Assembly: GCA_029959325.1 (NCBI GenBank)
Contig: JASCPF010000001.1
Span: 62,001 to 126,000 of the forward strand
Reading direction: 5' to 3'
Origin: Microbacteriaceae bacterium PS02068
Lineage (GTDB): Bacteria; Actinomycetota; Actinomycetes; Actinomycetales; Microbacteriaceae
DNA length: 64,000 nucleotides
This document shows, in pieces, positions 1 to 64,000 of this stretch. Every line of letters starts with the position of its first letter. Position 1 is the first letter of the stretch. The notes below the pieces were generated by a model, which was not told where the DNA came from, did not search any database, and saw only the letters and a program-made list of their open reading frames with translations. The position numbers and the translations under genes were made by a program.

Positions 1-2007
1 ATTGCCGATCGACCCGGCAGAGGTGAACAGGCCGCTCGGCGATGGGCTGGGCGACAGGTGCGCCGCCGCGTACGGCCCAACCTCCGCGACATGCCAGACG
101 CCCTCGACCCGAACGTGCTCGCGCCGGGCGAAGGAGGTCAGGTTGAGTGCCGCGGATGACGATGCTGGCTGATCGGCGGCTGTCGTGGCATCCCCGATGT
201 GCGTGTCGTGCCGGGTGAGCAGGTCGATCCGCTCCGCGATGTCGGCCTCGAGCGCCTCCTCCACGCGCGCGTAGACGACCGCGGCTTCGCGATTGACCCG
301 CTCGATCGATGAGCCGGGGATGATGTCGTGGAACTGGTTCAGGAGCACGTCCCGCCACAGCGGATCGAGGGCTTCGCGCGAAGACGCCCCCGTCATGGCA
401 GCGAGAGCCTCGGCCTCGTGCAGCAGTCGCTCGCTGCGCCGGTTGCTGCGCTTGGTGGCGGCCGCCGTCGTGTACGTGCCCTGATGCGCCTCGAGGTAGA
501 GCTCCCCACGGTGATGCGGCAGGGTGAGCGCTTCCGCAGATTCGCGTTCTTCGAGTGTACGGAAGAAGGCGTCCGACGTTCCCGGCATCACATGAGGCAA
601 GCCACGCAGCGAACGCTCTCGACGCTGCAGCTCGAGGTGGATCTCGCCCGGTCCTCCCCCGCCGTCGCCCGACCCGAAGACGAGCAGCGCGGTGCCGAGA
701 TCGCGCTCGGGGTACTGCGCGATCCCCCGCAGCAGACCATCGGCGGCGCCGCGGCTGTTGTAGTCGCCCTCGGGAGGCATGTGCACGAGCACGTCGGTAC
801 CGTCGATCCCCTCCCAGCGGAACGTGCGGTGCGGGAACGTCGTGACCTTGTTCCAGGCGAGCTTGATGGTCTGGAAGTAGTCCATGCCCGTGCCGCGCAG
901 GATCTGCGGCAGGTTCCCGCTGTAGCCGAACGTGTCGGGCAGCCAGCACACGCGCAGCTGTTCGCGAGTGATGCCGAACTCCTCCTCCCAGAAGCGCCTC
1001 CCGAACAGCGCCTGGCGGATCAGCGACTCGCCGCTCGGCAGGTTGGTGTCGGGCTCGACCCAGAAGGCGCCCTGCAACTCGAGGCGACCGGCCGCCGCGG
1101 CATCCTTCAGACGCGCGAAGAGCGCGGGCTGCTCCTGCTTCATCCAGAGCAGCTGTTGCGGCTGGCTCGTGCCGTACACGAAGTCGGGCTCAGCCTCGAT
1201 GTTGTTCAGCTGCCGCACGTAGGTACGCGCCGCCTTGCGATGTGTCTCGCGCAGCGGCCAGAGCCACGCCATGTCGAGGTGGCCGTGGCCGATGGCGGTG
1301 TACGTGAAGTCGCTCTCCGACCGGGCAGCCAGGTGCGGCGCGAGCGCGGTTCGCGCGCCGACGAGGTCACCCGCCGTGAAGCGCGCGTAGGCGTCGGCCA
1401 GCGCGTCGCGCAGGGCTGCCGCGAGGGCGGGGTCGTCCGTGGCATCGGCGAGGACGAGCAGCGCCATGTAGTCGTAGTAGAGCGCGAACGCCGTCTCATC
1501 TCGCTCCGCGAGCCACGCGCCGTGATAGCGGGCCTTGCCGACCTCATACAGGATGAACCCGTTGTGCGCCACGTCTGCATAGAGGTGCACGCGCCCGTTC
1601 GAGAGATCGACGCCGCGCACGGGGCGATATCTGCCGCCCGAGTGCGGCAGGTCGGCCTGCTGGAATACGGTCGTCACGGCATCCAGCGGCACGCCATCCG
1701 CGTCATACACGAGGCCCTCACCACGGATGCCGAGCAGAACGACCGGATCGACCGCATCAGCCGGGATCGTGCCGGTCAGCTCGACCCAGGCACACTCGAA
1801 CACTCCGCCCCACGCCGTGCCGGGCTGCAGCGGGACGAACTCCGATCGGTCGAGATCTGCGAAGCGCAGCGGCTCGGCGGACCGGTGGATACGCGCCTCG
1901 AGCGTCGCGAGGCGTCGGTAGATCGACGCCCGGATGCCGAGCAGTCGCCGGTACTCGCGGGGATTGCTGGCGGCGAGCCCGAACAGGAAGACGGCGAAGT
2001 CCTTCAC
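1..2007 (-). CDS. Alpha-mannosidase, glycoside hydrolase family 38 (C-terminus beyond window)
   Basis: GH38 enzymes remove alpha-linked mannose with retention and need a divalent metal. The first 669 codons are present; the gene runs off the left edge. It begins at GTG (2007), preceded by a GAGGAGG ribosome-binding site about 6 bases away. After an N-terminal region of about 230 residues the catalytic domain opens with HGHLDMAWLWP, where His243 and Asp245 are the expected metal ligands. The nucleophile Asp358 lies in WLPDTFGYSGN, and GSGDGGGGP follows further on. The visible part is intact. Family assignment is firm; the natural substrate cannot be read from sequence, though catabolism of mannosylated glycans is typical in soil actinobacteria. 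Confidence 0.93.
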   Translation of the reverse strand, partial: MKDFAVFLFGLAASNPREYRRLLGIRASIYRRLATLEARIHRSAEPLRFADLDRSEFVPLQPGTAWGGVFECAWVELTGTIPADAVDPVVLLGIRGEGLVYDADGVPLDAVTTVFQQADLPHSGGRYRPVRGVDLSNGRVHLYADVAHNGFILYEVGKARYHGAWLAERDETAFALYYDYMALLVLADATDDPALAAALRDALADAYARFTAGDLVGARTALAPHLAARSESDFTYTAIGHGHLDMAWLWPLRETHRKAARTYVRQLNNIEAEPDFVYGTSQPQQLLWMKQEQPALFARLKDAAAAGRLELQGAFWVEPDTNLPSGESLIRQALFGRRFWEEEFGITREQLRVCWLPDTFGYSGNLPQILRGTGMDYFQTIKLAWNKVTTFPHRTFRWEGIDGTDVLVHMPPEGDYNSRGAADGLLRGIAQYPERDLGTALLVFGSGDGGGGPGEIHLELQRRERSLRGLPHVMPGTSDAFFRTLEERESAEALTLPHHRGELYLEAHQGTYTTAAATKRSNRRSERLLHEAEALAAMTGASSREALDPLWRDVLLNQFHDIIPGSSIERVNREAAVVYARVEEALEADIAERIDLLTRHDTHIGDATTAADQPASSSAALNLTSFARREHVRVEGVWHVAEVGPYAAAHLSPSPSPSGLFTSAGSIGN

Positions 2008-2052
2008 GTGCGCCTCCTCGCGTCGGCGGGGTCGTGCGACCCGACCGCGATG

Positions 2053-2124
2053 TGCCCCCGGCAGGATTCGAACCTGCGACCAACGGATTAGAAGGCCGTT
2101 GCTCTTCCGCTGAGCTACGGAGGC
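2053..2124 (-). tRNA. tRNA-Arg (anticodon UCU)
   Basis: The reverse strand folds as a 72-base cloverleaf: acceptor GCCTCCG pairs with CGGGGGC, D stem GCTC/GAGC, anticodon loop CTTCTAA (anticodon TCT) and T arm GCAGG-TTCGAAT-CCTGC. The anticodon stem has one C/T mismatch next to the loop. The loop matches the E. coli UCU arginine tRNA. CCA is not encoded. Confidence 0.93.
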
Positions 2125-2184
2125 GCGCATCCAGCGTACTGTGCGGCGGGCCGCGCGTCGGAGCCCGTCGTTAGGATGAGGGAC

Positions 2185-2808
2185 ATGGTGAATGCCGCGG
2201 AGAACGACCGACTCGTCTGGATCGACTGCGAGATGACGGGCCTCGATCTCGAGGTCGACGAGCTCGTCGAGATCGCCGTGGTCATCACCGACTTCGAGCT
2301 GAACGTGCTCGACCCCGGGTTCCAGATCGTGATCAAGCCCGACGATTCCGCGCTGGCGAACATGGGCGACTTCGTCACGAAGATGCACCAGTCCTCGGGG
2401 CTGCTCGAACAGATCCCGAACGGCGTCAGCCTGGCCGAGGCTGAATTCGAGGCGCTCGAATACATCCAACGGTTCGTTCCCGAGGGAAAGGCCCCGCTCG
2501 CGGGAAACACCATCGGTACCGACCGGATGTTCCTCGCGAAGTACATGCCCCGCATCGACCGTTGGCTGCACTACCGGAACGTCGACGTCTCGAGCGTCAA
2601 AGAGCTGTCGCGACGCTGGTATCCGCGCGCCTACTTCAACGCGCCCACCAAAGACGGCGGTCACCGCGCCCTCGCAGACATCCGCGAGTCGATCCGCGAG
2701 CTGGCCTACTACCGTGCGGCCGTGTTCGTCCCCGAGCCCGGGCCGTCGACCGACGAGGTGCGCACCGTCTCCGCCTCCATCGTGTCGTCGTACGCGCCCG
2801 GACTGTAA
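2185..2808 (+). CDS. orn: Oligoribonuclease
   Basis: Orn is the 3'-5' exoribonuclease that finishes RNA decay by degrading 2-5 nt fragments and pGpG. The 207-residue protein opens with WIDCEMTGLD, the first DEDDh motif (Asp and Glu bind metal), followed by GTDRMFL and a final HRALADI motif with the catalytic His and Asp. Length fits the family. I place the start at ATG 2185, which has GAGG about 5 bases upstream; an ATG at 2176 is in frame but poorly placed. The tRNA-His gene follows within 40 bases. Confidence 0.96.
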   Translation: MVNAAENDRLVWIDCEMTGLDLEVDELVEIAVVITDFELNVLDPGFQIVIKPDDSALANMGDFVTKMHQSSGLLEQIPNGVSLAEAEFEALEYIQRFVPEGKAPLAGNTIGTDRMFLAKYMPRIDRWLHYRNVDVSSVKELSRRWYPRAYFNAPTKDGGHRALADIRESIRELAYYRAAVFVPEPGPSTDEVRTVSASIVSSYAPGL

Positions 2809-2842
2809 TACAATCGAGGGGTTGCCCGGAGACGGGCACATG

Positions 2843-2918
2843 GTGGGTATAGCTCAGTTGGTAGAGCGCGGCCTTGTGGTGGCCGATGTCGCGGGTTCGA
2901 GCCCCGTTACTCACCCCA
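2843..2918 (+). tRNA. tRNA-His (anticodon GUG)
   Basis: Cloverleaf with acceptor GTGGGTA/TACTCAC, anticodon loop TTGTGGT (anticodon GTG), T loop TTCGAGC, discriminator C2915 and an encoded CCA (2916-2918). G2842 directly precedes the acceptor and can be the G-1 that is diagnostic of tRNA-His. Confidence 0.96.
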
Positions 2919-2943
2919 ATCGCTCCCCCGTCGGGAGGTTCGC

Positions 2944-3294
2944 ATGATCGAGATGGATGCCGAGACGTTCGACGCGCTCGTCACCGCTGAGCTCGATCTG
3001 TTGCCGGATGCCATGATCGACGGTCTCGACAACGTGGTGTTCGTGGTCGAGGACCGTCCGGAAGACGGTTCACTCGACCTGCTCGGCCTCTACGACGGCC
3101 TCGCCCTGACCGAGCGCGATCGCTACGGCGTCGGCGAGCTGCCCGACCGGATCATCGTGTACCGCGAGCCCCACCTGCACACGTGCGACGACATAGAAGA
3201 CCTCCGCGACGAGGTCCACACCACGCTCGTGCACGAGATCGCGCACTTCTACGGCATCGACGACGCACGCCTGCACGAACTGGGATGGGCCTGA
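2944..3294 (+). CDS. Zincin-like metallopeptidase family protein (Zincin_1)
   Basis: A 116-residue protein of the small actinobacterial zincin-like family. The C-terminal half holds HEIAHFYGIDDARLHELG, an extended HExxHxxGxxD zincin motif with two His and an Asp as zinc ligands and Glu as the base. No signal peptide, so it is expected to be cytoplasmic. The substrate is unknown. Its stop lies about 20 bases before clpS, so co-transcription is likely, which suggests but does not prove a role in protein turnover. Confidence 0.85.
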   Translation: MIEMDAETFDALVTAELDLLPDAMIDGLDNVVFVVEDRPEDGSLDLLGLYDGLALTERDRYGVGELPDRIIVYREPHLHTCDDIEDLRDEVHTTLVHEIAHFYGIDDARLHELGWA

Positions 3295-3314
3295 ACGCCG
3301 TGGCGACTGTCACG

Positions 3315-3605
3315 ATGGCATCCGTCCTTCCGCTCGAAGACGTCGACCTCTCCAGCGCTCATGAGTACGCGGGGCCGTGGCAGGCCGTCGTGTGGAATGA
3401 CCCGGTGAACCTCATGAGCTACGTCACGCATGTCTTCCGCACCTACTTCGGGTACTCACGCGAACACGCCGAGAGGCTCATGCTCGCGGTGCACCACGTC
3501 GGGCACGCCGTCGTCGCCGAAGGCGCTCGCGAGCAGATGGAGCTGCACGTGCAGGCCATGCACGACTACGGCCTGTGGGCGACGGTGCGCGAGGGCGCGG
3601 GATGA
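3315..3605 (+). CDS. clpS: ATP-dependent Clp protease adaptor ClpS
   Basis: ClpS binds N-degron substrates and hands them to ClpAP/ClpCP. The protein shows the family hallmarks: WQAVVWNDPVNLMSYV (the NDP-hinge that binds the N-terminal residue), F..YFGYS, and a VHHVGHAVV helix. I use ATG 3315 (96 residues); GTG 3300 and ATG 3285 are also in frame and the last would overlap the upstream gene. The stop overlaps the next start as ATGA, so translation is coupled. Confidence 0.94.
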   Translation: MASVLPLEDVDLSSAHEYAGPWQAVVWNDPVNLMSYVTHVFRTYFGYSREHAERLMLAVHHVGHAVVAEGAREQMELHVQAMHDYGLWATVREGAG

Positions 3606-4117
3606 GCCGAACCGTGCGGCTCACGCTGTCGGTCATCGAGGCCGCGCATCTGACCGACCTCGTCGAGCAGTTCGCCGACCTGCTCGCCGACTCGCTCGAC
3701 GACGACGCGCTCGGCGACCCGGCGATCGCGCGGCTCGTCCCCGACGCCTACCGCGGCGACGCCGAAGCGGCAGCGGAGTTCCGCCGGCTCACCCAGAGCG
3801 ACCTGCTCGATCGTCGTCAAGACGACGCGGCGCTCATGTTGGTCACACTGCAGCGTGAGGGCGTGTTGCTGCGCGTCGACGGGCTCTCCGACGATGACGC
3901 ACGAGAAGAGATCGACATCACACTCGACGACGGCGCGGCCACCGCGTGGCTGCGCACCCTCGCCGCGCTTCGACTGGTGTTGGCGGTGCGCCTCGGCATC
4001 CACGACGAAGAAGACGATCTGGACGGCCCCCGCTTCGGGGTCTATCACTGGCTCGGCTACCGGCTCGAGGGGCTGCTGCAGGCCATGGACGATGAGCGCC
4101 CCGGGCGTCGTCGCTAG
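3602..4117 (+). CDS. DUF2017 family protein
   Basis: A 171-residue acidic protein of the DUF2017 family, which sits directly after clpS in many actinobacteria. The ATG (3602) overlaps the clpS stop by 4 bases. No catalytic motif or membrane segment is visible. The order clpS-DUF2017 suggests an accessory role in Clp-dependent proteolysis, but its biochemical function is not known. It ends convergently with the next gene. Confidence 0.85.
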   Translation: MSRTVRLTLSVIEAAHLTDLVEQFADLLADSLDDDALGDPAIARLVPDAYRGDAEAAAEFRRLTQSDLLDRRQDDAALMLVTLQREGVLLRVDGLSDDDAREEIDITLDDGAATAWLRTLAALRLVLAVRLGIHDEEDDLDGPRFGVYHWLGYRLEGLLQAMDDERPGRRR

Positions 4118-4692
4118 GGCACGTTCGCGATGATCGTCGCGAGGTCCCGCGGGTGGTCGACGTCGAGGTGGTGTTCCTCCTGGATCGCCCACCGTTCCCA
4201 GTGCGGCCGGTAGGTGTCGCCGTCGCGAGCCAGCGCGCGCTCACGCCGCGTGTCTGCGGGAGACTCGAGCCACACGCGCACCGGAGCGAGCGCTGCGGAT
4301 GCCGCGGTGAGCACGCCGGACCCCTCGATGATCACCGCGGCGTCCGGCGCCGTGGTCGCCGCATCGCCTGGTGCCGAGCGCGTCCAATCCCACCGGTGCC
4401 ATCGTGCAATCTGACCGCGGGAGATCGGCTCGAGGATCAGGGCGCGCGCCTGCTCAGCTCCGGCAGACAGGCCATCCCACCCGGGATAGATGTCGTCGAG
4501 CGCCACCACCTGGACGGTCCCCGGCCAGCGTTCGCGCAGGCGGCCGGCGAGAGTCGTCTTGCCCGACCCCGACTGCCCGTCGATCAGGACGATCGGCGCG
4601 GCACCGCCGGCCGGGAGTCCGGCGATGGCATCCTGCACCGCGTTCGCGGCGCGGTCGATCGCGGCGTCGAACGCGTCAGCGCTTGAGGGCAC
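4114..4692 (-). CDS. P-loop ATPase, uridine kinase-like
   Basis: A nucleotide-binding protein of about 192 residues. Near the N-terminus LIDGQSGSGKTTLAGRL is a Walker A motif; VVALDDIYPGWDG resembles the substrate-binding Asp region of uridine/nicotinamide-riboside kinases, and VIIEGSGVL is a Walker B-like strand. The C-terminal RRERALARDGDTYRPHWE resembles the LID arginines of small-molecule kinases. Substrate not determinable. GTG 4692 overlaps the upstream gene by 17 bases; another GTG at 4713 is in frame. Confidence 0.8.
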   Translation of the reverse strand: MPSSADAFDAAIDRAANAVQDAIAGLPAGGAAPIVLIDGQSGSGKTTLAGRLRERWPGTVQVVALDDIYPGWDGLSAGAEQARALILEPISRGQIARWHRWDWTRSAPGDAATTAPDAAVIIEGSGVLTAASAALAPVRVWLESPADTRRERALARDGDTYRPHWERWAIQEEHHLDVDHPRDLATIIANVP

Positions 4693-4996
4693 GGATGATG
4701 CGACTGAGCGCACGACCGGCGACCCAGACGAACGGGATGCCGACCGCGACCAGCGAGATCAGGTTCGGCTCGAAGCGCAGGTCGTCGCCCTTGCGGATGT
4801 ACGCCCCGACCGGAATCGCGGCACCGCCGCCACCCCCGCCGCTGCCGTTGGCTCCGTCTTCGCCGGCGCCGAACCCGTGCCACGACACCGCCACCGGGAT
4901 GAGTCGCACCCCATCGACGTCCTGCTGTTCGCCGTAGACGCTGGTGACGCCGAGCGATGCGGTCTGCTTGCCGAGTTCGAGTGCGAGATTGGGCAT
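4676..4996 (-). CDS. GerW/YtfJ-family small protein
   Basis: A 106-residue protein resembling the GerW (YtfJ) family, named after Bacillus spore germination but common in non-sporulating actinobacteria. Recognisable parts are the SVYGEQ opening, VIPVAV-like strand (LIPVAVSW), a glycine-rich stretch (GSGGGGGGAAIPVGAYI) and a C-terminal hydrophobic helix (ISLVAVGIPFVWVAGRAL) that may bind membrane. Function in this organism is unknown; sporulation is not implied. Confidence 0.72.
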   Translation of the reverse strand: MPNLALELGKQTASLGVTSVYGEQQDVDGVRLIPVAVSWHGFGAGEDGANGSGGGGGGAAIPVGAYIRKGDDLRFEPNLISLVAVGIPFVWVAGRALSRIIRALKR

Positions 4997-5018
4997 GCGT
5001 CCACTGTAGGCGCTGAGC

Positions 5019-6296
5019 TCAGCCCTCGCGAGGGAGCCGCGGGTTGGTCGGCAGAGCGTTCACGTCGCGGCGCGGTCCGAGCACACTGGCCCGGGTGACC
5101 GCTCCCCCGCCGAACCGGTCGCGCGCATCGTCGAGGGCGGCGTCGACGCGGCGCCAGTCTTCGTCGTCGTCCCACAGGGCAAGGCCGCCGGCACCGCCCG
5201 GGCGCAGCTTCTCGGCGCGCACCCCGATGAGCCGCACGGGCTGAGAGAGGTCCACGGCGTCGAACAACCCGATCGCCACATCGCCGATGCGCTGACCGAC
5301 GTCGGTGGGCTCGGGCAGAGTGCTCGAGCGCGAGATCGTCGTGAAGTCGGCGTACCGCAGCTTGAGCGCGATGCCGGCGGCCTCCCAGCCGCCGCCGCGC
5401 AGACGGGTCGCGACCCGATCCGACAGGCGCCGGAGCTCGCTGCGCAGCATGCCGCGGTCGGCCGTGTCGTGCAGGAAAGTCTCTTCGTGGCTGATGCTCT
5501 TCTCGATGTGCTCCGTCTCAACCTCTCGCGGGTCGAGACCGTGCGCGAGCTGCCAGATGCGTGCGCCGCCCGCCGCACCCAGCGCGCGCTCGATCACGCG
5601 CTGCGGCGACGCCAGGATGTCGCCGACGAGGTGGATGCCGCGGTTCTCGAGCGTCTCGGCGGCCTTCGGCCCCACGCCCCAGAGCGCACGCACGGGCAGC
5701 GCGGCGAGGAACGCCGCCGTGTCGGGCTCGCTCACGATCAGCAGCCCATCGGGCTTCGACAGTGTCGAGGCGATCTTCGCGACGTGTTTGGTCGCGGCCA
5801 CGCCGACGCTGCAGACGAGACCGGTCTCGGCCTTCACGCGCGTGCGCAGCCCTCGGGCGATCTCACCCGGTGATCCCCACAGCCGCCGCGCACCCGACAC
5901 GTCGAGGAAGGCCTCGTCGATCGACAGGGGCTCGACCAGCGGGGTGATCTCGTGGAAGATCGCCATCACTTGGCGCGACAGCTCGGCGTAGCGCGGGAAG
6001 TGCGGCGGCACGACGATCCCGGTCGGGCACAGGCGCAGCGCCTGCGCGACGTTCATCGCCGAGCGCACCCCGTAGCGCCGCGCCTCGTAGGTCGCGCTGC
6101 ACACGACGCCGCGCCCCTCCATCCCGCCGACGATGACGGGCTTGCCGGCGAGCGACGGGTCATCGAGCACCTCGACGGACGCGTAGAAGGCATCCATGTC
6201 GACGTGCAGGATGCGCGTGCCCGTGTCGTCCGCATCGGGCGCCGACACACGCCGCCCGCTCCCGTCACCTCGCCCCACGAACCCATCCTCCCCCAC
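5019..6296 (-). CDS. dinB: DNA polymerase IV (Y-family translesion polymerase)
   Basis: Error-prone Y-family polymerase used in lesion bypass. The 425-residue protein has the catalytic motifs HVDMDAFYASVE (two metal-binding Asp) and LSIDEAFLDV (Asp-Glu), YEARRYGV in the fingers, a thumb HhH segment (LWGVGPKAAETLENRGI) and a little-finger domain. About 25 residues precede the core, so the start could lie downstream. No beta-clamp peptide is evident at the C-terminus. Confidence 0.95.
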   Translation of the reverse strand: MGEDGFVGRGDGSGRRVSAPDADDTGTRILHVDMDAFYASVEVLDDPSLAGKPVIVGGMEGRGVVCSATYEARRYGVRSAMNVAQALRLCPTGIVVPPHFPRYAELSRQVMAIFHEITPLVEPLSIDEAFLDVSGARRLWGSPGEIARGLRTRVKAETGLVCSVGVAATKHVAKIASTLSKPDGLLIVSEPDTAAFLAALPVRALWGVGPKAAETLENRGIHLVGDILASPQRVIERALGAAGGARIWQLAHGLDPREVETEHIEKSISHEETFLHDTADRGMLRSELRRLSDRVATRLRGGGWEAAGIALKLRYADFTTISRSSTLPEPTDVGQRIGDVAIGLFDAVDLSQPVRLIGVRAEKLRPGGAGGLALWDDDEDWRRVDAALDDARDRFGGGAVTRASVLGPRRDVNALPTNPRLPREG

Positions 6297-6331
6297 CCCA
6301 CCGACATCGACGGATGCCCGGACTGGCGGGG

Positions 6332-7861
6332 TCAGCCGGCAGCGCGCTCCAGCACGAGTTCACGCACGCGAGCGGCGTCGGCCTGGCCGCGCATCGCCTT
6401 CATGACGGCGCCGATCACGGCGCCGGCGGCCTGCACCTTGCCGTCGCGGATCTTCGCGAGCACGTCGGGTTGCGCCGCCAGGGCCTCGTCGATCGCCGCG
6501 ATGAGCGCCCCGTCGTCCGAGACGACAGCGAGCCCGCGGGCATCGACGACCTCTTGCGGTGTGCCCTCGCCGGCGATGACGCCCTCGAGCACCTGGCGAG
6601 CGAGCTTGTCGGTGAGCGTGCCCGCGTCGACGAGCTTCTGGAGCTCGGCCACCGAGTGAGGAGAGACGAGCGAGGATGCCTCAACGCCGTCGGAGTTGGC
6701 GATGCGGGAGATCTCCGACATCCACCACTTCCGTGCAGCCGCCGGGGCGGCGCCCGCGGCGACCGTCGCCTCGACCTCGTTCAGCAGGCCGGCGTTCACG
6801 ACGCCCTGGAAGTCGATGTCGGTGAAGCCCCAGTCACCCTTCAGGCGACGGCGGCGCACGGCGGGCGGCTCGGGTAGCGCGGCGCGGAGGCTCTCGATGA
6901 GCTCCGTCGACGGCGCGACCGGCAGCAGGTCGGGTTCGGGGAAGTAGCGGTAGTCATCGGCATCCGACTTGGGGCGACCTGGCGAGGTCGTGCCGGTGTC
7001 TTCGTGCCAGTGCCGCGTCTCCTGCGTGATCGACCCACCGGCGGCGAGAATCGCGGCCTGACGCTGGATCTCGTACCGCACCGCGCGCTCGACCGAGCGC
7101 ATCGAGTTCACGTTCTTCGTCTCGGTGCGTGTGCCGAGCGGCGCGGCAGGCTCGCCTGCGGCGGCGCGCGGGCGCAACGACACATTGGCGTCGCACCGCA
7201 GGTTGCCGCGCTCCATCCGCGCCTCGGAGATGCCCAGGCCGATCACGATGTCGCGGATCGTGCGGACGTACGCAGCCGCGAGCTCGGGGGCGCGGTGCTC
7301 GGCCCCGAAGATCGGCTTCGTGACGATCTCGACGAGCGGAACGCCCGCGCGGTTGTAGTCGACGAGCGAGTACTCGGCGCCCTGGATGCGCCCGGTGGCG
7401 CCGCCCATGTGGGTGAGCTTGCCGGCATCCTCTTCCATGTGCGCGCGCTCGATCGGGATGTCGAACGTCGTGCCGTCGGCCAGCTCGACCTCGATCTGCC
7501 CCCCGAAGGCGATCGGCTCGTCGTACTGGCTGATCTGGTAGTTCTTGCCGAGGTCGGGGTAGAAGTAGTTCTTGCGCGCGAAGCGGCTCGACGGCGCGAT
7601 CGAGCAGCCCAGCGCGAGTCCCAGGCTGATCGAGTACCGCACGGCGGTCTCGTTGACGACGGGCAGCGACCCGGGAAGCCCCATGTCGACGGGGGCGACG
7701 AGAGTGTTCGGCGCCGCACCGTGGTTCCGCTCGTGGGCCGGGTTGGCGGCGCCCGAGAACATCTTGGTCTCGGTGTTCAGCTCGACGTGCACCTCGAAGC
7801 CGAGCACGGGCTCGAAGCGTTCGAGGGCTTCATCGAAGTCCATCAGTGCGGCCTTCGCCAT
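6332..7861 (-). CDS. gatB: Aspartyl/glutamyl-tRNA amidotransferase subunit B
   Basis: GatB is the kinase/tRNA-binding part of GatCAB, which converts Glu-tRNA(Gln) and often Asp-tRNA(Asn) to the amides. The 509-residue protein has [15 protein letters not shown] near the N-terminus, metal/ATP-site regions ([16 protein letters not shown]) and the C-terminal GatB/YqeY domain. ATG 7861 overlaps the gatA stop (ATGA), third gene of gatC-gatA-gatB. An ATG/GTG further upstream inside gatA would only add non-family sequence. Confidence 0.97.
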
Positions 7862-9393
7862 CAGAGGTTCCCTTCTTCCGGTCCCTGAGCTTGTCGAAGG
7901 GTGGGTGCGCGATCCAGCAGCGGGCCACCCCACGAATCCACGAGCAGCGCTTCGAGCGCCGCGCCGACGCGGTACAGCCGGGCATCTTCGCGCGCGGGCG
8001 CGATGAACTGGATGCCGACGGGCAGGCCGTCTTCCTCGGCAAGCCCCGACGGGATCGAGATCCCCGGCACTCCGGCGAGGTTCACCGGGATCGTCGTCAC
8101 GTCGTTGAGGTACATCTGCAACGGATCGTCGAGCTGCTCGCCGAGCCGGAACGCGGTCGTCGGCGCTGTCGGGGTCGCGATGACGTCGACGCCGGCGAAC
8201 GCCGCATCGAAGTCGCGCTGGATGAGCGTCCGTACTTTCTGCGCACTGCCGTAGTACGCGTCGTAGTATCCGGCCGACAGGGCGTAGGTGCCGAGGATGA
8301 TGCGGCGCTTCACCTCGTCGCCGAAGCCGATGTCGCGCGAGCGCGCCATGACGTCTTCGACCGTTCCGCCGGGCACGTCGACGCGCAGGCCGAAGCGCAC
8401 CGAGTCGAACTTGGCGAGGTTGCTGGATGCCTCGGCGGGCAGGATCAGGTAGTACGCGGCCACGCCGTATTCGAAGTGCGGCGCGCTGATCTCGACGATC
8501 TCGGCGCCGTGTGCCTCGAGCAGGGCGAGCGAGGCCCGGAACGACGCGGAGACGCCGGCCTGGAATCCCGAGTCGGGCAACTCGCGGATGACCCCGACGC
8601 GGAGTCCCTTGAGGACCTCGCCCGAGGCGCCTTCGCGCGCCGCGGCGGCGAACGAGGGCCAGGCATCCGTCAGCGACGTCGCGTCGTGCGGGTCATGGCC
8701 GCCGATCACGTCGTGCAGGAGAGCCGCATCGAGCACCGTGCGGGCGACCGGGCCGACCTGGTCGAGCGAGGATGCCAGGGCGATCGACCCATACCGGCTC
8801 ACGCCGCCGTAGGTCGGCTTCACGCCGACCGTGCCGGTCACGTGCGCCGGCTGACGGATCGATCCGCCGGTGTCGGAACCCAGCGCGAGCGGCGCCTCGA
8901 AGGCAGCGACCGCCGCAGCCGAGCCACCGCCCGAGCCACCGGGGATGCGGTCGAGGTCCCACGGGTTGTGGGTCGGCCCGTACGCCGAGTGCTCGGTCGA
9001 CGAGCCCATCGCGAACTCGTCCATGTTGGTCTTGCCGAGCGGGACGAGTCCGGCGCCACGCGAACGCGCGACCGGCGTCGCGTCGTAGGGCGAGCGGAAA
9101 CCTTCGAGGATCTTCGACCCACTCGTCGAGGGCATGTCCGTCGTGACGAGCACGTCCTTGATCGCGAGCGGCACGCCGGCGAGTTCGCCCAGCTGCTCGC
9201 CTGCCGCGCGGCGGCGATCGATGTCGGCGGCGACCTCGAGCGCGTGGTCGCTCACATGCAGGAACGCGTGCACGTCGCCGTCGACCGCGGCGATGCGGTC
9301 GAGGTGCGCCCGCGTGGCTTCGACACTGGAGATCTGACCGGCTGCGAGCTCCGCAGCCAGATCGGCGGCGCTGAGGCGGATGACGTCGCTCAC
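7861..9393 (-). CDS. gatA: Aspartyl/glutamyl-tRNA amidotransferase subunit A
   Basis: Amidase subunit that releases ammonia from glutamine for GatB. The 510-residue protein carries the amidase-signature triad: Lys in LAIKDVLV, cis-Ser in the [12 protein letters not shown] loop and nucleophile Ser in [12 protein letters not shown]. The start overlaps the gatC stop by 4 bases. The last residues ([15 protein letters not shown]) are not family sequence: they are encoded by a short dispersed repeat (7880-7901) that has become part of the 3' end. Confidence 0.97.
7880..7901. repeat. Short REP-like repeat at the 3' end of gatA
   Basis: The plus strand reads GGTCCCTGAGCTTGTCGAAG plus G, ending in CCCT/AGGG half-sites. 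I recognise this as a short dispersed repeat found in many Microbacteriaceae genomes, usually at gene ends. Here it lies inside the last codons of gatA. I noticed no second copy in the window. Confidence 0.55.
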
Positions 9394-9689
9394 TGCTCTT
9401 CTCCGAGGATCGCGGTGACCTTGAAGCGGTCCTCCGTGGCATCCGGCGCGTTCTGCAGCACCTGCTCGACCGTCAGCATGTCGCCGACGACATCTTCACG
9501 GAAGACGTTCTCGAGCGGGATCGGGTGGCTGGTCGCCGGCACGTCGGGGGTGGCGACCTGCGACACCTTCGCGATGTTGTCGACGATGGCGGAAAGCTGG
9601 CCGGTCAGGCGCTGCACTTCCTCGTCGTCGAGCTCGATCCGGGCCAGCACGCCGAGATGGCGCACGAGTTCAGGGGTGATTTCAGACAC
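9390..9689 (-). CDS. gatC: Aspartyl/glutamyl-tRNA amidotransferase subunit C
   Basis: The 99-residue GatC stabilises the GatA/GatB complex. It begins [24 protein letters not shown], the usual N-terminal helix, and has the [18 protein letters not shown] linker and a C-terminal extension. It heads the operon; its ATG at 9689 is followed by gatA through a 4-base overlap. Confidence 0.95.
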
Positions 9690-9746
9690 TCCACGATTCT
9701 AGTCGGCCCCCTCCGACCGCTCCGGCTCGGTCGCTAGGCTGGCGCG

Positions 9747-11453
9747 ATGACGACGTACGACCCGCCGCGCCCCTGGACCGCCAGCTACGCCGAAGGGGTC
9801 CCCGAGGATCTGGCGCCCGTCAGCGGCGACCTGCTCGACATCGTCGAGGCATCCGCGCGCGACTATCCCGACGCACCCGCGCTGCAATTCTTCGGCCGCA
9901 CGACGTCGTACCGCGAGTTGATGGATGCCATCGCACACGCCGCGGCGGCGTTGCACACCCTGGGCGTCCGCAAGGGCGACCCGGTGGCCATCGTGCTGCC
10001 CAACTGCCCGCAGCACATCGTCGCGTTCTACGCGATCCTGCGCCTGGGCGCCGTCGCCGTCGAGCACAACCCGCTGTACACGCCACGGGAACTGCGCAAG
10101 CAGTTCGAAGACCACGGCGCCAAGACGGCGATCGTCTGGAGCAAGGTCGTCGCCACCGTGCAGGAGTTCCCCGCCGACCTCGCGGTGACGAACCTGATCA
10201 GCGTCGATGTGACGCGCGCCATGCCCGCGTCACTGCGATTCGCGCTGCGGCTGCCGATCGCCAAGGCCCGCGAATCGCGTGCCGCCCTCACCGAGAAGAC
10301 CACGGGCGCCGTCCCGTGGGAGAAGCTGCTGCGGGTACCTGCGCTGCCGGCATCCTTCCCCAAGCCCGATACCGACGACCTCGCCATCATCCAATACACG
10401 AGCGGCACGACCGGCACGCCGAAGGGTGCGATGCTCACACATCGCAACCTGCTCTCAAACGCCCGGCAGGCGCAGGCGTGGACCCCGTCGATCGTCCGCG
10501 GCAACGGCTGCGTCGTCTACGCCGTGCTGCCGATGTTCCACGCGTACGGCCTCACCCTGTGCCTGACGTTCGCGATGTCGATGGGCGCGCGGCTCGTGCT
10601 GTTCCCGCGTTTCGAGCCCGCGATGGTGCTTGAGGTGACGAAGAAGCACCCCGCGACCTTCCTGCCGCTTGTGCCGCCGATCGCCGACCGGCTGCTCAAG
10701 GCGGCGAACGCCGAGGGCGTGTCGCTCGCCGGCACCGAGGTGGCGATTTCGGGCGCCATGGCACTGCCGCACGAGCTCGTCGTGCCGTTCGAGAAGGCGA
10801 CCGGCGGGTTCCTCGTCGAGGGATACGGTCTGTCCGAGTGCTCGCCGGTGCTCATGGCGAACCCGCTCGCGAGCAACCGCAAGCCGGGCACCGTGGGTCT
10901 GCCGTTGCCGGGCACCGAGTGCCGCGTCGTCGACCCCGACGAGCCCACGAAAGACGTGCCCGCGGGCGAGCGCGGCGAGCTCGTGGTGCGCGGGCCGCAG
11001 GTCTTCCAGGGCTACTACGGCAAGCCTGAAGCAACCGAAGAGGTGTTCGCCGACGGCTGGTTCCGCACCGGCGACATCGTCCAGATCGATGCGGAAGGCT
11101 TCGTGCGGATCGTCGACCGCATCAAGGAGCTCATCATCACGGGCGGGTTCAACGTGGCGCCCACCGAGGTCGAGAACGCACTCCGCCAGCATCCGCACGT
11201 CGTCGATGCCGCGGTCGTGGGGTTGCCCAGCGAGCACTCCGGCGAAGAGGTCGTCGCGGCCGTCGTCGTCGACCCGGCGGCCACAGACGTCGACATCGAA
11301 TCGATCCGCGAGTTCGCCCGGGGCATCCTCACGCCCTATAAGGTGCCCCGCCGCATCTTCGTCGTCGACGAGCTGCCGAAGTCGCTGATCGGCAAGGTGC
11401 TGCGCCGTCAGGTGCGCGAGTCGCTGCTGAACCTCACGCAACCCGGCGCCTGA
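9747..11453 (+). CDS. Long-chain fatty acid--CoA ligase (AMP-binding)
   Basis: ANL-superfamily adenylating enzyme of 568 residues that activates a carboxylic acid as acyl-AMP and then acyl-CoA. Motifs: YTSGTTGTPKG (P-loop, about residue 215), GYGLSE (A5), GWFRTGD (A7), DRIKELIITGGFNV (hinge) and a C-terminal PKSLIGKVLRR with the catalytic Lys (A10). FadD-like fatty acid activation is the best guess; chain length is open. It converges on ligA, leaving only 15 bases between the stops. Confidence 0.92.
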   Translation: MTTYDPPRPWTASYAEGVPEDLAPVSGDLLDIVEASARDYPDAPALQFFGRTTSYRELMDAIAHAAAALHTLGVRKGDPVAIVLPNCPQHIVAFYAILRLGAVAVEHNPLYTPRELRKQFEDHGAKTAIVWSKVVATVQEFPADLAVTNLISVDVTRAMPASLRFALRLPIAKARESRAALTEKTTGAVPWEKLLRVPALPASFPKPDTDDLAIIQYTSGTTGTPKGAMLTHRNLLSNARQAQAWTPSIVRGNGCVVYAVLPMFHAYGLTLCLTFAMSMGARLVLFPRFEPAMVLEVTKKHPATFLPLVPPIADRLLKAANAEGVSLAGTEVAISGAMALPHELVVPFEKATGGFLVEGYGLSECSPVLMANPLASNRKPGTVGLPLPGTECRVVDPDEPTKDVPAGERGELVVRGPQVFQGYYGKPEATEEVFADGWFRTGDIVQIDAEGFVRIVDRIKELIITGGFNVAPTEVENALRQHPHVVDAAVVGLPSEHSGEEVVAAVVVDPAATDVDIESIREFARGILTPYKVPRRIFVVDELPKSLIGKVLRRQVRESLLNLTQPGA

Positions 11454-11468
11454 TCGGGTTCGCCCGGA

Positions 11469-14950
<3,482 letters not shown>

Positions 14951-14959
14951 GATCCCAGT

Positions 14960-16132
14960 CTACGAGCGCGCCGCTGAGCGAGATCCGGATGCCCGCGCGT
15001 AGGCATCCGGCAGCACGGCCAGCACCGCATCGACATCGGCCGACTCCGAGGTGCGGCCGAGGGTGAACCGCAGCACCGAGCGTGCGGCCCGCTCATCGCG
15101 CCCGAGCGCCATCACGACATGCGACGGCTCGGCGACGCCGGCCTGGCACGCCGAGCCCGTCGACACCGAGATCCCCGCCTGATCGAGCAGGAACAGCAGC
15201 GACTCGCCCGCCGCTCCCGGGAAGAGCGCGTGCACGTTGCCCGGCACCCGTTCAAGCGGGTCGCCCAGGATCTCCGCCTGCGGCACCGTGGCGACGATCC
15301 CCGCCGCGAGACGGTTCGCCAACGCCTCCAGCCGAGCCCGCTCGGCATCCAGCTCCGCCGTCGCCTCGACCAGCGCGGCGGCCAGCGCGGCCGCCCCGGC
15401 GACATCCGGGGTGCCCGAGCGCAGACCGCGCTGCTGCCCGCCGCCGTGCAGCACGGGGGTCAGCGCGGCGTGCCGCGACACGACGAGTGCCCCGATCCCG
15501 ACGGGTGCGCCGAACTTGTGGCCCGACAGGCTCAGTGCGACGAGGCCAGCGCTGCCCGTCGCTCCACCGCGCCAGGCCGCGAACGAGACGGGCAGATGGC
15601 CGACGGCGCCGACGGCGTCGAGATGAAGCGGGATGGATGCCTCGGCTGCCGCCGCGGCCAATGCCGGGGCATCCTGCACCGTCCCGACCTCGTTGTTGAC
15701 GACCAGCGCGGTCGCCAGCGCGACACCGGGCAGCATGCGTGCGAACTCGAGAGGATCGATCCGACCCTGCCCGTCGAGGAGGACGTGCGCGACATCGGCG
15801 CCCTGCGTCTGCAGCCACCCGACCGCGTCGAGTGTCGCATGGTGCTCGCCGTCGGGCAGCACGATGGTGTCGGCGCCGCTGCGGCGCGACCACCACAGCC
15901 CCTTCACCGCCAGATTGATCGATTCACTGCCGCCGCTCGTGAAGACGACCTCGATGCTCTCGCAGCCCAGCAGCGCGGCCACCTGCTCGCGCGACTCTTC
16001 CAGCAGGCGCCGTGCAGCCTGCCCCGATCCGTGCACCGACGAGGCGTTTCCGACGATGAGGGATGCCTCGACCCAGGCGTCGCGCGCGACGCTTCGCAGC
16101 GGCGACGAAGCCGCGTGATCGAGATAGCTCAT
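14960..16132 (-). CDS. Cysteine desulfurase, NifS/IscS type
   Basis: PLP enzyme taking sulfur from cysteine. The 390-residue protein starts MSYLDHAAS at ATG 16132, has the PLP Lys in SLSGHKFGAPVGIGAL, the substrate-binding HHATLD and NNEVGT segments and the active-site Cys loop STGSACQAG. The following mnmA gene suggests its main role is tRNA thiolation; Fe-S assembly is also possible. It is divergent from glgX with 21 bases between the starts, so the promoters must overlap the coding ends. Confidence 0.94.
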   Translation of the reverse strand: MSYLDHAASSPLRSVARDAWVEASLIVGNASSVHGSGQAARRLLEESREQVAALLGCESIEVVFTSGGSESINLAVKGLWWSRRSGADTIVLPDGEHHATLDAVGWLQTQGADVAHVLLDGQGRIDPLEFARMLPGVALATALVVNNEVGTVQDAPALAAAAAEASIPLHLDAVGAVGHLPVSFAAWRGGATGSAGLVALSLSGHKFGAPVGIGALVVSRHAALTPVLHGGGQQRGLRSGTPDVAGAAALAAALVEATAELDAERARLEALANRLAAGIVATVPQAEILGDPLERVPGNVHALFPGAAGESLLFLLDQAGISVSTGSACQAGVAEPSHVVMALGRDERAARSVLRFTLGRTSESADVDAVLAVLPDAYARASGSRSAARS

Positions 16133-16153
16133 GGCCTTACTACTGTAGATCGC

Positions 16154-18241
16154 ATGGCCAGCCCGAAGCCGCCCACATCCGTCCCCCCGACCGCCGCCTT
16201 CCTCGGCCCTGACTACGACCGTCTCGGCGTGAGAGTGGGCCCTGACGGCGGCACGCTGCGCGTGTGGTCCGACGCCGCCTCGAGCGTCGAACTCGTCGTG
16301 GTCGACGCGACCGATCTCGACTGGATCACGGCGGCGATCCCGCTGACGCCGGTCGGCGGCGACATCTGGGAGGTGACTACTCACGAGTTGAAGGTGGGGT
16401 CTCGCTACGCGCTGCGGGTCGATGGTCCCTCATCGCCGCGCAACACCTTCAACAAGGAGACGCTGCTCATCGACCCGTATGCGCGCGGGCTCGTGCCGGT
16501 GCGCCGTGGCGAGTGGCGGTGCGTCGTCGTCGACGGCGCCTACGACTGGGCCGGTGCAGAGCGCCCGGGGGTCCCCCTCGATCGCACCGTGATCTACGAA
16601 GCGCACGTGAAAGGGCTCACGAAGCGGCATCCCGGCGTACCCCCGGCCCTGCACGGCACCTACGCCGGGCTCGGGCACCCCGCGATGATCGCGCACCTGA
16701 CCGAGCTCGGGGTGACCGCCGTCGAGCTGCTGCCGATCCACGCGTTCGAGACCGAGCCGCGTCTGCTGCAGAACGGCCTCACCAACTACTGGGGGTACAA
16801 CACCCTCAACTTCTTCACTCCGCATGACCCCTACGCGACTGCCGAAGCGGTCGCGGCGGGCCCCGACGCCGTGCTGCGCGAGGTCAAGGACATGGTGCGC
16901 GCGCTGCACGCGGCCGGCATCGAGGTGCTGCTGGACGTCGTGTACAACCACACCGCCGAGCTCGAGCTCGGCGCTCCGCGATCGAGCTTCCGTGGCATCG
17001 ACAACGCCGGCTACTACCGGCAACAGGATGATGGCGCGTACATCGACGTGACGGGATGCGGCAACTCGATCAACACATCGACGGATGCCGCGGCACGCCT
17101 TGTCATCGACTCGCTGCGCTACTGGGCGAACGAGATCCAGATCGATGGATTCCGCTTCGACCTCGCCGCGACCCTCGGCCGCGACGCACGGCACGAGTTC
17201 TCGTCAGATCACCCGCTGCTGCGCGCGATCGTCGACGACCCCGAGCTCGCGAACCTCAAGATGATCGCCGAGCCGTGGGACGTCGGCATGGGCGGCTGGC
17301 AGACCGGCAACTTCGGAACGGGCTGGAGCGAGTGGAACGACCGCTATCGCGATCGCGTGCGCAACTTCTGGCTGAGCGACGTCGACTACGCCCGCCGTGC
17401 GTCGACGTCACCGGCCGGAGTCGGCGGCTTCGCCACACGCCTGGCCGGTTCTTCGAATACCTTCAGCGACGAACGCGGGCCCCTCGCGAGCATCAACTTC
17501 GTGACGGCGCACGACGGGTTCACCCTGCGCGATCTGGTGTCGTACGACGTCAAACACAACATGGGCAATGGCGAACAGAACCGCGACGGCGCCGATACGA
17601 ACCGCTCGTTCAACCACGGCGCCGAGGGCAGCACCGATGACCCCGGCATCCTGCACACGCGGCGCAAGGCCATGCGCAACCTCCTCGGGACACTGCTGCT
17701 GTCGGCCGGTGTGCCCATGATGACCGCCGGCGACGAGTTCGGTCGCACGCAGCGGGGAAACAACAATCCTTACTGCCACGACTCACCGCTCACGTGGCTC
17801 GACTGGCATCATGCGCCCTGGCAGGACGACCTGCTCGCGCACGCCCGGCGCCTGATCCAGCTGCGTCAAGAGAATCCGGCACTGCGGCCGCGGCGTTTCG
17901 CCCACGCGAGCGATGTCGTGCCCAACTCGTCGGTCATCGACTGGTACGACGAACACGGCGAGACGATGTCGCACGAGCGGTGGTCCGACCCGTCGCACCG
18001 CACGCTGCAGTACGACGCAGCCTCCACTCCTCAGGAGGAGGATCCGAATCGCATCCTGCTCGTCGTGCACGGCAACGAGCGCCCGATCGACGTGACGCTG
18101 CCCCGCATCGACGGGATCACGCGATTCACGTCACTGTGGTCGAGCGTTCCGGAACGCCCAGACCGCGACGAGGTCGTCTACGCGCCCGGCGACACCATCG
18201 CCTTGCCCGGAACGGCACTCCATCTCTTCCGCATGGAGTGA
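16154..18241 (+). CDS. glgX: Glycogen debranching enzyme
   Basis: Hydrolyses alpha-1,6 branches of glycogen. The 695-residue GH13 protein has an N-terminal CBM48-type beta domain, then catalytic motifs DVVYNHTAE (region I), DGFRFDLAATLGRD (region II, nucleophile Asp) and IAEPWDVG (region III, acid Glu), and VTAHDGFTL (region IV). The start is ATG 16154 (MASPKPP). It heads the glgX-glgE-glgB cluster. Confidence 0.95.
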   Translation: MASPKPPTSVPPTAAFLGPDYDRLGVRVGPDGGTLRVWSDAASSVELVVVDATDLDWITAAIPLTPVGGDIWEVTTHELKVGSRYALRVDGPSSPRNTFNKETLLIDPYARGLVPVRRGEWRCVVVDGAYDWAGAERPGVPLDRTVIYEAHVKGLTKRHPGVPPALHGTYAGLGHPAMIAHLTELGVTAVELLPIHAFETEPRLLQNGLTNYWGYNTLNFFTPHDPYATAEAVAAGPDAVLREVKDMVRALHAAGIEVLLDVVYNHTAELELGAPRSSFRGIDNAGYYRQQDDGAYIDVTGCGNSINTSTDAAARLVIDSLRYWANEIQIDGFRFDLAATLGRDARHEFSSDHPLLRAIVDDPELANLKMIAEPWDVGMGGWQTGNFGTGWSEWNDRYRDRVRNFWLSDVDYARRASTSPAGVGGFATRLAGSSNTFSDERGPLASINFVTAHDGFTLRDLVSYDVKHNMGNGEQNRDGADTNRSFNHGAEGSTDDPGILHTRRKAMRNLLGTLLLSAGVPMMTAGDEFGRTQRGNNNPYCHDSPLTWLDWHHAPWQDDLLAHARRLIQLRQENPALRPRRFAHASDVVPNSSVIDWYDEHGETMSHERWSDPSHRTLQYDAASTPQEEDPNRILLVVHGNERPIDVTLPRIDGITRFTSLWSSVPERPDRDEVVYAPGDTIALPGTALHLFRME

Positions 18242-18281
18242 GAAGGTACCGCCGAAGCCTCCCCCGAGGTAGGTTCGAGAC

Positions 18282-20381
18282 GTGGCCACAATGACGCGCT
18301 CCTCCGACATCCGACCGGCCTCCGCGCCCGCTGTGCGCAGCACCTCACCGATTCCGATCCGGCCGGCGATGCCGCCTCAGACCAGCGCCGACACACGCAC
18401 CGGCCGCATCCCGATGGCGTTGCCCCGCCCGCGCGTCGCTGATTCGCGATTCCGGCCTTCCGCCTTCTCGGGTGAGGCCGTGCCCTTCGAGGTCACCGCA
18501 TTCCGCGAGGGGCATGACATCATCGGCGTGCACGTGCGGCTGACCTCGCCCTCGGGCGACGTTTCGCTGCACGCGCTGAACGCGCTCCACGACGGCTTCG
18601 ACCGGTGGCGGACGACCATCTCCCCGATCGAAGAAGGGGTGTGGACGTTCCGCTTCGAGGCCTTCGGCGACGACTTCGCGACGTGGGAGCACGCCGCGGA
18701 GCTCAAGATCGCCGCGGGCGTGGACAGCGCCCTGATGCGCGAGATCGGCGCCAGATTGTTCGATGCCGCCGGCCGGGAGAAGGATCGCAGCGCGCCCCAG
18801 CGACGCATGCTCGCCGAGGCATCCGCAACACTCCGCTCTGCCGATGTCTCCGACGATGACGCTCTCGTGGTCGTGCGCGATCCCGCCATCGCCGCGTTCT
18901 TCCACGAGCGCCCGGTGCAGTCGCTGCTGACCATCGGCCCTGACCACGAGCTTCTCGTCGAGCGCGAGCGGGCCGGCGTCGGCGCCTGGTACGAGTTCTT
19001 CCCGCGGTCCGAGGGGGCGCGCAGACTGAAGGACGGCACCGTCAAGAGCGGCACCTTCCGCACGGCGACGAAGCGGCTGCCGGCGGTCGCGGCGATGGGC
19101 TTCGACGTGCTCTATCTGCCGCCGATCCACCCGATCGGTGAGGTGAACCGCAAGGGCCCCAACAACACGCTGACGACGAAAGCCGGCGACCCGGGGTCTC
19201 CCTGGGCGATCGGCTCCGCCGCGGGCGGGCATGACGCCGTGCATCCGGATCTCGGTACCCTGGCCGACTTCCGGGCGTTCGTCCGTGCGGCGCGGGCCGA
19301 GGGCCTCGAGGTCGCACTCGACTTCGCGCTGCAGGCCGCGCCCGATCACCCCTGGGTCGCAGAGCACCCGGAGTGGTTCACGACCCTGCCGGACGGGTCG
19401 ATCGCTTTCGCCGAGAATCCGCCCAAGAAGTACCAGGACATCTATCCGGTCAATTTCGACAACGACCCCGAAGGCATCCGCGCCGAGGCGCTGAGGATCG
19501 TGCGGCACTGGATCGCGCAGGGCGTGAAGATCTTCCGCGTCGACAATCCGCACACGAAGCCGTTGCAGTTCTGGGAATGGCTCATCGCCACGGTGAACGC
19601 CGAGCACCCCGACGTCGTCTTCCTCGCCGAAGCCTTCACCCGGCCCGCTCCCCTGCTGGGACTCGCGCAGGCGGGCTTCCAGCAGAGCTACTCGTATTTC
19701 ACGTGGCGCAACACGAAGGTCGAACTCGAGGAGTTCCTGGCGTGGATCTCTGACGAGACGGCGGATGTCATGCGCCCGAACCTGTTCGTGAACACGCCCG
19801 ACATCCTCACCGAGTACCTCCAGTACGGCGGGCGTCCGGCCTACAAGATCCGCGCGGCACTCGCGGCCACAGGCGGCGCCTCGTACGGCGTGTACGCGGG
19901 GTACGAGCTGATCGAGAACGTCGCCCGACCCGGGTCGGAAGAGAACATCGACAACGAGAAGTACGAGTACAAGTTCCGCGATTGGGCGGCGGCGGATGCC
20001 GCGGGCACCACGATTGCGCCGTACCTCACTCGCCTCAACGAGATCCGCCGTGCGCACCCGGCGCTCCGGCAGCTGCGGGGACTCACCCTGCACTGGAGCG
20101 ACGACAGCGCGATCCTCGTGTTCAGCAAGCACATCGACGGCGCCCTGACCGCATCGGGACGCCCCGACACGATCCTCGTCGTCGCGAACGTCGACCCGCA
20201 CTCGACACGGCAGACCACCATCCACCTCGATTCGACCGTGTGGGGCGTGCCGCGCGGGCACGACTTCGACGTCGAAGACCTGATCACGGGCGCGACCTGG
20301 ACCTGGAATCAGGATGCCTTCGTCCGGCTCGACGCGTTCCAAGAGCCCGTTCACATCCTGCACGTCAAGGAGACCCCATGA
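18282..20381 (+). CDS. glgE: Alpha-1,4-glucan:maltose-1-phosphate maltosyltransferase
   Basis: GlgE transfers maltose from maltose-1-phosphate to linear alpha-glucan. The 699-residue protein starts at GTG 18282 with about 55 low-complexity residues, then an N-terminal DUF3416-type domain and a GH13_3 catalytic domain: YLPPIHPIGEVNRKG, ALDFALQAAPDHPW, FRVDNPHTKP (nucleophile Asp) and VVFLAEAFTRP (Glu). This GH13_3 form is an actinobacterial signature. The stop overlaps the glgB start (ATGA). Confidence 0.96.
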   Translation: MATMTRSSDIRPASAPAVRSTSPIPIRPAMPPQTSADTRTGRIPMALPRPRVADSRFRPSAFSGEAVPFEVTAFREGHDIIGVHVRLTSPSGDVSLHALNALHDGFDRWRTTISPIEEGVWTFRFEAFGDDFATWEHAAELKIAAGVDSALMREIGARLFDAAGREKDRSAPQRRMLAEASATLRSADVSDDDALVVVRDPAIAAFFHERPVQSLLTIGPDHELLVERERAGVGAWYEFFPRSEGARRLKDGTVKSGTFRTATKRLPAVAAMGFDVLYLPPIHPIGEVNRKGPNNTLTTKAGDPGSPWAIGSAAGGHDAVHPDLGTLADFRAFVRAARAEGLEVALDFALQAAPDHPWVAEHPEWFTTLPDGSIAFAENPPKKYQDIYPVNFDNDPEGIRAEALRIVRHWIAQGVKIFRVDNPHTKPLQFWEWLIATVNAEHPDVVFLAEAFTRPAPLLGLAQAGFQQSYSYFTWRNTKVELEEFLAWISDETADVMRPNLFVNTPDILTEYLQYGGRPAYKIRAALAATGGASYGVYAGYELIENVARPGSEENIDNEKYEYKFRDWAAADAAGTTIAPYLTRLNEIRRAHPALRQLRGLTLHWSDDSAILVFSKHIDGALTASGRPDTILVVANVDPHSTRQTTIHLDSTVWGVPRGHDFDVEDLITGATWTWNQDAFVRLDAFQEPVHILHVKETP

Positions 20382-22516
20382 GCACCGTTCCCGACCACAT
20401 CCTCGACAGCGTCGCGGCCGGTTCCTACCACGCGCCACACGATGTGCTCGGCGTGCACGGCGAGGCCGACGGCACCTGGGTGATCCGCGCGCGGCGGCCG
20501 ATGGCATCCACCGTCACCGCGGTCACCGATACGGGCGCCGAGATCCCGCTCACGCACGAGCGCGGCGGCGTATGGGAAGGCGTCGCGATCGTGCGACCGG
20601 ATGCCTACGAGATCGTCGCGACGTACGACGGCGCTCCCGACTTCCGCAGCGACGACCCGTACCGGCACCTGCCCACGCTCGGCGAGGTCGACCAGCACCT
20701 GATCCGTGAGGGGCGTCACGAAGAGCTCTGGAACGTTCTCGGCGCGCACGTGCGGCACTACTCCGGCGTCGCCGGGGTCTCGTTCGCAGTCTGGGCACCC
20801 AATGCCCGCGCGGTGCGCGTGATGGGCGATTTCAACAGCTGGGACGGCTCGGCCCACGCGATGCGCACGCTCGGCTCGTCCGGCGTCTGGGAGCTGTTCA
20901 TTCCGGGCCTGCACGCGGGCACCTCGTACAAATACGAGATCCTCACGAAGCACGGCGATTGGATCCAGAAGGCCGACCCGATGGCGCAATGGGCCGAGGT
21001 CCCGCCCGCCACGGCATCCGTCGTCACGGAGTCGACCTATGAGTGGGGCGACGACGAGTGGATCACCCAGCGCGGCCAGCAGTCCCCGGTCGACAAGCCG
21101 ATGTCCACCTACGAGCTGCACCTCGGTTCGTGGCGGCCCGGCCTCGGCTATCGTGACGCGGCCGACCAGCTGGTCGACTACCTCACCGAGATCGGCTACA
21201 CCCACGTCGAGTTCCTGCCGCTCTCCGAACACCCCTTCGGCGGCTCGTGGGGGTATCAGGTGTCGGGCTACTACGCGCCCACCAGCCGGTTCGGCACGCC
21301 CGATGACCTCCGCTACCTCATCGACCGCCTGCACCAGGCCGGCTTCGGCGTGATCATGGACTGGGTCCCCGGACATTTCCCGAAGGATGCCTTCGCGCTT
21401 GCGCGCTTCGACGGCGAGGCCCTCTACGAGCATCCCGATCCGCGCCGCGGCGAGCACAAGGACTGGGGCACGCTGATCTTCGACTACGGCCGAAACGAGG
21501 TGCGCAACTTCCTCGTCGCCAACGCGCTGTACTGGTTCGAGGAGTTCCACGTCGACGGTCTGCGCGTCGACGCCGTCGCGTCGATGCTCTACCTCGACTA
21601 CTCGCGCGAAGACGGCGAATGGGAGCCCAACATCTACGGCGGCCGCGAGAACCTCGAGGCCATCCGCTTCCTGCAGGAGGTCAACGCCACCGCCTACAAG
21701 CGGTACCCGGGCATCGCGATGATCGCCGAAGAGTCCACGAGCTACCCGGGCGTGACAGCACCGACGAGCGCGGGCGGGCTCGGTTTCGGATTCAAGTGGA
21801 ACATGGGGTGGATGAACGACTCGCTCGAGTACATCAAGCGCGACCCGATGTACCGTTCGCACCACGAGGGCGAGCTGTCGTTCTCGTTCGTGTACGCGTT
21901 CAGCGAGCACTTCATCCTGCCGATCAGCCACGACGAGGTCGTGCACGGCAAAGGCGCCCTGATCGCGCGCATGCCCGGCGACCACTGGCAGAAGCTCGCG
22001 AACGTTCGGGCGTTCCTGGCATACATGTGGGGGCACCCCGGCAAGCAGCTGCTGTTCATGGGGCAGGACTTCGGGCAGCTCTCGGAATGGTCCGAGGGAC
22101 GCGCGCTCGACTGGTGGATTCTCGACCAGCCGCCGCACCGTCAGCTGCTGGACTTCGTCGCTGCCCTCAACCGCGTCTACAAGGAGCAGGCGCCGCTGTG
22201 GTCGCGCGACAGCGACGGCAGTGCGTTCCGACGCCTCGGTGCGCCGCACTGGAACACGAATGTCATCGCGTTCTCACGCGTCGACCACCACGGCAACGCC
22301 GTCGTGATCGTGTGCAACTTCTCCGGTGAGCCGATCAACGACTATCCCCTGGAACTGCCCGAACGAGGCGAGTGGAAAGAGCTGCTCAACTCCGACGCGC
22401 AGCAGTACGGGGGGTCGGGCGTCGGCAACTTCGGCAGCGTGTATGCCGACGACAACGGGATCGCGACCATGGTGCTGCCGCCCCTCGGGGTGCTGTGGCT
22501 GGGCCACAGCGCCTGA
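20378..22516 (+). CDS. glgB: 1,4-alpha-glucan branching enzyme
   Basis: Introduces alpha-1,6 branches into the polymer made by GlgE. The 712-residue protein has an N1 domain, a CBM48 (FAVWAPNARAVRVMGDFN) and the GH13 catalytic core: HVEFLPLSEHPF, DWVPGHFP, GLRVDAVASMLYLDY (nucleophile Asp), IAEEST (Glu) and LPISHDEVVHGK. Coupled to glgE by a 4-base overlap. With glgX and glgE it forms an alpha-glucan production and trimming unit. Confidence 0.97.
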   Translation: MSTVPDHILDSVAAGSYHAPHDVLGVHGEADGTWVIRARRPMASTVTAVTDTGAEIPLTHERGGVWEGVAIVRPDAYEIVATYDGAPDFRSDDPYRHLPTLGEVDQHLIREGRHEELWNVLGAHVRHYSGVAGVSFAVWAPNARAVRVMGDFNSWDGSAHAMRTLGSSGVWELFIPGLHAGTSYKYEILTKHGDWIQKADPMAQWAEVPPATASVVTESTYEWGDDEWITQRGQQSPVDKPMSTYELHLGSWRPGLGYRDAADQLVDYLTEIGYTHVEFLPLSEHPFGGSWGYQVSGYYAPTSRFGTPDDLRYLIDRLHQAGFGVIMDWVPGHFPKDAFALARFDGEALYEHPDPRRGEHKDWGTLIFDYGRNEVRNFLVANALYWFEEFHVDGLRVDAVASMLYLDYSREDGEWEPNIYGGRENLEAIRFLQEVNATAYKRYPGIAMIAEESTSYPGVTAPTSAGGLGFGFKWNMGWMNDSLEYIKRDPMYRSHHEGELSFSFVYAFSEHFILPISHDEVVHGKGALIARMPGDHWQKLANVRAFLAYMWGHPGKQLLFMGQDFGQLSEWSEGRALDWWILDQPPHRQLLDFVAALNRVYKEQAPLWSRDSDGSAFRRLGAPHWNTNVIAFSRVDHHGNAVVIVCNFSGEPINDYPLELPERGEWKELLNSDAQQYGGSGVGNFGSVYADDNGIATMVLPPLGVLWLGHSA

Positions 22517-22533
22517 CCGGGGACGGACCGCAG

Positions 22534-23472
22534 TCAGAACATCAACGAGGCGAGGCGACCGCGCGCACGGATGACGCGCGCGTCGTCGTCGCCGACGAGA
22601 CCGAAGAGTTCGAGCAGACGCTCGCGCACGGGTCCGCGCTCGTCGCCCGGCAAGGCCGCGAAGAGATCGAGCAAGCGACCGAACGCGTCGTCGACGTGTC
22701 CGCCGGCGAGGTCGAGGTCGGCCACGGCGAACTGCGCCTCGGGGTCGTGCGGCGCGGCGGCGGCCGCCGCACGGGCCTCCTGCAGATCGAGGTGCTGCAC
22801 ACGGTCGAGCAGACGCACCTGTCCGAGTCCGGCGCGGGCCTGCTCGTCGCGCGGGTCTTCGACGAGGGCGGCCTCGTAGGCCGTGATGGCGCGCGCGAAG
22901 TCGCCCGCCTCGATGGCGTCGAACGCCTCCTGATGCAGGGGCGGCAGCGGCGCTTCGCCCGGCTCGGATGCCTCGGCATCCGCCTCGCCGATCGGCACGA
23001 CACCGGCGACCCCCTGCTGAGCAGCGAGCTGCAGGAGCTGCCCGAAGACCTCGCGTACCTGCTGCTCGGGGACGGCGCCCGTGAACAGCGGCACGGGCTG
23101 GCCCGCGACGAGCGCAACGACCATCGGGATCGACTGCGCGCGGAATCCCTGCGCGAGCTGCGGGTTCGCATCGACATCGACCTTCGCGAGCACGAGCCTG
23201 CCGCCGAGCTCGACGACCACCTTTTCGAGTGTCGGACTCAGCTGCTTGCACGGCTCGCACCACTCGGCCCAGAGGTCGACGACCACGGGCACCGTGCGCG
23301 ACAGTTCGAGAACCTGCCCGAACGAGGCATCCGTCGCCTCGAAGACGAGGGTTGCGCTCGGCGCGGCTCCGCCTCTCGGGGTCGCCGTCGCGGCCGGGGC
23401 AGTCGCACGGGCGCGCAGGGAAGACAGGTCGACGGCGCCGCGCAGGACGGCACCGCTTCGAAGATCGCTCAT
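22534..23472 (-). CDS. Tetratricopeptide thioredoxin-like co-chaperone (CnoX/YbbN type)
   Basis: A 312-residue protein: thioredoxin fold at about residues 45-145 with the WAEWCEPCKQL active site (CxxC present), then helical TPR-like repeats (FDAIEAGDFARAITAYEAAL and following). This layout matches YbbN/CnoX, a holdase that protects proteins during oxidative stress. The E. coli YbbN lacks the redox CxxC, so this one may be redox-active. Its start abuts the end of the upstream envelope-protein gene. Confidence 0.86.
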   Translation of the reverse strand: MSDLRSGAVLRGAVDLSSLRARATAPAATATPRGGAAPSATLVFEATDASFGQVLELSRTVPVVVDLWAEWCEPCKQLSPTLEKVVVELGGRLVLAKVDVDANPQLAQGFRAQSIPMVVALVAGQPVPLFTGAVPEQQVREVFGQLLQLAAQQGVAGVVPIGEADAEASEPGEAPLPPLHQEAFDAIEAGDFARAITAYEAALVEDPRDEQARAGLGQVRLLDRVQHLDLQEARAAAAAAPHDPEAQFAVADLDLAGGHVDDAFGRLLDLFAALPGDERGPVRERLLELFGLVGDDDARVIRARGRLASLMF

Positions 23473-25244
23473 CAGCCGATCACTTTCGCGCTCAGGGTGT
23501 TGGAGGAATAGCCCAGCAGCTGGATGCGCTCTTTCGAGCTCTGACTGGGCACGAAGAAGAAGAGCTGGTTGCCGTAGGTCGTGGAGAATCCCGTCGACGA
23601 CTGTGTCACACCCGTCAGGGTCTGAACGACCGGATTGTTCTCGACCTTGATGACCGCATCTGTCGAGGCCGGCGTCACTGTGTCGACATCGTCCACGGTG
23701 ACAGCCACGATGGCACCGGAATCGAGGGTTGCCAGCGCCACCGGCGCCGAACTGCCCGCTGCCGCGGCGAAGGTCATGATCCCCGTGCTCGCACCGGTCT
23801 GGTTGAACGACGCCAGACGATCGGCGCGGTCCTGATCGAGCGTCTTCTGGAATGCGTCGTCGGCCGTGTCGAACAAGTCCGCGAACTCACTGTCGGCGCC
23901 CTTCGTGAGGACATCGGCATACGCGCCGGCGAGTTCCCCGGGGGCGATCGCCAGGAATGGCGAGTCTGCGGCGATCGGGATCGCCCCGACGTCGGCCGGA
24001 GCCAGATTCAGCTTCGTATCGGACGTCAGAGTCGCCGCGTAGGTGAGCTTGTAGGGCGACCATGCGTCGCGCTGCGTGATGCTCATCACTGTCGCGGCCC
24101 CATCACCTTCGGCCGAGGCGACGGCGAAGAATGTGCGCGGCCACTCGTCGTTCGCTTCGGGAAGGATGACCTGCAGCGCGCCGCTGGCGATCGGCGCGAT
24201 CGGCTTCTGATCGGGTACCGACGCGAGAAGGCGGTAGTTCGTCTCGCGCGCCGCGAGTGCGGTGCCGTCGAGACGCGTGGCCGCAGCCGTGGCGTCGCGA
24301 GCCTCATCCGCCGCGGCGACCGCCGTCGCGATGCTGTCGACGATGCGCTCGGCCTGCGCCTGCGTGACGACGGGGCTCTCCTGATCTTTCGGGGCGACGA
24401 CAGTCTGTGACGGCGACGGCGTCGCTCCCGATCCGAACTGCGGCCACGCGTCGGCGGAGCAACCCGCCAAAACGAGTGCCGAGACGGCGACGATCGGCAG
24501 GGCGACGAACGCACGCTTGCCGCGGGTCAGCTGTCGCCGGGTGGGCGCGGCGCTGATGACGCCCTTGCTCTCCTCGTCGACCGCGAGATCGATCGGCTCG
24601 GTCACGGCGAGCGGCAGCCCCTTACGGCGCGGTCCGCGCGAGCGCCGCACGTGTCGGACGCCCAACAGGTACAGCACGATCCCCGCCGCTAGGAAGAGCG
24701 CTCCGCCGACGATCAGGGGGCCTGCCCACGGCGTCGAGTTCGCCACCGGCCACGTCAGGCTGAGCTCCCGCGGCGCGGGCTCGACACCGTCGGCGGCGAC
24801 CAGGACACTCATCCCGGCGGGAAGCTTCAGTGGCGTGACGAGCACGTCGTCCTGCTGAAACTCGTCGAGCCACAGGTCCGAGCCCTGCGGCGTGATCGGC
24901 TGCTCGCCATCGGCACGTGGCTCCGACGACGACACAGACGTCGTTTCCAGTGCACCGGCCTTTACCGTGAGAGCGGTGTAGTCGGCCTTGGCGAGCCAGT
25001 TCTTGAGATCTGCCGTGCGACCGTAGGCCGCGAAGATCGGCCCGCTGTCTTCCACCCGCAATGTCTGCGTACCCTCGTGGCTGTTCAGCACCGCCCCGTC
25101 GATGAGCACGTACGGAGCATTCCCGGTGACCTCGATCGGCTGACTCACGGACGTCGGCCCCTGGAATACGGTCCGCTGGGCGATGCCCGCGCCGATCATG
25201 ACGGCGGCGAGCACGAAGGCGACCACGGCCCACACGAAACGCAC
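23472..25244 (-). CDS. Large membrane/envelope protein with internal lipobox
   Basis: No family recognised. The 590-residue protein has an N-terminal membrane helix (residues 4-22), an exported region, a second helix (about 174-196), a basic cytosolic loop, and then RRQLTRGKR followed by a hydrophobic stretch ending LVLAGC (Cys262). That stretch looks exactly like a lipoprotein signal peptide placed in the middle of the protein. The remaining 328 residues are Ser/Thr/Ala-rich and likely extracellular. It could be a fusion of a membrane protein gene and a lipoprotein gene, or a three-helix protein with a fortuitous lipobox. Confidence 0.7.
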   Translation of the reverse strand: MRFVWAVVAFVLAAVMIGAGIAQRTVFQGPTSVSQPIEVTGNAPYVLIDGAVLNSHEGTQTLRVEDSGPIFAAYGRTADLKNWLAKADYTALTVKAGALETTSVSSSEPRADGEQPITPQGSDLWLDEFQQDDVLVTPLKLPAGMSVLVAADGVEPAPRELSLTWPVANSTPWAGPLIVGGALFLAAGIVLYLLGVRHVRRSRGPRRKGLPLAVTEPIDLAVDEESKGVISAAPTRRQLTRGKRAFVALPIVAVSALVLAGCSADAWPQFGSGATPSPSQTVVAPKDQESPVVTQAQAERIVDSIATAVAAADEARDATAAATRLDGTALAARETNYRLLASVPDQKPIAPIASGALQVILPEANDEWPRTFFAVASAEGDGAATVMSITQRDAWSPYKLTYAATLTSDTKLNLAPADVGAIPIAADSPFLAIAPGELAGAYADVLTKGADSEFADLFDTADDAFQKTLDQDRADRLASFNQTGASTGIMTFAAAAGSSAPVALATLDSGAIVAVTVDDVDTVTPASTDAVIKVENNPVVQTLTGVTQSSTGFSTTYGNQLFFFVPSQSSKERIQLLGYSSNTLSAKVIG

Positions 25245-25429
25245 GAATCAATCCTCCCTGCGCAGCGGAGCGATGGCCCGAGCGCATACGACGTTCCAGA
25301 CTAGCGAAGATGTGCTGTGTGTCGCCCGGGAGGGATGTCAACCCCCGCGTCGTGCGGGGTGACGCCCGATAACGTGCGTATCCTGGCAAGACGTTTCGTC
25401 GGTAGGACCTTCCTCATTCTGGAGATCAC

Positions 25430-26509
25430 GTGAAGCTGCACCACCCGTTCCGGACGGCTCTCATCTCCACGCTCGGTGTCGGGGTGGGCATCCTCCTCAT
25501 CACGAGCGTGCAGTCGCTGTCGACGATCCTGCTGTACGTGGGTACCGCGCTGTTCCTCGCCTTGGGCCTCGACCCGGCCGTGTCGTGGTTGGAGAAGCGC
25601 GGACTGCCGCGCTGGGCGGCGCTGCTGATCACGTTCGCCGCGGTGCTTGCCGTGTTCGCCGGCGTCATCCTCATCGTCATCCCGGTGCTCGTCGGCCAGA
25701 TCACGCAGCTCGTCACGCAGATCCAGGCGCTCATCAAGAGTGCGGTGGACGGCGATTGGGATCCTGTCGCGGCGGTGTCGGATTGGCTGCACAGCACGTT
25801 CCCCGCTCTGGATGTCGACCAGGTCTTCAAGTCGATCTCAGACTGGTACGCGTCGCTCGACCTCGGGGAGGTGGGTGGCGCGGCCACGACCGCGGTGCTC
25901 GACATCGGAGCCGGCATCATCGCCGGCTTCACGGGCGCGATCATCGTCCTGATCCTGACGATCTACTTCACGGCATCGACCCCGAACCTCAAGGCATCCG
26001 TCTACCAGCTGGTGCCGGCATCGCGGCGGGCGCGCTTCATCGACCTGGCCGAGCAGATCACCGCCTCGGTCGGCTACTACGTCATCGGGCAGGTGTCGCT
26101 GGGCGTCATCAACGGCATCCTGAGCTTCATCTTCCTCACCGCGATTCAGGCCCCGTTCCCTGCCGTGCTCGCGGTCGTCGCGTTCTTCTTCTCACTGATC
26201 CCGCTCGTCGGCACGCTGACCGGCTCGGCGATCATCATCCTGACGTGCCTCATCCCGGGGCTCGGATCGCCGCTGACGGCTCTCGTCGCGTTGATCTACT
26301 ACGCGATCTACATGCAGGTCGAGGCATACGTGCTGTCGCCCCGCATCATGAACCGGGCCGTCTCGGTCCCGGGTGCGGTGGTCGTGATCGCGGCTCTCGC
26401 CGGCGGCTCACTGCTGGGACTGCTGGGCGCGCTGATCGCGATCCCGGTAGCGGCAAGCATCCTGATCATCTACCGTCAGGTGATCATCCCGCGGCAGAAC
26501 GAGCGCTAG
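25430..26509 (+). CDS. AI-2E family transporter (PerM-like)
   Basis: A 359-residue polytopic membrane protein with about seven or eight helices, the family pattern of paired helices at the N-terminus (residues 8-70), a periplasmic segment and the conserved late motif SLIPLVGTLTGSAI and PRIMNRAVSVPG. Proteins of this family export small molecules or ions, and the AI-2 link holds for only some members. It starts at GTG 25430 and converges on the hydrolase gene, leaving essentially no gap. Confidence 0.88.
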   Translation: MKLHHPFRTALISTLGVGVGILLITSVQSLSTILLYVGTALFLALGLDPAVSWLEKRGLPRWAALLITFAAVLAVFAGVILIVIPVLVGQITQLVTQIQALIKSAVDGDWDPVAAVSDWLHSTFPALDVDQVFKSISDWYASLDLGEVGGAATTAVLDIGAGIIAGFTGAIIVLILTIYFTASTPNLKASVYQLVPASRRARFIDLAEQITASVGYYVIGQVSLGVINGILSFIFLTAIQAPFPAVLAVVAFFFSLIPLVGTLTGSAIIILTCLIPGLGSPLTALVALIYYAIYMQVEAYVLSPRIMNRAVSVPGAVVVIAALAGGSLLGLLGALIAIPVAASILIIYRQVIIPRQNER

Positions 26510-27216
26510 TCGGCCCACTGCGTGGGCAGCGGCAGGGCGTCGGGATTGACGGCGGCGACGATCTCGGTCAGCACGCGGCGCGACTGCGTCTCGCCGACCC
26601 ACAGGTGCTTGCCCCCGTCGACCGCGATCAGCATCGCGTCGGGCACGGCGGCGAAGCGCTCACGCGCCTCGTCGGGGCGCAGGTAGTCGTCGAACTCCGG
26701 TACGACGACGACGACGCGCCGCCGGTCACCCGCCCACGCGGCGACCTCCTCATCCGTGGCACGGTGCAGCGGCGGCGACAGCAGGATGACGCCTTCGATC
26801 TCGTGGTCGCGGCCGTACTTGAGGGCGAGCTCGGTGCCGAAGGACCAGCCGACGAGCCACGGGCGGGGCAGGCCGCGCTCGCGCACGAAGTCCATCGCCG
26901 CGGCGACGTCGAAGGCCTCCGCCCGCCCGCCGTCGAACGTGCCCTCGCTCGTGCCGCGCGGCGACGAGGTGCCGCGCGTGTTGAACCGCAGCACCGCCAG
27001 ATCGGCGAGAGCCGGCAGCCGACCCGCGGCCTTCCGCAGGATGTGCGAGTCCATGAACCCACCGGCGGTGGGAAGCGGATGCAGCGTAACGAGGGTGGCG
27101 ACGGGCTCACGGGCCTCCGGCAGCGCGAGTTCGCCGACCAGTGTCAGCTCGTCGAGGGTGCGCAGTTCGACGTCTTCACGTCGCGCAGGCAGCAGGACCG
27201 GTCCGCGAATCTCCAT
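26506..27216 (-). CDS. Alpha/beta hydrolase
   Basis: A 236-residue serine hydrolase-fold protein. VGWSFGTELAL carries the nucleophile Ser in a GxSxG-like elbow, VPEFDDYLRP the acid region, and DGGKHLWVG the catalytic His. RFNTRGTSSPRGTS forms the oxyanion-side strand and loop. Resembles the dienelactone hydrolase/YqiA-type small hydrolases; substrate unknown. ATG 27216 follows the upstream stop by one base, so it is translated together with it. Confidence 0.85.
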   Translation of the reverse strand: MEIRGPVLLPARREDVELRTLDELTLVGELALPEAREPVATLVTLHPLPTAGGFMDSHILRKAAGRLPALADLAVLRFNTRGTSSPRGTSEGTFDGGRAEAFDVAAAMDFVRERGLPRPWLVGWSFGTELALKYGRDHEIEGVILLSPPLHRATDEEVAAWAGDRRRVVVVVPEFDDYLRPDEARERFAAVPDAMLIAVDGGKHLWVGETQSRRVLTEIVAAVNPDALPLPTQWAD

Positions 27217-27217
27217 A

Positions 27218-27499
27218 TCAGCCGATCCTCCAGCAGCTCGAGTGCCAATGCCGACGCGCCGCGAGGTCGGCCGCGTCGCCGAGCACGCCATCGCTGCGCC
27301 ACGCGACCACATGGGCGACACCAGGCGATACCTCCCGGCCGCACCCGGGGCACGTATACGCCTTCTGCGCCTGAGCGGCTGACACCGGCTGCACCGTCCA
27401 CGACACCCCGCGCCGGACTTCCGTGCGCTTCCATCCCGTCAGCAGTCGATCGAGCGACCCGTCGTCCGGTTCAGGGCGACGTCGATTGCTGCGAGGCAT
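27218..27499 (-). CDS. Small zinc-binding hypothetical protein
   Basis: A 93-residue basic protein starting MPRSNRRRPEPDDG. The centre holds CPGCG and the end has AARRHWHSSCW, so two CxxC-side cysteines plus His/Cys could bind one zinc. Similar short proteins (often misnamed ATP/GTP-binding) are common in Microbacteriaceae. Role unknown; the arrangement with the hydrolase (stop TGA, T, ATG) makes an operon. Confidence 0.7.
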   Translation of the reverse strand: MPRSNRRRPEPDDGSLDRLLTGWKRTEVRRGVSWTVQPVSAAQAQKAYTCPGCGREVSPGVAHVVAWRSDGVLGDAADLAARRHWHSSCWRIG

Positions 27500-27503
27500 T
27501 CGC

Positions 27504-28223
27504 TCAGTACCAGCCCTTGGCCTGAGAGTGCCCCCACGCGCCGCACGGCGTGCCGTACCGGCCGCCGACATACCCGAGGCCCCACGCGATCTGCGTGGCG
27601 GGATTGGTCTCCCAGTCGGCGCCGGCCGACGCCATCTTGTTTCCAGGAAGTGCCTGCGGGATGCCATACGCACCGCTGCCCTTGTTGTAGGCGTTCACAC
27701 GCCACCCCGACTCTTTGTTCCACAGCGCCACAAGGCACGCGAACTGATCATCTCCCCAGCCGTTCGCCTGCACCATCGAGTACGCGATCGCCTGAGCGGT
27801 GCCGGGATCGGGCGTGACGAACGGCGGCGCCCAGACCGCGCCGCCCGACGAGGCGGAGTCGCCCTTCTCGGTCGGGGTCGGCGTGGGTGTCGGCTTGGGG
27901 GCCACGTAGACCGAATAGACCATGCCCTCGCGGCCCAGCGAGAGGTCGGCGCCGGACGCCGCGATGAACGACTGGGCGTCGTCGACCGTGTGGGCGTACA
28001 GCGACACGGGTTCGAGCTCGGCGGCGGTCGCCGGCGGCGTCATCGAGGCACTCAGCGGACCGACATAGGCGGCAGCGAACCCCGCGACGGCGAAGAGCGC
28101 GAACGCGCTCATGACTCCGCGTCGGCGTGACCAGCGCTGCGGCGCCGGTGCGGCGCGCACAACGACGGGCCGGCGCGAGATCTCGCGGTCGGCCGTCGGG
28201 GTCAGCTCAGCGTCAGAGGTCAC
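27504..28223 (-). CDS. Secreted lytic transglycosylase-like protein
   Basis: A 239-residue protein with a cytosolic tail, one membrane helix (GVMSAFALFAVAGFAAAYVG), a Pro/Thr linker (PKPTPTPTPTEKG) and a C-terminal lysozyme-like domain. CLVALWNKESGWRV has the catalytic Glu, and GAYGIPQALPGNKMA, NPATQIAWGLGYV and the final GHSQAKGWY match the SLT-like fold of actinobacterial cell-wall hydrolases (resuscitation-promoting-like). It probably cleaves peptidoglycan at the cell surface. Start is GTG 28223. Confidence 0.87.
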   Translation of the reverse strand: MTSDAELTPTADREISRRPVVVRAAPAPQRWSRRRGVMSAFALFAVAGFAAAYVGPLSASMTPPATAAELEPVSLYAHTVDDAQSFIAASGADLSLGREGMVYSVYVAPKPTPTPTPTEKGDSASSGGAVWAPPFVTPDPGTAQAIAYSMVQANGWGDDQFACLVALWNKESGWRVNAYNKGSGAYGIPQALPGNKMASAGADWETNPATQIAWGLGYVGGRYGTPCGAWGHSQAKGWY

Positions 28224-28293
28224 AGTCCTCCGAGTCTATCCGCACCTCGGCATCCCTACCAGGCGCACCGGCCGCTCGAAAAAAAGTCGCGCG

Positions 28294-28860
28294 TCAGACG
28301 AGGGCGAGCATCACTTCGACGACGGCATCCAGCACCGCATCGACCTGCTCTTCGCTGTAGCCGCGCCGCTGCATGCGAAATGCGACGCTGCGCACCTGGT
28401 CGACGGTGAGGGGCTCGCCCGTCTCGAGGTAGCGCGCAAGCTTGTCCGTCACGAGGTCGACCTCGTCGATGCGATAGCCGAAGCGCAGCAGGCCGGTGCG
28501 GCGGAAGCGATGACGCGGAGGCCTGCTGAGTCTGTCGAGCACCTCCTGCGCAAGCTCGCGAGACTGGCCGACCCAGGCACGCGCCCCGGCGCGGCCGAGC
28601 GCATGCTCGCGCTCGCGCGCCGCAAAGGCATCCTCGATGCGCCCGAGCGCGGCGTCGACCGACGGCACCTGATATCCGTGCCTCACCAGCGGGAACGCCA
28701 CCGTGCGGACGACGCTCGCATCGATCTCCGCGCCGCCGGGTGCCTCGAACGCCGCGCGGGCACGCGCCAGGAAGTCATCGACCTCTTCGGCGCGATAGCC
28801 CTTCTGCCTGCCGGTGGCGCGCGGAAACGGCGCGGGCTCGGTCGTGGTCTGATCTGTCAT
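28294..28860 (-). CDS. DivIVA-domain protein
   Basis: A 188-residue cytoplasmic protein with three copies of a short DivIVA-like motif: GRQKGYRAEEVDDFLARA, LVRHGYQVPSVDAALGRI and FRMQRRGYSEEQVDAVL (the pattern F..xxxGY..xxVD). Such DUF-type proteins are widespread in Microbacteriaceae; a structural or polarity role is inferred from the motif only. ATG 28860 overlaps the cdsA stop (ATGA), so the two are coupled. Confidence 0.75.
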   Translation of the reverse strand: MTDQTTTEPAPFPRATGRQKGYRAEEVDDFLARARAAFEAPGGAEIDASVVRTVAFPLVRHGYQVPSVDAALGRIEDAFAAREREHALGRAGARAWVGQSRELAQEVLDRLSRPPRHRFRRTGLLRFGYRIDEVDLVTDKLARYLETGEPLTVDQVRSVAFRMQRRGYSEEQVDAVLDAVVEVMLALV

Positions 28861-29879
28861 GTGGTCACCAGGGGGAAGAACAGGAAGTACATCGCCAGCG
28901 CACCGGCTGCCGACGGGAGGATGGAATCGAGGCGGTCCAGAACACCGCCGTGGCCGGGCAGCCACGAGCTCATGTCCTTGATGCCCAGGTCGCGTTTGAT
29001 CATCGACTCGCCCAGATCGCCGACCGTGGCGCACCCGAGGATCACCAGGCCGAACACGAGACCGGCCCACCAAGGGATGTGCAGCACGAAAAGCCCGAAC
29101 AGCACGGCGACGACGACCGTGAGCAGCGCCCCGCCGGCGAAGCCCTCCCACGTCTTCTTGGGGCTGATGCGCGGCGCCATCGGGTGCGATCCGAAGGCGA
29201 GGCCGCTGGCGTATGCGCCGGTGTCGGCGGCCACCGTCGCGGCGATCATTCCCAGCAGCCACCACTGGCCCTGCTCCTGTTGGAGCAGCACGAGGGTGAG
29301 GGATGCCAGGAAGGAGACGTAGATCGCCACGAACGCCGTGATCAGCACATCGGACAGCACGTCTCCGTAGCGTCGGCCGTCGCGCTCGACCATCTGGCCC
29401 AGAATTCGCCAGATGATGAGCGCCGCGATGCACGCGAAGGTGATCACCCAGTGCGTCCAGCCGCGCAGGAAGAATCCCGACAGGATGATGATGCCGCCGG
29501 CGACCAGCTGAGGGATCACGTCGACTCGCCGGCCCGCCGTCTGCAGCGCGCGGCAGAACTCGAAGATCGCGAGCAGTCCCACCGGGATTGCGAAGAGCAG
29601 GAACAGCGATTTGAGGAACAGCAGCGAGGCCAGGACGAGCGCGCCGACGGCGACACCGATCAGCGTCGCCATCAGCAGTGGGCGCCCGGTGCGCTCGTTG
29701 ATCCGGTCGTTCACGTGCTCGAAGTCAGTCCGCGCCCGGTCGATCTGCGACTCGAACTCGCTGCGCGCCGCACGCACGTGCTCGTGGAACGCCGACGAAC
29801 CATCCACCGCCTTGCGGGCGTCGGCTCGGGTCAGGGGTGGGTCCTCGCCGGCGGCGGGATCACCGGTGGGATCGGTCAT
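28857..29879 (-). CDS. cdsA: Phosphatidate cytidylyltransferase (CDP-DAG synthase)
   Basis: Makes CDP-diacylglycerol for phospholipid synthesis in the membrane. The 340-residue protein has a hydrophilic N-terminal extension of about 65 residues with heptad-like spacing, then about eight helices and the C-terminal signature SMIKRDLGIKDMSSWLPGHGGVLDRLDS. The extension is longer than in E. coli CdsA but usual in actinobacteria. It follows pyrH-frr in the conserved order. Confidence 0.93.
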   Translation of the reverse strand: MTDPTGDPAAGEDPPLTRADARKAVDGSSAFHEHVRAARSEFESQIDRARTDFEHVNDRINERTGRPLLMATLIGVAVGALVLASLLFLKSLFLLFAIPVGLLAIFEFCRALQTAGRRVDVIPQLVAGGIIILSGFFLRGWTHWVITFACIAALIIWRILGQMVERDGRRYGDVLSDVLITAFVAIYVSFLASLTLVLLQQEQGQWWLLGMIAATVAADTGAYASGLAFGSHPMAPRISPKKTWEGFAGGALLTVVVAVLFGLFVLHIPWWAGLVFGLVILGCATVGDLGESMIKRDLGIKDMSSWLPGHGGVLDRLDSILPSAAGALAMYFLFFPLVTT

Positions 29880-29883
29880 CGGC

Positions 29884-30444
29884 TCAGACCTCGAGAAGCT
29901 CGGCCTCTTTGCGCTTCAGCGCCTCATCGATCTCGTCGACGTGCGCCCGGGTGATCGCATCGAGTTCCTTCTCGGCGCGAACCAGATCGTCCTCGCCGAC
30001 CTCGTTCTTGAGGGCGTCCAGTTCGTCTTTGGCCTTGCGGCGGATGCCGCGCAGGTGCACCTTGGCATCCTCACCCTTCGTGCGCACGAGCTTCACGTAC
30101 TCCTTGCGACGATCGGCCGTCAGCTCGGGCATGGTGACGCGCACGAGGTTGCCGTCGTTGGTGGGGTTGACGCCGAGGTTCGGCATGTCGCGGATCGCCT
30201 GCTCGATGGCCTTGAGCGCCGATTTGTCGTACGGAGTCACGACGAGCATGCGCGCCTCGGGTGCGTTGAGCGACGCGAGCTGCGACAGCGGGGTGGGCGA
30301 ACCGTAGTAGTCGACCATGACCTTCTGGAACAGCTGCGGGTTCGCGCGGCCCGTGCGAACAGTCGCGAAGTCGTCCTTCGCGGCCTCGACGGCGCGGTCC
30401 ATGCGCCCGGACGTGTCTGCCAGGATCTCGGCGATCACGGTCAC
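29884..30444 (-). CDS. frr: Ribosome recycling factor
   Basis: The 186-residue RRF splits post-termination ribosomes with EF-G. Typical features are the helical arm and [16 protein letters not shown] hinge region, [14 protein letters not shown] and [16 protein letters not shown]. Length equals the family norm. The next gene cdsA starts 5 bases after its stop. Confidence 0.97.
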
Positions 30445-30504
30445 TCCATTCGTTGTTGCGTCGGTTACTGATTCTAGTGCCGCGGCGCTCGAGCGCCCGG
30501 TAGA

Positions 30505-31224
30505 TCAGACCGTGACGAGGGTGCCGATCTTCTCGCCGAGCAGGGCACGGGTCACGTTGCCGGCGGGTTCCATCCCGAACACGCGCATGTCGATGCCGTT
30601 GTCCATGCACAGGCTGAACGCGGTCGAGTCGACCACCTTGAGCCCACGCTGCAGAGCGTCCTGGTAGGTGATCCGGTCGATCAGCGTGGCCGAGGCATCC
30701 TTCTTCGGATCTGCCGTGTAAACGCCGTCGACGCCGTTCTTGGCGACGAGCACCTCGTCGGCACCGATCTCGAGCGCGCGCTGCGCGGCGACCGTGTCGG
30801 TCGAGAAGTACGGCAGCCCGGCGCCCGCGCCGAAGATGACGACGCGACCCTTCTCCATGTGCCGCTCGGCGCGGCGCGGGATGTAGGGCTCGGCGACCTG
30901 CGTCATCGAGATCGCGGACTGCACGCGGGTGGCCGCCCCCGCCTGTTCGAGGAAGTCCTGCAGTGCGAGGGCATTCATGACGGTGCCGAGCATGCCCATG
31001 TAGTCGGCGCGCCCGCGATCCATGCCGCGCTGGCTGAGCTCGGCCCCGCGGAAGAAGTTGCCTCCGCCGACGACGATCGACACCTCGACGCGGTCGGCCG
31101 CAGCGGCGATCTCGCGCGCAATCTGGCTGACGACATCGGGGTTCACCCCGAGCTGGCCCCCTCCGAAGGCTTCGCCGGACAGCTTCAGCAGGACGCGTCG
31201 GCGTCCGGTGTTCTCATCGCTCAC
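30505..31224 (-). CDS. pyrH: UMP kinase
   Basis: Converts UMP to UDP. The 239-residue amino-acid-kinase-fold protein has [37 protein letters not shown] and [20 protein letters not shown] 31224 is preceded by GAGAGGAAC, a good ribosome-binding site. It follows a tsf terminator, so frr-pyrH are probably transcribed partly by read-through or from a promoter in the 87-base gap. Confidence 0.96.
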
Positions 31225-31270
31225 GGGGGTTCCTCTCGTCACAGTGCAGGTTATCGAAAGCGGACATGGA

Positions 31271-31308
31271 AAAGGGGCCCGCACCCTCCGGATGCGGACC
31301 CCCTTTCC
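31271..31308 (-). terminator. Rho-independent terminator after tsf
   Basis: Just past the tsf stop, the minus-strand transcript forms an arm AAAGGGGG-TCCGCAT pairing with GTGCGG-GCCCCTTTT, with a small internal loop, ending in a T run. It separates rpsB-tsf from pyrH-frr-cdsA. Confidence 0.75.
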
Positions 31309-31311
31309 GAC

Positions 31312-32139
31312 TTACGCGCCGACCTTGAAGCGCGCGAAGTCGGTGATCGTCAGACCGGCGTCGCCGGCGACCTTGGCGACCGACAGCTTGTTGTCCTTCG
31401 CGTAGTCCTGGTCGAGCAGGGCGACCTGCTTGAAGAAGGCGCCGACGCGACCCTCGACGATCTTCGGCAGGGCGGCCTCGGGCTTGCCCTCGTTGCGCGA
31501 GATCTCGGTGACGATCTGGCGCTCCTTCTCGACCTCGTCCTCGGGGACGTCTGCACGCGACAGGTAGGTCGGGTTGGCGAACGAGATGTGCTGCGCGATC
31601 GAGCGAGCGGTCTCGGCATCCGCACCCGTGTAGGCGAGGACGACGCCGACCTGCGGAGGCAGGTCCTTGCTGGTCTTGTGCAGGTAGATCTCGAAGGCGT
31701 CGCCCGTGAGGGTGCGCACGCGACGCAGCTCGACCTTCTCGCCGATGATCGCGGCCTCGTCCGAGATGAGCTCGGCGACGGTCTGCGAACCGGCAGGTGC
31801 GGCGAGAGCAGCCTCGACGGAATCGGCGTCGACAGCCGCTGCGGCCTCGAGCACCTGGGCGGCGAGAGCGATGAAGCGCTCGTTCTTCGCGACGAAGTCG
31901 GTCTCGGTGTTCAGCTCGAGGATGGTGACCTTGTCGCCGTGCTGGACGGCCGTGACCAGGCCCTCGCTCGTCGAGCGGTCGGCACGCTTGGCGTTGCCCT
32001 TCGCGCCCTTGAGACGCAGGATCTCGACGGCCTTCTCGAGGTCGCCGTCGGCCTCCTCGAGCGCCTTCTTGGTGTCGACCATGCCGGTGCCGAGCTGCTC
32101 GCGCAGCGCCTTGATGTCGGCGATCGTGAAGTTTGCCAT
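31312..32139 (-). CDS. tsf: Elongation factor Ts
   Basis: Exchanges GDP on EF-Tu. The 275-residue protein opens with the UBA-like domain (IKALREQLGTGMVDTKKALEEADGD), then TDFVAKNERF, which matches the EF-Tu contact motif TDFVA, and the core domains. It follows rpsB as in nearly all bacteria. Confidence 0.97.
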   Translation of the reverse strand: MANFTIADIKALREQLGTGMVDTKKALEEADGDLEKAVEILRLKGAKGNAKRADRSTSEGLVTAVQHGDKVTILELNTETDFVAKNERFIALAAQVLEAAAAVDADSVEAALAAPAGSQTVAELISDEAAIIGEKVELRRVRTLTGDAFEIYLHKTSKDLPPQVGVVLAYTGADAETARSIAQHISFANPTYLSRADVPEDEVEKERQIVTEISRNEGKPEAALPKIVEGRVGAFFKQVALLDQDYAKDNKLSVAKVAGDAGLTITDFARFKVGA

Positions 32140-32208
32140 GGGTGGTGGCTCCTAGATCAGTGAACTCCGCGAAGAGTTCGGAAAAGTGAGTTCTGAGGAT
32201 GCCGAAGC

Positions 32209-32234
32209 GGGACCGTCGACACAGCGACGGCCCC
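32209..32234 (-). promoter_or_regulatory. Hairpin between rpsB and tsf
   Basis: GGGACCGTCG (32209-32218) pairs with CGACGGCCCC (32225-32234) with one mismatch and a 6-base loop. No T run follows in the minus direction, so it may be an attenuator or RNA-stability stem rather than a terminator. A second perfect stem GAACTC/GAGTTC (32162-32179) lies between it and tsf. Confidence 0.4.
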
Positions 32235-32253
32235 GCATCGGCGGGAAGATGTC

Positions 32254-33171
32254 TTACTCGGCAGCGACGGCCGCGGCGTCGCCTTCGGCCTTCGCCTCGG
32301 CGCCTGCCTCGTCGGCAGCCGACTCGGTCGCGATGGTCTCGACCTCGGCGACGTCGGTGACGATCGTGGCCTCGGCCTGGGCTGCCTCGGCGACCTCAGC
32401 CGCCTCGACGACGGGCGCCTCGAGCAGCTCGCGCTCCCAATCGGCGAGCGGCTCGGCCTCGGCCGACTCGTCGGTGGGGTTGTGGCGCTGGATCAAGCCC
32501 TCGGCGGCAGCGTCGGCGATGATGCGGGTGAGCAGGCCCACCGAGCGGATCGCGTCGTCGTTGCCCGGGATCGGGAACTGGAACTCGTCGGGGTCGGCGT
32601 TCGTGTCGAGGATGCCGATGACGGGGATGTTCAGCTTCTTGGCCTCGTCGATGGCGAGGTGCTCACGCTTGGCGTCGACGACCCAGATGGCCGAGGGCGT
32701 CTTGGTGAGGTTGCGGATACCGCCGAGCGACTTGTGCAGCTTGTCGAGCTCGCGCTTCTTGAGCAGCAGCTCCTTCTTCGTGAAGCCCGAGTCGGCCGGG
32801 TTCTCGAAGTCGAGCTCCTCGAGCTCCTTCATGCGGGCGAGGCGCTTGCTGACCGTCTGGAAGTTGGTCAGCAGACCACCGAGCCAGCGCTGGTTGACGT
32901 AGGGCTGGCCCACGCGCGTCGCCTGCTCGGCGATGACTTCCTGCGCCTGCTTCTTGGTACCGACGAAGAGGACCGTGCCGCCGTGGGCGACCGTCTCGCG
33001 GACGTACTCGTACGCCTTGTCGATGTACCCGAGCGACTGCTGCAGGTCGATGATGTGGATGCCGGAGCGCTCGGTCAGGATGAAGCGCTTGACCTTCGGG
33101 TTCCACCGGCGGGTCTGGTGTCCGAAGTGGACGCCGCTGTCGAGCAGCTGGCGAATGGTGACGACGGCCAT
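32254..33171 (-). CDS. rpsB: 30S ribosomal protein S2
   Basis: The 305-residue S2 begins [26 protein letters not shown], with conserved [23 protein letters not shown] and [23 protein letters not shown]. After residue 240 it has an Ala/Glu-rich acidic tail of about 65 residues, seen in actinobacterial S2. ATG 33171 has AGAAGGAGA upstream. rpsB-tsf form an operon. Confidence 0.97.
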
Positions 33172-33436
33172 GGCCGTTCTCCTTCTATTGGGTTGATCGC
33201 TCGGCCGGTCGGCCGATGCTTCCTGGTACCCGGCGCACACCCGCTCGCCGCCGGAGCGGAGAGACCTCTGGGTGTGGATGCCGCGCAGGCGAACCTCGGT
33301 TCGTCCCGCGCTCTGGGCACGCGTAGTCACTCCGACGAGCGGAGTGCGACTTTCAGTGTATCAGCCGACGCGGCGGGACGCGGCGCTCGGGTGGGCTGCT
33401 CGCCGCCTCCTCCCCCGCCGACTTTTCGGCTGATTC
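33172..33436. promoter_or_regulatory. Divergent 5' region of rpsB and the M23 gene
   Basis: A 265-base non-coding stretch between divergent genes. It must contain the promoters and leader of rpsB; the minus strand near 33355 reads TACACT, a possible -10, but no clear -35 is visible. S2 leaders are autoregulated in several bacteria, but I cannot confirm a binding motif here. Confidence 0.4.
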
Positions 33437-34036
33437 ATGCACAGACTTCCGTCGCGCGCGTCACGGACGCCGCGGCGGGTTCACAGTGACCTCGTGGCTC
33501 TCGTTCATCGTCTCCCGCGCACGCGCGTCCTCGCCGTGCTGCTCGTCGCCTTCACGTCGCTGTCGATCGCGTCATCCGCCGCCGCTCGTGACGCGCCCTG
33601 GCCCGCAGCGGAGGACAGTCTGAGCGCCGTGACCGCGTGGTCGTGGCCGGTGATCCCCGCGACGATCGTGTCGCCCTGGGTCGCGCCAGCCCATGAGTAC
33701 GGCCCCGGGCACCGTGGCGTCGATCTAGGCGCGACAGTCGGCAGCGAGGTGCACGCGCCTGCGCCCGGCACGGTTGCGTTCGCCGGGTCGGTGGCGGGCC
33801 GCGACGTGGTGACGATCGATCATGGCGACGGAGTCGTCACGACGCTCGAGCCGGTCGAGGCACTCGTCACCGTCGGGGCTCTGGTCGCGGGTGGTGAGGT
33901 GATCGGCACGGTCGATGTCGGCGGCCATACGCCGGAGGATGCCGTCCACTTCGGCGTGCGCAGAGACGGCGCGTATATCAATCCGATGGTGTTGCTCGGA
34001 GGCATTCCCCGCGCGGTGCTGCTTCCCTGCTGCTGA
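33437..34036 (+). CDS. Secreted M23-type peptidase domain protein
   Basis: A 199-residue protein with an N-terminal membrane/signal segment (VLAVLLVAFTSLSIASSAAA) followed by a LytM domain. The zinc ligands His92 and Asp96 (GHRGVDLG) and His171 (VHFG) are present, but the first His of the usual HxH pair is Ala169 (DAVHFG). The fold is kept, so it may be a regulator or peptidoglycan-binding module rather than an efficient endopeptidase. It ends with two Cys. Its neighbour xerC converges on it. Confidence 0.78.
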   Translation: MHRLPSRASRTPRRVHSDLVALVHRLPRTRVLAVLLVAFTSLSIASSAAARDAPWPAAEDSLSAVTAWSWPVIPATIVSPWVAPAHEYGPGHRGVDLGATVGSEVHAPAPGTVAFAGSVAGRDVVTIDHGDGVVTTLEPVEALVTVGALVAGGEVIGTVDVGGHTPEDAVHFGVRRDGAYINPMVLLGGIPRAVLLPCC

Positions 34037-34096
34037 GCAGGCCTTGGCTGAGCGGTGCCTTTGCTGATCAGCGCCCGCTGATCAGCGCCTCACGTG

Positions 34097-34996
34097 TCAG
34101 GCCCGAGGATGCGCCAGACGGTAGGCGGCCTCGAGCTTCTCGGCGGAGACGTGCGTGTAGATCTGTGTGGTGCCGAGGCTCGCGTGTCCGAGCATCTCCT
34201 GCACGGTGCGCAAGTCGGCGCCGCCGTCGAGCAGGTGCGTCGCCGCGGAGTGCCGAAGCGCGTGGGGGCCCACCGTCGCCGCGCCGACGGCCGGCGCGAG
34301 CGCGCGCGAGACCACGTCATACGCGGCACGCGTTCCGAGGCGGGCACCGCGCACGCCGAGGAACAAGGCGGGCGTGCCCTTTCCGCGCGCGATGAGCGCC
34401 GGGCGTGCGCGTTCGAGGTAGCGATCGAGCGCGTCCGCGGCGGGGCGCCCGTAGGGCACGATGCGCTCCTTCGATCCCTTTCCGATGACGCGCACGGTGC
34501 GGCGGCTCCGATCGACGTCGTCGAGGTCGACGCCGCACAGCTCCGCGACGCGGAGGGCCGATGCGTAGAGCAGTTCCAGAATCGCCGCGTCGCGCAGGGC
34601 CACGATGTCCCCCTCGGCACCTGCTGCCTCGGCACTGTCGAGCAGGTCGCGCAACGCGCTGGCCGTGGCAACGTTCGGCAGCGTGCGGCCTCGCTTCGGC
34701 GCGACGAGGCGCACGCTCGGATCGAGTGGAATCAGACCCTCGTCCACCGCCCACGCGAAGAATCCTCGTGCGCACGCCGTGCGGCGGGCGACAGTGGAGC
34801 GCGCGTCGCCCCGCTCGCTCGCCCGCCAGAGCCAGTCGCGCAGCGTATCGAGATCGATCAGATCGAGATCGAGATCGCCCGTCGCCTGAGCCAGCTCGCG
34901 GAGGTCACCGCTATAGGCGCGCACCGTCGCGAGCGACAGGCGCCGCACGTCGGTGAGATGCGCGGCATACAGCGCGGCGGCGGCGGACAGTTCCAT
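34097..34996 (-). CDS. xerC: Tyrosine recombinase XerC
   Basis: Resolves chromosome dimers at dif with XerD. The 299-residue protein has the N-terminal SAM-like domain and catalytic Arg in SALRVAELCG, Lys in GKGSKER, HALRHSAATHL (H-x-x-R) and LGHASLGTTQIYTH with the nucleophile Tyr. It follows dprA with 40 bases between, its usual actinobacterial position. It is a core gene, not part of the island. Confidence 0.93.
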   Translation of the reverse strand: MELSAAAALYAAHLTDVRRLSLATVRAYSGDLRELAQATGDLDLDLIDLDTLRDWLWRASERGDARSTVARRTACARGFFAWAVDEGLIPLDPSVRLVAPKRGRTLPNVATASALRDLLDSAEAAGAEGDIVALRDAAILELLYASALRVAELCGVDLDDVDRSRRTVRVIGKGSKERIVPYGRPAADALDRYLERARPALIARGKGTPALFLGVRGARLGTRAAYDVVSRALAPAVGAATVGPHALRHSAATHLLDGGADLRTVQEMLGHASLGTTQIYTHVSAEKLEAAYRLAHPRA

Positions 34997-35036
34997 CCCT
35001 TCAGCATGCCGCCCTGCGGCGCGAAGACTCCACCCA

Positions 35037-36269
35037 TCACCAGAGTGTCGCGGCGCCGCTTCGTGGAGCCTGAACCCATCCACTTCCTCGGCGCACGACC
35101 GCGCCCTCGAGTTCGAGGAGACCCAGCAGCGCCGCGGCCTCGTCGACGGCGAAGCCCGCTCGACGCGCCACGTCCTCGGTCGCACGTCCGGTGCGAGAGC
35201 CCACAGCATCGAGCAACCGGGTGCGATCGTCGGTGCGACCGTCAGCATCGGTGAGCTCCCCCACCGCGGTCGCCGTCACCGCTATCATTCCGCCGAGCAG
35301 TTCCTGCACATCCGAGAATCCCGTGATGCACACCGCTTCGGACGAGCGCAGCAGCCGGTGGCATCCCATCGACGACGCGCTCGTGATCGGTCCGGGGACG
35401 ACCCCGAGGGGCCGACCGATCTGCAGCGCGTGGTTCGCGGTGTTGAGCGCGCCGCTGCGCCAGCCGGCTTCGACGACCACGGTCGCGTCGCTGAAGGCGG
35501 CGATCAGGCGATTACGCATCAGGAATCGATGCTTCGTGGGCACGGTGCCGCACGGCATCTCCGCGATCACGAGGCCCGCCCGGGCCATGCGCTCGACGAG
35601 GTCGATATGGCCGACAGGGTACGTGCGCTCGAGTCCGCCCGCCATCACGGCGACGGTGCTCCCGCCCGCGGTGAGCGCGGCGCTGTGCGCCGCCCCGTCG
35701 ATGCCGTAGGCCGCGCCGGAGAACACCGTGACTCCGGCGATCGCGCTCTCGGCGGCGAGATCGCTCGCCACCTGTTCTCCGTACGACGATGCCGCCCGCG
35801 CCCCCACGAGGGCCACCGCGGGTGCGGTGGCTCCGAGAAGCGAAACGTCCCCCCTCGCCCACAGGCACAGAGGTGCATGCGGCCCGAGGACGCCCGCACG
35901 CGCGGGCCACCGGCCGTCTTCGGGTGTCAGCAGATGCAGGCCGGTGCGCCGAGACAGCGCGAGAGCGGCCGGGGCTGCGCCGATCCGCGGCATCCAGCGG
36001 GCACGACCTGCGCGCAGCGCGTCGAGCGACAGATCAGCGGCGCGCGCGGCGTCGGCGATCGCTCGGTCTCCGGCCGACAGCGCGACCTCGAGCGCGAGCG
36101 GCGCGCCGAGAGCCGCCACCAGCGCACCCGCCACGCCGTCGCCCGGCTCGACCAATGTCGACCAGACGGCACGCGCGTATGAGATGACCATGTCGTCGTC
36201 GCTGGCCTCGCCGACCATCTGACCCAGTTCACGTCGCGCGCGGTGCGCGGTCAGCTCGATCTCCGTCAT
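35037..36269 (-). CDS. dprA: DNA processing protein DprA
   Basis: DprA loads RecA on incoming single-stranded DNA in natural transformation. The 410-residue protein has the Rossmann-fold core: VALVGARAASSYGEQ, FSGAAYGIDGAAH, GGSTVAVMAGGLERTYP and EMPCGTVPTKHRFLMRNR, then a C-terminal winged-helix DML1-like region. ATG 36269 overlaps the end of the comM remnant (ATGA), so in the ancestral state it was translated right after ComM. The island inside comM now separates dprA from the upstream genes. Confidence 0.95.
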   Translation of the reverse strand: MTEIELTAHRARRELGQMVGEASDDDMVISYARAVWSTLVEPGDGVAGALVAALGAPLALEVALSAGDRAIADAARAADLSLDALRAGRARWMPRIGAAPAALALSRRTGLHLLTPEDGRWPARAGVLGPHAPLCLWARGDVSLLGATAPAVALVGARAASSYGEQVASDLAAESAIAGVTVFSGAAYGIDGAAHSAALTAGGSTVAVMAGGLERTYPVGHIDLVERMARAGLVIAEMPCGTVPTKHRFLMRNRLIAAFSDATVVVEAGWRSGALNTANHALQIGRPLGVVPGPITSASSMGCHRLLRSSEAVCITGFSDVQELLGGMIAVTATAVGELTDADGRTDDRTRLLDAVGSRTGRATEDVARRAGFAVDEAAALLGLLELEGAVVRRGSGWVQAPRSGAATLW

Positions 36270-36757
36270 CGGTGCACCCCGCGCTTCAGGTACAGCGCCC
36301 GCCCGATGTCCTCGATGGCGAGACGGTCGCGGCCAGCCAGATCCGCATGCGACCACGCGACACGCAGCACGCGGTCATATCCGCGCAGGGTCAGACCGCC
36401 GCGCTGCAGCGCCGCGTCGAGCGGTCGCCGGATCACCGGCTCGGGCGCGAGAGGCCCATCGCGCAGCCAGGCTCCCGCGACCTCGGCGTTGGTACGCCAC
36501 GGCGTCGCGGCGAGCCGTTCCGCAGCACGTGCGCGTGCCGAGACGACCTGCGCCCTGGCATCCGCCGTGGTGACGCGGCTCGCGTCGCCGACGCGCAGCC
36601 GCGCGACGGCCACCCGCTGGAGCGACAGCTCGATGTCGACCCGGTCGAGCAACGGACCCGAGAGCTTGCCCAGGTAACGGCGGATCGCGAGCGACGGGCA
36701 CCGGCACTCGGCGTGGGGCACCCCGTAGTTGCCGCACGGGCACGGGTTGGTCGCCAG
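36266..36757 (-). pseudogene. comM: 3' part of comM (yifB), cut off by the island
   Basis: The C-terminal 163 codons of the Mg-chelatase-type AAA+ helicase, starting LATNPCPCGNYGVPHAECRCP and ending KRGVHR, with the C-terminal domain (LSGPLLDRVDIELSLQRV). It lacks Walker A and B. Together with 53342-54382 it makes a 510-residue ComM. In-frame GTG codons exist (for example VPHAECR), so a truncated peptide is possible but is unlikely to work alone. The stop overlaps the dprA start. Confidence 0.95.
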
Positions 36758-36822
36758 CTTGTGTCGGGGGTTTCTTGCTGTTTAGTGTTCACTTCCCGCT
36801 TGAGTGAGCGTAGGGTCCAGGC
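36758..36822. other. Left end of the island (recombinase side)
   Basis: 65 bases between the comM junction and the first recombinase gene. It contains the terminal CTTGTGTCG, an inverted repeat AGTG-TT-CACT (about 36784-36793) and CGCT-TGAGTG-AGCG just after it. The promoter of the recombinase operon must overlap this segment. The right end carries a related AGTGATCAGTCACCCC, suggesting shared recombinase or regulator sites. Confidence 0.6.
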
Positions 36823-38283
36823 ATGAGCGCGGGGCCGGGTGACAAGTCGCCGCTCGACAGTGGGCGTTGGCGTCTCTTCCGATTGGCTGACGAGCCGGTC
36901 GAGGCGGAGACTACTAGGCGCTCCAGGTGGTGGGAGCAGTTGGGCATTCCGTCGGGCACGCCGTTTCTGCTGTCGCCTTCGTTCGCGTACGACCGTGAGC
37001 TGAACGACTTCTTCTACTCGGCGGACATGTTGACGACGCGGATGTCAACGCGCGTGGGGTATGCGGGCGACCTCGTGATGTTCTTCAACTTCCTGTACCG
37101 CGGCCGCGGAGTCGTCGATTGGCGGGACGCGACCGAGACGGATCATCGCGCGTATCTCCTGTGGCGCCGACAGGATCCTCAGGGTCCGTTGATCAGTGGG
37201 CGGACGTGGGACCGGGAAGTCAGCGCCCAGAACCGGTTTTTTCGCTGGCAGACTTCGCGTGGCCGCGTAGCTGAGAACCCGATTCCGCAACGCAACTCGC
37301 GCCCTGGACCGCGGTCCAAGACACGCTCTGCGGACCAGACGGCGGCGACCTACTCGCACGACGCACGTCGTGAGCACGTGCAGTGGTTGCCCGCAGCGTC
37401 CTATCGGACCTGGCGTGATGTGGGCGTGCGCGGGTACACGACCGATGCCCTTCCGGACCCGTCGTTCCGTGGAAGGTGGGCTGCGCGCAACGCGGCATTC
37501 ACGGACCTGATGGTGCGAACAGGCCTGCGACTGACGGAACAGGCCTCCTTGCTGGCGGCGGAGATCCCGTCGGCACCCGAAGGTGGGTACAGCAGGTTCT
37601 GGTTGGGCGGTGCGGTAGCCAAATGGGGATCCGAGCGCTGGATCTACGCGCCCGCGAGTGTCCTACACGACCTTGCCGAGTATGCGCGGGTCGATCGACG
37701 AGACGTAATCGAGGCGGCGCGAGATCGCGGACTGTACGAGCTTGCCACCGGCCCAACACTGGATCCGGACTCGGGGGTGGTCGTCACCCGGTCCCGCGGT
37801 GGGCTGCAGTCGCGCACGAAGGTCGCCAACCTGCCGCCCGCGGAACGGGCGCGCCTCATGATCGAGACAGAGGACGGGCTTGAGCCTGCGGCGCTGTGGT
37901 TGACCGAGAACGGTGCTGCGGTGTCGGTGTCGACATGGAAGGACCTGTTCCGCCAGGCGAATGAGAGGTGCGCGGCACGCGGGCTCGCGCTACGGGCGCA
38001 CGCTCATCTGCTTCGCCACACATTCGCCGTGCTAACGCTGGAGCAGCTGCAACGCGGGCACATCGCCGCGTTGGCCGGGCTGAAGCCTGAGCAGCGAACG
38101 CACTATGTGCGTGTGTTCGGAGATCCTCTGGATTGGGTGCGCAGGGCTCTGGGCCATCGGAGTGTCACCACGACCCAGATCTACCTGCATGCGCTGGAGG
38201 AGCTCGAGCTTGAGACCCGGCTGGCCCTGATCCCCGATCAATGGAACGATCCGCGCGCCCCTCGATCCGACGGTGCAGCGTGA
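36823..38283 (+). CDS. Tyrosine recombinase 1 (TnpA-like)
   Basis: A 486-residue integrase-family protein with a complete active site: Arg236 in RTGLRLTEQ, His395 and Arg398 in HAHLLRHTFA, His445 in LGHRSVTTTQ and nucleophile Tyr454. An N-terminal core-binding region precedes residue 200. First of four genes joined by overlapping stop/start signals (its TGA and the next ATG share a base), so the products are probably made together. This is the best candidate for the active strand-exchange enzyme, similar in role to TnpA of Tn554. The plus orientation reads into the island. Confidence 0.93.
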   Translation: MSAGPGDKSPLDSGRWRLFRLADEPVEAETTRRSRWWEQLGIPSGTPFLLSPSFAYDRELNDFFYSADMLTTRMSTRVGYAGDLVMFFNFLYRGRGVVDWRDATETDHRAYLLWRRQDPQGPLISGRTWDREVSAQNRFFRWQTSRGRVAENPIPQRNSRPGPRSKTRSADQTAATYSHDARREHVQWLPAASYRTWRDVGVRGYTTDALPDPSFRGRWAARNAAFTDLMVRTGLRLTEQASLLAAEIPSAPEGGYSRFWLGGAVAKWGSERWIYAPASVLHDLAEYARVDRRDVIEAARDRGLYELATGPTLDPDSGVVVTRSRGGLQSRTKVANLPPAERARLMIETEDGLEPAALWLTENGAAVSVSTWKDLFRQANERCAARGLALRAHAHLLRHTFAVLTLEQLQRGHIAALAGLKPEQRTHYVRVFGDPLDWVRRALGHRSVTTTQIYLHALEELELETRLALIPDQWNDPRAPRSDGAA

Positions 38284-40091
38284 TGGCGGGACGAGGCAGC
38301 ACCGGCGTCGGCCGGCCGTCACGGTCTCCGGCCGAAGGTTACGTCCCGGTCGCAGCCGAGACGTCAGGCATCGAGGGAACGACCGTGCATTTCCGAGGTG
38401 AGGATCGGCGGCAGCATCGCTTTGAGGTCGGTTCGCTGCCGTTGCCGGGGTGGCATGAACCCCTCGCCAGCGCGTGGGCGGCCCGCACCGGCCCGACCGG
38501 CGGGCTTCGTACCCTGGCGTCCAGCCAAGGTGCGTGGGGTGCGCTGAAGCGATTCATGCGGTTCCTCGACGGGACGCGCTGGCCTCCGACAGTGCCGGAT
38601 GAGCTCACCACGATGCACGTGGACGACTTCCGGCGGGTTCGCGCTGAGGCCATTGGCCGAATTCAGGCCGGCATCGAGCTGCGCATGGTCGGCCTTCTCT
38701 TCGAATACCAGCCGCTGAGTCAGCTCGTGTCCTCGGAGGTGAGAGACCGTCTCCACCCTCGCGTATTCGCCGGTTCGGGTAGGACGGCGATTTCCGGGTA
38801 TTCGGATGCTGAGCTGGCGAGAATCGTCGCCGCGGCACGCGCAGACGTCAATGCTCTTCGGCGGCGACTTCGCGGAGCCGACGCCGACCCCGATCCGGTC
38901 GCATCCGAGGTACGCCGCACTGGTCGCGTCAGGTTGGGAGGGGTGTCCGCTCCGGCACGAGCCGAGGCGCTGAGGTCGGTGGCCGACAAGGTCTTCGCGA
39001 CCCGCCGGGACCTCTATCCGATGCTGGTGCTGCTGATGGCGGTGACGGGATGGAATCTCGAGGTCATCAAGGAGCTTCCTGTGGAGCATCGAGTGATCGA
39101 GGGGCGCGCGGTCGAGGTCGATCTCGTCAAACGGCGCCGAGGCCCGGGCCACTGGCACCGGACCGTCACCTGGGAGATCGGCGCGGAAGGGCGCGAGCTT
39201 TATACGCCTGGTGGGCTCTACTTGCTGTTGCATCGGCTTATGGCACCAGCTCGCGCGTTCCTGCCGACGCCCGCCTTCTGGGCCATCTGGCACCAGCCCA
39301 GCGGACGATCTCACCCGTCGGAGTGCCGCAATCCGTTCGAGGCGACGTTGGATGCGAGCTTGCGGTGGGCCTCGTGGGTGGCATCGCATGACCTGCGAGC
39401 CGACCCGCCGTCGAGGGCGGACTCCGCCCCTGGCGCGACTGGAGACCCGCTGCGGCTGACCGCGAACCGACTGAAGACGAGCATTGACGTCCGCCGTACG
39501 CGTGAGCTCGGCGGACATCTGCCTTCCGCAGCCCGCAGCAACACCACCGCCGTACTGTTTCGAAATTACCTCTCGGGTGATCAGACCACGATCGAGTGGG
39601 CGCGCGAAGTGGTCTCCGAGGCGTTCACGGACGTAGAGCGCGCTGCCTACGACACGCATCTGCGCGCGCTACGCGACAACGGCGGACGCCGCCAGTTGAA
39701 AATCCTCACCACCTCACGCCCAGCCGGGCCGCCGTCCCCGGCGGCCGAAGCCGGTGGATCGGAGACGGCGTGGACGTCGTGTAGCGACCACTCCCACCAT
39801 CCGCTCACAGGGCGTCGTTGTGGGGCGTCCTTCCTCGACTGCTTCCACTGCGGCAATTGCGTCATCACCGGAGATCACCTGCCACGGCTGTTAGGCCTGC
39901 TGGACGCGCTCGAAGCGCGTCGGTCTGTGCTCTCGGATCAGGAATGGTGGGCCCGCTACGGGCCAGTCTGGGCAGCGATCCGTCATGATGTGTTCCCGAA
40001 GTTCACCGAGGCGGAGATCGGTCGCGCCCACGCGGACCGCCCGAACGACAGCCTGCTGGATATCGTTGAACCTCCCTGGGAACGGACATGA
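38283..40091 (+). CDS. Tyrosine recombinase-like protein 2, catalytic Arg missing
   Basis: A 602-residue protein of the same superfamily, but the expected catalytic TGxR motif reads TGWNLEV with Asn258 in place of Arg, and the HxxR box appears as TANR (about 393-396). A GHLPSAARSNTTAVLFRNYL region still matches the His...Tyr segment (His412, Tyr429). The C-terminal part has a Cys cluster (C500, C513, C520, C523, C526) with CFHCGNC spacing suited to zinc. Likely a non-catalytic or partner subunit that binds DNA or aids target choice. Coupled to both neighbours. Confidence 0.82.
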   Translation: MAGRGSTGVGRPSRSPAEGYVPVAAETSGIEGTTVHFRGEDRRQHRFEVGSLPLPGWHEPLASAWAARTGPTGGLRTLASSQGAWGALKRFMRFLDGTRWPPTVPDELTTMHVDDFRRVRAEAIGRIQAGIELRMVGLLFEYQPLSQLVSSEVRDRLHPRVFAGSGRTAISGYSDAELARIVAAARADVNALRRRLRGADADPDPVASEVRRTGRVRLGGVSAPARAEALRSVADKVFATRRDLYPMLVLLMAVTGWNLEVIKELPVEHRVIEGRAVEVDLVKRRRGPGHWHRTVTWEIGAEGRELYTPGGLYLLLHRLMAPARAFLPTPAFWAIWHQPSGRSHPSECRNPFEATLDASLRWASWVASHDLRADPPSRADSAPGATGDPLRLTANRLKTSIDVRRTRELGGHLPSAARSNTTAVLFRNYLSGDQTTIEWAREVVSEAFTDVERAAYDTHLRALRDNGGRRQLKILTTSRPAGPPSPAAEAGGSETAWTSCSDHSHHPLTGRRCGASFLDCFHCGNCVITGDHLPRLLGLLDALEARRSVLSDQEWWARYGPVWAAIRHDVFPKFTEAEIGRAHADRPNDSLLDIVEPPWERT

Positions 40092-42172
40092 CCTCGCGCA
40101 CCGCCTCCGACGCGGAGATGGCGGACCTCCGATTTGTCCTCCATCGACGCGCGCTACGGCCTGGATACCGTCTCGAGGACACGGCGCGATTCGATGACGA
40201 CGAGTGGGCGCTCGCGCCCGCCTCTGTGCAGCAGCAGGAACGCGGCCTCACTCTCCGATTCGACACGGTCCCGGACCGGCACCGGATCGCGCTGAAACGG
40301 CTCTGCTTCGCAATGCTGTCCGGACCGTCGCCGGACGATGCGCCCCGACCACGGATCTCGAGCGTCGCGACCGCGTTCTACAGCTTGCGGACGTTCCTCC
40401 GCTGGCTGGACACGACGCACCCCGACATGCCCCTGCCCGACGTAACGACGACGGTGTATGAGCAGTATCAGCGCCATCTGCTCACCACCTTCCCATCCGC
40501 GTCGAGGCGGTTCGCTCTGCGCTCGGCCGTGAACATCCTGTGGCGCTATCGCGCTGGCGTCGCCGAAGCGGGCCTGCAGACCGATCCGCGACGCGCGGCC
40601 TCCTGGAGCGAACCCGACCCGGGGCGCAGCCGTGAGAACACGACCGAACGCATCCCCGAAGCCGTGCACAGCCGAGTGCTGGTGTGGGCAGTGCGATTCG
40701 TGGATGACTTCAGCGGCGACATCGTCGCGGCGATCAGATCCTGGAGCATCCGACGCCGCCCGGTGCGCAACGGGCACATCACTGGCAGGCCCTACGGATT
40801 CCAGCAAGACCGGATCCGCACATACCTCGCCGAGACCCGTCAGACAGGCTCGCCCTTGCCAGGGCTGCGCGGCATCCCGCACTTCAACGCGATCGCCTAC
40901 CAAATCGGGTGCGACCGCACTGCTCTCGAGCGCCAGCGCGAAGAGATCCTCGCCACCGCCTCGATCGTCGGCGTGTCGGAGTACGCCGAGCTTGGGCTCG
41001 ATGTGCAGGGACGTCTCGACGGGGCGCCGTGGATCGAGGGCATTAGCCTGGCTCCTGGGACGGACCAGTCCCTCACCGTACTCACGCAGGTGCTTCACAT
41101 CGCGTGCTACATCGTGATCGCCTTCCTGTCGGGAATGCGCGACAACGAAATCAAGCATCTCCGCCCCGGGTGCTGTACCTCTGCCCGGGACGGGACGGGA
41201 CGTCCTTACCGGTGGACCGTGACGAGCACGGCGTTCAAGGGCGAGCTCGACGACCGCGGCACCACTGCAACCTGGGTCATTGGCGAGGCAGCCGCGCGCG
41301 CCATCCGAGTACTCGAGGACGCGCACTCCGCGACGTCCGCTCCTGCTCAATGGCTGTTTGCGCCGCTGAAAGTGGGCCCCGGCGCCGGATCGGCCGGCCG
41401 CGGCGGCAATCACGCCCTCACCCTCGCGGCCACCAACAGGCAGCTGGCACGCTTCACGACCTGGGTGAACGACTACTGCGCCGCACACGGCCGGGACGAC
41501 GGGATCCCTGACGTCAACGGGCGCACCTGGCGACTTTCCAGCAGACAGTTCCGCCGCACCCTCGCCTGGTACATCGCGCGCCGCCCCGGCGGATCGATCG
41601 CGGGAGCGATCGCGTACCGACACCACAGCATCCATATGTTCGAGGGCTACGCCGGCACATCCGAATCCGGATTCCGCGCCGAGGTAGAAGCCGAACAGGC
41701 GCTGGCACGCGGTGAGCACCTGCTGGCCATGGTCGACCAGCACGACCATTCAGAGCTCTTCGGACCAGCAGCAGACGCCGCCCGCCAGCGCTTGGACGAG
41801 TTCGGGGAGAAGGCTCGCTTCCAAGGCATCGTCGCCACTGACCGTCGCCGACTGCTGCGGCTCATTACCCGCAACGATCCCGCCGTGTACCCCGATCGCT
41901 ACGTTACCTGCGTCTACGACCACCGCAAAGCGCTCTGCCGCGACCGCACCGGCGCACCGGACGAGGGACCGGACCTGCGCGCATGCAAACCCCTCACGTG
42001 CGCGAACGTCGCACTGGACGCCGACAACCGACGCGCCTGGCAAGAAGAGCTCGAGACCATCGACGCCGACACCGCGATCCGCCCCGCGCTGCCACCGCTC
42101 CTTGCCGAGCGCCTGCGCAAGCGCCGAGCGCAGATCATGCATCTGCTGGAGAGGAACGGAGCCGAACCATGA
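40088..42172 (+). CDS. Tyrosine recombinase 3 (TnpB-like)
   Basis: A 694-residue protein with a tyrosine-recombinase catalytic domain: Arg351 in SGMRDNEIKHL, Arg489 in SSRQFRRTLAWYI (the His of HxxR is Arg486), His513 and Tyr521 in YRHHSIHMFEGYAG. A long N-terminal part (about 330 residues) and a Cys pattern near 608-638 (C608, C617, C633, C638) complete it. Tn554 TnpB has a similar size (about 630 residues). ATG 40088 overlaps the previous stop. Second-most likely catalytic subunit. Confidence 0.85.
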   Translation: MTSRTASDAEMADLRFVLHRRALRPGYRLEDTARFDDDEWALAPASVQQQERGLTLRFDTVPDRHRIALKRLCFAMLSGPSPDDAPRPRISSVATAFYSLRTFLRWLDTTHPDMPLPDVTTTVYEQYQRHLLTTFPSASRRFALRSAVNILWRYRAGVAEAGLQTDPRRAASWSEPDPGRSRENTTERIPEAVHSRVLVWAVRFVDDFSGDIVAAIRSWSIRRRPVRNGHITGRPYGFQQDRIRTYLAETRQTGSPLPGLRGIPHFNAIAYQIGCDRTALERQREEILATASIVGVSEYAELGLDVQGRLDGAPWIEGISLAPGTDQSLTVLTQVLHIACYIVIAFLSGMRDNEIKHLRPGCCTSARDGTGRPYRWTVTSTAFKGELDDRGTTATWVIGEAAARAIRVLEDAHSATSAPAQWLFAPLKVGPGAGSAGRGGNHALTLAATNRQLARFTTWVNDYCAAHGRDDGIPDVNGRTWRLSSRQFRRTLAWYIARRPGGSIAGAIAYRHHSIHMFEGYAGTSESGFRAEVEAEQALARGEHLLAMVDQHDHSELFGPAADAARQRLDEFGEKARFQGIVATDRRRLLRLITRNDPAVYPDRYVTCVYDHRKALCRDRTGAPDEGPDLRACKPLTCANVALDADNRRAWQEELETIDADTAIRPALPPLLAERLRKRRAQIMHLLERNGAEP

Positions 42173-42570
42173 CCCGCGCCGTACCGCTGCCGACCGAGAC
42201 AGAGATCACCGCCGTCGTCGAGGCACTCACGAGGGAAGATCCATCGCACCCTCCCGCAGTCCTTGCCGTCGCCGCGCGCCTCGGACTCAGCAACGCCACC
42301 TTCTGGCGCCGCTTCCCTCAACTCGCACAGACGCTCGCCGACACCCGAAAGGACGCGCTGCGCGACCGCACCCGCGCTCCGGAACGCCCCTCACCTGCAC
42401 TGCCCGCCGCTGAGCTTGCTCGGCTCCGCAACGACAACGCACGCCTGGATAGCGAGGTGCGCGCGGCGGCTGCGGAAGTGCAGCGACTGACGCTCGAGAA
42501 CCATGCCCTTCGCACGCAGCTCGAGCAAGCATCCGGCGTCATTCCGATCCACGCGCGCGGCGACGAGTAG
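42169..42570 (+). CDS. Small coiled-coil accessory protein (TnpC-like)
   Basis: A 133-residue protein with an N-terminal helix-turn-helix-like segment (VAARLGLSNATFWRRFPQLAQ) and a heptad-rich coil (LRNDNARLDSEVRAAAAEVQRLTLENHALRTQL spans residues 85-118). Size and place after the recombinases match TnpC of Tn554 (125 residues), which aids orientation of insertion there. ATG 42169 overlaps the stop of gene three (ATGA). Function by analogy only. Confidence 0.72.
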   Translation: MTRAVPLPTETEITAVVEALTREDPSHPPAVLAVAARLGLSNATFWRRFPQLAQTLADTRKDALRDRTRAPERPSPALPAAELARLRNDNARLDSEVRAAAAEVQRLTLENHALRTQLEQASGVIPIHARGDE

Positions 42571-42585
42571 CCGACCCCGGGGCCT

Positions 42586-42894
42586 TCAACGGCTGCGCAG
42601 GTCCGGCATCTCTTCGGGAATCAGCTCAATAAGCGGTACGCCCAGCACTTGCGACAACGTGAGAACGGTCCGCAACGTCGGATTCGCCGCGGTCCCCGGG
42701 CGCGACTCGCCCTTCTCATACTTCTGATACGTGTAACGCGTCAGCCCCGCTCGGTAGGCGACGTCTTCCTGACTCAGCCCCGCCTGGTCGCGGGCGCGGC
42801 GGAGATTCGTCGCAAGAAGCTGCACGTAGTCGCTCCACTGCGCGTCGATACCGTCGTCACGCCGAGCCACCCATCCAGCCTCGCGATCGACCAC
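42586..42894 (-). CDS. XRE-family transcriptional regulator
   Basis: A 102-residue protein with an XRE helix-turn-helix: RRARDQAGLSQEDVAYRAGLTRYTYQKYEKG, residues about 33-63, then a short dimerisation tail. Start GTG 42894. It converges on the recombinase operon (15 bases apart) and diverges from the gene at 43063. Beside it lie GTATGGCC repeats that look like its operator. Probably controls its own gene and the divergent gene. Confidence 0.86.
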   Translation of the reverse strand: MVDREAGWVARRDDGIDAQWSDYVQLLATNLRRARDQAGLSQEDVAYRAGLTRYTYQKYEKGESRPGTAANPTLRTVLTLSQVLGVPLIELIPEEMPDLRSR

Positions 42895-42899
42895 CTCGG

Positions 42900-42939
42900 G
42901 TATGGCCTACTCCGTATGGCATAATTTCGAAGGCCATAC
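42900..42939. promoter_or_regulatory. Repeat-rich operator of the XRE regulator
   Basis: Just upstream of the regulator start lie three copies of an 8-base site: GTATGGCC (42900-42907), GTATGGCA (42914-42921) and the inverse GGCCATAC (42932-42939). Between them is CATAAT at 42920-42925, a possible -10 for the plus-strand gene. Spacings of 14 and 18 bases place half-sites on about the same face of DNA. Confidence 0.6.
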
Positions 42940-43062
42940 GAAACAATCTCGGTACCTGTCGGACTCCGTCCGCCTCCTTCTGCACGTGTGCTGCTGGCCC
43001 CGTCGGCCACTGGTCGCGTCGCGGGGTCGGCCCTCGCATGCGACCAGGATTGTGATGGTGCA

Positions 43063-43551
43063 GTGACACCCGACCCGTACCCGATCTGGTGGCGGGAGAT
43101 TCCCAGCCCGCCGCCGGCACAGTGGGGATACGTCTTCGAAGAGCTCACAGGCGAAGACCGTGCCGAGGAGTGGGCGCTGGCCGCCGGCATCTTCGTCGCC
43201 CAGGTGCGGCGACGCACAGGCCGCGGCCCGACCTATGCGGAGCTGTTCGCGCATCTTCTTCCCGACATGGACGGGCTGCCTGCACCCTTCCCGCCGGGCC
43301 TGACGTACTTCGAACGACGCCGCGCGCTAGCCGGGTTTCGCGGACACGTCACGATCGAATGGCGCCGGCGCGGCATGATCAGCTGGGAGACAGGCGTGAC
43401 CCGCAGCCTGCGGGTCGGGCGCGCTTTCCGGGCGCGATCCCGAGACCGACAGCATGCCCAGACGGACCCTCGCAGCCGACTAATCGCACACGTCACCGAT
43501 GAGCAGACGCGGCCCCCACACTCGAGCGAACGGAGCCGGGATGATCGATGA
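43063..43551 (+). CDS. Hypothetical island protein
   Basis: No family recognised. From GTG 43063 the 162-residue protein begins VTPDPYPIWWREIPSPPPAQWGY; residues 15-100 are a compact, well-composed domain (EELTGEDRAEEWALAAGIFVAQVRRR, YAELFAHLLPDM, FRGHVTIEWRRRG), while the last 45 residues are Arg/Ser/Asp-rich and disordered-looking. No signal peptide or membrane helix. It overlaps the next gene's start by 11 bases, so the two are an operon behind the XRE operator. Confidence 0.6.
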   Translation: MTPDPYPIWWREIPSPPPAQWGYVFEELTGEDRAEEWALAAGIFVAQVRRRTGRGPTYAELFAHLLPDMDGLPAPFPPGLTYFERRRALAGFRGHVTIEWRRRGMISWETGVTRSLRVGRAFRARSRDRQHAQTDPRSRLIAHVTDEQTRPPHSSERSRDDR

Positions 43552-43918
43552 GAACCTACCCGAGGCGCAGCGGATCCTCGCTCGAATCGCCGTCGGATGG
43601 CCAGAGCTTCTCGAGGTGAACCCAGGCTGGCTCCCACTACTGGGGCGCCTTGACGAACAGCTCTCCATAATCGCTCCGGACTACGTCGTCCTGCAGTGCA
43701 AGTCCAAGTTCGGCGCCCTCAGCTTCTATGCGCAGCCGTCACCGGATCCGGGGACGCACGACGACGAGTTCGCGGGGATCATTCACGCGGCCGAGTGGGA
43801 AAGCACGCGACTGTGCGAACTGTGTGGCGGCCCCGCACAGCAGTACACGATCCGGCTGTGGTCCTGGACGCTCTGTACTGATCATGCAAGACAGATGGCC
43901 GAGGAGGCCCACGGATAA
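43541..43918 (+). CDS. Hypothetical protein with Cys-x2-Cys motif
   Basis: A 125-residue protein of a family common in plasmids and mobile islands but without known function. Recognisable are LLGRLDEQLS, VVLQCKSKFGALSFY and AEWESTRLCELCGGPAQ with a late LCTDHA; the two CxxC-like Cys plus Cys/His near the end could hold a zinc. ATG 43541 has GGAG about 9 bases upstream and overlaps the gene before it. Confidence 0.65.
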   Translation: MIDENLPEAQRILARIAVGWPELLEVNPGWLPLLGRLDEQLSIIAPDYVVLQCKSKFGALSFYAQPSPDPGTHDDEFAGIIHAAEWESTRLCELCGGPAQQYTIRLWSWTLCTDHARQMAEEAHG

Positions 43919-44292
43919 AGCCCACGGGTGAGTCGGCGGATCGAGCCTGAGATCGCGGCGGCTGGAGACACTGAACCGGACGCGTCGAAGTGCCGTCGAC
44001 TCGTCAAGACCGCTGAGTCATTGATCTCCTGGCCGCGGTCGCGAACGTTGCCGTCCGAGGATCGAAGCGCCTCGATGTGCAGGGATCGCGCGAATCCCGT
44101 CCCGACCGCTGGATCCCATATGTCGACGGACTTCAAACTCAGGTCCAAGCGAGCGGGCAGGCCCAACCGATAAAGCTTGTGCAAGCGAGAGACTGGTCGT
44201 GTGTTCGAGCCTGAGCTTCCGCGCTCGTCGTCCGAGTACGCAGGTGTCCTTCGGCGCCTCCAGAACGAGGCGAAGGGCGTGGTGCGAACTCT
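43919..44292. other. Intergenic stretch, no gene seen
   Basis: 374 bases between the plus-strand unknown gene and the convergent hsdR. Short open frames here lack coding character. A hairpin CCTTC-G-GCGCCTC / GAGGCGAAGG (about 44249-44276) lies 17 bases past the hsdR stop; without a T run it is only a weak terminator candidate for the hsdMSR operon. Confidence 0.5.
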
Positions 44293-47200
44293 TCACTCGA
44301 CGGTTCCGTCTGATTCGGGATCGTCAGTCATGCGCAGCCGTCGCGACTCATAGAGGTACTCGCCGATGAGGCGGATGAACTCATCCGCACGGGCGCTCTC
44401 CCCCGTGAGGGCTTCGGTGAGCTTACCGAATGCACCCTCATTGAGCACGGCGGCATCGGTGAGGGTCTCGCGCAGGTCGGGTGAGGAGAGGAATTGGTCG
44501 ACTGCGTTGTGGTCGATCTGCTCGACGATCCGCGGATCCTCGCTGGCCAGTCCGGCCGCCGCGATCACGAAGCCCTCGATCTGCGGATCGGCGAACTCGG
44601 ACCCAAACAGAGCATTGATCCGTGCCACGACCTGGGACAGTAGTTCCTGCTGCGGGTCCTGCCGCGAGATGCTCGACCCCATGCCAGTGATGCCCCGCAG
44701 CCCAGGGGTGTCCTGATCCCCCGTGAGGCCAATGTCTGCCTGGCCTCGATCGATCTGACGGACGTGGCGAAGCTCGAGCCCGGACACGTCTGCATCTGCG
44801 TCGTCGTCAGCACCAGGCAGTAGCAGGACCAGCTGCCGCAGGAACTCGGCGAGCTTCTCCAGATCCGACGTGCCGTAGTCGACCACCTGAGACATGAAGT
44901 CGTATAGGCGGACGTATGACCCGCAGTCTTTCCTGAAGGTGCTCAGTTCGTCGAGCGCCTGCGCATCGTGCTGCTCCTTGGCGATGTTCCGCTGTGCGAT
45001 GAACTCGTCGCGGGGCGGCTTCACGGCCGCCGACAACTCGGACCGCGGCTGGGGATCGCTCCACCACGCTGCCGCGTAGCGCTCTACGTCCGCCGGCGTG
45101 TAGATCCGGGCTTGCGCGAGCTTCGTCGCGAGGCGGTGCACCAGGTTCGGATCCGTGGCCGTCTCGACGTGCGCTTCGAGGTAATAGGTCAGGAATGCCT
45201 CGCGAATCTCAGTCGGATCGTTCACGAAGTCGAGCACGAACGTGCGGTCCTTCTTCTCCCCGGACGGTGCGCGGTAAGTGCGATTCAGCCGCGAGAGCGT
45301 CTGGACTGCGTGGACATCCGGCAGCCGTTTGTCCACGTACATCGCGCACAGCAGCGGCTGATCGAAGCCGGTCTGGAACTTGTCGGCCACCAGCATCAAC
45401 CGATACTCGGGCCGGCGGAACTCCTTCGCAAGGTCGGAACCGAGACCGGGGTTAAGGGACGCCTCCGTGACGTCCTGCAGCCCGTACTCGTCATCGCTGA
45501 TCGTCCCGGAGAACGCGACGATCGTCCGGTAGCCGTAGCCGTTCGCAGCCAGGTACTTGTCGGTCTCGACCTTGTAGCGCACCGCAGCCTGGCGGGAGTC
45601 GGTCACGACCATCGCCTTGGCGTGCCCGTCGAGCAGATGCGCAACGTTGGCGCGGAAGTGCTCGACGATGATCTCGACTTTCTGCCCGACGTTGCTTGGG
45701 TGCAGTTTCGCGAATCGCATGATCTTCCGGCTCGCGACCTTCGGATCGACCAGATGATCATCGGCCTCGTCGACGGAGATTCCAGTGACAAGGCCGTTCT
45801 CGCCCCGCTGTTCGATCTCAAACGCAGTCCGGTACGTCTGGTAGCCGCGCAGCACGTCGAGGATGAAGCCTTCTTCGATGGCCTGCCGCATTGGGTAGAC
45901 ATCGAACGAGACCGGCTTGCCGTCGCGGTTGACCCGGCCGAAGAGCTCTTTGGTCTTGGCCTTGGGGGTCGCCGTGAAGGCCAGCAGCGACACGTTCCGG
46001 GCTCCAGCGCGCGCGGCGGTCTCAGCAGCGATCTTCTTCTCGCGGGCGACGTCGGTTTCGACGATCTCGTTGATGAGGTCCTGGCTGTCCAGATCGTCGT
46101 CGTCTGCGAGCTCGCCGCCGTCGGTCAGGACCTTCTTCAGCTCCGATGCGGTCGTGCCGGACTGCGACGTGTGAGCCTCGTCGACAATCACCGCGAAGTT
46201 GCGGTCACCGAGCTTCTCCTCCAAGAGGTTCTTCACGTATGGGAACGTCTGGATAGTGACGACGATGACGAGCGCCGAGCCCGTCAACGCATCAAGCAGA
46301 GCGCGCGACTTCGATCCGCCGCTGCGGCGGATCGCGGCCGAATCGATTACGGCGACGGTGCCGGACGTGTCATCGACCTGGTTGATCGCCTGCTGCAGCT
46401 GGGCATCGAGCACCCGTCGGTCAGAGACGATGATGACCTTGTCGAAGACCTTCTCGTTCGAGAGGTCGTGCAGCCGAGCGAGACGGTGTGCCGTCCACGC
46501 GATCGTGTTGGTCTTCCCAGAGCCGGCCGAGTGCTCGATCAGGTAGCGCTGGCCCGGGCCCTCATCGGTGACCGCGTCGACGAGCTTCGTCACCGCGCGC
46601 CACTGGTGGTAGCGCGGGAACATGAGCGTCGTCGACCGCTTGATCTTGCCCGTCGCGGGATCCTCGTCGTTCTCCGTCTTCAGGAACATCTGCGAATCGA
46701 GAATCGACAGCCAGTTGTCGCGCTGCAGTACCTGCTCCCACAGATACGAGGTCGCGGTGCCGTCCGGGTTCGGCGGGTTCCCGGCTGCGCCGGTGTCCGC
46801 ATGCCCCTGGTTGAACGGCAGGAAGTAGGTCTTCTCGCCAGCGAGCCGCGTGGTCATGTGGACCTGGTCATCGTCCACGGCGAAGTGCACCAGCGCGCGC
46901 GAGCCGAAACCGAGCAGCGGCTGACCCGCCGGGTTACGGTCCTCCCGGTACTGGCGCATCGCCGAACGCCATTCCTGCTTGAAGAACGACTTCAGCTCGG
47001 ACGTCGCGACCGGGATGCCGTTGACGAAGAGCACCAGGTCGATCGAGCGCGAGTCGCCGCGCTTCGGCGAGAAGAAGACCTGCCGGGCGACCCGAAGCCG
47101 CACCTTCCGATAGTTGGCAGTGACTTCCGAGTTGAGGCTGGTCGCCGGTCGGAACTGGCACATCTTCAGATGCGCGGTCGCGCCGCGGGTGTGCGAGAAC

Positions 47201-47499
47201 TTCCGGCGCAACACGTTCAGAGTGCCACCACCCGAGCTCATCGGCGTGTCCAGGCGCGACACCAGCGACGAGATCAGAGCCTCCTTGTCGGCGCTCTCTG
47301 CGCCGGTGCCGACGCGCACGACCTTCGCGTATTCGGCGGGTTGAGTCTCCCGCAGCCACCAGTGCACGTCCTCGGGCCAGAGCGCACGTGCGGCATCGTA
47401 GCCTTCGTTCGCCTTCTCGTGCACCCATCCATGGGTGGCGAGGTGCTCAACGATCTCGGATTCGAATGCTTCCTCGTGGGTGCCGTCTGCTGCCGCCAT
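44293..47499 (-). CDS. hsdR: Type I restriction endonuclease subunit R
   Basis: The ATP-driven translocase/nuclease of the R-M complex. The 1068-residue protein has an N-terminal nuclease domain with Asp154 and Glu168-x-Lys170 (TSELKSF), the Walker A HSAGSGKTN (323-331), VDEAHTSQSG (DEAH box), LAFTATPKAK and a second RecA-like domain ending with QTLSRLNRTYR, then a helical region. All motifs are intact, so it should be active. It follows hsdS by two bases and is last in the operon. Confidence 0.96.
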   Translation of the reverse strand: MAAADGTHEEAFESEIVEHLATHGWVHEKANEGYDAARALWPEDVHWWLRETQPAEYAKVVRVGTGAESADKEALISSLVSRLDTPMSSGGGTLNVLRRKFSHTRGATAHLKMCQFRPATSLNSEVTANYRKVRLRVARQVFFSPKRGDSRSIDLVLFVNGIPVATSELKSFFKQEWRSAMRQYREDRNPAGQPLLGFGSRALVHFAVDDDQVHMTTRLAGEKTYFLPFNQGHADTGAAGNPPNPDGTATSYLWEQVLQRDNWLSILDSQMFLKTENDEDPATGKIKRSTTLMFPRYHQWRAVTKLVDAVTDEGPGQRYLIEHSAGSGKTNTIAWTAHRLARLHDLSNEKVFDKVIIVSDRRVLDAQLQQAINQVDDTSGTVAVIDSAAIRRSGGSKSRALLDALTGSALVIVVTIQTFPYVKNLLEEKLGDRNFAVIVDEAHTSQSGTTASELKKVLTDGGELADDDDLDSQDLINEIVETDVAREKKIAAETAARAGARNVSLLAFTATPKAKTKELFGRVNRDGKPVSFDVYPMRQAIEEGFILDVLRGYQTYRTAFEIEQRGENGLVTGISVDEADDHLVDPKVASRKIMRFAKLHPSNVGQKVEIIVEHFRANVAHLLDGHAKAMVVTDSRQAAVRYKVETDKYLAANGYGYRTIVAFSGTISDDEYGLQDVTEASLNPGLGSDLAKEFRRPEYRLMLVADKFQTGFDQPLLCAMYVDKRLPDVHAVQTLSRLNRTYRAPSGEKKDRTFVLDFVNDPTEIREAFLTYYLEAHVETATDPNLVHRLATKLAQARIYTPADVERYAAAWWSDPQPRSELSAAVKPPRDEFIAQRNIAKEQHDAQALDELSTFRKDCGSYVRLYDFMSQVVDYGTSDLEKLAEFLRQLVLLLPGADDDADADVSGLELRHVRQIDRGQADIGLTGDQDTPGLRGITGMGSSISRQDPQQELLSQVVARINALFGSEFADPQIEGFVIAAAGLASEDPRIVEQIDHNAVDQFLSSPDLRETLTDAAVLNEGAFGKLTEALTGESARADEFIRLIGEYLYESRRLRMTDDPESDGTVE

Positions 47500-47501
47500 C
47501 G

Positions 47502-48800
47502 CTAACTCGCTCTCCGTGCCGTGCGAACGTTGATCTGTCCCGTCACCGCTGCTGTGATCAGCGCCGAGCGGCGTTCCTTGGCAAGAGCGATGTGCTCCTC
47601 AGCCTTTGCGATCAGAGCATCGATCTGGGCGGTCTGCTGCTGGATGTGCTCGACAATGGCGCGCTGCTCGTCGACCGGCGGAATCGGGAGCGGGAGATTG
47701 TCGAGGTCGTTTTGCTTAATCCGGCGGTCGAACGTCGTGTTCGACCGTGTATAGAGCTTGTACTGCTCGAAGTACGGCGCAGATCGAAGGATGGCATGAA
47801 GGTACCAGGGATCGAGACGGTCAGAGATCTCAAAGACCCGGTAGTCGGGGCTCACCGCACCGCGCTTATCGGACACGCCGATCGCACCGCCGATCAGCCA
47901 CATGGGGTTCACAACGAGATCTCCCGGCCTCGCCACGAGGTACCGCGGGATCGAAGTCTCCGCGGCGTTCTGCTGGGCACTCATGGTCGATCGATCAGTC
48001 AGGTAACCCTTGACAGTCAGCGACAGCATCAATTCTGAACTGGCGCGGTTGCGCTCTTCTCGCGGGAAGCAGACGGTCTTGAACCGCTCCGTACCCCATG
48101 ACACCGGAGCTGCAGCGAGCCAGGGTTCGACAGCCAGAGAGCTTCCCCAGCGAGTCACTGCATGATCGCCCCGCGCTTCGCCTTGGAGGCCACCAAGAGC
48201 TGTCGTCGTAGCGACGGCGAGCCGCCTCTCTTCGAGACGAGCGATCAGCTCCTCCTGCTTGGCCACGAGCGCGTCGATCTGGGCCGTCTCACGGGCCAGG
48301 TAGTCGGCGATCGCGTGCTGATCGTCCAGGGACGGGAATGGAACATGAACTCCAGCGAGGTTCTTCCGAGACACACGCTGCCGTGTTGCCCCGGCTTGGA
48401 GGAGTTCGATTTGGTCACGCACGAAACGTGAATTGATCGCATACATAAGGTATGCGCTAAAGGTCGTTTTAGGATTTGGCCGGAGAATTGCGACATCGAC
48501 GACGGTCGCAGCCCGCCCGATCGCCTCAGGGACTAGACATGCGCGACCGAGTGGGTCAGGCATTCGGGCAACCAAAACGTCACCCGGCTGAAGGTACGTG
48601 ACCTGCAGACGACGTGCCTGCTCATCGTTCATCCAACGATCACTACGATCGCGCCAATGGGTCTCGCCGATATCGGCGAGCTGTGTGAGGCGCACAGCTC
48701 CATTTGGGTCCTGGTCCTTCGACTCGACCCAGTCGCCATCGACAATAGACCCGCCTTGAAGGATCTGCCGAAGGGGCAAGACACGAGACCCAGTCGTCAC
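47502..48800 (-). CDS. hsdS: Type I restriction-modification specificity subunit S
   Basis: Chooses the bipartite target sequence for the M and R subunits. The 432-residue protein has two target-recognition domains (about 1-150 and 215-370), each followed by a helical spacer with the near-identical TAQIDALVAK (172-181) and TAQIDALIAK (390-399). ATG 48800 overlaps the hsdM stop (ATGA). The DNA of the two spacers is also similar, so recombination between them could change specificity. The target sequence cannot be predicted. Confidence 0.95.
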   Translation of the reverse strand: MTTGSRVLPLRQILQGGSIVDGDWVESKDQDPNGAVRLTQLADIGETHWRDRSDRWMNDEQARRLQVTYLQPGDVLVARMPDPLGRACLVPEAIGRAATVVDVAILRPNPKTTFSAYLMYAINSRFVRDQIELLQAGATRQRVSRKNLAGVHVPFPSLDDQHAIADYLARETAQIDALVAKQEELIARLEERRLAVATTTALGGLQGEARGDHAVTRWGSSLAVEPWLAAAPVSWGTERFKTVCFPREERNRASSELMLSLTVKGYLTDRSTMSAQQNAAETSIPRYLVARPGDLVVNPMWLIGGAIGVSDKRGAVSPDYRVFEISDRLDPWYLHAILRSAPYFEQYKLYTRSNTTFDRRIKQNDLDNLPLPIPPVDEQRAIVEHIQQQTAQIDALIAKAEEHIALAKERRSALITAAVTGQINVRTARRAS

Positions 48801-50803
48801 GCTTCCACCTCACGGAGCATGATCATGATCTCGCCGACCACTCTCTCGAGGTCGGCGTCGATCTCGCTGAGCGCCCGGGGCGGCTCGTACATGTAGAAGT
48901 GCCGGGTGAACGGGATCTCGTAGCCGGTCTTGGTCTTGGCCCAGTCGATCCATGCATCGTCGACGTGCGGCTTCACTTCGGCGTCGAAGTACGCCTGGAC
49001 GGTCTCTTCGAGCGCTTCATGGGTCTTCGGGTGCCCGCCCCAGCCGAACGGGACGTTCTCGGTGTCGCGCAGGGCAGGGTCAGGCTCGATTTCGCCCTTC
49101 TGGGGACCGGTCGTGTACCGGCAGAAATCAGCCGAATCATCGTGGACGCCGATGACCTGCCAGAGCGTTTTGCGCTGCGCCATGGTCAGCGTGACTCCGC
49201 TGTTGCCGAGGTGCTTCCCGAGCGCCTGCAGGAACGTCTCACGGTTCAGGTACGGCTCCGTGCCGAACGATGTGAGCGCATCTGCAAGTCCCGCGATCTT
49301 GCCGAGTGTCTTGTGCTCAGTGACTACACTGATGGTCTCTGGGGTGCACTCGAACCGGAGCTGCAGGGGCCGCTCGACGGTCGCGGTCCAGTAGGCGAAG
49401 TCGCGGTTCGCGAACTCTTTCATCGGCACGGTGATCTCGTCAGTATCGCTCGCAGTGCCATCGAATGTGCGAACGATGGCGTCCCGATGCTTCTCGACGA
49501 TCTCGACTCGCTTGGATCCGATCGCCTTGCGGAGCTTCGAGCCCAGTCCGGTCGCATCGATGAGCTGGACCTTGCCCCTACGTGCAGCCGGCTTCGCGTT
49601 CGACAGGATCCACAGGTACGTGGCGATGCCGGTGTTGTAGAACATATCGTTCGGCAGCGCGACGATGGCCTCCACGAGATCCCGCTCGAGCATATGTCCG
49701 CGGATGTCGGACGGTCCCGATCCTGCGCCTCCGTTGAACAACGGGGAGCCGTTCAGCACGATGCCGGCCTTGCCGCCGCGGCCGGTCTCGTCGACGTCGC
49801 GCATCTTCGAGGCGACGTGGAGCAGGAAAAGCATTGCAGCATCGCCCACGGCCGGAAGCCCCGGCGCGAACCGGCCCTGGCCGCCGAGGGCGTGCTCGGC
49901 CTTGACGTCGGACTCGACCGCCTTCCAGTCTGTGCCGAACGGCGGGTTCGAGAGCACGTAGTCGAACCGGCGGTTCTCGAACAGGTCGGTGACCAGTGTG
50001 TCGCCCCGGCGTACGTTCGACGGATCCTGCCCCTTGATCAACAAGTCCGCTTTGCAGATCGCGTAGGTGCGCGGGTTGATCTCCTGCCCGAACAGCGCAG
50101 TCGAAGCACCCGGGTTGACCTCGCGGAGGTGCTCGTCGGCGACGGTGAGCATGCCGCCGGTACCAACGGTGGGGTCGTAGATCGAGCGCACGGTGCCACG
50201 ATCACGCAGCGCCTCTGTGTCTTCGGCGTACAGAAGATCGACCAGCAGGCGAACCACGTCACGCGGCGTGTAGAACTGGCCGGCACCGTCATTGGCCGAC
50301 TCGGCGAAGCGGTAGATGAGGTTCTCGAAGAGGTCACCCATGTCGGCATTGGACACTGCATCCGGGGACAGGTCGATGCCCGCGAAGTGCCGGACAACCT
50401 GTGCCAGACGATCGCGCGCGTCGAGCGTCCGGATAACGTTCTCAAAGTCGAAGGACTTGAACACGTCCAGATTCGCCGAGAAGCCGCCGATGTAGTCGAG
50501 GAGGTTCGCCGCGAGGTTGTTCGGATCCTGCAGCGCCTTCTTCAGCGTGTACGCGCTGGTCGTCCAGAATGACAGGCCCGCGCTGTCCACGGTGCGTGTC
50601 TTGATCTTCAGATGGGTACGGCGCTGCTGCTCGCCGTTGTGCTTCTTGACGATCTCAGCCATCACCTCACGGTGCGGGTCCATCACACACTCCAGACGGC
50701 GCAGGACGGTGAACGGCAAGATCACTGAGCCATATTCGGCTTCGGCGTATGGACCCCGCAGAGTGTCGGCGACGCTCCACACAAAGTTCGAAAGAACTGA
50801 CAC
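48797..50803 (-). CDS. hsdM: Type I restriction-modification methyltransferase subunit M
   Basis: N6-adenine methylase. With GTG 50803 as start (GGAG lies 11 bases upstream) the protein has 668 residues: an N-terminal helical HsdM_N domain, FYTPRDVVRLLV, AdoMet motif I DPTVGTGGML (210-219) and catalytic motif IV NPPFG (286-290). A TTG at 50845 would add 14 residues but has no ribosome-binding site. It heads hsdM-hsdS-hsdR, transcribed away from the right end of the island. Confidence 0.95.
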   Translation of the reverse strand: MSVLSNFVWSVADTLRGPYAEAEYGSVILPFTVLRRLECVMDPHREVMAEIVKKHNGEQQRRTHLKIKTRTVDSAGLSFWTTSAYTLKKALQDPNNLAANLLDYIGGFSANLDVFKSFDFENVIRTLDARDRLAQVVRHFAGIDLSPDAVSNADMGDLFENLIYRFAESANDGAGQFYTPRDVVRLLVDLLYAEDTEALRDRGTVRSIYDPTVGTGGMLTVADEHLREVNPGASTALFGQEINPRTYAICKADLLIKGQDPSNVRRGDTLVTDLFENRRFDYVLSNPPFGTDWKAVESDVKAEHALGGQGRFAPGLPAVGDAAMLFLLHVASKMRDVDETGRGGKAGIVLNGSPLFNGGAGSGPSDIRGHMLERDLVEAIVALPNDMFYNTGIATYLWILSNAKPAARRGKVQLIDATGLGSKLRKAIGSKRVEIVEKHRDAIVRTFDGTASDTDEITVPMKEFANRDFAYWTATVERPLQLRFECTPETISVVTEHKTLGKIAGLADALTSFGTEPYLNRETFLQALGKHLGNSGVTLTMAQRKTLWQVIGVHDDSADFCRYTTGPQKGEIEPDPALRDTENVPFGWGGHPKTHEALEETVQAYFDAEVKPHVDDAWIDWAKTKTGYEIPFTRHFYMYEPPRALSEIDADLERVVGEIMIMLREVEA

Positions 50804-50973
50804 GACTTGAACTACTCCGGTTCTGCTGCACTCAATATGGGCCAAGAAGGAACATCCGCTGATCCTTGGGCGGACTCTCGAAGCACACTATCGCGGAGGC
50901 AGGACATGGCTGATGCGATGCCACCGCAGTGACTGCAGCGCCTAAGACGCGTCCGAGTCCCTACCCTTATCTC

Positions 50974-51174
50974 ATGACGTTCGACAACCTGGCCGCTGCG
51001 GCGCAGCCGATCTGCCCGTCGTGCGGTGTGACGATGCATCCAGTCATCGAGGAAGGCATCGGAGCCGATGAGTGCCGTGAGTGCGCGCATCGAATCGAGT
51101 GGCCGATAACGGACGTCCAGTACCCGGGCGAGGGCGAGGGGGTCATCGACTTCTGGCTGGACCGGCCGAACTGA
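50974..51174 (+). CDS. Small zinc-ribbon protein
   Basis: A 66-residue protein with CPSCG (residue 14 onward) and CRECAHR (34 onward), a classic two-knuckle zinc ribbon, and an acidic-Gly tail (YPGEGEGVIDFWLDRPN). A start at GTG 50929 is possible but has no better support. Transcribed opposite to hsdM, from a 128-base gap. Function unknown; its size fits regulatory or small nucleic-acid-binding proteins. Confidence 0.6.
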   Translation: MTFDNLAAAAQPICPSCGVTMHPVIEEGIGADECRECAHRIEWPITDVQYPGEGEGVIDFWLDRPN

Positions 51175-51219
51175 CCAGCGATGTCCTCTGCGCTGAGGAG
51201 CACATCTCGTTCGCCGGTG

Positions 51220-51768
51220 CTACCACCGGCGCGACCCGTCGAGGTCAGGATCGACGCGGTTCATCTGTACGTAAGCGCTATAGAGGACCCCGACCGCCGC
51301 GATGAAGAGCACCATCGAAAGCGCCGAGCCCGTCCATGTGGCCGCGGCCCACAGTCCAGTGACGTGCCCGTGCTTGTCCGTGGAGACGCTCGCACCGATG
51401 ACCAGCACGGCCGACGTGACGACGCTGACGAGCGTCGCCCCGAGCAGACGGGTGACCGCCACGTCGACGAGGTCGCGCTCGGGGGCCTCTGCGGCCCCGC
51501 TCTGCTTCTGGCGCGCATCCAGTGTCTGCCGCACTCCAGACAGGTGGGTGAACGCCGCGAGGAAGCCGCCAGCCAAGATCGCGATTCCAGCCAGCAGACC
51601 GTCCGCGGAGACGATCTTCCAGTCCCAGGCGATGCTAGCGGCGAACAGTCCGACGAGTCCCAGTGCGAGGACGACGAGCTTCGCCCAGTAGGCCAGGCGA
51701 GACTGGGAGCGGAACCGAGTCACTTTGAACTGGCCCCAGATCAGAGCTCCGAGACTCGTAAAGGCCAT
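51220..51768 (-). CDS. Four-helix membrane protein of an island pair
   Basis: A 182-residue protein with four clear membrane helices (about 28-47, 56-76, 107-128, 140-165), joined by a short cytosolic loop and with a Trp/Arg-rich tail. No known family. It follows the 342-residue gene by 10 bases, so the two form a transcription unit. The pair's layout (soluble protein plus small membrane protein) resembles anti-phage systems that kill by membrane damage, but no homology supports this. Confidence 0.6.
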   Translation of the reverse strand: MAFTSLGALIWGQFKVTRFRSQSRLAYWAKLVVLALGLVGLFAASIAWDWKIVSADGLLAGIAILAGGFLAAFTHLSGVRQTLDARQKQSGAAEAPERDLVDVAVTRLLGATLVSVVTSAVLVIGASVSTDKHGHVTGLWAAATWTGSALSMVLFIAAVGVLYSAYVQMNRVDPDLDGSRRW

Positions 51769-51778
51769 GTCGAGCTCC

Positions 51779-52807
51779 TTACATGTCGATGGGGATCTTC
51801 AAACTGGGCAGCAGGCGCATGATGCGGTCGCGCGCCTTGCCTCGAAACTCCGCAGCCGTGGGACGCTGCCCGACGGAGACCGGGTAGATGAACACGTCGC
51901 CCACGTTGCTCGGCCTGATCGTCTGGGTGCGTCCCTGAGAGTCGTCGTACGAGAGACTCCCGTCGTCGAAGTCATTGGCGTCGATGTGGATGCCGACGAG
52001 GCTCGCGAGCTGCTCGACCGGAGTGCCGCTCGGCGCAGGATCGTAGCCCTCGGGCTTGGGCAGGTGGGCCCACCCGAACACCATCGACTTGACTGCCTGG
52101 ATCTTGTCGCCGGGGAGCCCGTTCCGCCTAAGGATTACCTTGTCGGTGCTACGCGCGCCGCCCTTCGGCGCGTTGTTCCGCTCGAGCTGGAAGGCGAGGC
52201 CCTGGCCCTGGGTGAGAACCTCCTCGAGGCGCTCGGCGTCCCCGATGGGATTGATCCCGAAGCGCCACCACTGGTTGTCATCGGCCTTCCCCATCTCGAA
52301 GGCCCTCTCGAATGAGGCGACGCTGATCCACTTGAGCAGCTGGTACCCGGCCGAGGATCGCGACCGCACCTCCGAGGCCAGGATCGCCTGGGTCCCAGTG
52401 TTCGGGAGGTAGAGCGAAACATGGAACGGATTCGTGGAGGCCTTGTCCTCCAGGGTCACATCGGCCCCCGGCTCGACGGCCATCGCGAGGTCATGGCTAC
52501 CCTGCTTGCCCGATCGGACCACGAAGTCCACGCGCGAGCTCCCGATGCTCATCTCCTCGAGCCGCAGGAACGGCTTGGTCTCGGAAGAGCCGCTGTTTCC
52601 GAGGTCGTCGTCCACGGGTGCGTACTTCAGCTGTCCGACGCGAGTGACGCCGACGAGGCGATCACGTAGGGACTCGACGGACGCGAGCAGATTCGAACTC
52701 TCTTCGGGCCACAACACCGCTTCGGCGAAGTCCTGCTCGGTGCGAGTGTGACCCCGAAAGAGGCTCACGCGGTCCAGCCTGAATCCGAACATCGTCTTGT
52801 TCGTCAT
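51779..52807 (-). CDS. Unknown soluble protein of an island pair
   Basis: No family recognised with confidence. From ATG 52807 (GGGGA a few bases upstream) the 342-residue protein begins MTNKTMFGFRLDRVSLFRG. Long beta-rich composition, conserved-looking segments FRLEEMSIGSSRVDFVV (LRLEEMS...), SLYLPNTGTQAILASEVRS and VGIHIDANDFDDGSLSYDD. No signal or membrane helix. First gene of the pair with the membrane protein downstream; it could sense infection or act as the effector's partner. Confidence 0.6.
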   Translation of the reverse strand: MTNKTMFGFRLDRVSLFRGHTRTEQDFAEAVLWPEESSNLLASVESLRDRLVGVTRVGQLKYAPVDDDLGNSGSSETKPFLRLEEMSIGSSRVDFVVRSGKQGSHDLAMAVEPGADVTLEDKASTNPFHVSLYLPNTGTQAILASEVRSRSSAGYQLLKWISVASFERAFEMGKADDNQWWRFGINPIGDAERLEEVLTQGQGLAFQLERNNAPKGGARSTDKVILRRNGLPGDKIQAVKSMVFGWAHLPKPEGYDPAPSGTPVEQLASLVGIHIDANDFDDGSLSYDDSQGRTQTIRPSNVGDVFIYPVSVGQRPTAAEFRGKARDRIMRLLPSLKIPIDM

Positions 52808-52956
52808 ACGTCCCCAATGAAAGGCGCCCAATTCCAGTGACTCCGAGGTTATCGGGAGCCAGTGACATTCTTCACGAGTCGTGAGTACTTGTAATTCCAA
52901 GGCGACAACGATGCCAGTCACGCGAGTTCTGACGGGATCATCGAGCACGCTCCGCG

Positions 52957-53328
52957 TCAGACCCAGTACCGCATTGGCTGCTCGTCGACGATGACCTCGA
53001 GCCGAGGGCGTCGGTGGCCCAGCGCAGGATGCCGGCCAGTCGCCTGCACATCCGCATCGCCGGGCCGGCCGCCAAGCTCGCGCGCAGGATCAGTGCGATC
53101 GGGGAACTGGCGTGACTGGAACATGACTCGGCCCGAGCGGTCAGCGATCAACGACGTCAACGGCCCGAGGTTGGCAGCCTCACGGAGTTCACGCTGCTCA
53201 GCGAAGCGCTCCCTGCGATCGGGTAGCGGCGGTGGATTCCCTCGCTCGCTCGCCTCATTGCGTCGATCGCCCTTATGACGAACCCCGCCTCCTCGCGGCA
53301 ATGAGGGGTGACTGATCACTGTCCAGTC
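52957..53328 (-). CDS. Uncertain hypothetical ORF at the right end of the island
   Basis: An open frame of about 124 residues ending LEVIVDEQPMRYWV, starting at a GTG near 53328 next to the junction. Third-position GC is high in the last part, which supports coding, but the first half (GVRHKGDRRNEASERG) is low-complexity and basic, and another frame also looks plausible over 53000-53080. It may be real, a broken gene, or chance. If it is not a gene, 52808-53341 is a non-coding 534-base end region. Confidence 0.3.
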   Translation of the reverse strand, partial: DWTVISHPSLPRGGGVRHKGDRRNEASERGNPPPLPDRRERFAEQRELREAANLGPLTSLIADRSGRVMFQSRQFPDRTDPARELGGRPGDADVQATGRHPALGHRRPRLEVIVDEQPMRYWV

Positions 53329-53341
53329 GCACACAAAGCAC
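53288..53341. other. Right end of the island
   Basis: Read inward from the comM junction: GTGCTTTGTGTGCGACTGG, then AGTGATCAGTCACCCC. The first block resembles the left CTTGTGTCG and the second the left AGTGTTCACTTCCC. So the two ends share an imperfect inverted arrangement of a terminal and a subterminal block, 20-26 bases from each junction. Confidence 0.55.
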
Positions 53342-54382
53342 CACGAGCTGGAACCGCGCCGGGAACACCGCACGGAAGCCCGCCCGGTGGATCTCGATCG
53401 TGCCCGACTCGAGCGGTTGACGCAGGGCGTCGAGCGCGTGACTGCCGTACTCGCCCGCCTCGTCGAGGAACAGTACGCCCCCGCTCGCGCGCGCGATCGC
53501 GCCGGGGCGTACGGTGCGGCTGCCGCCGCCGATCAAGGCGGCGACGCTCGCCGAATGGTGCGGCGCTTCGAAGGGTGGCACCCGACTGAGCGTCGACACC
53601 GGCAGCCCCGACAGCGAGCGCAGCGCGGCCGCCTGCACCGCGGCGTCGTCATCGAGGTCGGGAAGGATGCCTGGCAGTCGCTGCGCGAGCATGGTCTTCC
53701 CCGCCCCCGGCGGGCCGCTCATCAGCACATGGTGCCCTCCGGCCGCCGCGACAATGAGCGCATCCACGGCATCCCGCTGGCCGATCACGTCCTCGAGGTC
53801 AGCGATCGGGTCATCTGCGGCCACGGAGCCCGCGGGGATCGGTACCGGATCGAGCGCGATCTCGTCGATGTCGAGCCCGTGCCGACGCACGGCGTCGCGC
53901 AGCGACACGGCCCCGAAGACCTCGACGTCGGGCACCAGCGCCGCTTCGGCGCGGTTCGCGAACGGCACGATCACCCGTCGGATGCCCGCTCGCGCCGCTG
54001 CTGCGACCGCAGGAAGAACGCCGGGCACCGGGCGGAGTCGCCCGTCGAGACCCAGTTCGCCGATGTGTGCGGTCGCGAGCATCGACGAGGCATCCATCCG
54101 CGCCTCCGTCGCCAGTGCGGCGACCGCGATCGCCAGGTCGAGGCCCGACCCGTGCTTCGGCAGGTTCGCCGGCGAGAGATTCACCGTGAGCTTCCGTCGC
54201 GGCAGCGGCAGTTCGCTATTCGCGCAGGCGTTGTGCACGCGCTGATGCGCCTCACCGATCGCCTTGTCGGCCAGCCCGATGATCGTGAAGTTCGGCGTCT
54301 GATTCGACAGATCGGCCTCGACCTCGACCAGATCGCCGTGCAGCCCCGTGAGCACGACGCCCCACGTGCGACCGACCGTCAT
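53342..54382 (-). pseudogene. comM: 5' part of comM (yifB), cut off by the island
   Basis: The first 347 codons of the hexameric helicase that drives branch migration during natural transformation. It contains the N-terminal ChlI/Lon-like domain (TIIGLADKAIGEAHQRV) and the AAA+ core: Walker A SGPPGAGKTML and Walker B VLFLDEAGEYG, ending ARFQLV. Reading then enters the island, adding VLCVRLDSDQS and 11 more residues before a stop at 53273. Sensor 1 (NPCPCG) and the C-terminal domain are lost. ATG 54382 overlaps the yraN stop. Confidence 0.95.
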
Positions 54383-54741
54383 CGCAGGTCCTCGAGGTGC
54401 TCGAGCAGCGCCGTCGCCGGGTCGTCACCCGTGATGCCGATCACATCGATACGCAGGCGGCGATGCCGCGCGGCGTCCGGATGAGCGAGCGCCCAGGCGC
54501 ACGACAGCCGCCACAGGCGATCGCGCTTGCGCCGATCGACGGCCTCGAAGGGGTGGCCGTACCACTCACTGCGCCGGGTCTTCACCTCGACCACCACGAG
54601 ATCGTCATCGCGCGCCACGACGACGTCGAGTTCACCTGCCGCGGTTCGCCAGTTGCGATCCAGAACGGTGTAGCCCGCCGCGATCAGGTGGCGCACGGCG
54701 CGATCCTCGCCCCTGCGCCCGCGGATGTCCTTGTCTGCCAT
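54379..54741 (-). CDS. yraN: YraN family (UPF0102) protein
   Basis: A 120-residue protein with the restriction-endonuclease-like fold of YraN: ADKDIRGRRGEDRAVRHL, GYTVLDRNWRTAAGELDVVVARD (Glu/Asp of the core) and VVVEVKTRRS (Glu-x-Lys). Nuclease activity is unproven in the family. ATG 54741 gives the usual length. It belongs to the conserved rnhB-DUF2469-yraN-comM-dprA set. Confidence 0.9.
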   Translation of the reverse strand: MADKDIRGRRGEDRAVRHLIAAGYTVLDRNWRTAAGELDVVVARDDDLVVVEVKTRRSEWYGHPFEAVDRRKRDRLWRLSCAWALAHPDAARHRRLRIDVIGITGDDPATALLEHLEDLR

Positions 54742-54872
54742 GTAGGCAGAATGCGCCTCCGCGCGCGTCCGCGGAGCTGAGATCACGGCATCCGCGGACA
54801 GTTCCGAAAAGTCACCGGTTGTGGAGGAGCCGGCGAATCTCACCGCTGGAGAGGAGCCGCCCCGCCGCCGCG

Positions 54873-55196
54873 TCAGGTATCGAGCGAGAGTTCCTCGGGC
54901 AGCTGGAAGTCACGGCGCTGCAACTCTTCGACGTTGACGTCTTTGAACGTCAGAACCCGCACCGACTTGACGAAGCGATCGGCGCGATAGATGTCCCACA
55001 CCCACACATCGGTCATCGAAATCTCGAAGTAGAAATCGTGCTCGGTGTCGCGGCGCACGACGTTCACGTCGTTCGCGAGGTAGAACCGCCGCTCGGTCTC
55101 GATGACGTAGGCGAATTGCGAAACGACGTCGCGGTACTCCTTGTAGAGAGCCAGCTCGAGCTCGCGGTCGTAATCCTCGAAGACTTCGTCATCCAT
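54873..55196 (-). CDS. DUF2469 family protein
   Basis: A 107-residue acidic protein of the actinobacteria-specific DUF2469 family: LALYKEYRDVVSQFAYVIETERRFYLAN and VWVWDIYRADRFVKSVRV. The family always sits near rnhB. Function not known. ATG 55196. Confidence 0.88.
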   Translation of the reverse strand: MDDEVFEDYDRELELALYKEYRDVVSQFAYVIETERRFYLANDVNVVRRDTEHDFYFEISMTDVWVWDIYRADRFVKSVRVLTFKDVNVEELQRRDFQLPEELSLDT

Positions 55197-55219
55197 GGTG
55201 GATCCAGTCTAGGCGTGCG

Positions 55220-55882
55220 TCAGAACAGCGTCGGCGCGTCGGCGATGGCCCACGACGCGCGATGGTGACTGCTCAGCCCGTGTGCGCGGATGGCAGCGCG
55301 GTGCTCGGCGCTCGCGTATCCCTTGTTCCGCGCCCACTGATACTCGGGCTGTTCCTCGTGCAGCCGCACCATGAGGTCGTCCCGTTCGACTTTGGCGAGA
55401 ACGGATGCCGCGGCGGCCGAGGCGCAGTCGCGATCGGCCTTGATGATCGGCTGAACCCGCAGCCCCGCTCCACCGGCCGGAGTGATGTAGTCGTGGTTGC
55501 CGTCGAGGATCACCACCGCGTCCTCCGGCACGACCCCGAACGCGCGCAGATCGGCGATCGCGCGGAGCGCGGCGAGCCCCAGCGCGCGGATGATCCCCAC
55601 CTCGTCGATCTCGGCGGCGCTCGACCAGCCGATCGCCGAGGCCGAGACCCACGCCGCCGCGCGAGCGGCCACCGCCGGGCGGTGGTGCTCGGCGACGAGC
55701 TTCGAGTCGCGCAGGCCCTCTGGCACGCGGCGGCGGGCGTTCGAGGCATCCACTGCGACGGCGCCGACGGCCACCGGCCCCGCGAGGGCGCCCCGGCCCA
55801 CCTCGTCGCACGCGATCACCAGAGTGTACTCGCGCAGCAGGCGCCGCTCGACCGTGAGTCGTGGGGTGATGACGGCCATCAT
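55220..55882 (-). CDS. rnhB: Ribonuclease HII
   Basis: Removes RNA primers and misinserted ribonucleotides. The 220-residue protein has the RNase H fold with ACDEVGRGALAGPV (catalytic Asp-Glu), LRDSKLV, VVILDGNHDYI (Asp) and KADRDCASAAAASVLAK (Asp). ATG 55882 overlaps the lepB stop; ATG 55879 is an alternative. Confidence 0.96.
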   Translation of the reverse strand: MMAVITPRLTVERRLLREYTLVIACDEVGRGALAGPVAVGAVAVDASNARRRVPEGLRDSKLVAEHHRPAVAARAAAWVSASAIGWSSAAEIDEVGIIRALGLAALRAIADLRAFGVVPEDAVVILDGNHDYITPAGGAGLRVQPIIKADRDCASAAAASVLAKVERDDLMVRLHEEQPEYQWARNKGYASAEHRAAIRAHGLSSHHRASWAIADAPTLF

Positions 55883-56640
55883 CCGGCTCCGGCAGGCACC
55901 CCGGCGAACACGTCGTGGTGGAAGTCGATCGGGCCGAACCGGCTGAGCGGCCAGGTGATCAGGAAGGCACGACCGACGACATTGTCGAGCGGCACGAAGC
56001 CGCGGGTCGGCTGCTCGAGGTTGTAGCGCGAATCGCGCGAATGGTCGCGGTTGTCGCCGAGGACCCACAGCGATCCCTCCGGTACGGTGACGTCGTACGG
56101 CACGACCGCCGGAGCGCTCTGACCTGCGGAGAGATTGAGGTAAGGAGTCTCGTCGATCGGTGTGCCGTTGACCGTCGTCTGACCGAGCGCATTGCAGCAC
56201 ACGACGTGGTCCCCGCCGACCCCGATGATCCTCTTGATCAGGTGATCCTCGCTGTCGGGCGCCGAGATGCCCACGATCGACATGAGCCAGTCGAGAGCGT
56301 CGGCGAACGTCGACTGCGCGGGTGGCGTCGGCCGCGGATCGAGCCATCCGCCGGGATCGCGGAACACGACAACGTCGCCGCGCGAGTATCCCGAGAACCG
56401 AGGCGTGATCTCGTCCACGAGGATCCGGTCGTTCACGAGCAGCGTCTGCTCCATCGAGCCCGACGGGATGTAGAACGATCGGACGAAGAACGTCTTGATC
56501 ACGAACGACACGAGCACGGCGATCACGACGATGATCAGAACGTCGCGAATCAGCGGCCAGATGCCGCGTCTGCGCGGGCGGCTCCGCAGGCCGGCATGAG
56601 GCATCGCCGCAGCGGGCGTCGCCAGGTTCTCGGGGGTCAT
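55879..56640 (-). CDS. lepB: Signal peptidase I
   Basis: Cleaves secretory signal peptides on the outer membrane face. The 253-residue protein has an N-terminal membrane helix (IWPLIRDVLIIVVIAVLVSF), catalytic Ser in YIPSGSMEQTL, general base Lys in HLIKRIIGVGGD and GDNRDHSRDSR. The start ATG 56640 has AGAAGGA upstream. A middle loop of about 50 residues is longer than in E. coli. Confidence 0.95.
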   Translation of the reverse strand: MTPENLATPAAAMPHAGLRSRPRRRGIWPLIRDVLIIVVIAVLVSFVIKTFFVRSFYIPSGSMEQTLLVNDRILVDEITPRFSGYSRGDVVVFRDPGGWLDPRPTPPAQSTFADALDWLMSIVGISAPDSEDHLIKRIIGVGGDHVVCCNALGQTTVNGTPIDETPYLNLSAGQSAPAVVPYDVTVPEGSLWVLGDNRDHSRDSRYNLEQPTRGFVPLDNVVGRAFLITWPLSRFGPIDFHHDVFAGVPAGAG

Positions 56641-56762
56641 GCACGTCCTTCTCGCCGGCGCGCCGCGAGTCGGCACGCGCCTTCATAAGGGTCGCATACT
56701 CGGGCTGACAGAACGCGCCGCGCCGCGCCCGCCCGCGGCACGGCACTGCCGGTTCGCGCACG

Positions 56763-56808
56763 AAAAAGCCCCGGAATGTCCGCGTGCGAATGCGGACGAT
56801 CCGGGGCT
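56763..56808 (-). terminator. Rho-independent terminator after rplS
   Basis: A perfect 9-bp stem AGCCCCGGA/TCCGGGGCT (56767-56775 and 56800-56808) with an inner TCCGC/GCGGA stem, followed on the minus strand by TTTTT. Ends rplS about 20 bases past its stop, so lepB needs its own promoter. Confidence 0.85.
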
Positions 56809-56830
56809 CTCGAGACGAGGGTCTCGCGCG

Positions 56831-57172
56831 TCAGCGCTTTTCCTTGATCTTGGCCTTCTTGCCGCGCAGGTCGCGCAGGTAGTAGAGCTTCGCGCGGCGC
56901 ACGTCACCGCGGGTGACGACCTCGATGTGGTCGATCACCGGGCTGTGCACGGGGAACGTGCGCTCCACGCCGACCTGGAAGCTGACCTTGCGGACGCAGA
57001 ACGTCTCGCGCACGCCGTCGCCCGAGCGGCCGATGACGACGCCCTGGAACACCTGGATGCGCGAGCGGTTTCCTTCGGTGATGTTGACGTGCACCTTGAC
57101 GGTGTCGCCGGGCCCGAAGGCAGGAATGTCGGAGCGCAGGGATGCTGCGTCGACGGAGTCGAGGATCTGCAT
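56831..57172 (-). CDS. rplS: 50S ribosomal protein L19
   Basis: The 113-residue L19 starts [19 protein letters not shown] and has [29 protein letters not shown] and [21 protein letters not shown]. The first codon MQILDSV at 57172 matches family starts; a GTG/ATG at 57181 and 57178 lies just upstream. A terminator follows. Confidence 0.97.
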
Positions 57173-57351
57173 GATCATCACTTCCTGCGACCGCCACAGG
57201 TCGACCGCGAGAGAGGTTGGTAAGAGTGGTGTGTGCCCGCAGCTCCGGAAACCGGCGCCATGCTCCCCTGAGGCAGAGACCGTTCAGGGCACAATCGTCT
57301 ATTCTGCCACGCCCCGCGCCGCTCGCCAAAACGGCGGACGCATGGGCAGGA

Positions 57352-57849
57352 TCAGGATGCCGGCGGGGAGTTCTTCTCGCGAAGGACGAACACCTCGGCA
57401 TCCGGCCAGTCGTCGCCCGCACGCGGCACCGGGGCAGGCATGTATCCCACTCCCTCCGACGTGCGCAGGACGGAGCGCCTCGGGCGCGCTTCACGCCACA
57501 GCTGCGCGAACGTGCTCCACAGGGCGATGACGCCGACGACCACGGTGAGGGCGAACAGCGACCACCACCACGGGTTGGCGAAGAAGCCGAGCGCGACGAT
57601 GAGCACGTTCCAGCTGCCGATGAGGCCGACGTCGGTCCACGAGACGGCGCGCTCGGCGCGGGCTGTGCCCCGCGCACGCACGAGCAGGGTCAGGATCAGC
57701 TGGCCCACCAGGACGATCGGCGCCGAGATCAGCACCCACAGCAGGGAGAGCGGGTTGGCGCCGAAGATGATCCAGCCGACGAACAGCCAGAAGGGCAGCA
57801 CGAAAGCCGCCGGGATCAGCCACCTGTAGAACCCACTTCGCAGTGCCAT
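57352..57849 (-). CDS. Hypothetical membrane protein
   Basis: A 165-residue protein with four membrane helices (about 10-29, 36-54, 75-90 and 97-112) and a hydrophilic tail with the RTSEGVGYMPAPVP segment. No recognised family; similar short proteins occur next to map in Microbacteriaceae. It is divergent from map, with 52 bases between the two starts. Confidence 0.72.
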   Translation of the reverse strand: MALRSGFYRWLIPAAFVLPFWLFVGWIIFGANPLSLLWVLISAPIVLVGQLILTLLVRARGTARAERAVSWTDVGLIGSWNVLIVALGFFANPWWWSLFALTVVVGVIALWSTFAQLWREARPRRSVLRTSEGVGYMPAPVPRAGDDWPDAEVFVLREKNSPPAS

Positions 57850-57901
57850 GTCCTCGATGGTACGCCGGTCAGACACAATGGAGGCTGAGGAAAGGATGAC
57901 G

Positions 57902-58684
57902 ATGATCGAGCTGCGTACTCCGGCCGAGATCGACGCGATGCGCCCCGCGGGCCGCTTCGTCGCGGAGGTGCTGGCGACGCTGCGCGCCGACACGAAGGTC
58001 GGCACGAATCTGCTCGCCATCGACCGTCGCGCGCACGAGATGATCCGCGCGGCCGGCGCCGAGTCGTGCTACATCGACTATCACCCGTCTTTCGGCGCCA
58101 GCCCCTTCGGCAAGGTCATCTGCACGTCGGTCAACGACGCCGTGCTGCACGGACTCCCCCACGACTACGCGCTGCGCGACGGCGACCTCGTCTCGCTCGA
58201 TTTCGCCGTCTCGGTCGATGGCTGGGTCGCCGATTCCGCCGTCTCGTTCGTCGTCGGATCGCCGCGCGACGAAGACCTTGCGCTCATCGACACGACGCAG
58301 CGGGCGCTGGATGCCGCGATCGGCGCCGCGGTCTCGGGCGGCCGCATCGGGGACATCTCGCACGCGATCGCACAGGTCGCCTACGCCGACGGCTACTCGA
58401 TCAACACCGACTTCGGCGGACACGGCGTGGGGCGCGTCATGCACGGCGACCCGCACGTGCCCAACGACGGCAAGCCGAACCGCGGCTACCCCCTGCGCCC
58501 GGGTCTCGTCGTCGCCCTCGAGCCCTGGTTCCTGCAGACCACCGACGAGCTCGTGACCGACGCCGACGGCTGGACCCTCCGCAGCGCCGACGGCTCGCGC
58601 GGCGCGCACGCCGAGCACACCGTCGCGATCACCGCCGACGGCCCGATCATCCTGACCGACCGCACGTTCCTCGGCGTCGACTGA
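57902..58684 (+). CDS. map: Methionine aminopeptidase (type I)
   Basis: Removes the N-terminal methionine. The 260-residue protein has metal ligands in SLDFAVSVDGW (Asp), VADSAVS (Asp), GHGVGRVMHGDP (His), ALEPWF (Glu) and AEHTVAI (Glu), and substrate-contact His in VNDAVLHGLP. The ATG at 57902 has GGAAAGG about 7 bases before it; ATG 57896 is 6 bases further up. Converges on trmD with six bases between stops. Confidence 0.96.
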   Translation: MIELRTPAEIDAMRPAGRFVAEVLATLRADTKVGTNLLAIDRRAHEMIRAAGAESCYIDYHPSFGASPFGKVICTSVNDAVLHGLPHDYALRDGDLVSLDFAVSVDGWVADSAVSFVVGSPRDEDLALIDTTQRALDAAIGAAVSGGRIGDISHAIAQVAYADGYSINTDFGGHGVGRVMHGDPHVPNDGKPNRGYPLRPGLVVALEPWFLQTTDELVTDADGWTLRSADGSRGAHAEHTVAITADGPIILTDRTFLGVD

Positions 58685-58690
58685 GCGGTC

Positions 58691-59380
58691 TCAGTCCGGC
58701 AGCAGGTCGGGGCGTCGCTCGCGGGTGCGCTGCACCTGCTGGTCGCGGCGCCACTGCGCCACCTTGCCGTGGTGACCGCTCAGCAGCACGTCGGGCACGT
58801 CGTACCCGCGCCAGGACGCAGGCTTCGTGTAGGACGGGTACTCGAGCAGGCCGTCTTCGTGCGACTCTTCGACGAGGCTCTCGGGGTTGCCGACGACACC
58901 GGGCACCAGGCGGCCGATCGCCTCGATCATCGCCATCGCGGCGACCTCGCCGCCGTTCAGCACGTAGTCGCCGAGGCTGACGAGCCGCACCTCGCCGCGC
59001 GTGGCTGCGTAGGCGAACACACGCTCGTCGATGCCTTCGTAGCGCCCGCAGCCGAACACCAGATGGGATGCCTCGGACAACTCGCGCGCGGTCGCCTGCG
59101 TGAAAACCTCACCGGCCGGCGAGGGGAAGATGAAGATCGGAGCGACGTCGGCGTCGGCGGTGATCGCGTCGATGACCTCGCCCCATGGCTCAGGCTTCAT
59201 CACCATGCCGGCGCCGCCGCCGTAGGGAGTGTCGTCGACCGTGCGGTGCCGATCGTGCGCGGCGTCGCGCAGGTCGTGTACGCGCACATCGAGGATGCCT
59301 GCGCCGCGCGCCTTGCCGAGCAGTGAGACCTCCAAGACGTCGAAGAACGCCGGGAAGATCGTCACGACGTCGATGCGCAC
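58691..59380 (-). CDS. trmD: tRNA (guanine-N1)-methyltransferase
   Basis: Makes m1G37 to prevent frameshifting. The 229-residue protein starts at GTG 59380 ([13 protein letters not shown]), has [33 protein letters not shown] (trefoil knot AdoMet site) and the C-terminal [18 protein letters not shown] ribosome site lies about 6 bases upstream. Last gene of rpsP-khpA-rimM-trmD. Confidence 0.96.
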
Positions 59381-59381
59381 G

Positions 59382-60014
59382 TCAGTCCTCGTCGGGGGCG
59401 GCCTCGGCGGGCTGGGCTGCGGCGCGCGCCTCGGCATCCACCTCGGCCTCCGTCTCGTCCGCCAACGCCTCGAAAAGTCCGGCCGGCGGCGTCACGGAGA
59501 CGCGGCCTCCGACAACATCGACCTCGGGCACGATCGCGGAGACGAACGGAACGAGGATCTCGTCGTCCGCTGCGCCACCGGCGCGCCGGACGATGAGCAT
59601 GTCCTGCGCCGGGAAGTGATCGACGCGCACGATCCGACCGACGATCACACCATCGCGGACGACATCGAGTCCGACGAGCTGGTGGTCGAACCACGCGTCG
59701 TCCTCGGCCGGGGCATCCTCGTCCTCATCGATCCAGAGGATCGCCCGGACGAGCGACTCTGCCGCGTCGCGGTCTTCGACGTCTTCGAAGAACGCGACCG
59801 GGTGCGAGTTCATCCAGCGGAACTCTTTCACTGTCACCGTCTTGCCGTGCCACGGCGATGCAGAGGGCACCTGAAGCGTGAACTCGGCGCCGGGGACGAA
59901 ACGCCCGTCCGGGTCGTCGGTGTACAGCTCGATCTTGAGGGCGCCCTTGAGGCCGTGGGCCTTGACGAGTCGCCCCACGCGCAGCTGAGCACGCGCGGGT
60001 TCGGCGGAGGGCAT
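59382..60014 (-). CDS. rimM: Ribosome maturation factor RimM
   Basis: Helps assemble the 30S head with S19. The 210-residue protein has the N-terminal [24 protein letters not shown] and the PRC-barrel with [13 protein letters not shown]. The C-terminus has an extra acidic 20 residues. It is followed one base later by the trmD GTG. Confidence 0.94.
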
Positions 60015-60015
60015 C

Positions 60016-60246
60016 TCAGTCGTCCGCGACGTCGACGCGCACGCGGGCGCCGTCGGCGAGAGCGGAGACGAGCGTGCGCAACGCCTTTGCGGTGCGCCCG
60101 CCGCGCCCGATCACCCGACCTCGGTCATCGGGGTGCACGCGCACCTCGAGGACGTCACCGCGAGGCGACGAGGAGGAACGGATGACGACATCCTCGGGGT
60201 GATCGACGATCCCCTTGACGATGTGCTCGAGCGCGGCGGACAGCAA
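60016..60246 (-). CDS. khpA: KH-domain RNA-binding protein (KhpA)
   Basis: A 76-residue protein with a single KH motif (RVIGRGGRTAKALRTLVSAL, GxxG present). Works with KhpB in RNA binding and cell-size control. The only sensible start is TTG 60246 (LSAALEHIVKG), five bases after the rpsP stop; a GGAG lies about 10 bases upstream. Confidence 0.9.
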   Translation of the reverse strand: MLSAALEHIVKGIVDHPEDVVIRSSSSPRGDVLEVRVHPDDRGRVIGRGGRTAKALRTLVSALADGARVRVDVADD

Positions 60247-60251
60247 AGCGA

Positions 60252-60689
60252 TTACTCCGCGACGGCCTCGGCGGCGTCAGCCTCGGGGGCCTCGACCTCC
60301 GCAGCGTCGTCGACGGCGACGGGCTCTTCGACCTTCTTCTCCGCCTTCGGCTTGATGACCGACTTCTTGGCGGTGTCGGCGACGAACTCGCCCTTGTCCT
60401 CGGCCGTGCGCACGGTCGAGACGGCGTTCTTGTCGCCCTTGAACTTGCCCCAGTCGCCGGTGAGCTTCAGCAGCGCGGCGACCTGCTCGGTCGGCTGGGC
60501 GCCGACCGACAGCCAGTACTGCGCGCGGTCGGAGTCGACCTTGATGACCGAGGGCTCTTCGGTCGGGTGGTACTGACCGATCTCCTCGATGACGCGACCG
60601 TCGCGCTTGGTGCGCGAGTCGGCGACGACGATGCGGTAGTAGGGCGCGCGGATCTTGCCGAGGCGCTTGAGACGGATCTTGACAGCCAC
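60252..60689 (-). CDS. rpsP: 30S ribosomal protein S16
   Basis: The S16 domain ([37 protein letters not shown]) is followed by a basic, then Ala/Glu-rich tail, giving 145 residues; the long tail is normal in actinobacteria. Start GTG 60689 with AGGAG five bases upstream. Heads the trmD operon. Confidence 0.96.
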
Positions 60690-60885
60690 AATTCTCCTGA
60701 ATGGTGTTGGGAGGTGATGAACGTCGCCTGGAGAGTGGGGTGCACACCCGGCGGGAGCTCTGAGGTGGACCGGCTCCGCCCGGTTAGAGGGTCGCGCGGG
60801 TGGTCCAACGGTCCATTTTGCCAGATTGTTGCGGATGCCGCGAACCGACGCGCTCGGCGAGCCTCGCGCATGCCAGACTGACGCC

Positions 60886-62049
60886 ATGACGGTGCCCTTC
60901 GCGACATCCGCCCGCTCGACCGTGGGGCTGGAGTGGGAACTCATGCTGGCCGACCCCGAGACGGGCGATCTGGTCGGCCGGGCTCCCGAGTTTCTTCCCG
61001 AACTCGAAGAGCGCACGGCGCTCGAGCGCTACACCGTCACCGGGGAACTGCTCACCAACACGGTCGAGGTCACGAGCGGCATCGGTGACACCGTGGCCGC
61101 CGCGGTGGATGACATCGGTGATGCCATCGCCCAGGTGCGCACCCTCACCGATCCGCGCGACATCGCCCTGCTGTGCGCCGGCAGCCACCCGTTTGCACAG
61201 TGGTACGAACAAGAGGTCACCGACAAGACCCGCTACCACTCGCTGATCGAACGCACGCAGTGGTGGGGCAGGAACATGATGATCTGGGGCATCCATGTGC
61301 ACGTCGGCGTCGATGACGTCGACAAGGTGTTCCCGATCATCGGCGCACTGGCGACGTATCTCCCCCACCTGCAGGCGCTGTCGGCGTCGAGCCCGTTCTG
61401 GGCAGGCGAGCGCACGGGCTACGCCTCGAACCGTGCGCTCGTGTTCCAGCAGTTGCCGACCGCGGGGCTGCCCTGGCCACTGCAGGACTGGGCGGAGTAC
61501 GAGTCGTACCTCGACGACATGGTGCACACGGGCGTCATGGCCGACGCGACCGAGGTGCGATGGGACATCCGCCCCGCACCGCGCTGGGGAACCATCGAGG
61601 TGCGCGCGTGCGACGGCATGTCGACGCTGCCCGAACTCGCCGCCGTCGCGGCGCTCGTGCAGGTGCTGGTCGAGCACTACTCGCGCGAACTCGACGATGG
61701 TCGCCCGCTCGAGCACCTGCAGCCCTGGTTCGTCCGCGAGAACAAGTGGCGTGCGGCCCGCTACGGAATGGATGCCCGGGTCATCGTCGACCGATCCGGA
61801 ACCGAGCGCCTCGTCTCCGAGCACCTGGCCGAGACCGTCGAGCGTCTGCGCCCCATCGCCGAAGAGCTGCACTGCGCTCGCGAGTTCGCCGGTCTGACCA
61901 CGATCGCGGCGCAGGGCGCGAGCTATCAGCGCCAGATCATGGTCGCTGATGCATCAGGTGGCGATCTGCGCGAGGTCGTTCAGCACCTCATCCGCGAGTT
62001 CCGCCAGGGCCCGACCCTGCGGGATCATCTGGCCGACTTCGCGCACTGA
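60886..62049 (+). CDS. Carboxylate-amine ligase, YbdK family
   Basis: An ATP-grasp-like ligase of 387 residues of the glutamate-cysteine ligase 2 (YbdK) type: [12 protein letters not shown] (Glu metal site), [29 protein letters not shown] and [19 protein letters not shown]. Actinobacteria use mycothiol rather than glutathione, so the natural substrate may be another amino acid. ATG 60886 follows a 196-base gap. Confidence 0.88.
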
Positions 62050-62089
62050 CCACGCCCGCTCGTCCCACCCCTCTCGGACGAGACCCGCT

Positions 62090-62135
62090 CGGCACGCCGA
62101 AAACCGCCGCAGCGGAGCGGGGTTTCGGCGTGCCG
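62090..62135. terminator. Bidirectional terminator between the ligase gene and ffh
   Basis: CGGCACGCCGAAAACC pairs with GGTTTCGGCGTGCCG (one extra A bulged), a stem of about 15 bp between two convergent genes. T-rich runs are short on both strands, so it may act bidirectionally with modest strength. Confidence 0.65.
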
Positions 62136-62150
62136 GGGTGGTCTCGGCGC

Positions 62151-63713
62151 TCAGCCCTTGCCGAACAGCTTCTGGATCTCGGCGAGGTCGGCCTCGCTCG
62201 GCTGCGCGGCACCGCCGCCACCGCCGAGCCCGAAGCCCGAGCCGGTCGGTGCGCTCGGCGCCGAAGCGGCGAGTCCTGCATTCTCCGCGGCGCGCTTCGC
62301 CGGGTTTCCCGACCGCGATCCGCTCACGGCCTTCTGCTTGTTGCCGCGCTTGCTCGAAGCGCCCGGCTTGCCGCCGAGCGACCCCATGCCGGGGATCGAG
62401 GGCACTCCGCCACGAGCGACGGTCTTCATCATCTTGGCGGCCTGCTCGAAGCGCTGCACGAGCTGGTTCACCTCGGTCACGGTCACGCCCGAACCGCGCG
62501 CGATGCGCAGCCGGCGTGAGCCGTTCAGTATCTTGGCGTTGCGGCGCTCGGCGGGCGTCATCGAGCGGATGATCGCCTCGGTGCGGTCGATCTCGCGGTC
62601 GTCGAACTGGTCGAGCTGCTGCTTCATCTGGCCCATGCCCGGCAGCATCCCGAGCATCTTCTTCATCGACCCCATCTTCTTCATCTGCTGAAGCTGGTCG
62701 AGGAAGTCCTCGAGGGTGAACGACTCGGTCGCGAGCTTCTCAGCGACCTTGCGCGCCTCTTCCTCGTCGAACGCCTGCTGCGCCTGCTCGATGAGGGTGA
62801 GGATGTCACCGAGGTCGAGGATGCGGCTCGCCATGCGGTCGGGGTGGAAGGCCTCCAGGTCGTCGAGACCCTCACCGGTCGAGGCGAAGATGATGGGACG
62901 CCCGGTGACCGAGGCCACCGAGAGCGCGGCACCACCGCGCGCGTCGCCGTCGAGCTTCGAGAGCACGACACCGGTGAAGTCGACGCCGTCTTGGAAGGCC
63001 TTGGCCGTGTTGACGGCATCCTGCCCGATCATCGCGTCGATCACGAAGAGGACTTCATCGGGATCGATCGCCTTGCGGATGTCGGATGCCTGCTTCATCA
63101 GCTCTGCGTCGACGCCGAGGCGTCCGGCGGTGTCGACGATGACGACGTCGTGCTGCTGGCGACGCGCGACCTCGACGCCGTCACGAGCGACCTGCACGGG
63201 GTTGCCCACGCCGTTGCCCGGCTCGGGAGCGTAGATCGCGGCGCCCGCCTGCTGCGCGACGACCTGCAGCTGGTTCACGGCGTTGGGGCGCTGCAGGTCA
63301 CAGGCCACGAGCAGGGGCGTGTGCCCCTCCTTCTCGAGCTGCTTGGCGAGCTTGCCCGCGAACGTGGTCTTTCCCGACCCCTGCAGGCCGGCGAGCATGA
63401 TCACGGTCGGCGCGGTCTTGGCGAACTGCAGCCGCCGCTGCTGGCCGCCGAGGATCTCGATGAGCTCCTCGTTGACGATCTGCACGACCTGCTGCGCGGG
63501 GTTGAGCGCCTTGCTCACCTCGTCGCCGAGTGCGCGCTCGCGCACCTTCGCGGTGAACTCCTTCACGACGACCAGCGCGACGTCGGCATCCAGCAGTGCG
63601 CGCCGGATCTCGCGCACGGTGCCGTCGACGTCGGCCGGTGTGAGCTTGCCCTTCGTGCGGAGGTTGCGGAAGGTCTCTGTCAGCCGATCGCTGAGGGTGC
63701 CGAAAGTCGCCAT
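62151..63713 (-). CDS. ffh: Signal recognition particle protein Ffh
   Basis: The GTPase that targets ribosomes making membrane proteins. The 520-residue protein has the NG domain: GLQGSGKTTFAGKLA (G1), DTAGRLGVD (G3), SKLDGDARGGAALS (G4), and the methionine-rich M domain (MGSMKKMLGMLPGMGQMKQ). The tail after residue 480 is Gly/Pro-rich. Confidence 0.97.
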   Translation of the reverse strand: MATFGTLSDRLTETFRNLRTKGKLTPADVDGTVREIRRALLDADVALVVVKEFTAKVRERALGDEVSKALNPAQQVVQIVNEELIEILGGQQRRLQFAKTAPTVIMLAGLQGSGKTTFAGKLAKQLEKEGHTPLLVACDLQRPNAVNQLQVVAQQAGAAIYAPEPGNGVGNPVQVARDGVEVARRQQHDVVIVDTAGRLGVDAELMKQASDIRKAIDPDEVLFVIDAMIGQDAVNTAKAFQDGVDFTGVVLSKLDGDARGGAALSVASVTGRPIIFASTGEGLDDLEAFHPDRMASRILDLGDILTLIEQAQQAFDEEEARKVAEKLATESFTLEDFLDQLQQMKKMGSMKKMLGMLPGMGQMKQQLDQFDDREIDRTEAIIRSMTPAERRNAKILNGSRRLRIARGSGVTVTEVNQLVQRFEQAAKMMKTVARGGVPSIPGMGSLGGKPGASSKRGNKQKAVSGSRSGNPAKRAAENAGLAASAPSAPTGSGFGLGGGGGAAQPSEADLAEIQKLFGKG

Positions 63714-63762
63714 GATGTGCCAAGTTTACGCGGTCGCGATGGGTTCCCTCGCTGCGTGCGGC

Positions 63763-64000
63763 TCAGCGCACGGCATCCACACCGAGCATCGCGCGAAGCT
63801 CTTTCTTCGCCGCCTCGTACCTGCCCCGCGCGGTCGAGGCGGGGATGCCCATCAGCTCGGCGGCCTGCACCAGGCTCAACCGCTCCCAATGCACCAGCCT
63901 CACGAGCTCGGCGAGGTCGGGATCGAGCCGCGCCAGCGCGTCGCGCACCTCGATGCCCTCGTCTGCGGCGGGCGCCGAGCCCGCACTCGTCTGGGTGCGG
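63763..64000 (-). CDS. Sigma-70 family (ECF) factor, N-terminus beyond window
   Basis: The last 79 codons of a sigma factor; the gene starts beyond the right edge. LARLDPDLAELVRLVHWERLSLVQAAELMGIPASTARGRYEAAKKELRAM is region 4 (helix-turn-helix that binds the -35 box). Region 2 is off-window, so type ECF is likely but not certain. Confidence 0.85.
   Translation of the reverse strand, partial: RTQTSAGSAPAADEGIEVRDALARLDPDLAELVRLVHWERLSLVQAAELMGIPASTARGRYEAAKKELRAMLGVDAVR

Follow-up and report, generated by a model that had tools for sequence, protein, structure and literature searches.

A probable four-gene recombination operon of an island in comM of a Microbacteriaceae bacterium, with a predicted crippled tyrosine recombinase as its second protein

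Four overlapping genes, A to D, are very probably the operon that recombines an integrative, site-specific island. The island is of the SE/GInt kind and belongs to a branch with members in Actinomycetota and Alphaproteobacteria. This kind of element is known; the actinobacterial branch differs in its target and has a crippled recombinase that is conserved and gives a hint of the mechanism of such elements. The genes make up the left end of the island in a 64,000-nucleotide stretch of DNA from Microbacteriaceae bacterium PS02068, referred to here as the window (Table 1). The original prediction missed this context, which on annotation of the window is a 16.6-kb island in comM with type I restriction cargo.

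Table 1. Features of the island and its flanks, in window coordinates
Feature	Position	Strand	Basis or detail
comM C-terminal half (Mg-chelatase-like AAA+ ATPase, YifB/ComM), left flank	36266-36752	-	Pfam Mg_chelatase_C, Mg_chelatase; empty-site alignment
attL 6-bp spacer GCCAGC, host-type	36753-36758	.	Fits spacers of 17 uninterrupted same-genus comM genes
Integrated island, 16,578 bp	36759-53336	.	GC 65.0%, against 69.1% in the rest of the window
Left terminal motif (C) TTGTGTCGGGGG	36759-36770	+	Sequence
Gene A, 486 aa; tyrosine recombinase, IntA/GinA position	36823-38283	+	Pfam Phage_integrase and SAM-like domain
Gene B, 602 aa; predicted crippled recombinase-like partner	38283-40091	+	Alignments; HMM to same-position proteins
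Gene C, 694 aa; long tyrosine recombinase, IntB position	40088-42172	+	Alignments, HHalign
Gene D, 133 aa; small protein, Srap/GinD/TnpC position	42169-42570	+	C-terminal coiled-coil-like heptads (sequence)
Cargo, Xre-type helix-turn-helix protein	42586-42894	-	Pfam HTH_3
Cargo, HsdR, type I restriction subunit	44293-47499	-	
Cargo, HsdS, specificity subunit	47502-48800	-	
Cargo, HsdM, methyltransferase	48797-50845	-	
Cargo, protein without family, membrane-like by eye	51220-51768	-	No Pfam or PADLOC match
Cargo, protein without family	51779-52948	-	No Pfam, NCBIfam or PADLOC match
Right terminal motif (C') ACTGTCCAGTCGCACACAA, as on + strand	53318-53336	.	Sequence
attR 6-bp spacer AGCACC, element-type	53337-53342	.	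Misfit to host comM spacers
comM N-terminal half, right flank	53343-54382	-	Pfam Mg_chelatase, ChlI

Within comM, the island lies exactly at the boundary between the FQLV codons and the LATNPCPCG codons. Joined without it, the flanks read in frame as FPARFQLVLATNPCPCGNYG, matching uninterrupted same-genus comM genes, and because PF13335 occurs once in the genome, the island splits the sole comM. Among the eight elements compared, the left end starts with TTGT in six, and the right end has SAGWCGYACACAA in all eight and CAGTCGYACACAA in seven. The two ends of the window element have TTGTGT in common and weak similarity beyond it; SEs have imperfect inverted repeats of 13–19 bp, and the terminal repeats here seem to be shorter. 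Besides the restriction system, the cargo includes a protein (51220-51768) with a single NCBIfam match, far under the cut-off; PADLOC found no match for the four cargo proteins outside that system that were searched.

The overlaps between A and D, all on the forward strand, are as originally described: successive stop and start codons share bases at TGATG (A/B), ATGA (B/C) and ATGA (C/D), and B has a further in-frame ATG upstream at 38241. The accompanying claim of fixed proportions among the four products goes too far, since codon overlap by itself suggests translational coupling only. The A-B-C-D order recurs in all seven close same-genus relatives, and A-B-C is also found in actinobacterial and alphaproteobacterial loci; thus, the arrangement is not a product of chance.

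By alignment, the tyrosine-recombinase sites of A and C are complete or near-complete. The catalytic residues of A are R236, K267, H395, R398, H445 and Y454. The five of these named in the original prediction (all but K267) are each present in 24 of 24 homologues, an alignment from which L067 and L069 were omitted (their scores equal those of L068, and they were taken as identical). In a wider set, R236, R398, H445 and Y454 occur in 42/42 proteins and H395 in 41/42. For C, the predicted R351 and Y521 are conserved in 42/42 and 41/42 proteins, respectively (one gap), and we add K384, R489 and H512, each in 42/42, which the earlier list did not contain. The HxxR histidine of C is replaced by arginine in this genus. 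L062, L063, L074 and B frames shorter than 500 aa were dropped from the profiles, the HHalign runs and the wider alignment, to the extent that each script applied this filter; the tree was built without L062 and L063, and the frameshifted C of G612 was left out of tree, HHalign and wider alignment.

Protein B is predicted to have a crippled tyrosine-recombinase site. Asn258 stands at the position of the first catalytic arginine (Arg-I), while K283 and Y429 are retained. The loss of Arg-I had been anticipated and extends to 40 of 41 aligned B proteins (Asn 34, Glu 5, Thr 1, Arg 1). The tyrosine is kept in 41/41 and the lysine in 40/41 across all groups aligned, although for L064 and L070 the tyrosine is shifted in one alignment and counted in the other, and the B of L086 is a trimmed fused frame, so that this one row may be misaligned. 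B itself has no Pfam match. Its recombinase fold is deduced by a chain of homology, from HMM matches to same-position proteins and then to the Phage_integrase domain of one of these, from locus L101; AlphaFold2 was unsuccessful for both B and C (mean pLDDT 42 for B). The cysteine clusters noted earlier in the two large partners are likewise borne out: B has C500, C513, C520 and C523, of which C500, C520 and C523 are found in 41/41 proteins, and C has C608, C617, C633 and C638, of which C608, C617 and C638 are found in 41/42. C633 is present in 35/42 and missing from the six SE-group rows and the gap row.

The sequence of D agrees with the expectation of a small, coiled-coil-like fourth protein. 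It is poorly conserved across the family: matches to same-position proteins were weak by HMM (best E 5e-6), BLASTP with the Providencia D found no match, and HMM comparison did not establish a relation to Srap.

The closest likeness is to SEs, whose gene order intA-tfp-intB-srap corresponds to active, crippled, active and small auxiliary here. Protein sizes are comparable (545/614/671/161 aa in pAQU1, 486/602/694/133 aa here), the genes overlap in both, and both are site-specific with a 6-bp spacer that has host bases at attL. A and C match the RHRY motif of IntA and IntB, except for the histidine-to-arginine change in C, and the second SE protein has a recombinase fold without the catalytic set, as B is predicted to have. 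In profile comparisons, for which the SE rows came from the published SE pAQU1 and from plasmid loci that we assigned through a Tfp search, A matched IntA (HHalign 95%) and C matched IntB (97%) over most of their lengths. B matched Tfp only weakly (23%, E 9e-4, 439 colinear columns), and the six SE-group B proteins scored individually at E 9e-7 to 0.19. Four cross-position pairs against SE proteins gave at most 3.1%. Within the family, positions are not wholly distinct, since B and C have a common N-terminal stretch (93% over 81 columns) and C and A reach 38%. The similarity to SEs is at profile level only, and weak for B. SEs have been published only from Gammaproteobacteria, whereas the present host lies outside that class. 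A tblastn search with an SE Tfp gave only gammaproteobacterial names among the best 40 of 52 records, which places the SE and actinobacterial groups far apart.

Alternatively, the island could be a GInt proper (ginABCD), with no closer tie to SEs. The available text of PMC5385486 describes four-gene operons with overlapping genes, three recombinase-like proteins plus a small fourth, varied cargo that includes restriction-modification genes and a single target, much as here; all four GInt genes are reported to be needed. However, in that description it is GinC, third by name, that has no first arginine, whereas here this arginine is retained by the third protein (42/42) and missing from the second (40/41). 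GInts are also described with a short AT-rich 3' end, but the final 400 bp of the island are 66% GC. Together with the IntA- and IntB-like profiles of A and C, these two differences make a true GInt unlikely. GInts are flanked by imperfect direct repeats of 10–17 nt; attL and attR here show weak similarity to each other. GInt targets include ssb and an ABC transporter gene, in contrast to comM; ssb was not found beside Pseudomonas and Burkholderiales relatives (32 loci, few start motifs only).

The att spacers offer a new clue to how an operon of the SE/GInt kind may act here. The attL spacers are host-like in all eight elements, whereas the attR spacers are unlike the host in seven, element-like (ARSACS) in six and ambiguous in G612; the score used for these comparisons was trained on the same 17 comM spacers. 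As read from the junctions, the 6 bp of attB would lie beside motif C in attL and those of the circle beside motif C' in attR, in agreement with the SE pattern. SE circles, however, carry the 6 bp on the motif C, or left, side. With attR as a proxy for the circle, the spacers appear contrary to that rule for comM donors: attR is not comM-like in seven of eight elements, and all known close copies lie in comM.

We propose that A and C would recognise both the comM site and the ends of the island by binding, and exchange strands across the 6-bp spacer. B would take up recombinase positions alongside them in one complex but cleave poorly. Such a B could prevent one strand exchange of the two, which would account for the reported strand bias of SEs. 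D may aid assembly or orientation, as is thought for Srap, GinD and TnpC. On this view a circular form of the element would depart and insert into comM, attL acquiring the host 6 bp and attR keeping those of the circle; the restriction genes would be cargo. For SEs, the available text of PMC10214605 reports that knock-outs of three of the genes abolished circle formation and that the fourth, tfp, could not be knocked out. SEs are described as leaving no empty site when the circle forms. A bolder version, which we offer tentatively and hold to be rather improbable, is that B is a built-in brake, with its tyrosine kept and Arg-I lost, mostly to Asn. The mixed A/B/C complex would then complete only one of the two strand exchanges, this single change, retained from Gammaproteobacteria to Actinomycetota, would cause strand-biased copy-out, and the circle here would inherit the right-hand 6 bp, mirroring SEs.

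B could instead be a target selector that recognises comM, in the manner of TnsF of Tn6022, a protein with an inactivated recombinase domain that targets comM (PMC10293859, available text). Use of dprA as the target by a distant family member (G300) would fit such a role. However, the near-invariant tyrosine and lysine of B would be needless in a pure DNA reader. Moreover, TnsF is described in the same text as reading the Walker B codons of comM, as recognised by both Tsy and Tn6022, and these lie about 38 codons upstream of the island site. Tsy and Tn6022 resemble the island in their comM insertion and recombinase-derived proteins, including the inactive one of Tn6022, but differ in gene content: they carry YRec-HTH-TnsF-nuclease or Tn7 genes, with YRec, HTH and a zinc-finger TnsF in Tsy. 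We therefore regard a selector role for B as doubtful.

The original prediction compared the operon with Tn554, with a large protein added. That comparison is close, but too narrow, as the SE and GInt four-gene systems are closer. Tn554 has a single target, as here, and related elements with two tyrosine recombinases, one short and one long, and in many cases a small TnpC-like protein, are known from Actinobacteria (PMC3414803, available text). They are described with TnpA, TnpB and TnpC only and no counterpart of B, whereas B is present in the window and in 7/7 close relatives and shows a weak colinear match to the second SE protein. A Tn554-like transposon with an extra protein is thus very unlikely. 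RIT elements likewise have three adjacent overlapping recombinase genes, but the archetype in the available text of PMC10214605 encodes proteins of 315–410 aa, all with the catalytic tyrosine, between 34-bp terminal repeats. The recombinases here are 486, 602 and 694 aa long, and no 34-bp terminal repeat was found within the first 40 bp of either island end.

The distribution of the element points to movement between species. All seven close relatives (52–94% identity in C) sit at identical comM codons in identical orientation, the two junctions of G586 being on separate contigs. Identities of the element proteins co-vary (r 0.94 for A and C, 0.95 for B and C), whereas C identity correlates poorly with that of host DprA (-0.33) or ComM-N (0.31); the window and G612, for example, are 91% identical in C, against 73% for ComM-N and 49% for DprA, whose gene reads in pieces in G612. 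Thus, the island moves between species as a unit. An old insertion in the ancestral genus, kept vertically and lost from most species, would explain the common site and orientation of all eight copies, but is made extremely improbable by these identities, by a close match in only 8 of 366 same-genus genomes and by an intact target in 17 of 22 comM loci examined, with three of the other five broken or short beside serine-recombinase genes.

Those three loci (G017, G020 and G001) were considered as the same element and rejected, as no A-D match was found; large serine recombinases are present at L076 and L077, and a recombinase zinc-ribbon piece at L078. For six of the ten more distant same-genus matches, no comM piece was found in the surrounding stretch that was covered; in one of these six, G433, the contig ends inside A. 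A comEC insertion in G600 was dismissed because the two PF03772 pieces are contiguous, leaving comEC unsplit by an element. Searches of viral contigs with C and B found no relatives, and a circular element of Rhodococcus jostii is, from the available part of its description, unrelated. Among the matches listed, no published account describes such elements at comM in Actinobacteria, which does not prove their absence.

As far as the searches showed, these findings add Actinomycetota and Alphaproteobacteria to the hosts of tyrosine-recombinase islands arranged in the SE gene order, and provide eight genomes with junctions at one target. Asn258 and Tyr429 of B offer a simple residue test of the role of a non-catalytic partner. 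Both comM and dprA, the latter targeted in a distant relative, serve DNA uptake and recombination, a process through which a cell could exchange the island for an empty site. Insertions in these genes are thus in line with a proposal made for comM in the available text of PMC10293859, that mobile DNA limits transformation.

All four reading frames of the original prediction, A, B, C and D, were found where it had placed them, at the left end of an island that splits comM. The C-terminal half of comM forms the left flank of this island, on the reverse strand, and the N-terminal half lies 16.6 kb from it. The island ends were set by comparison with uninterrupted comM of the same genus. The left junction, attL, reads GGGTTGGTC-GCCAGC-TTGTGTCGGGGG and the right junction, attR, reads CCAGTCGCACACAA-AGCACC-ACGAGCTGG, with a 6-bp spacer in the middle of each. 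Removal of the island together with the 6 bp of attR leaves ...FRAVFPARFQLVLATNPCPCGNYG... in frame, which is the reading of intact ComM. The genome has a single Mg_chelatase_C domain, so the only comM of this organism is split. The cargo comprises a type I restriction-modification system, an Xre-type protein and genes without a family; two genes at the right end have no convincing family match. This is a real integrative island from a mobile lineage, of a kind already known.

Coordinates of the island, its flank and features of related loci
Sequence	Feature	Positions	Strand	Size
Window	Genes A, B, C, D	36823-42570	+	486, 602, 694, 133 aa
Window	Island	36759-53336		16,578 bp
Window	comM N-terminal half	53343-54382	-	
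Window	Right-end cargo gene	51220-51768		
Window	Right-end cargo gene	51779-52948		
L164 (G612)	YobI-like ATPase gene	9729-13538		
L171 (G754)	YobI-like ATPase gene	15948-19748		
L059 (G300)	Locus of the element inside dprA	4983-12273		~6.1 kb (element)
L188 (G600)	comEC	4103-5143		

Matches to C are present in 18 of 366 genomes of the same genus; elsewhere, 23 of 394 class-level and 5 of 396 order-level genomes have one (all genome counts include the own genome), as do 256 of 72,556 plasmids (E up to 0.01). Seven close relatives besides the window's own copy, 52-94% identical in C, all have the order comM C-terminal half, A, B, C, D and agree in their junction codons on the left and on the right, the two ends in genome G586 lying on different contigs and being presumed to be linked. 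The elements of the other six are 18.3, 21.2, 21.5, 31.6, 32.3 and 52.0 kb long. For six of the ten distant same-genus matches, the available stretch contained no comM piece; in one of these six, G433, the contig ends inside A. Pairwise identity in A and in B tracks that in C (r = 0.94 and 0.95), whereas identity in host DprA does not (r = -0.33 against C) and the N-terminal half of ComM does so weakly (r = 0.31), which indicates that the island has moved between species. The window element and that of genome G612 are 91% identical in C, and their hosts are 73% identical in the ComM N-terminal half and 49% in DprA, a figure that may be low because the G612 dprA reads in pieces. Two PF02481 pieces make up that gene (L165), one of them containing a TAG; it is possibly a decayed competence gene beside an occupied comM. 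Next to their type I restriction genes, the islands of G612 and G754 encode a large YobI-like ATPase (PF20693), possibly a defence module that such islands move.

The genes overlap by TGATG (A/B), ATGA (B/C) and ATGA (C/D). A matches Phage_integrase and a SAM-like core-binding domain in Pfam, B has no Pfam match, and C and D have matches below the cut-offs only. Among homologues from actinobacterial genomes and plasmids, R236, H395, R398, H445 and Y454 of A are conserved in 24/24, as are R351, K384 and Y521 of C, with R489 and H512 of C conserved in 24/25; the catalytic set is not conserved in the B homologues. The operon had been read as three recombinases with a coiled-coil partner, by comparison with Tn554. 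A and C bear this out with essentially full sites but B does not, and because of this difference in catalytic residues we describe two recombinases and one crippled partner.

An alignment of 41 B proteins covered all groups (two rows are alignment-dependent, one is a fused frame), including Tfp of the strand-biased circularizing elements (SEs; IntA, Tfp, IntB, Srap). In it, the residue at the Arg-I position is Asn (34 proteins), Glu (5) or Thr (1), and a single protein has Arg. All but one of the 41 have the hairpin Lys. At the Arg-II position 28 proteins have Arg and 13 have Lys, at the His/Trp position 20 have His and 21 have Asn, and the Tyr and Cys 500, 520 and 523 are invariant. SE Tfp and GinC, of the four-gene GInt elements (ginABCD), are described in PMC10214605 as without the RHRY motif; the alignment suggests, more exactly, near-constant loss of Arg-I with retention of the Tyr. 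A recombinase fold is predicted for B from the order and spacing of its motifs and because the second protein of a related locus (L101) matches both Phage_integrase (E 3.7e-7) and the profile built from B (E 4e-29). No usable AlphaFold2 model of B was obtained.

Family HMMs found their best matches at the same gene position in the SE group and in a Pseudomonas/Burkholderia/Mesorhizobium group. These matches were strong for A and C but weak for D and, against SEs, for B (E 9e-7 to 0.19). The SE reference proteins were those of pAQU1, a published SE, and of plasmid loci that we assigned to SEs by Tfp search. HHalign against them gave 95% for A-IntA, 97% for C-IntB and 23% for B-Tfp (E 9e-4, 439 columns in register), with at most 3.1% for four cross-position pairs and 0.3% for SE Tfp against SE IntB. 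Within the family, B and C have an N-terminal stretch in common (93%, 81 columns), and C-A gave 38%. A FastTree phylogeny built from 43 C sequences places the SE group in a single clade (support 0.99, or 0.94 with a Stutzerimonas protein added) and the actinobacterial and alphaproteobacterial proteins in a separate one (support 1.0). In three loci from Alphaproteobacteria (L088, L089, L102), A, B and C are present and no D is annotated. GinC, third by name, is reported without the first Arg (PMC5385486), whereas the third protein here has it; for GInts the comparison is with the published description. Our literature search found no published account of this branch, its site or its spacer behaviour.

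Intact comM spacers, read in 17 of 22 loci, served as the scoring reference. The 6 bp of attL fit host comM spacers in all eight elements, scoring 5.3-7.9 where the 17 reference spacers reach down to 4.9. The 6 bp of attR score below 0 in seven elements and 3.0 in G612, whose attR has three extra bases; ARSACS is common to six attR spacers. An SE circle takes the 6 bp beside its left end and places them in the new attR (PMC10214605), so that a donor in comM would be expected to leave an attR spacer resembling those of comM. In contrast, seven of the eight attR spacers here are not comM-like. Either the right-hand 6 bp are kept in circle formation, or the elements came from donors at other places, such as plasmids. 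Among the plasmid matches listed, the best copy has 52% identity in C; one further record has a place at 60-80%. Retention by the circle is favoured by G586 and G487, which both keep element-type attR spacers; the C proteins of these two are 86% identical, their host DprA proteins 59% and their ComM N-terminal halves 76%. The window and G612 differ at attR, which does not favour retention.

In a GInt, all four genes proved necessary (PMC5385486). SE circles arise by one-strand exchange, and in one SE their formation was abolished by intA, intB and srap knock-outs, of which complementation restored srap only; a tfp knock-out was unobtainable (PMC10214605). In the mechanism that we propose, A and C would work at the island ends and at comM, and B would sit at those points of the complex at which a second exchange would be finished by cleavage, a step that it could not perform because it lacks Arg-I. 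D may aid assembly. Alternatively, B might read the target by analogy with TnsF, an inactive recombinase that does so for Tn6022 at comM (PMC10293859).

Insertion in comM is also known from Tn6022 and Tsy, which recognise part of its Walker B codons, and the same source suggests that transformation may be limited by mobile elements (PMC10293859). The island site differs in lying ~38 codons beyond the Walker B codons. A distant relative in G300 (33% identical in C) is a compact element that has A, B and C as well as a D-like frame and is inserted between dprA codons SGAAF and GIDGAA; two PF02481 pieces (positions 6-82 and 83-206) confirm the split, and the comM beside the element is intact. Among 36 more distant loci tested for comM or dprA pieces, not all of which include both flanks, only G300 had any. 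Pieces of a zincin-like metallopeptidase gene are annotated on both sides of the genes in L102, and L103 (Providencia) and L104 (P. aeruginosa plasmid pNY5532-OXA) have the same gene order at an apparent umuC start. The cargo of L104 is a mercury operon, and an IS30-like element has inserted into its B gene.

In three other same-genus genomes, comM is interrupted or cut short (L076 in G017, L077 in G020 and L078 in G001). L076 and L077 have large serine recombinases (Resolvase and Recombinase domains), and L078 has a weak recombinase zinc-ribbon match. Unrelated integrases thus also target comM. In G600, comEC adjoins a distant operon relative and looks frameshifted; a candidate split of this comEC by the element was rejected, its two PF03772 pieces being contiguous. 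A second paper reportedly holds that mobile elements limit transformation, and insertion in comM or dprA would be consistent with that idea.
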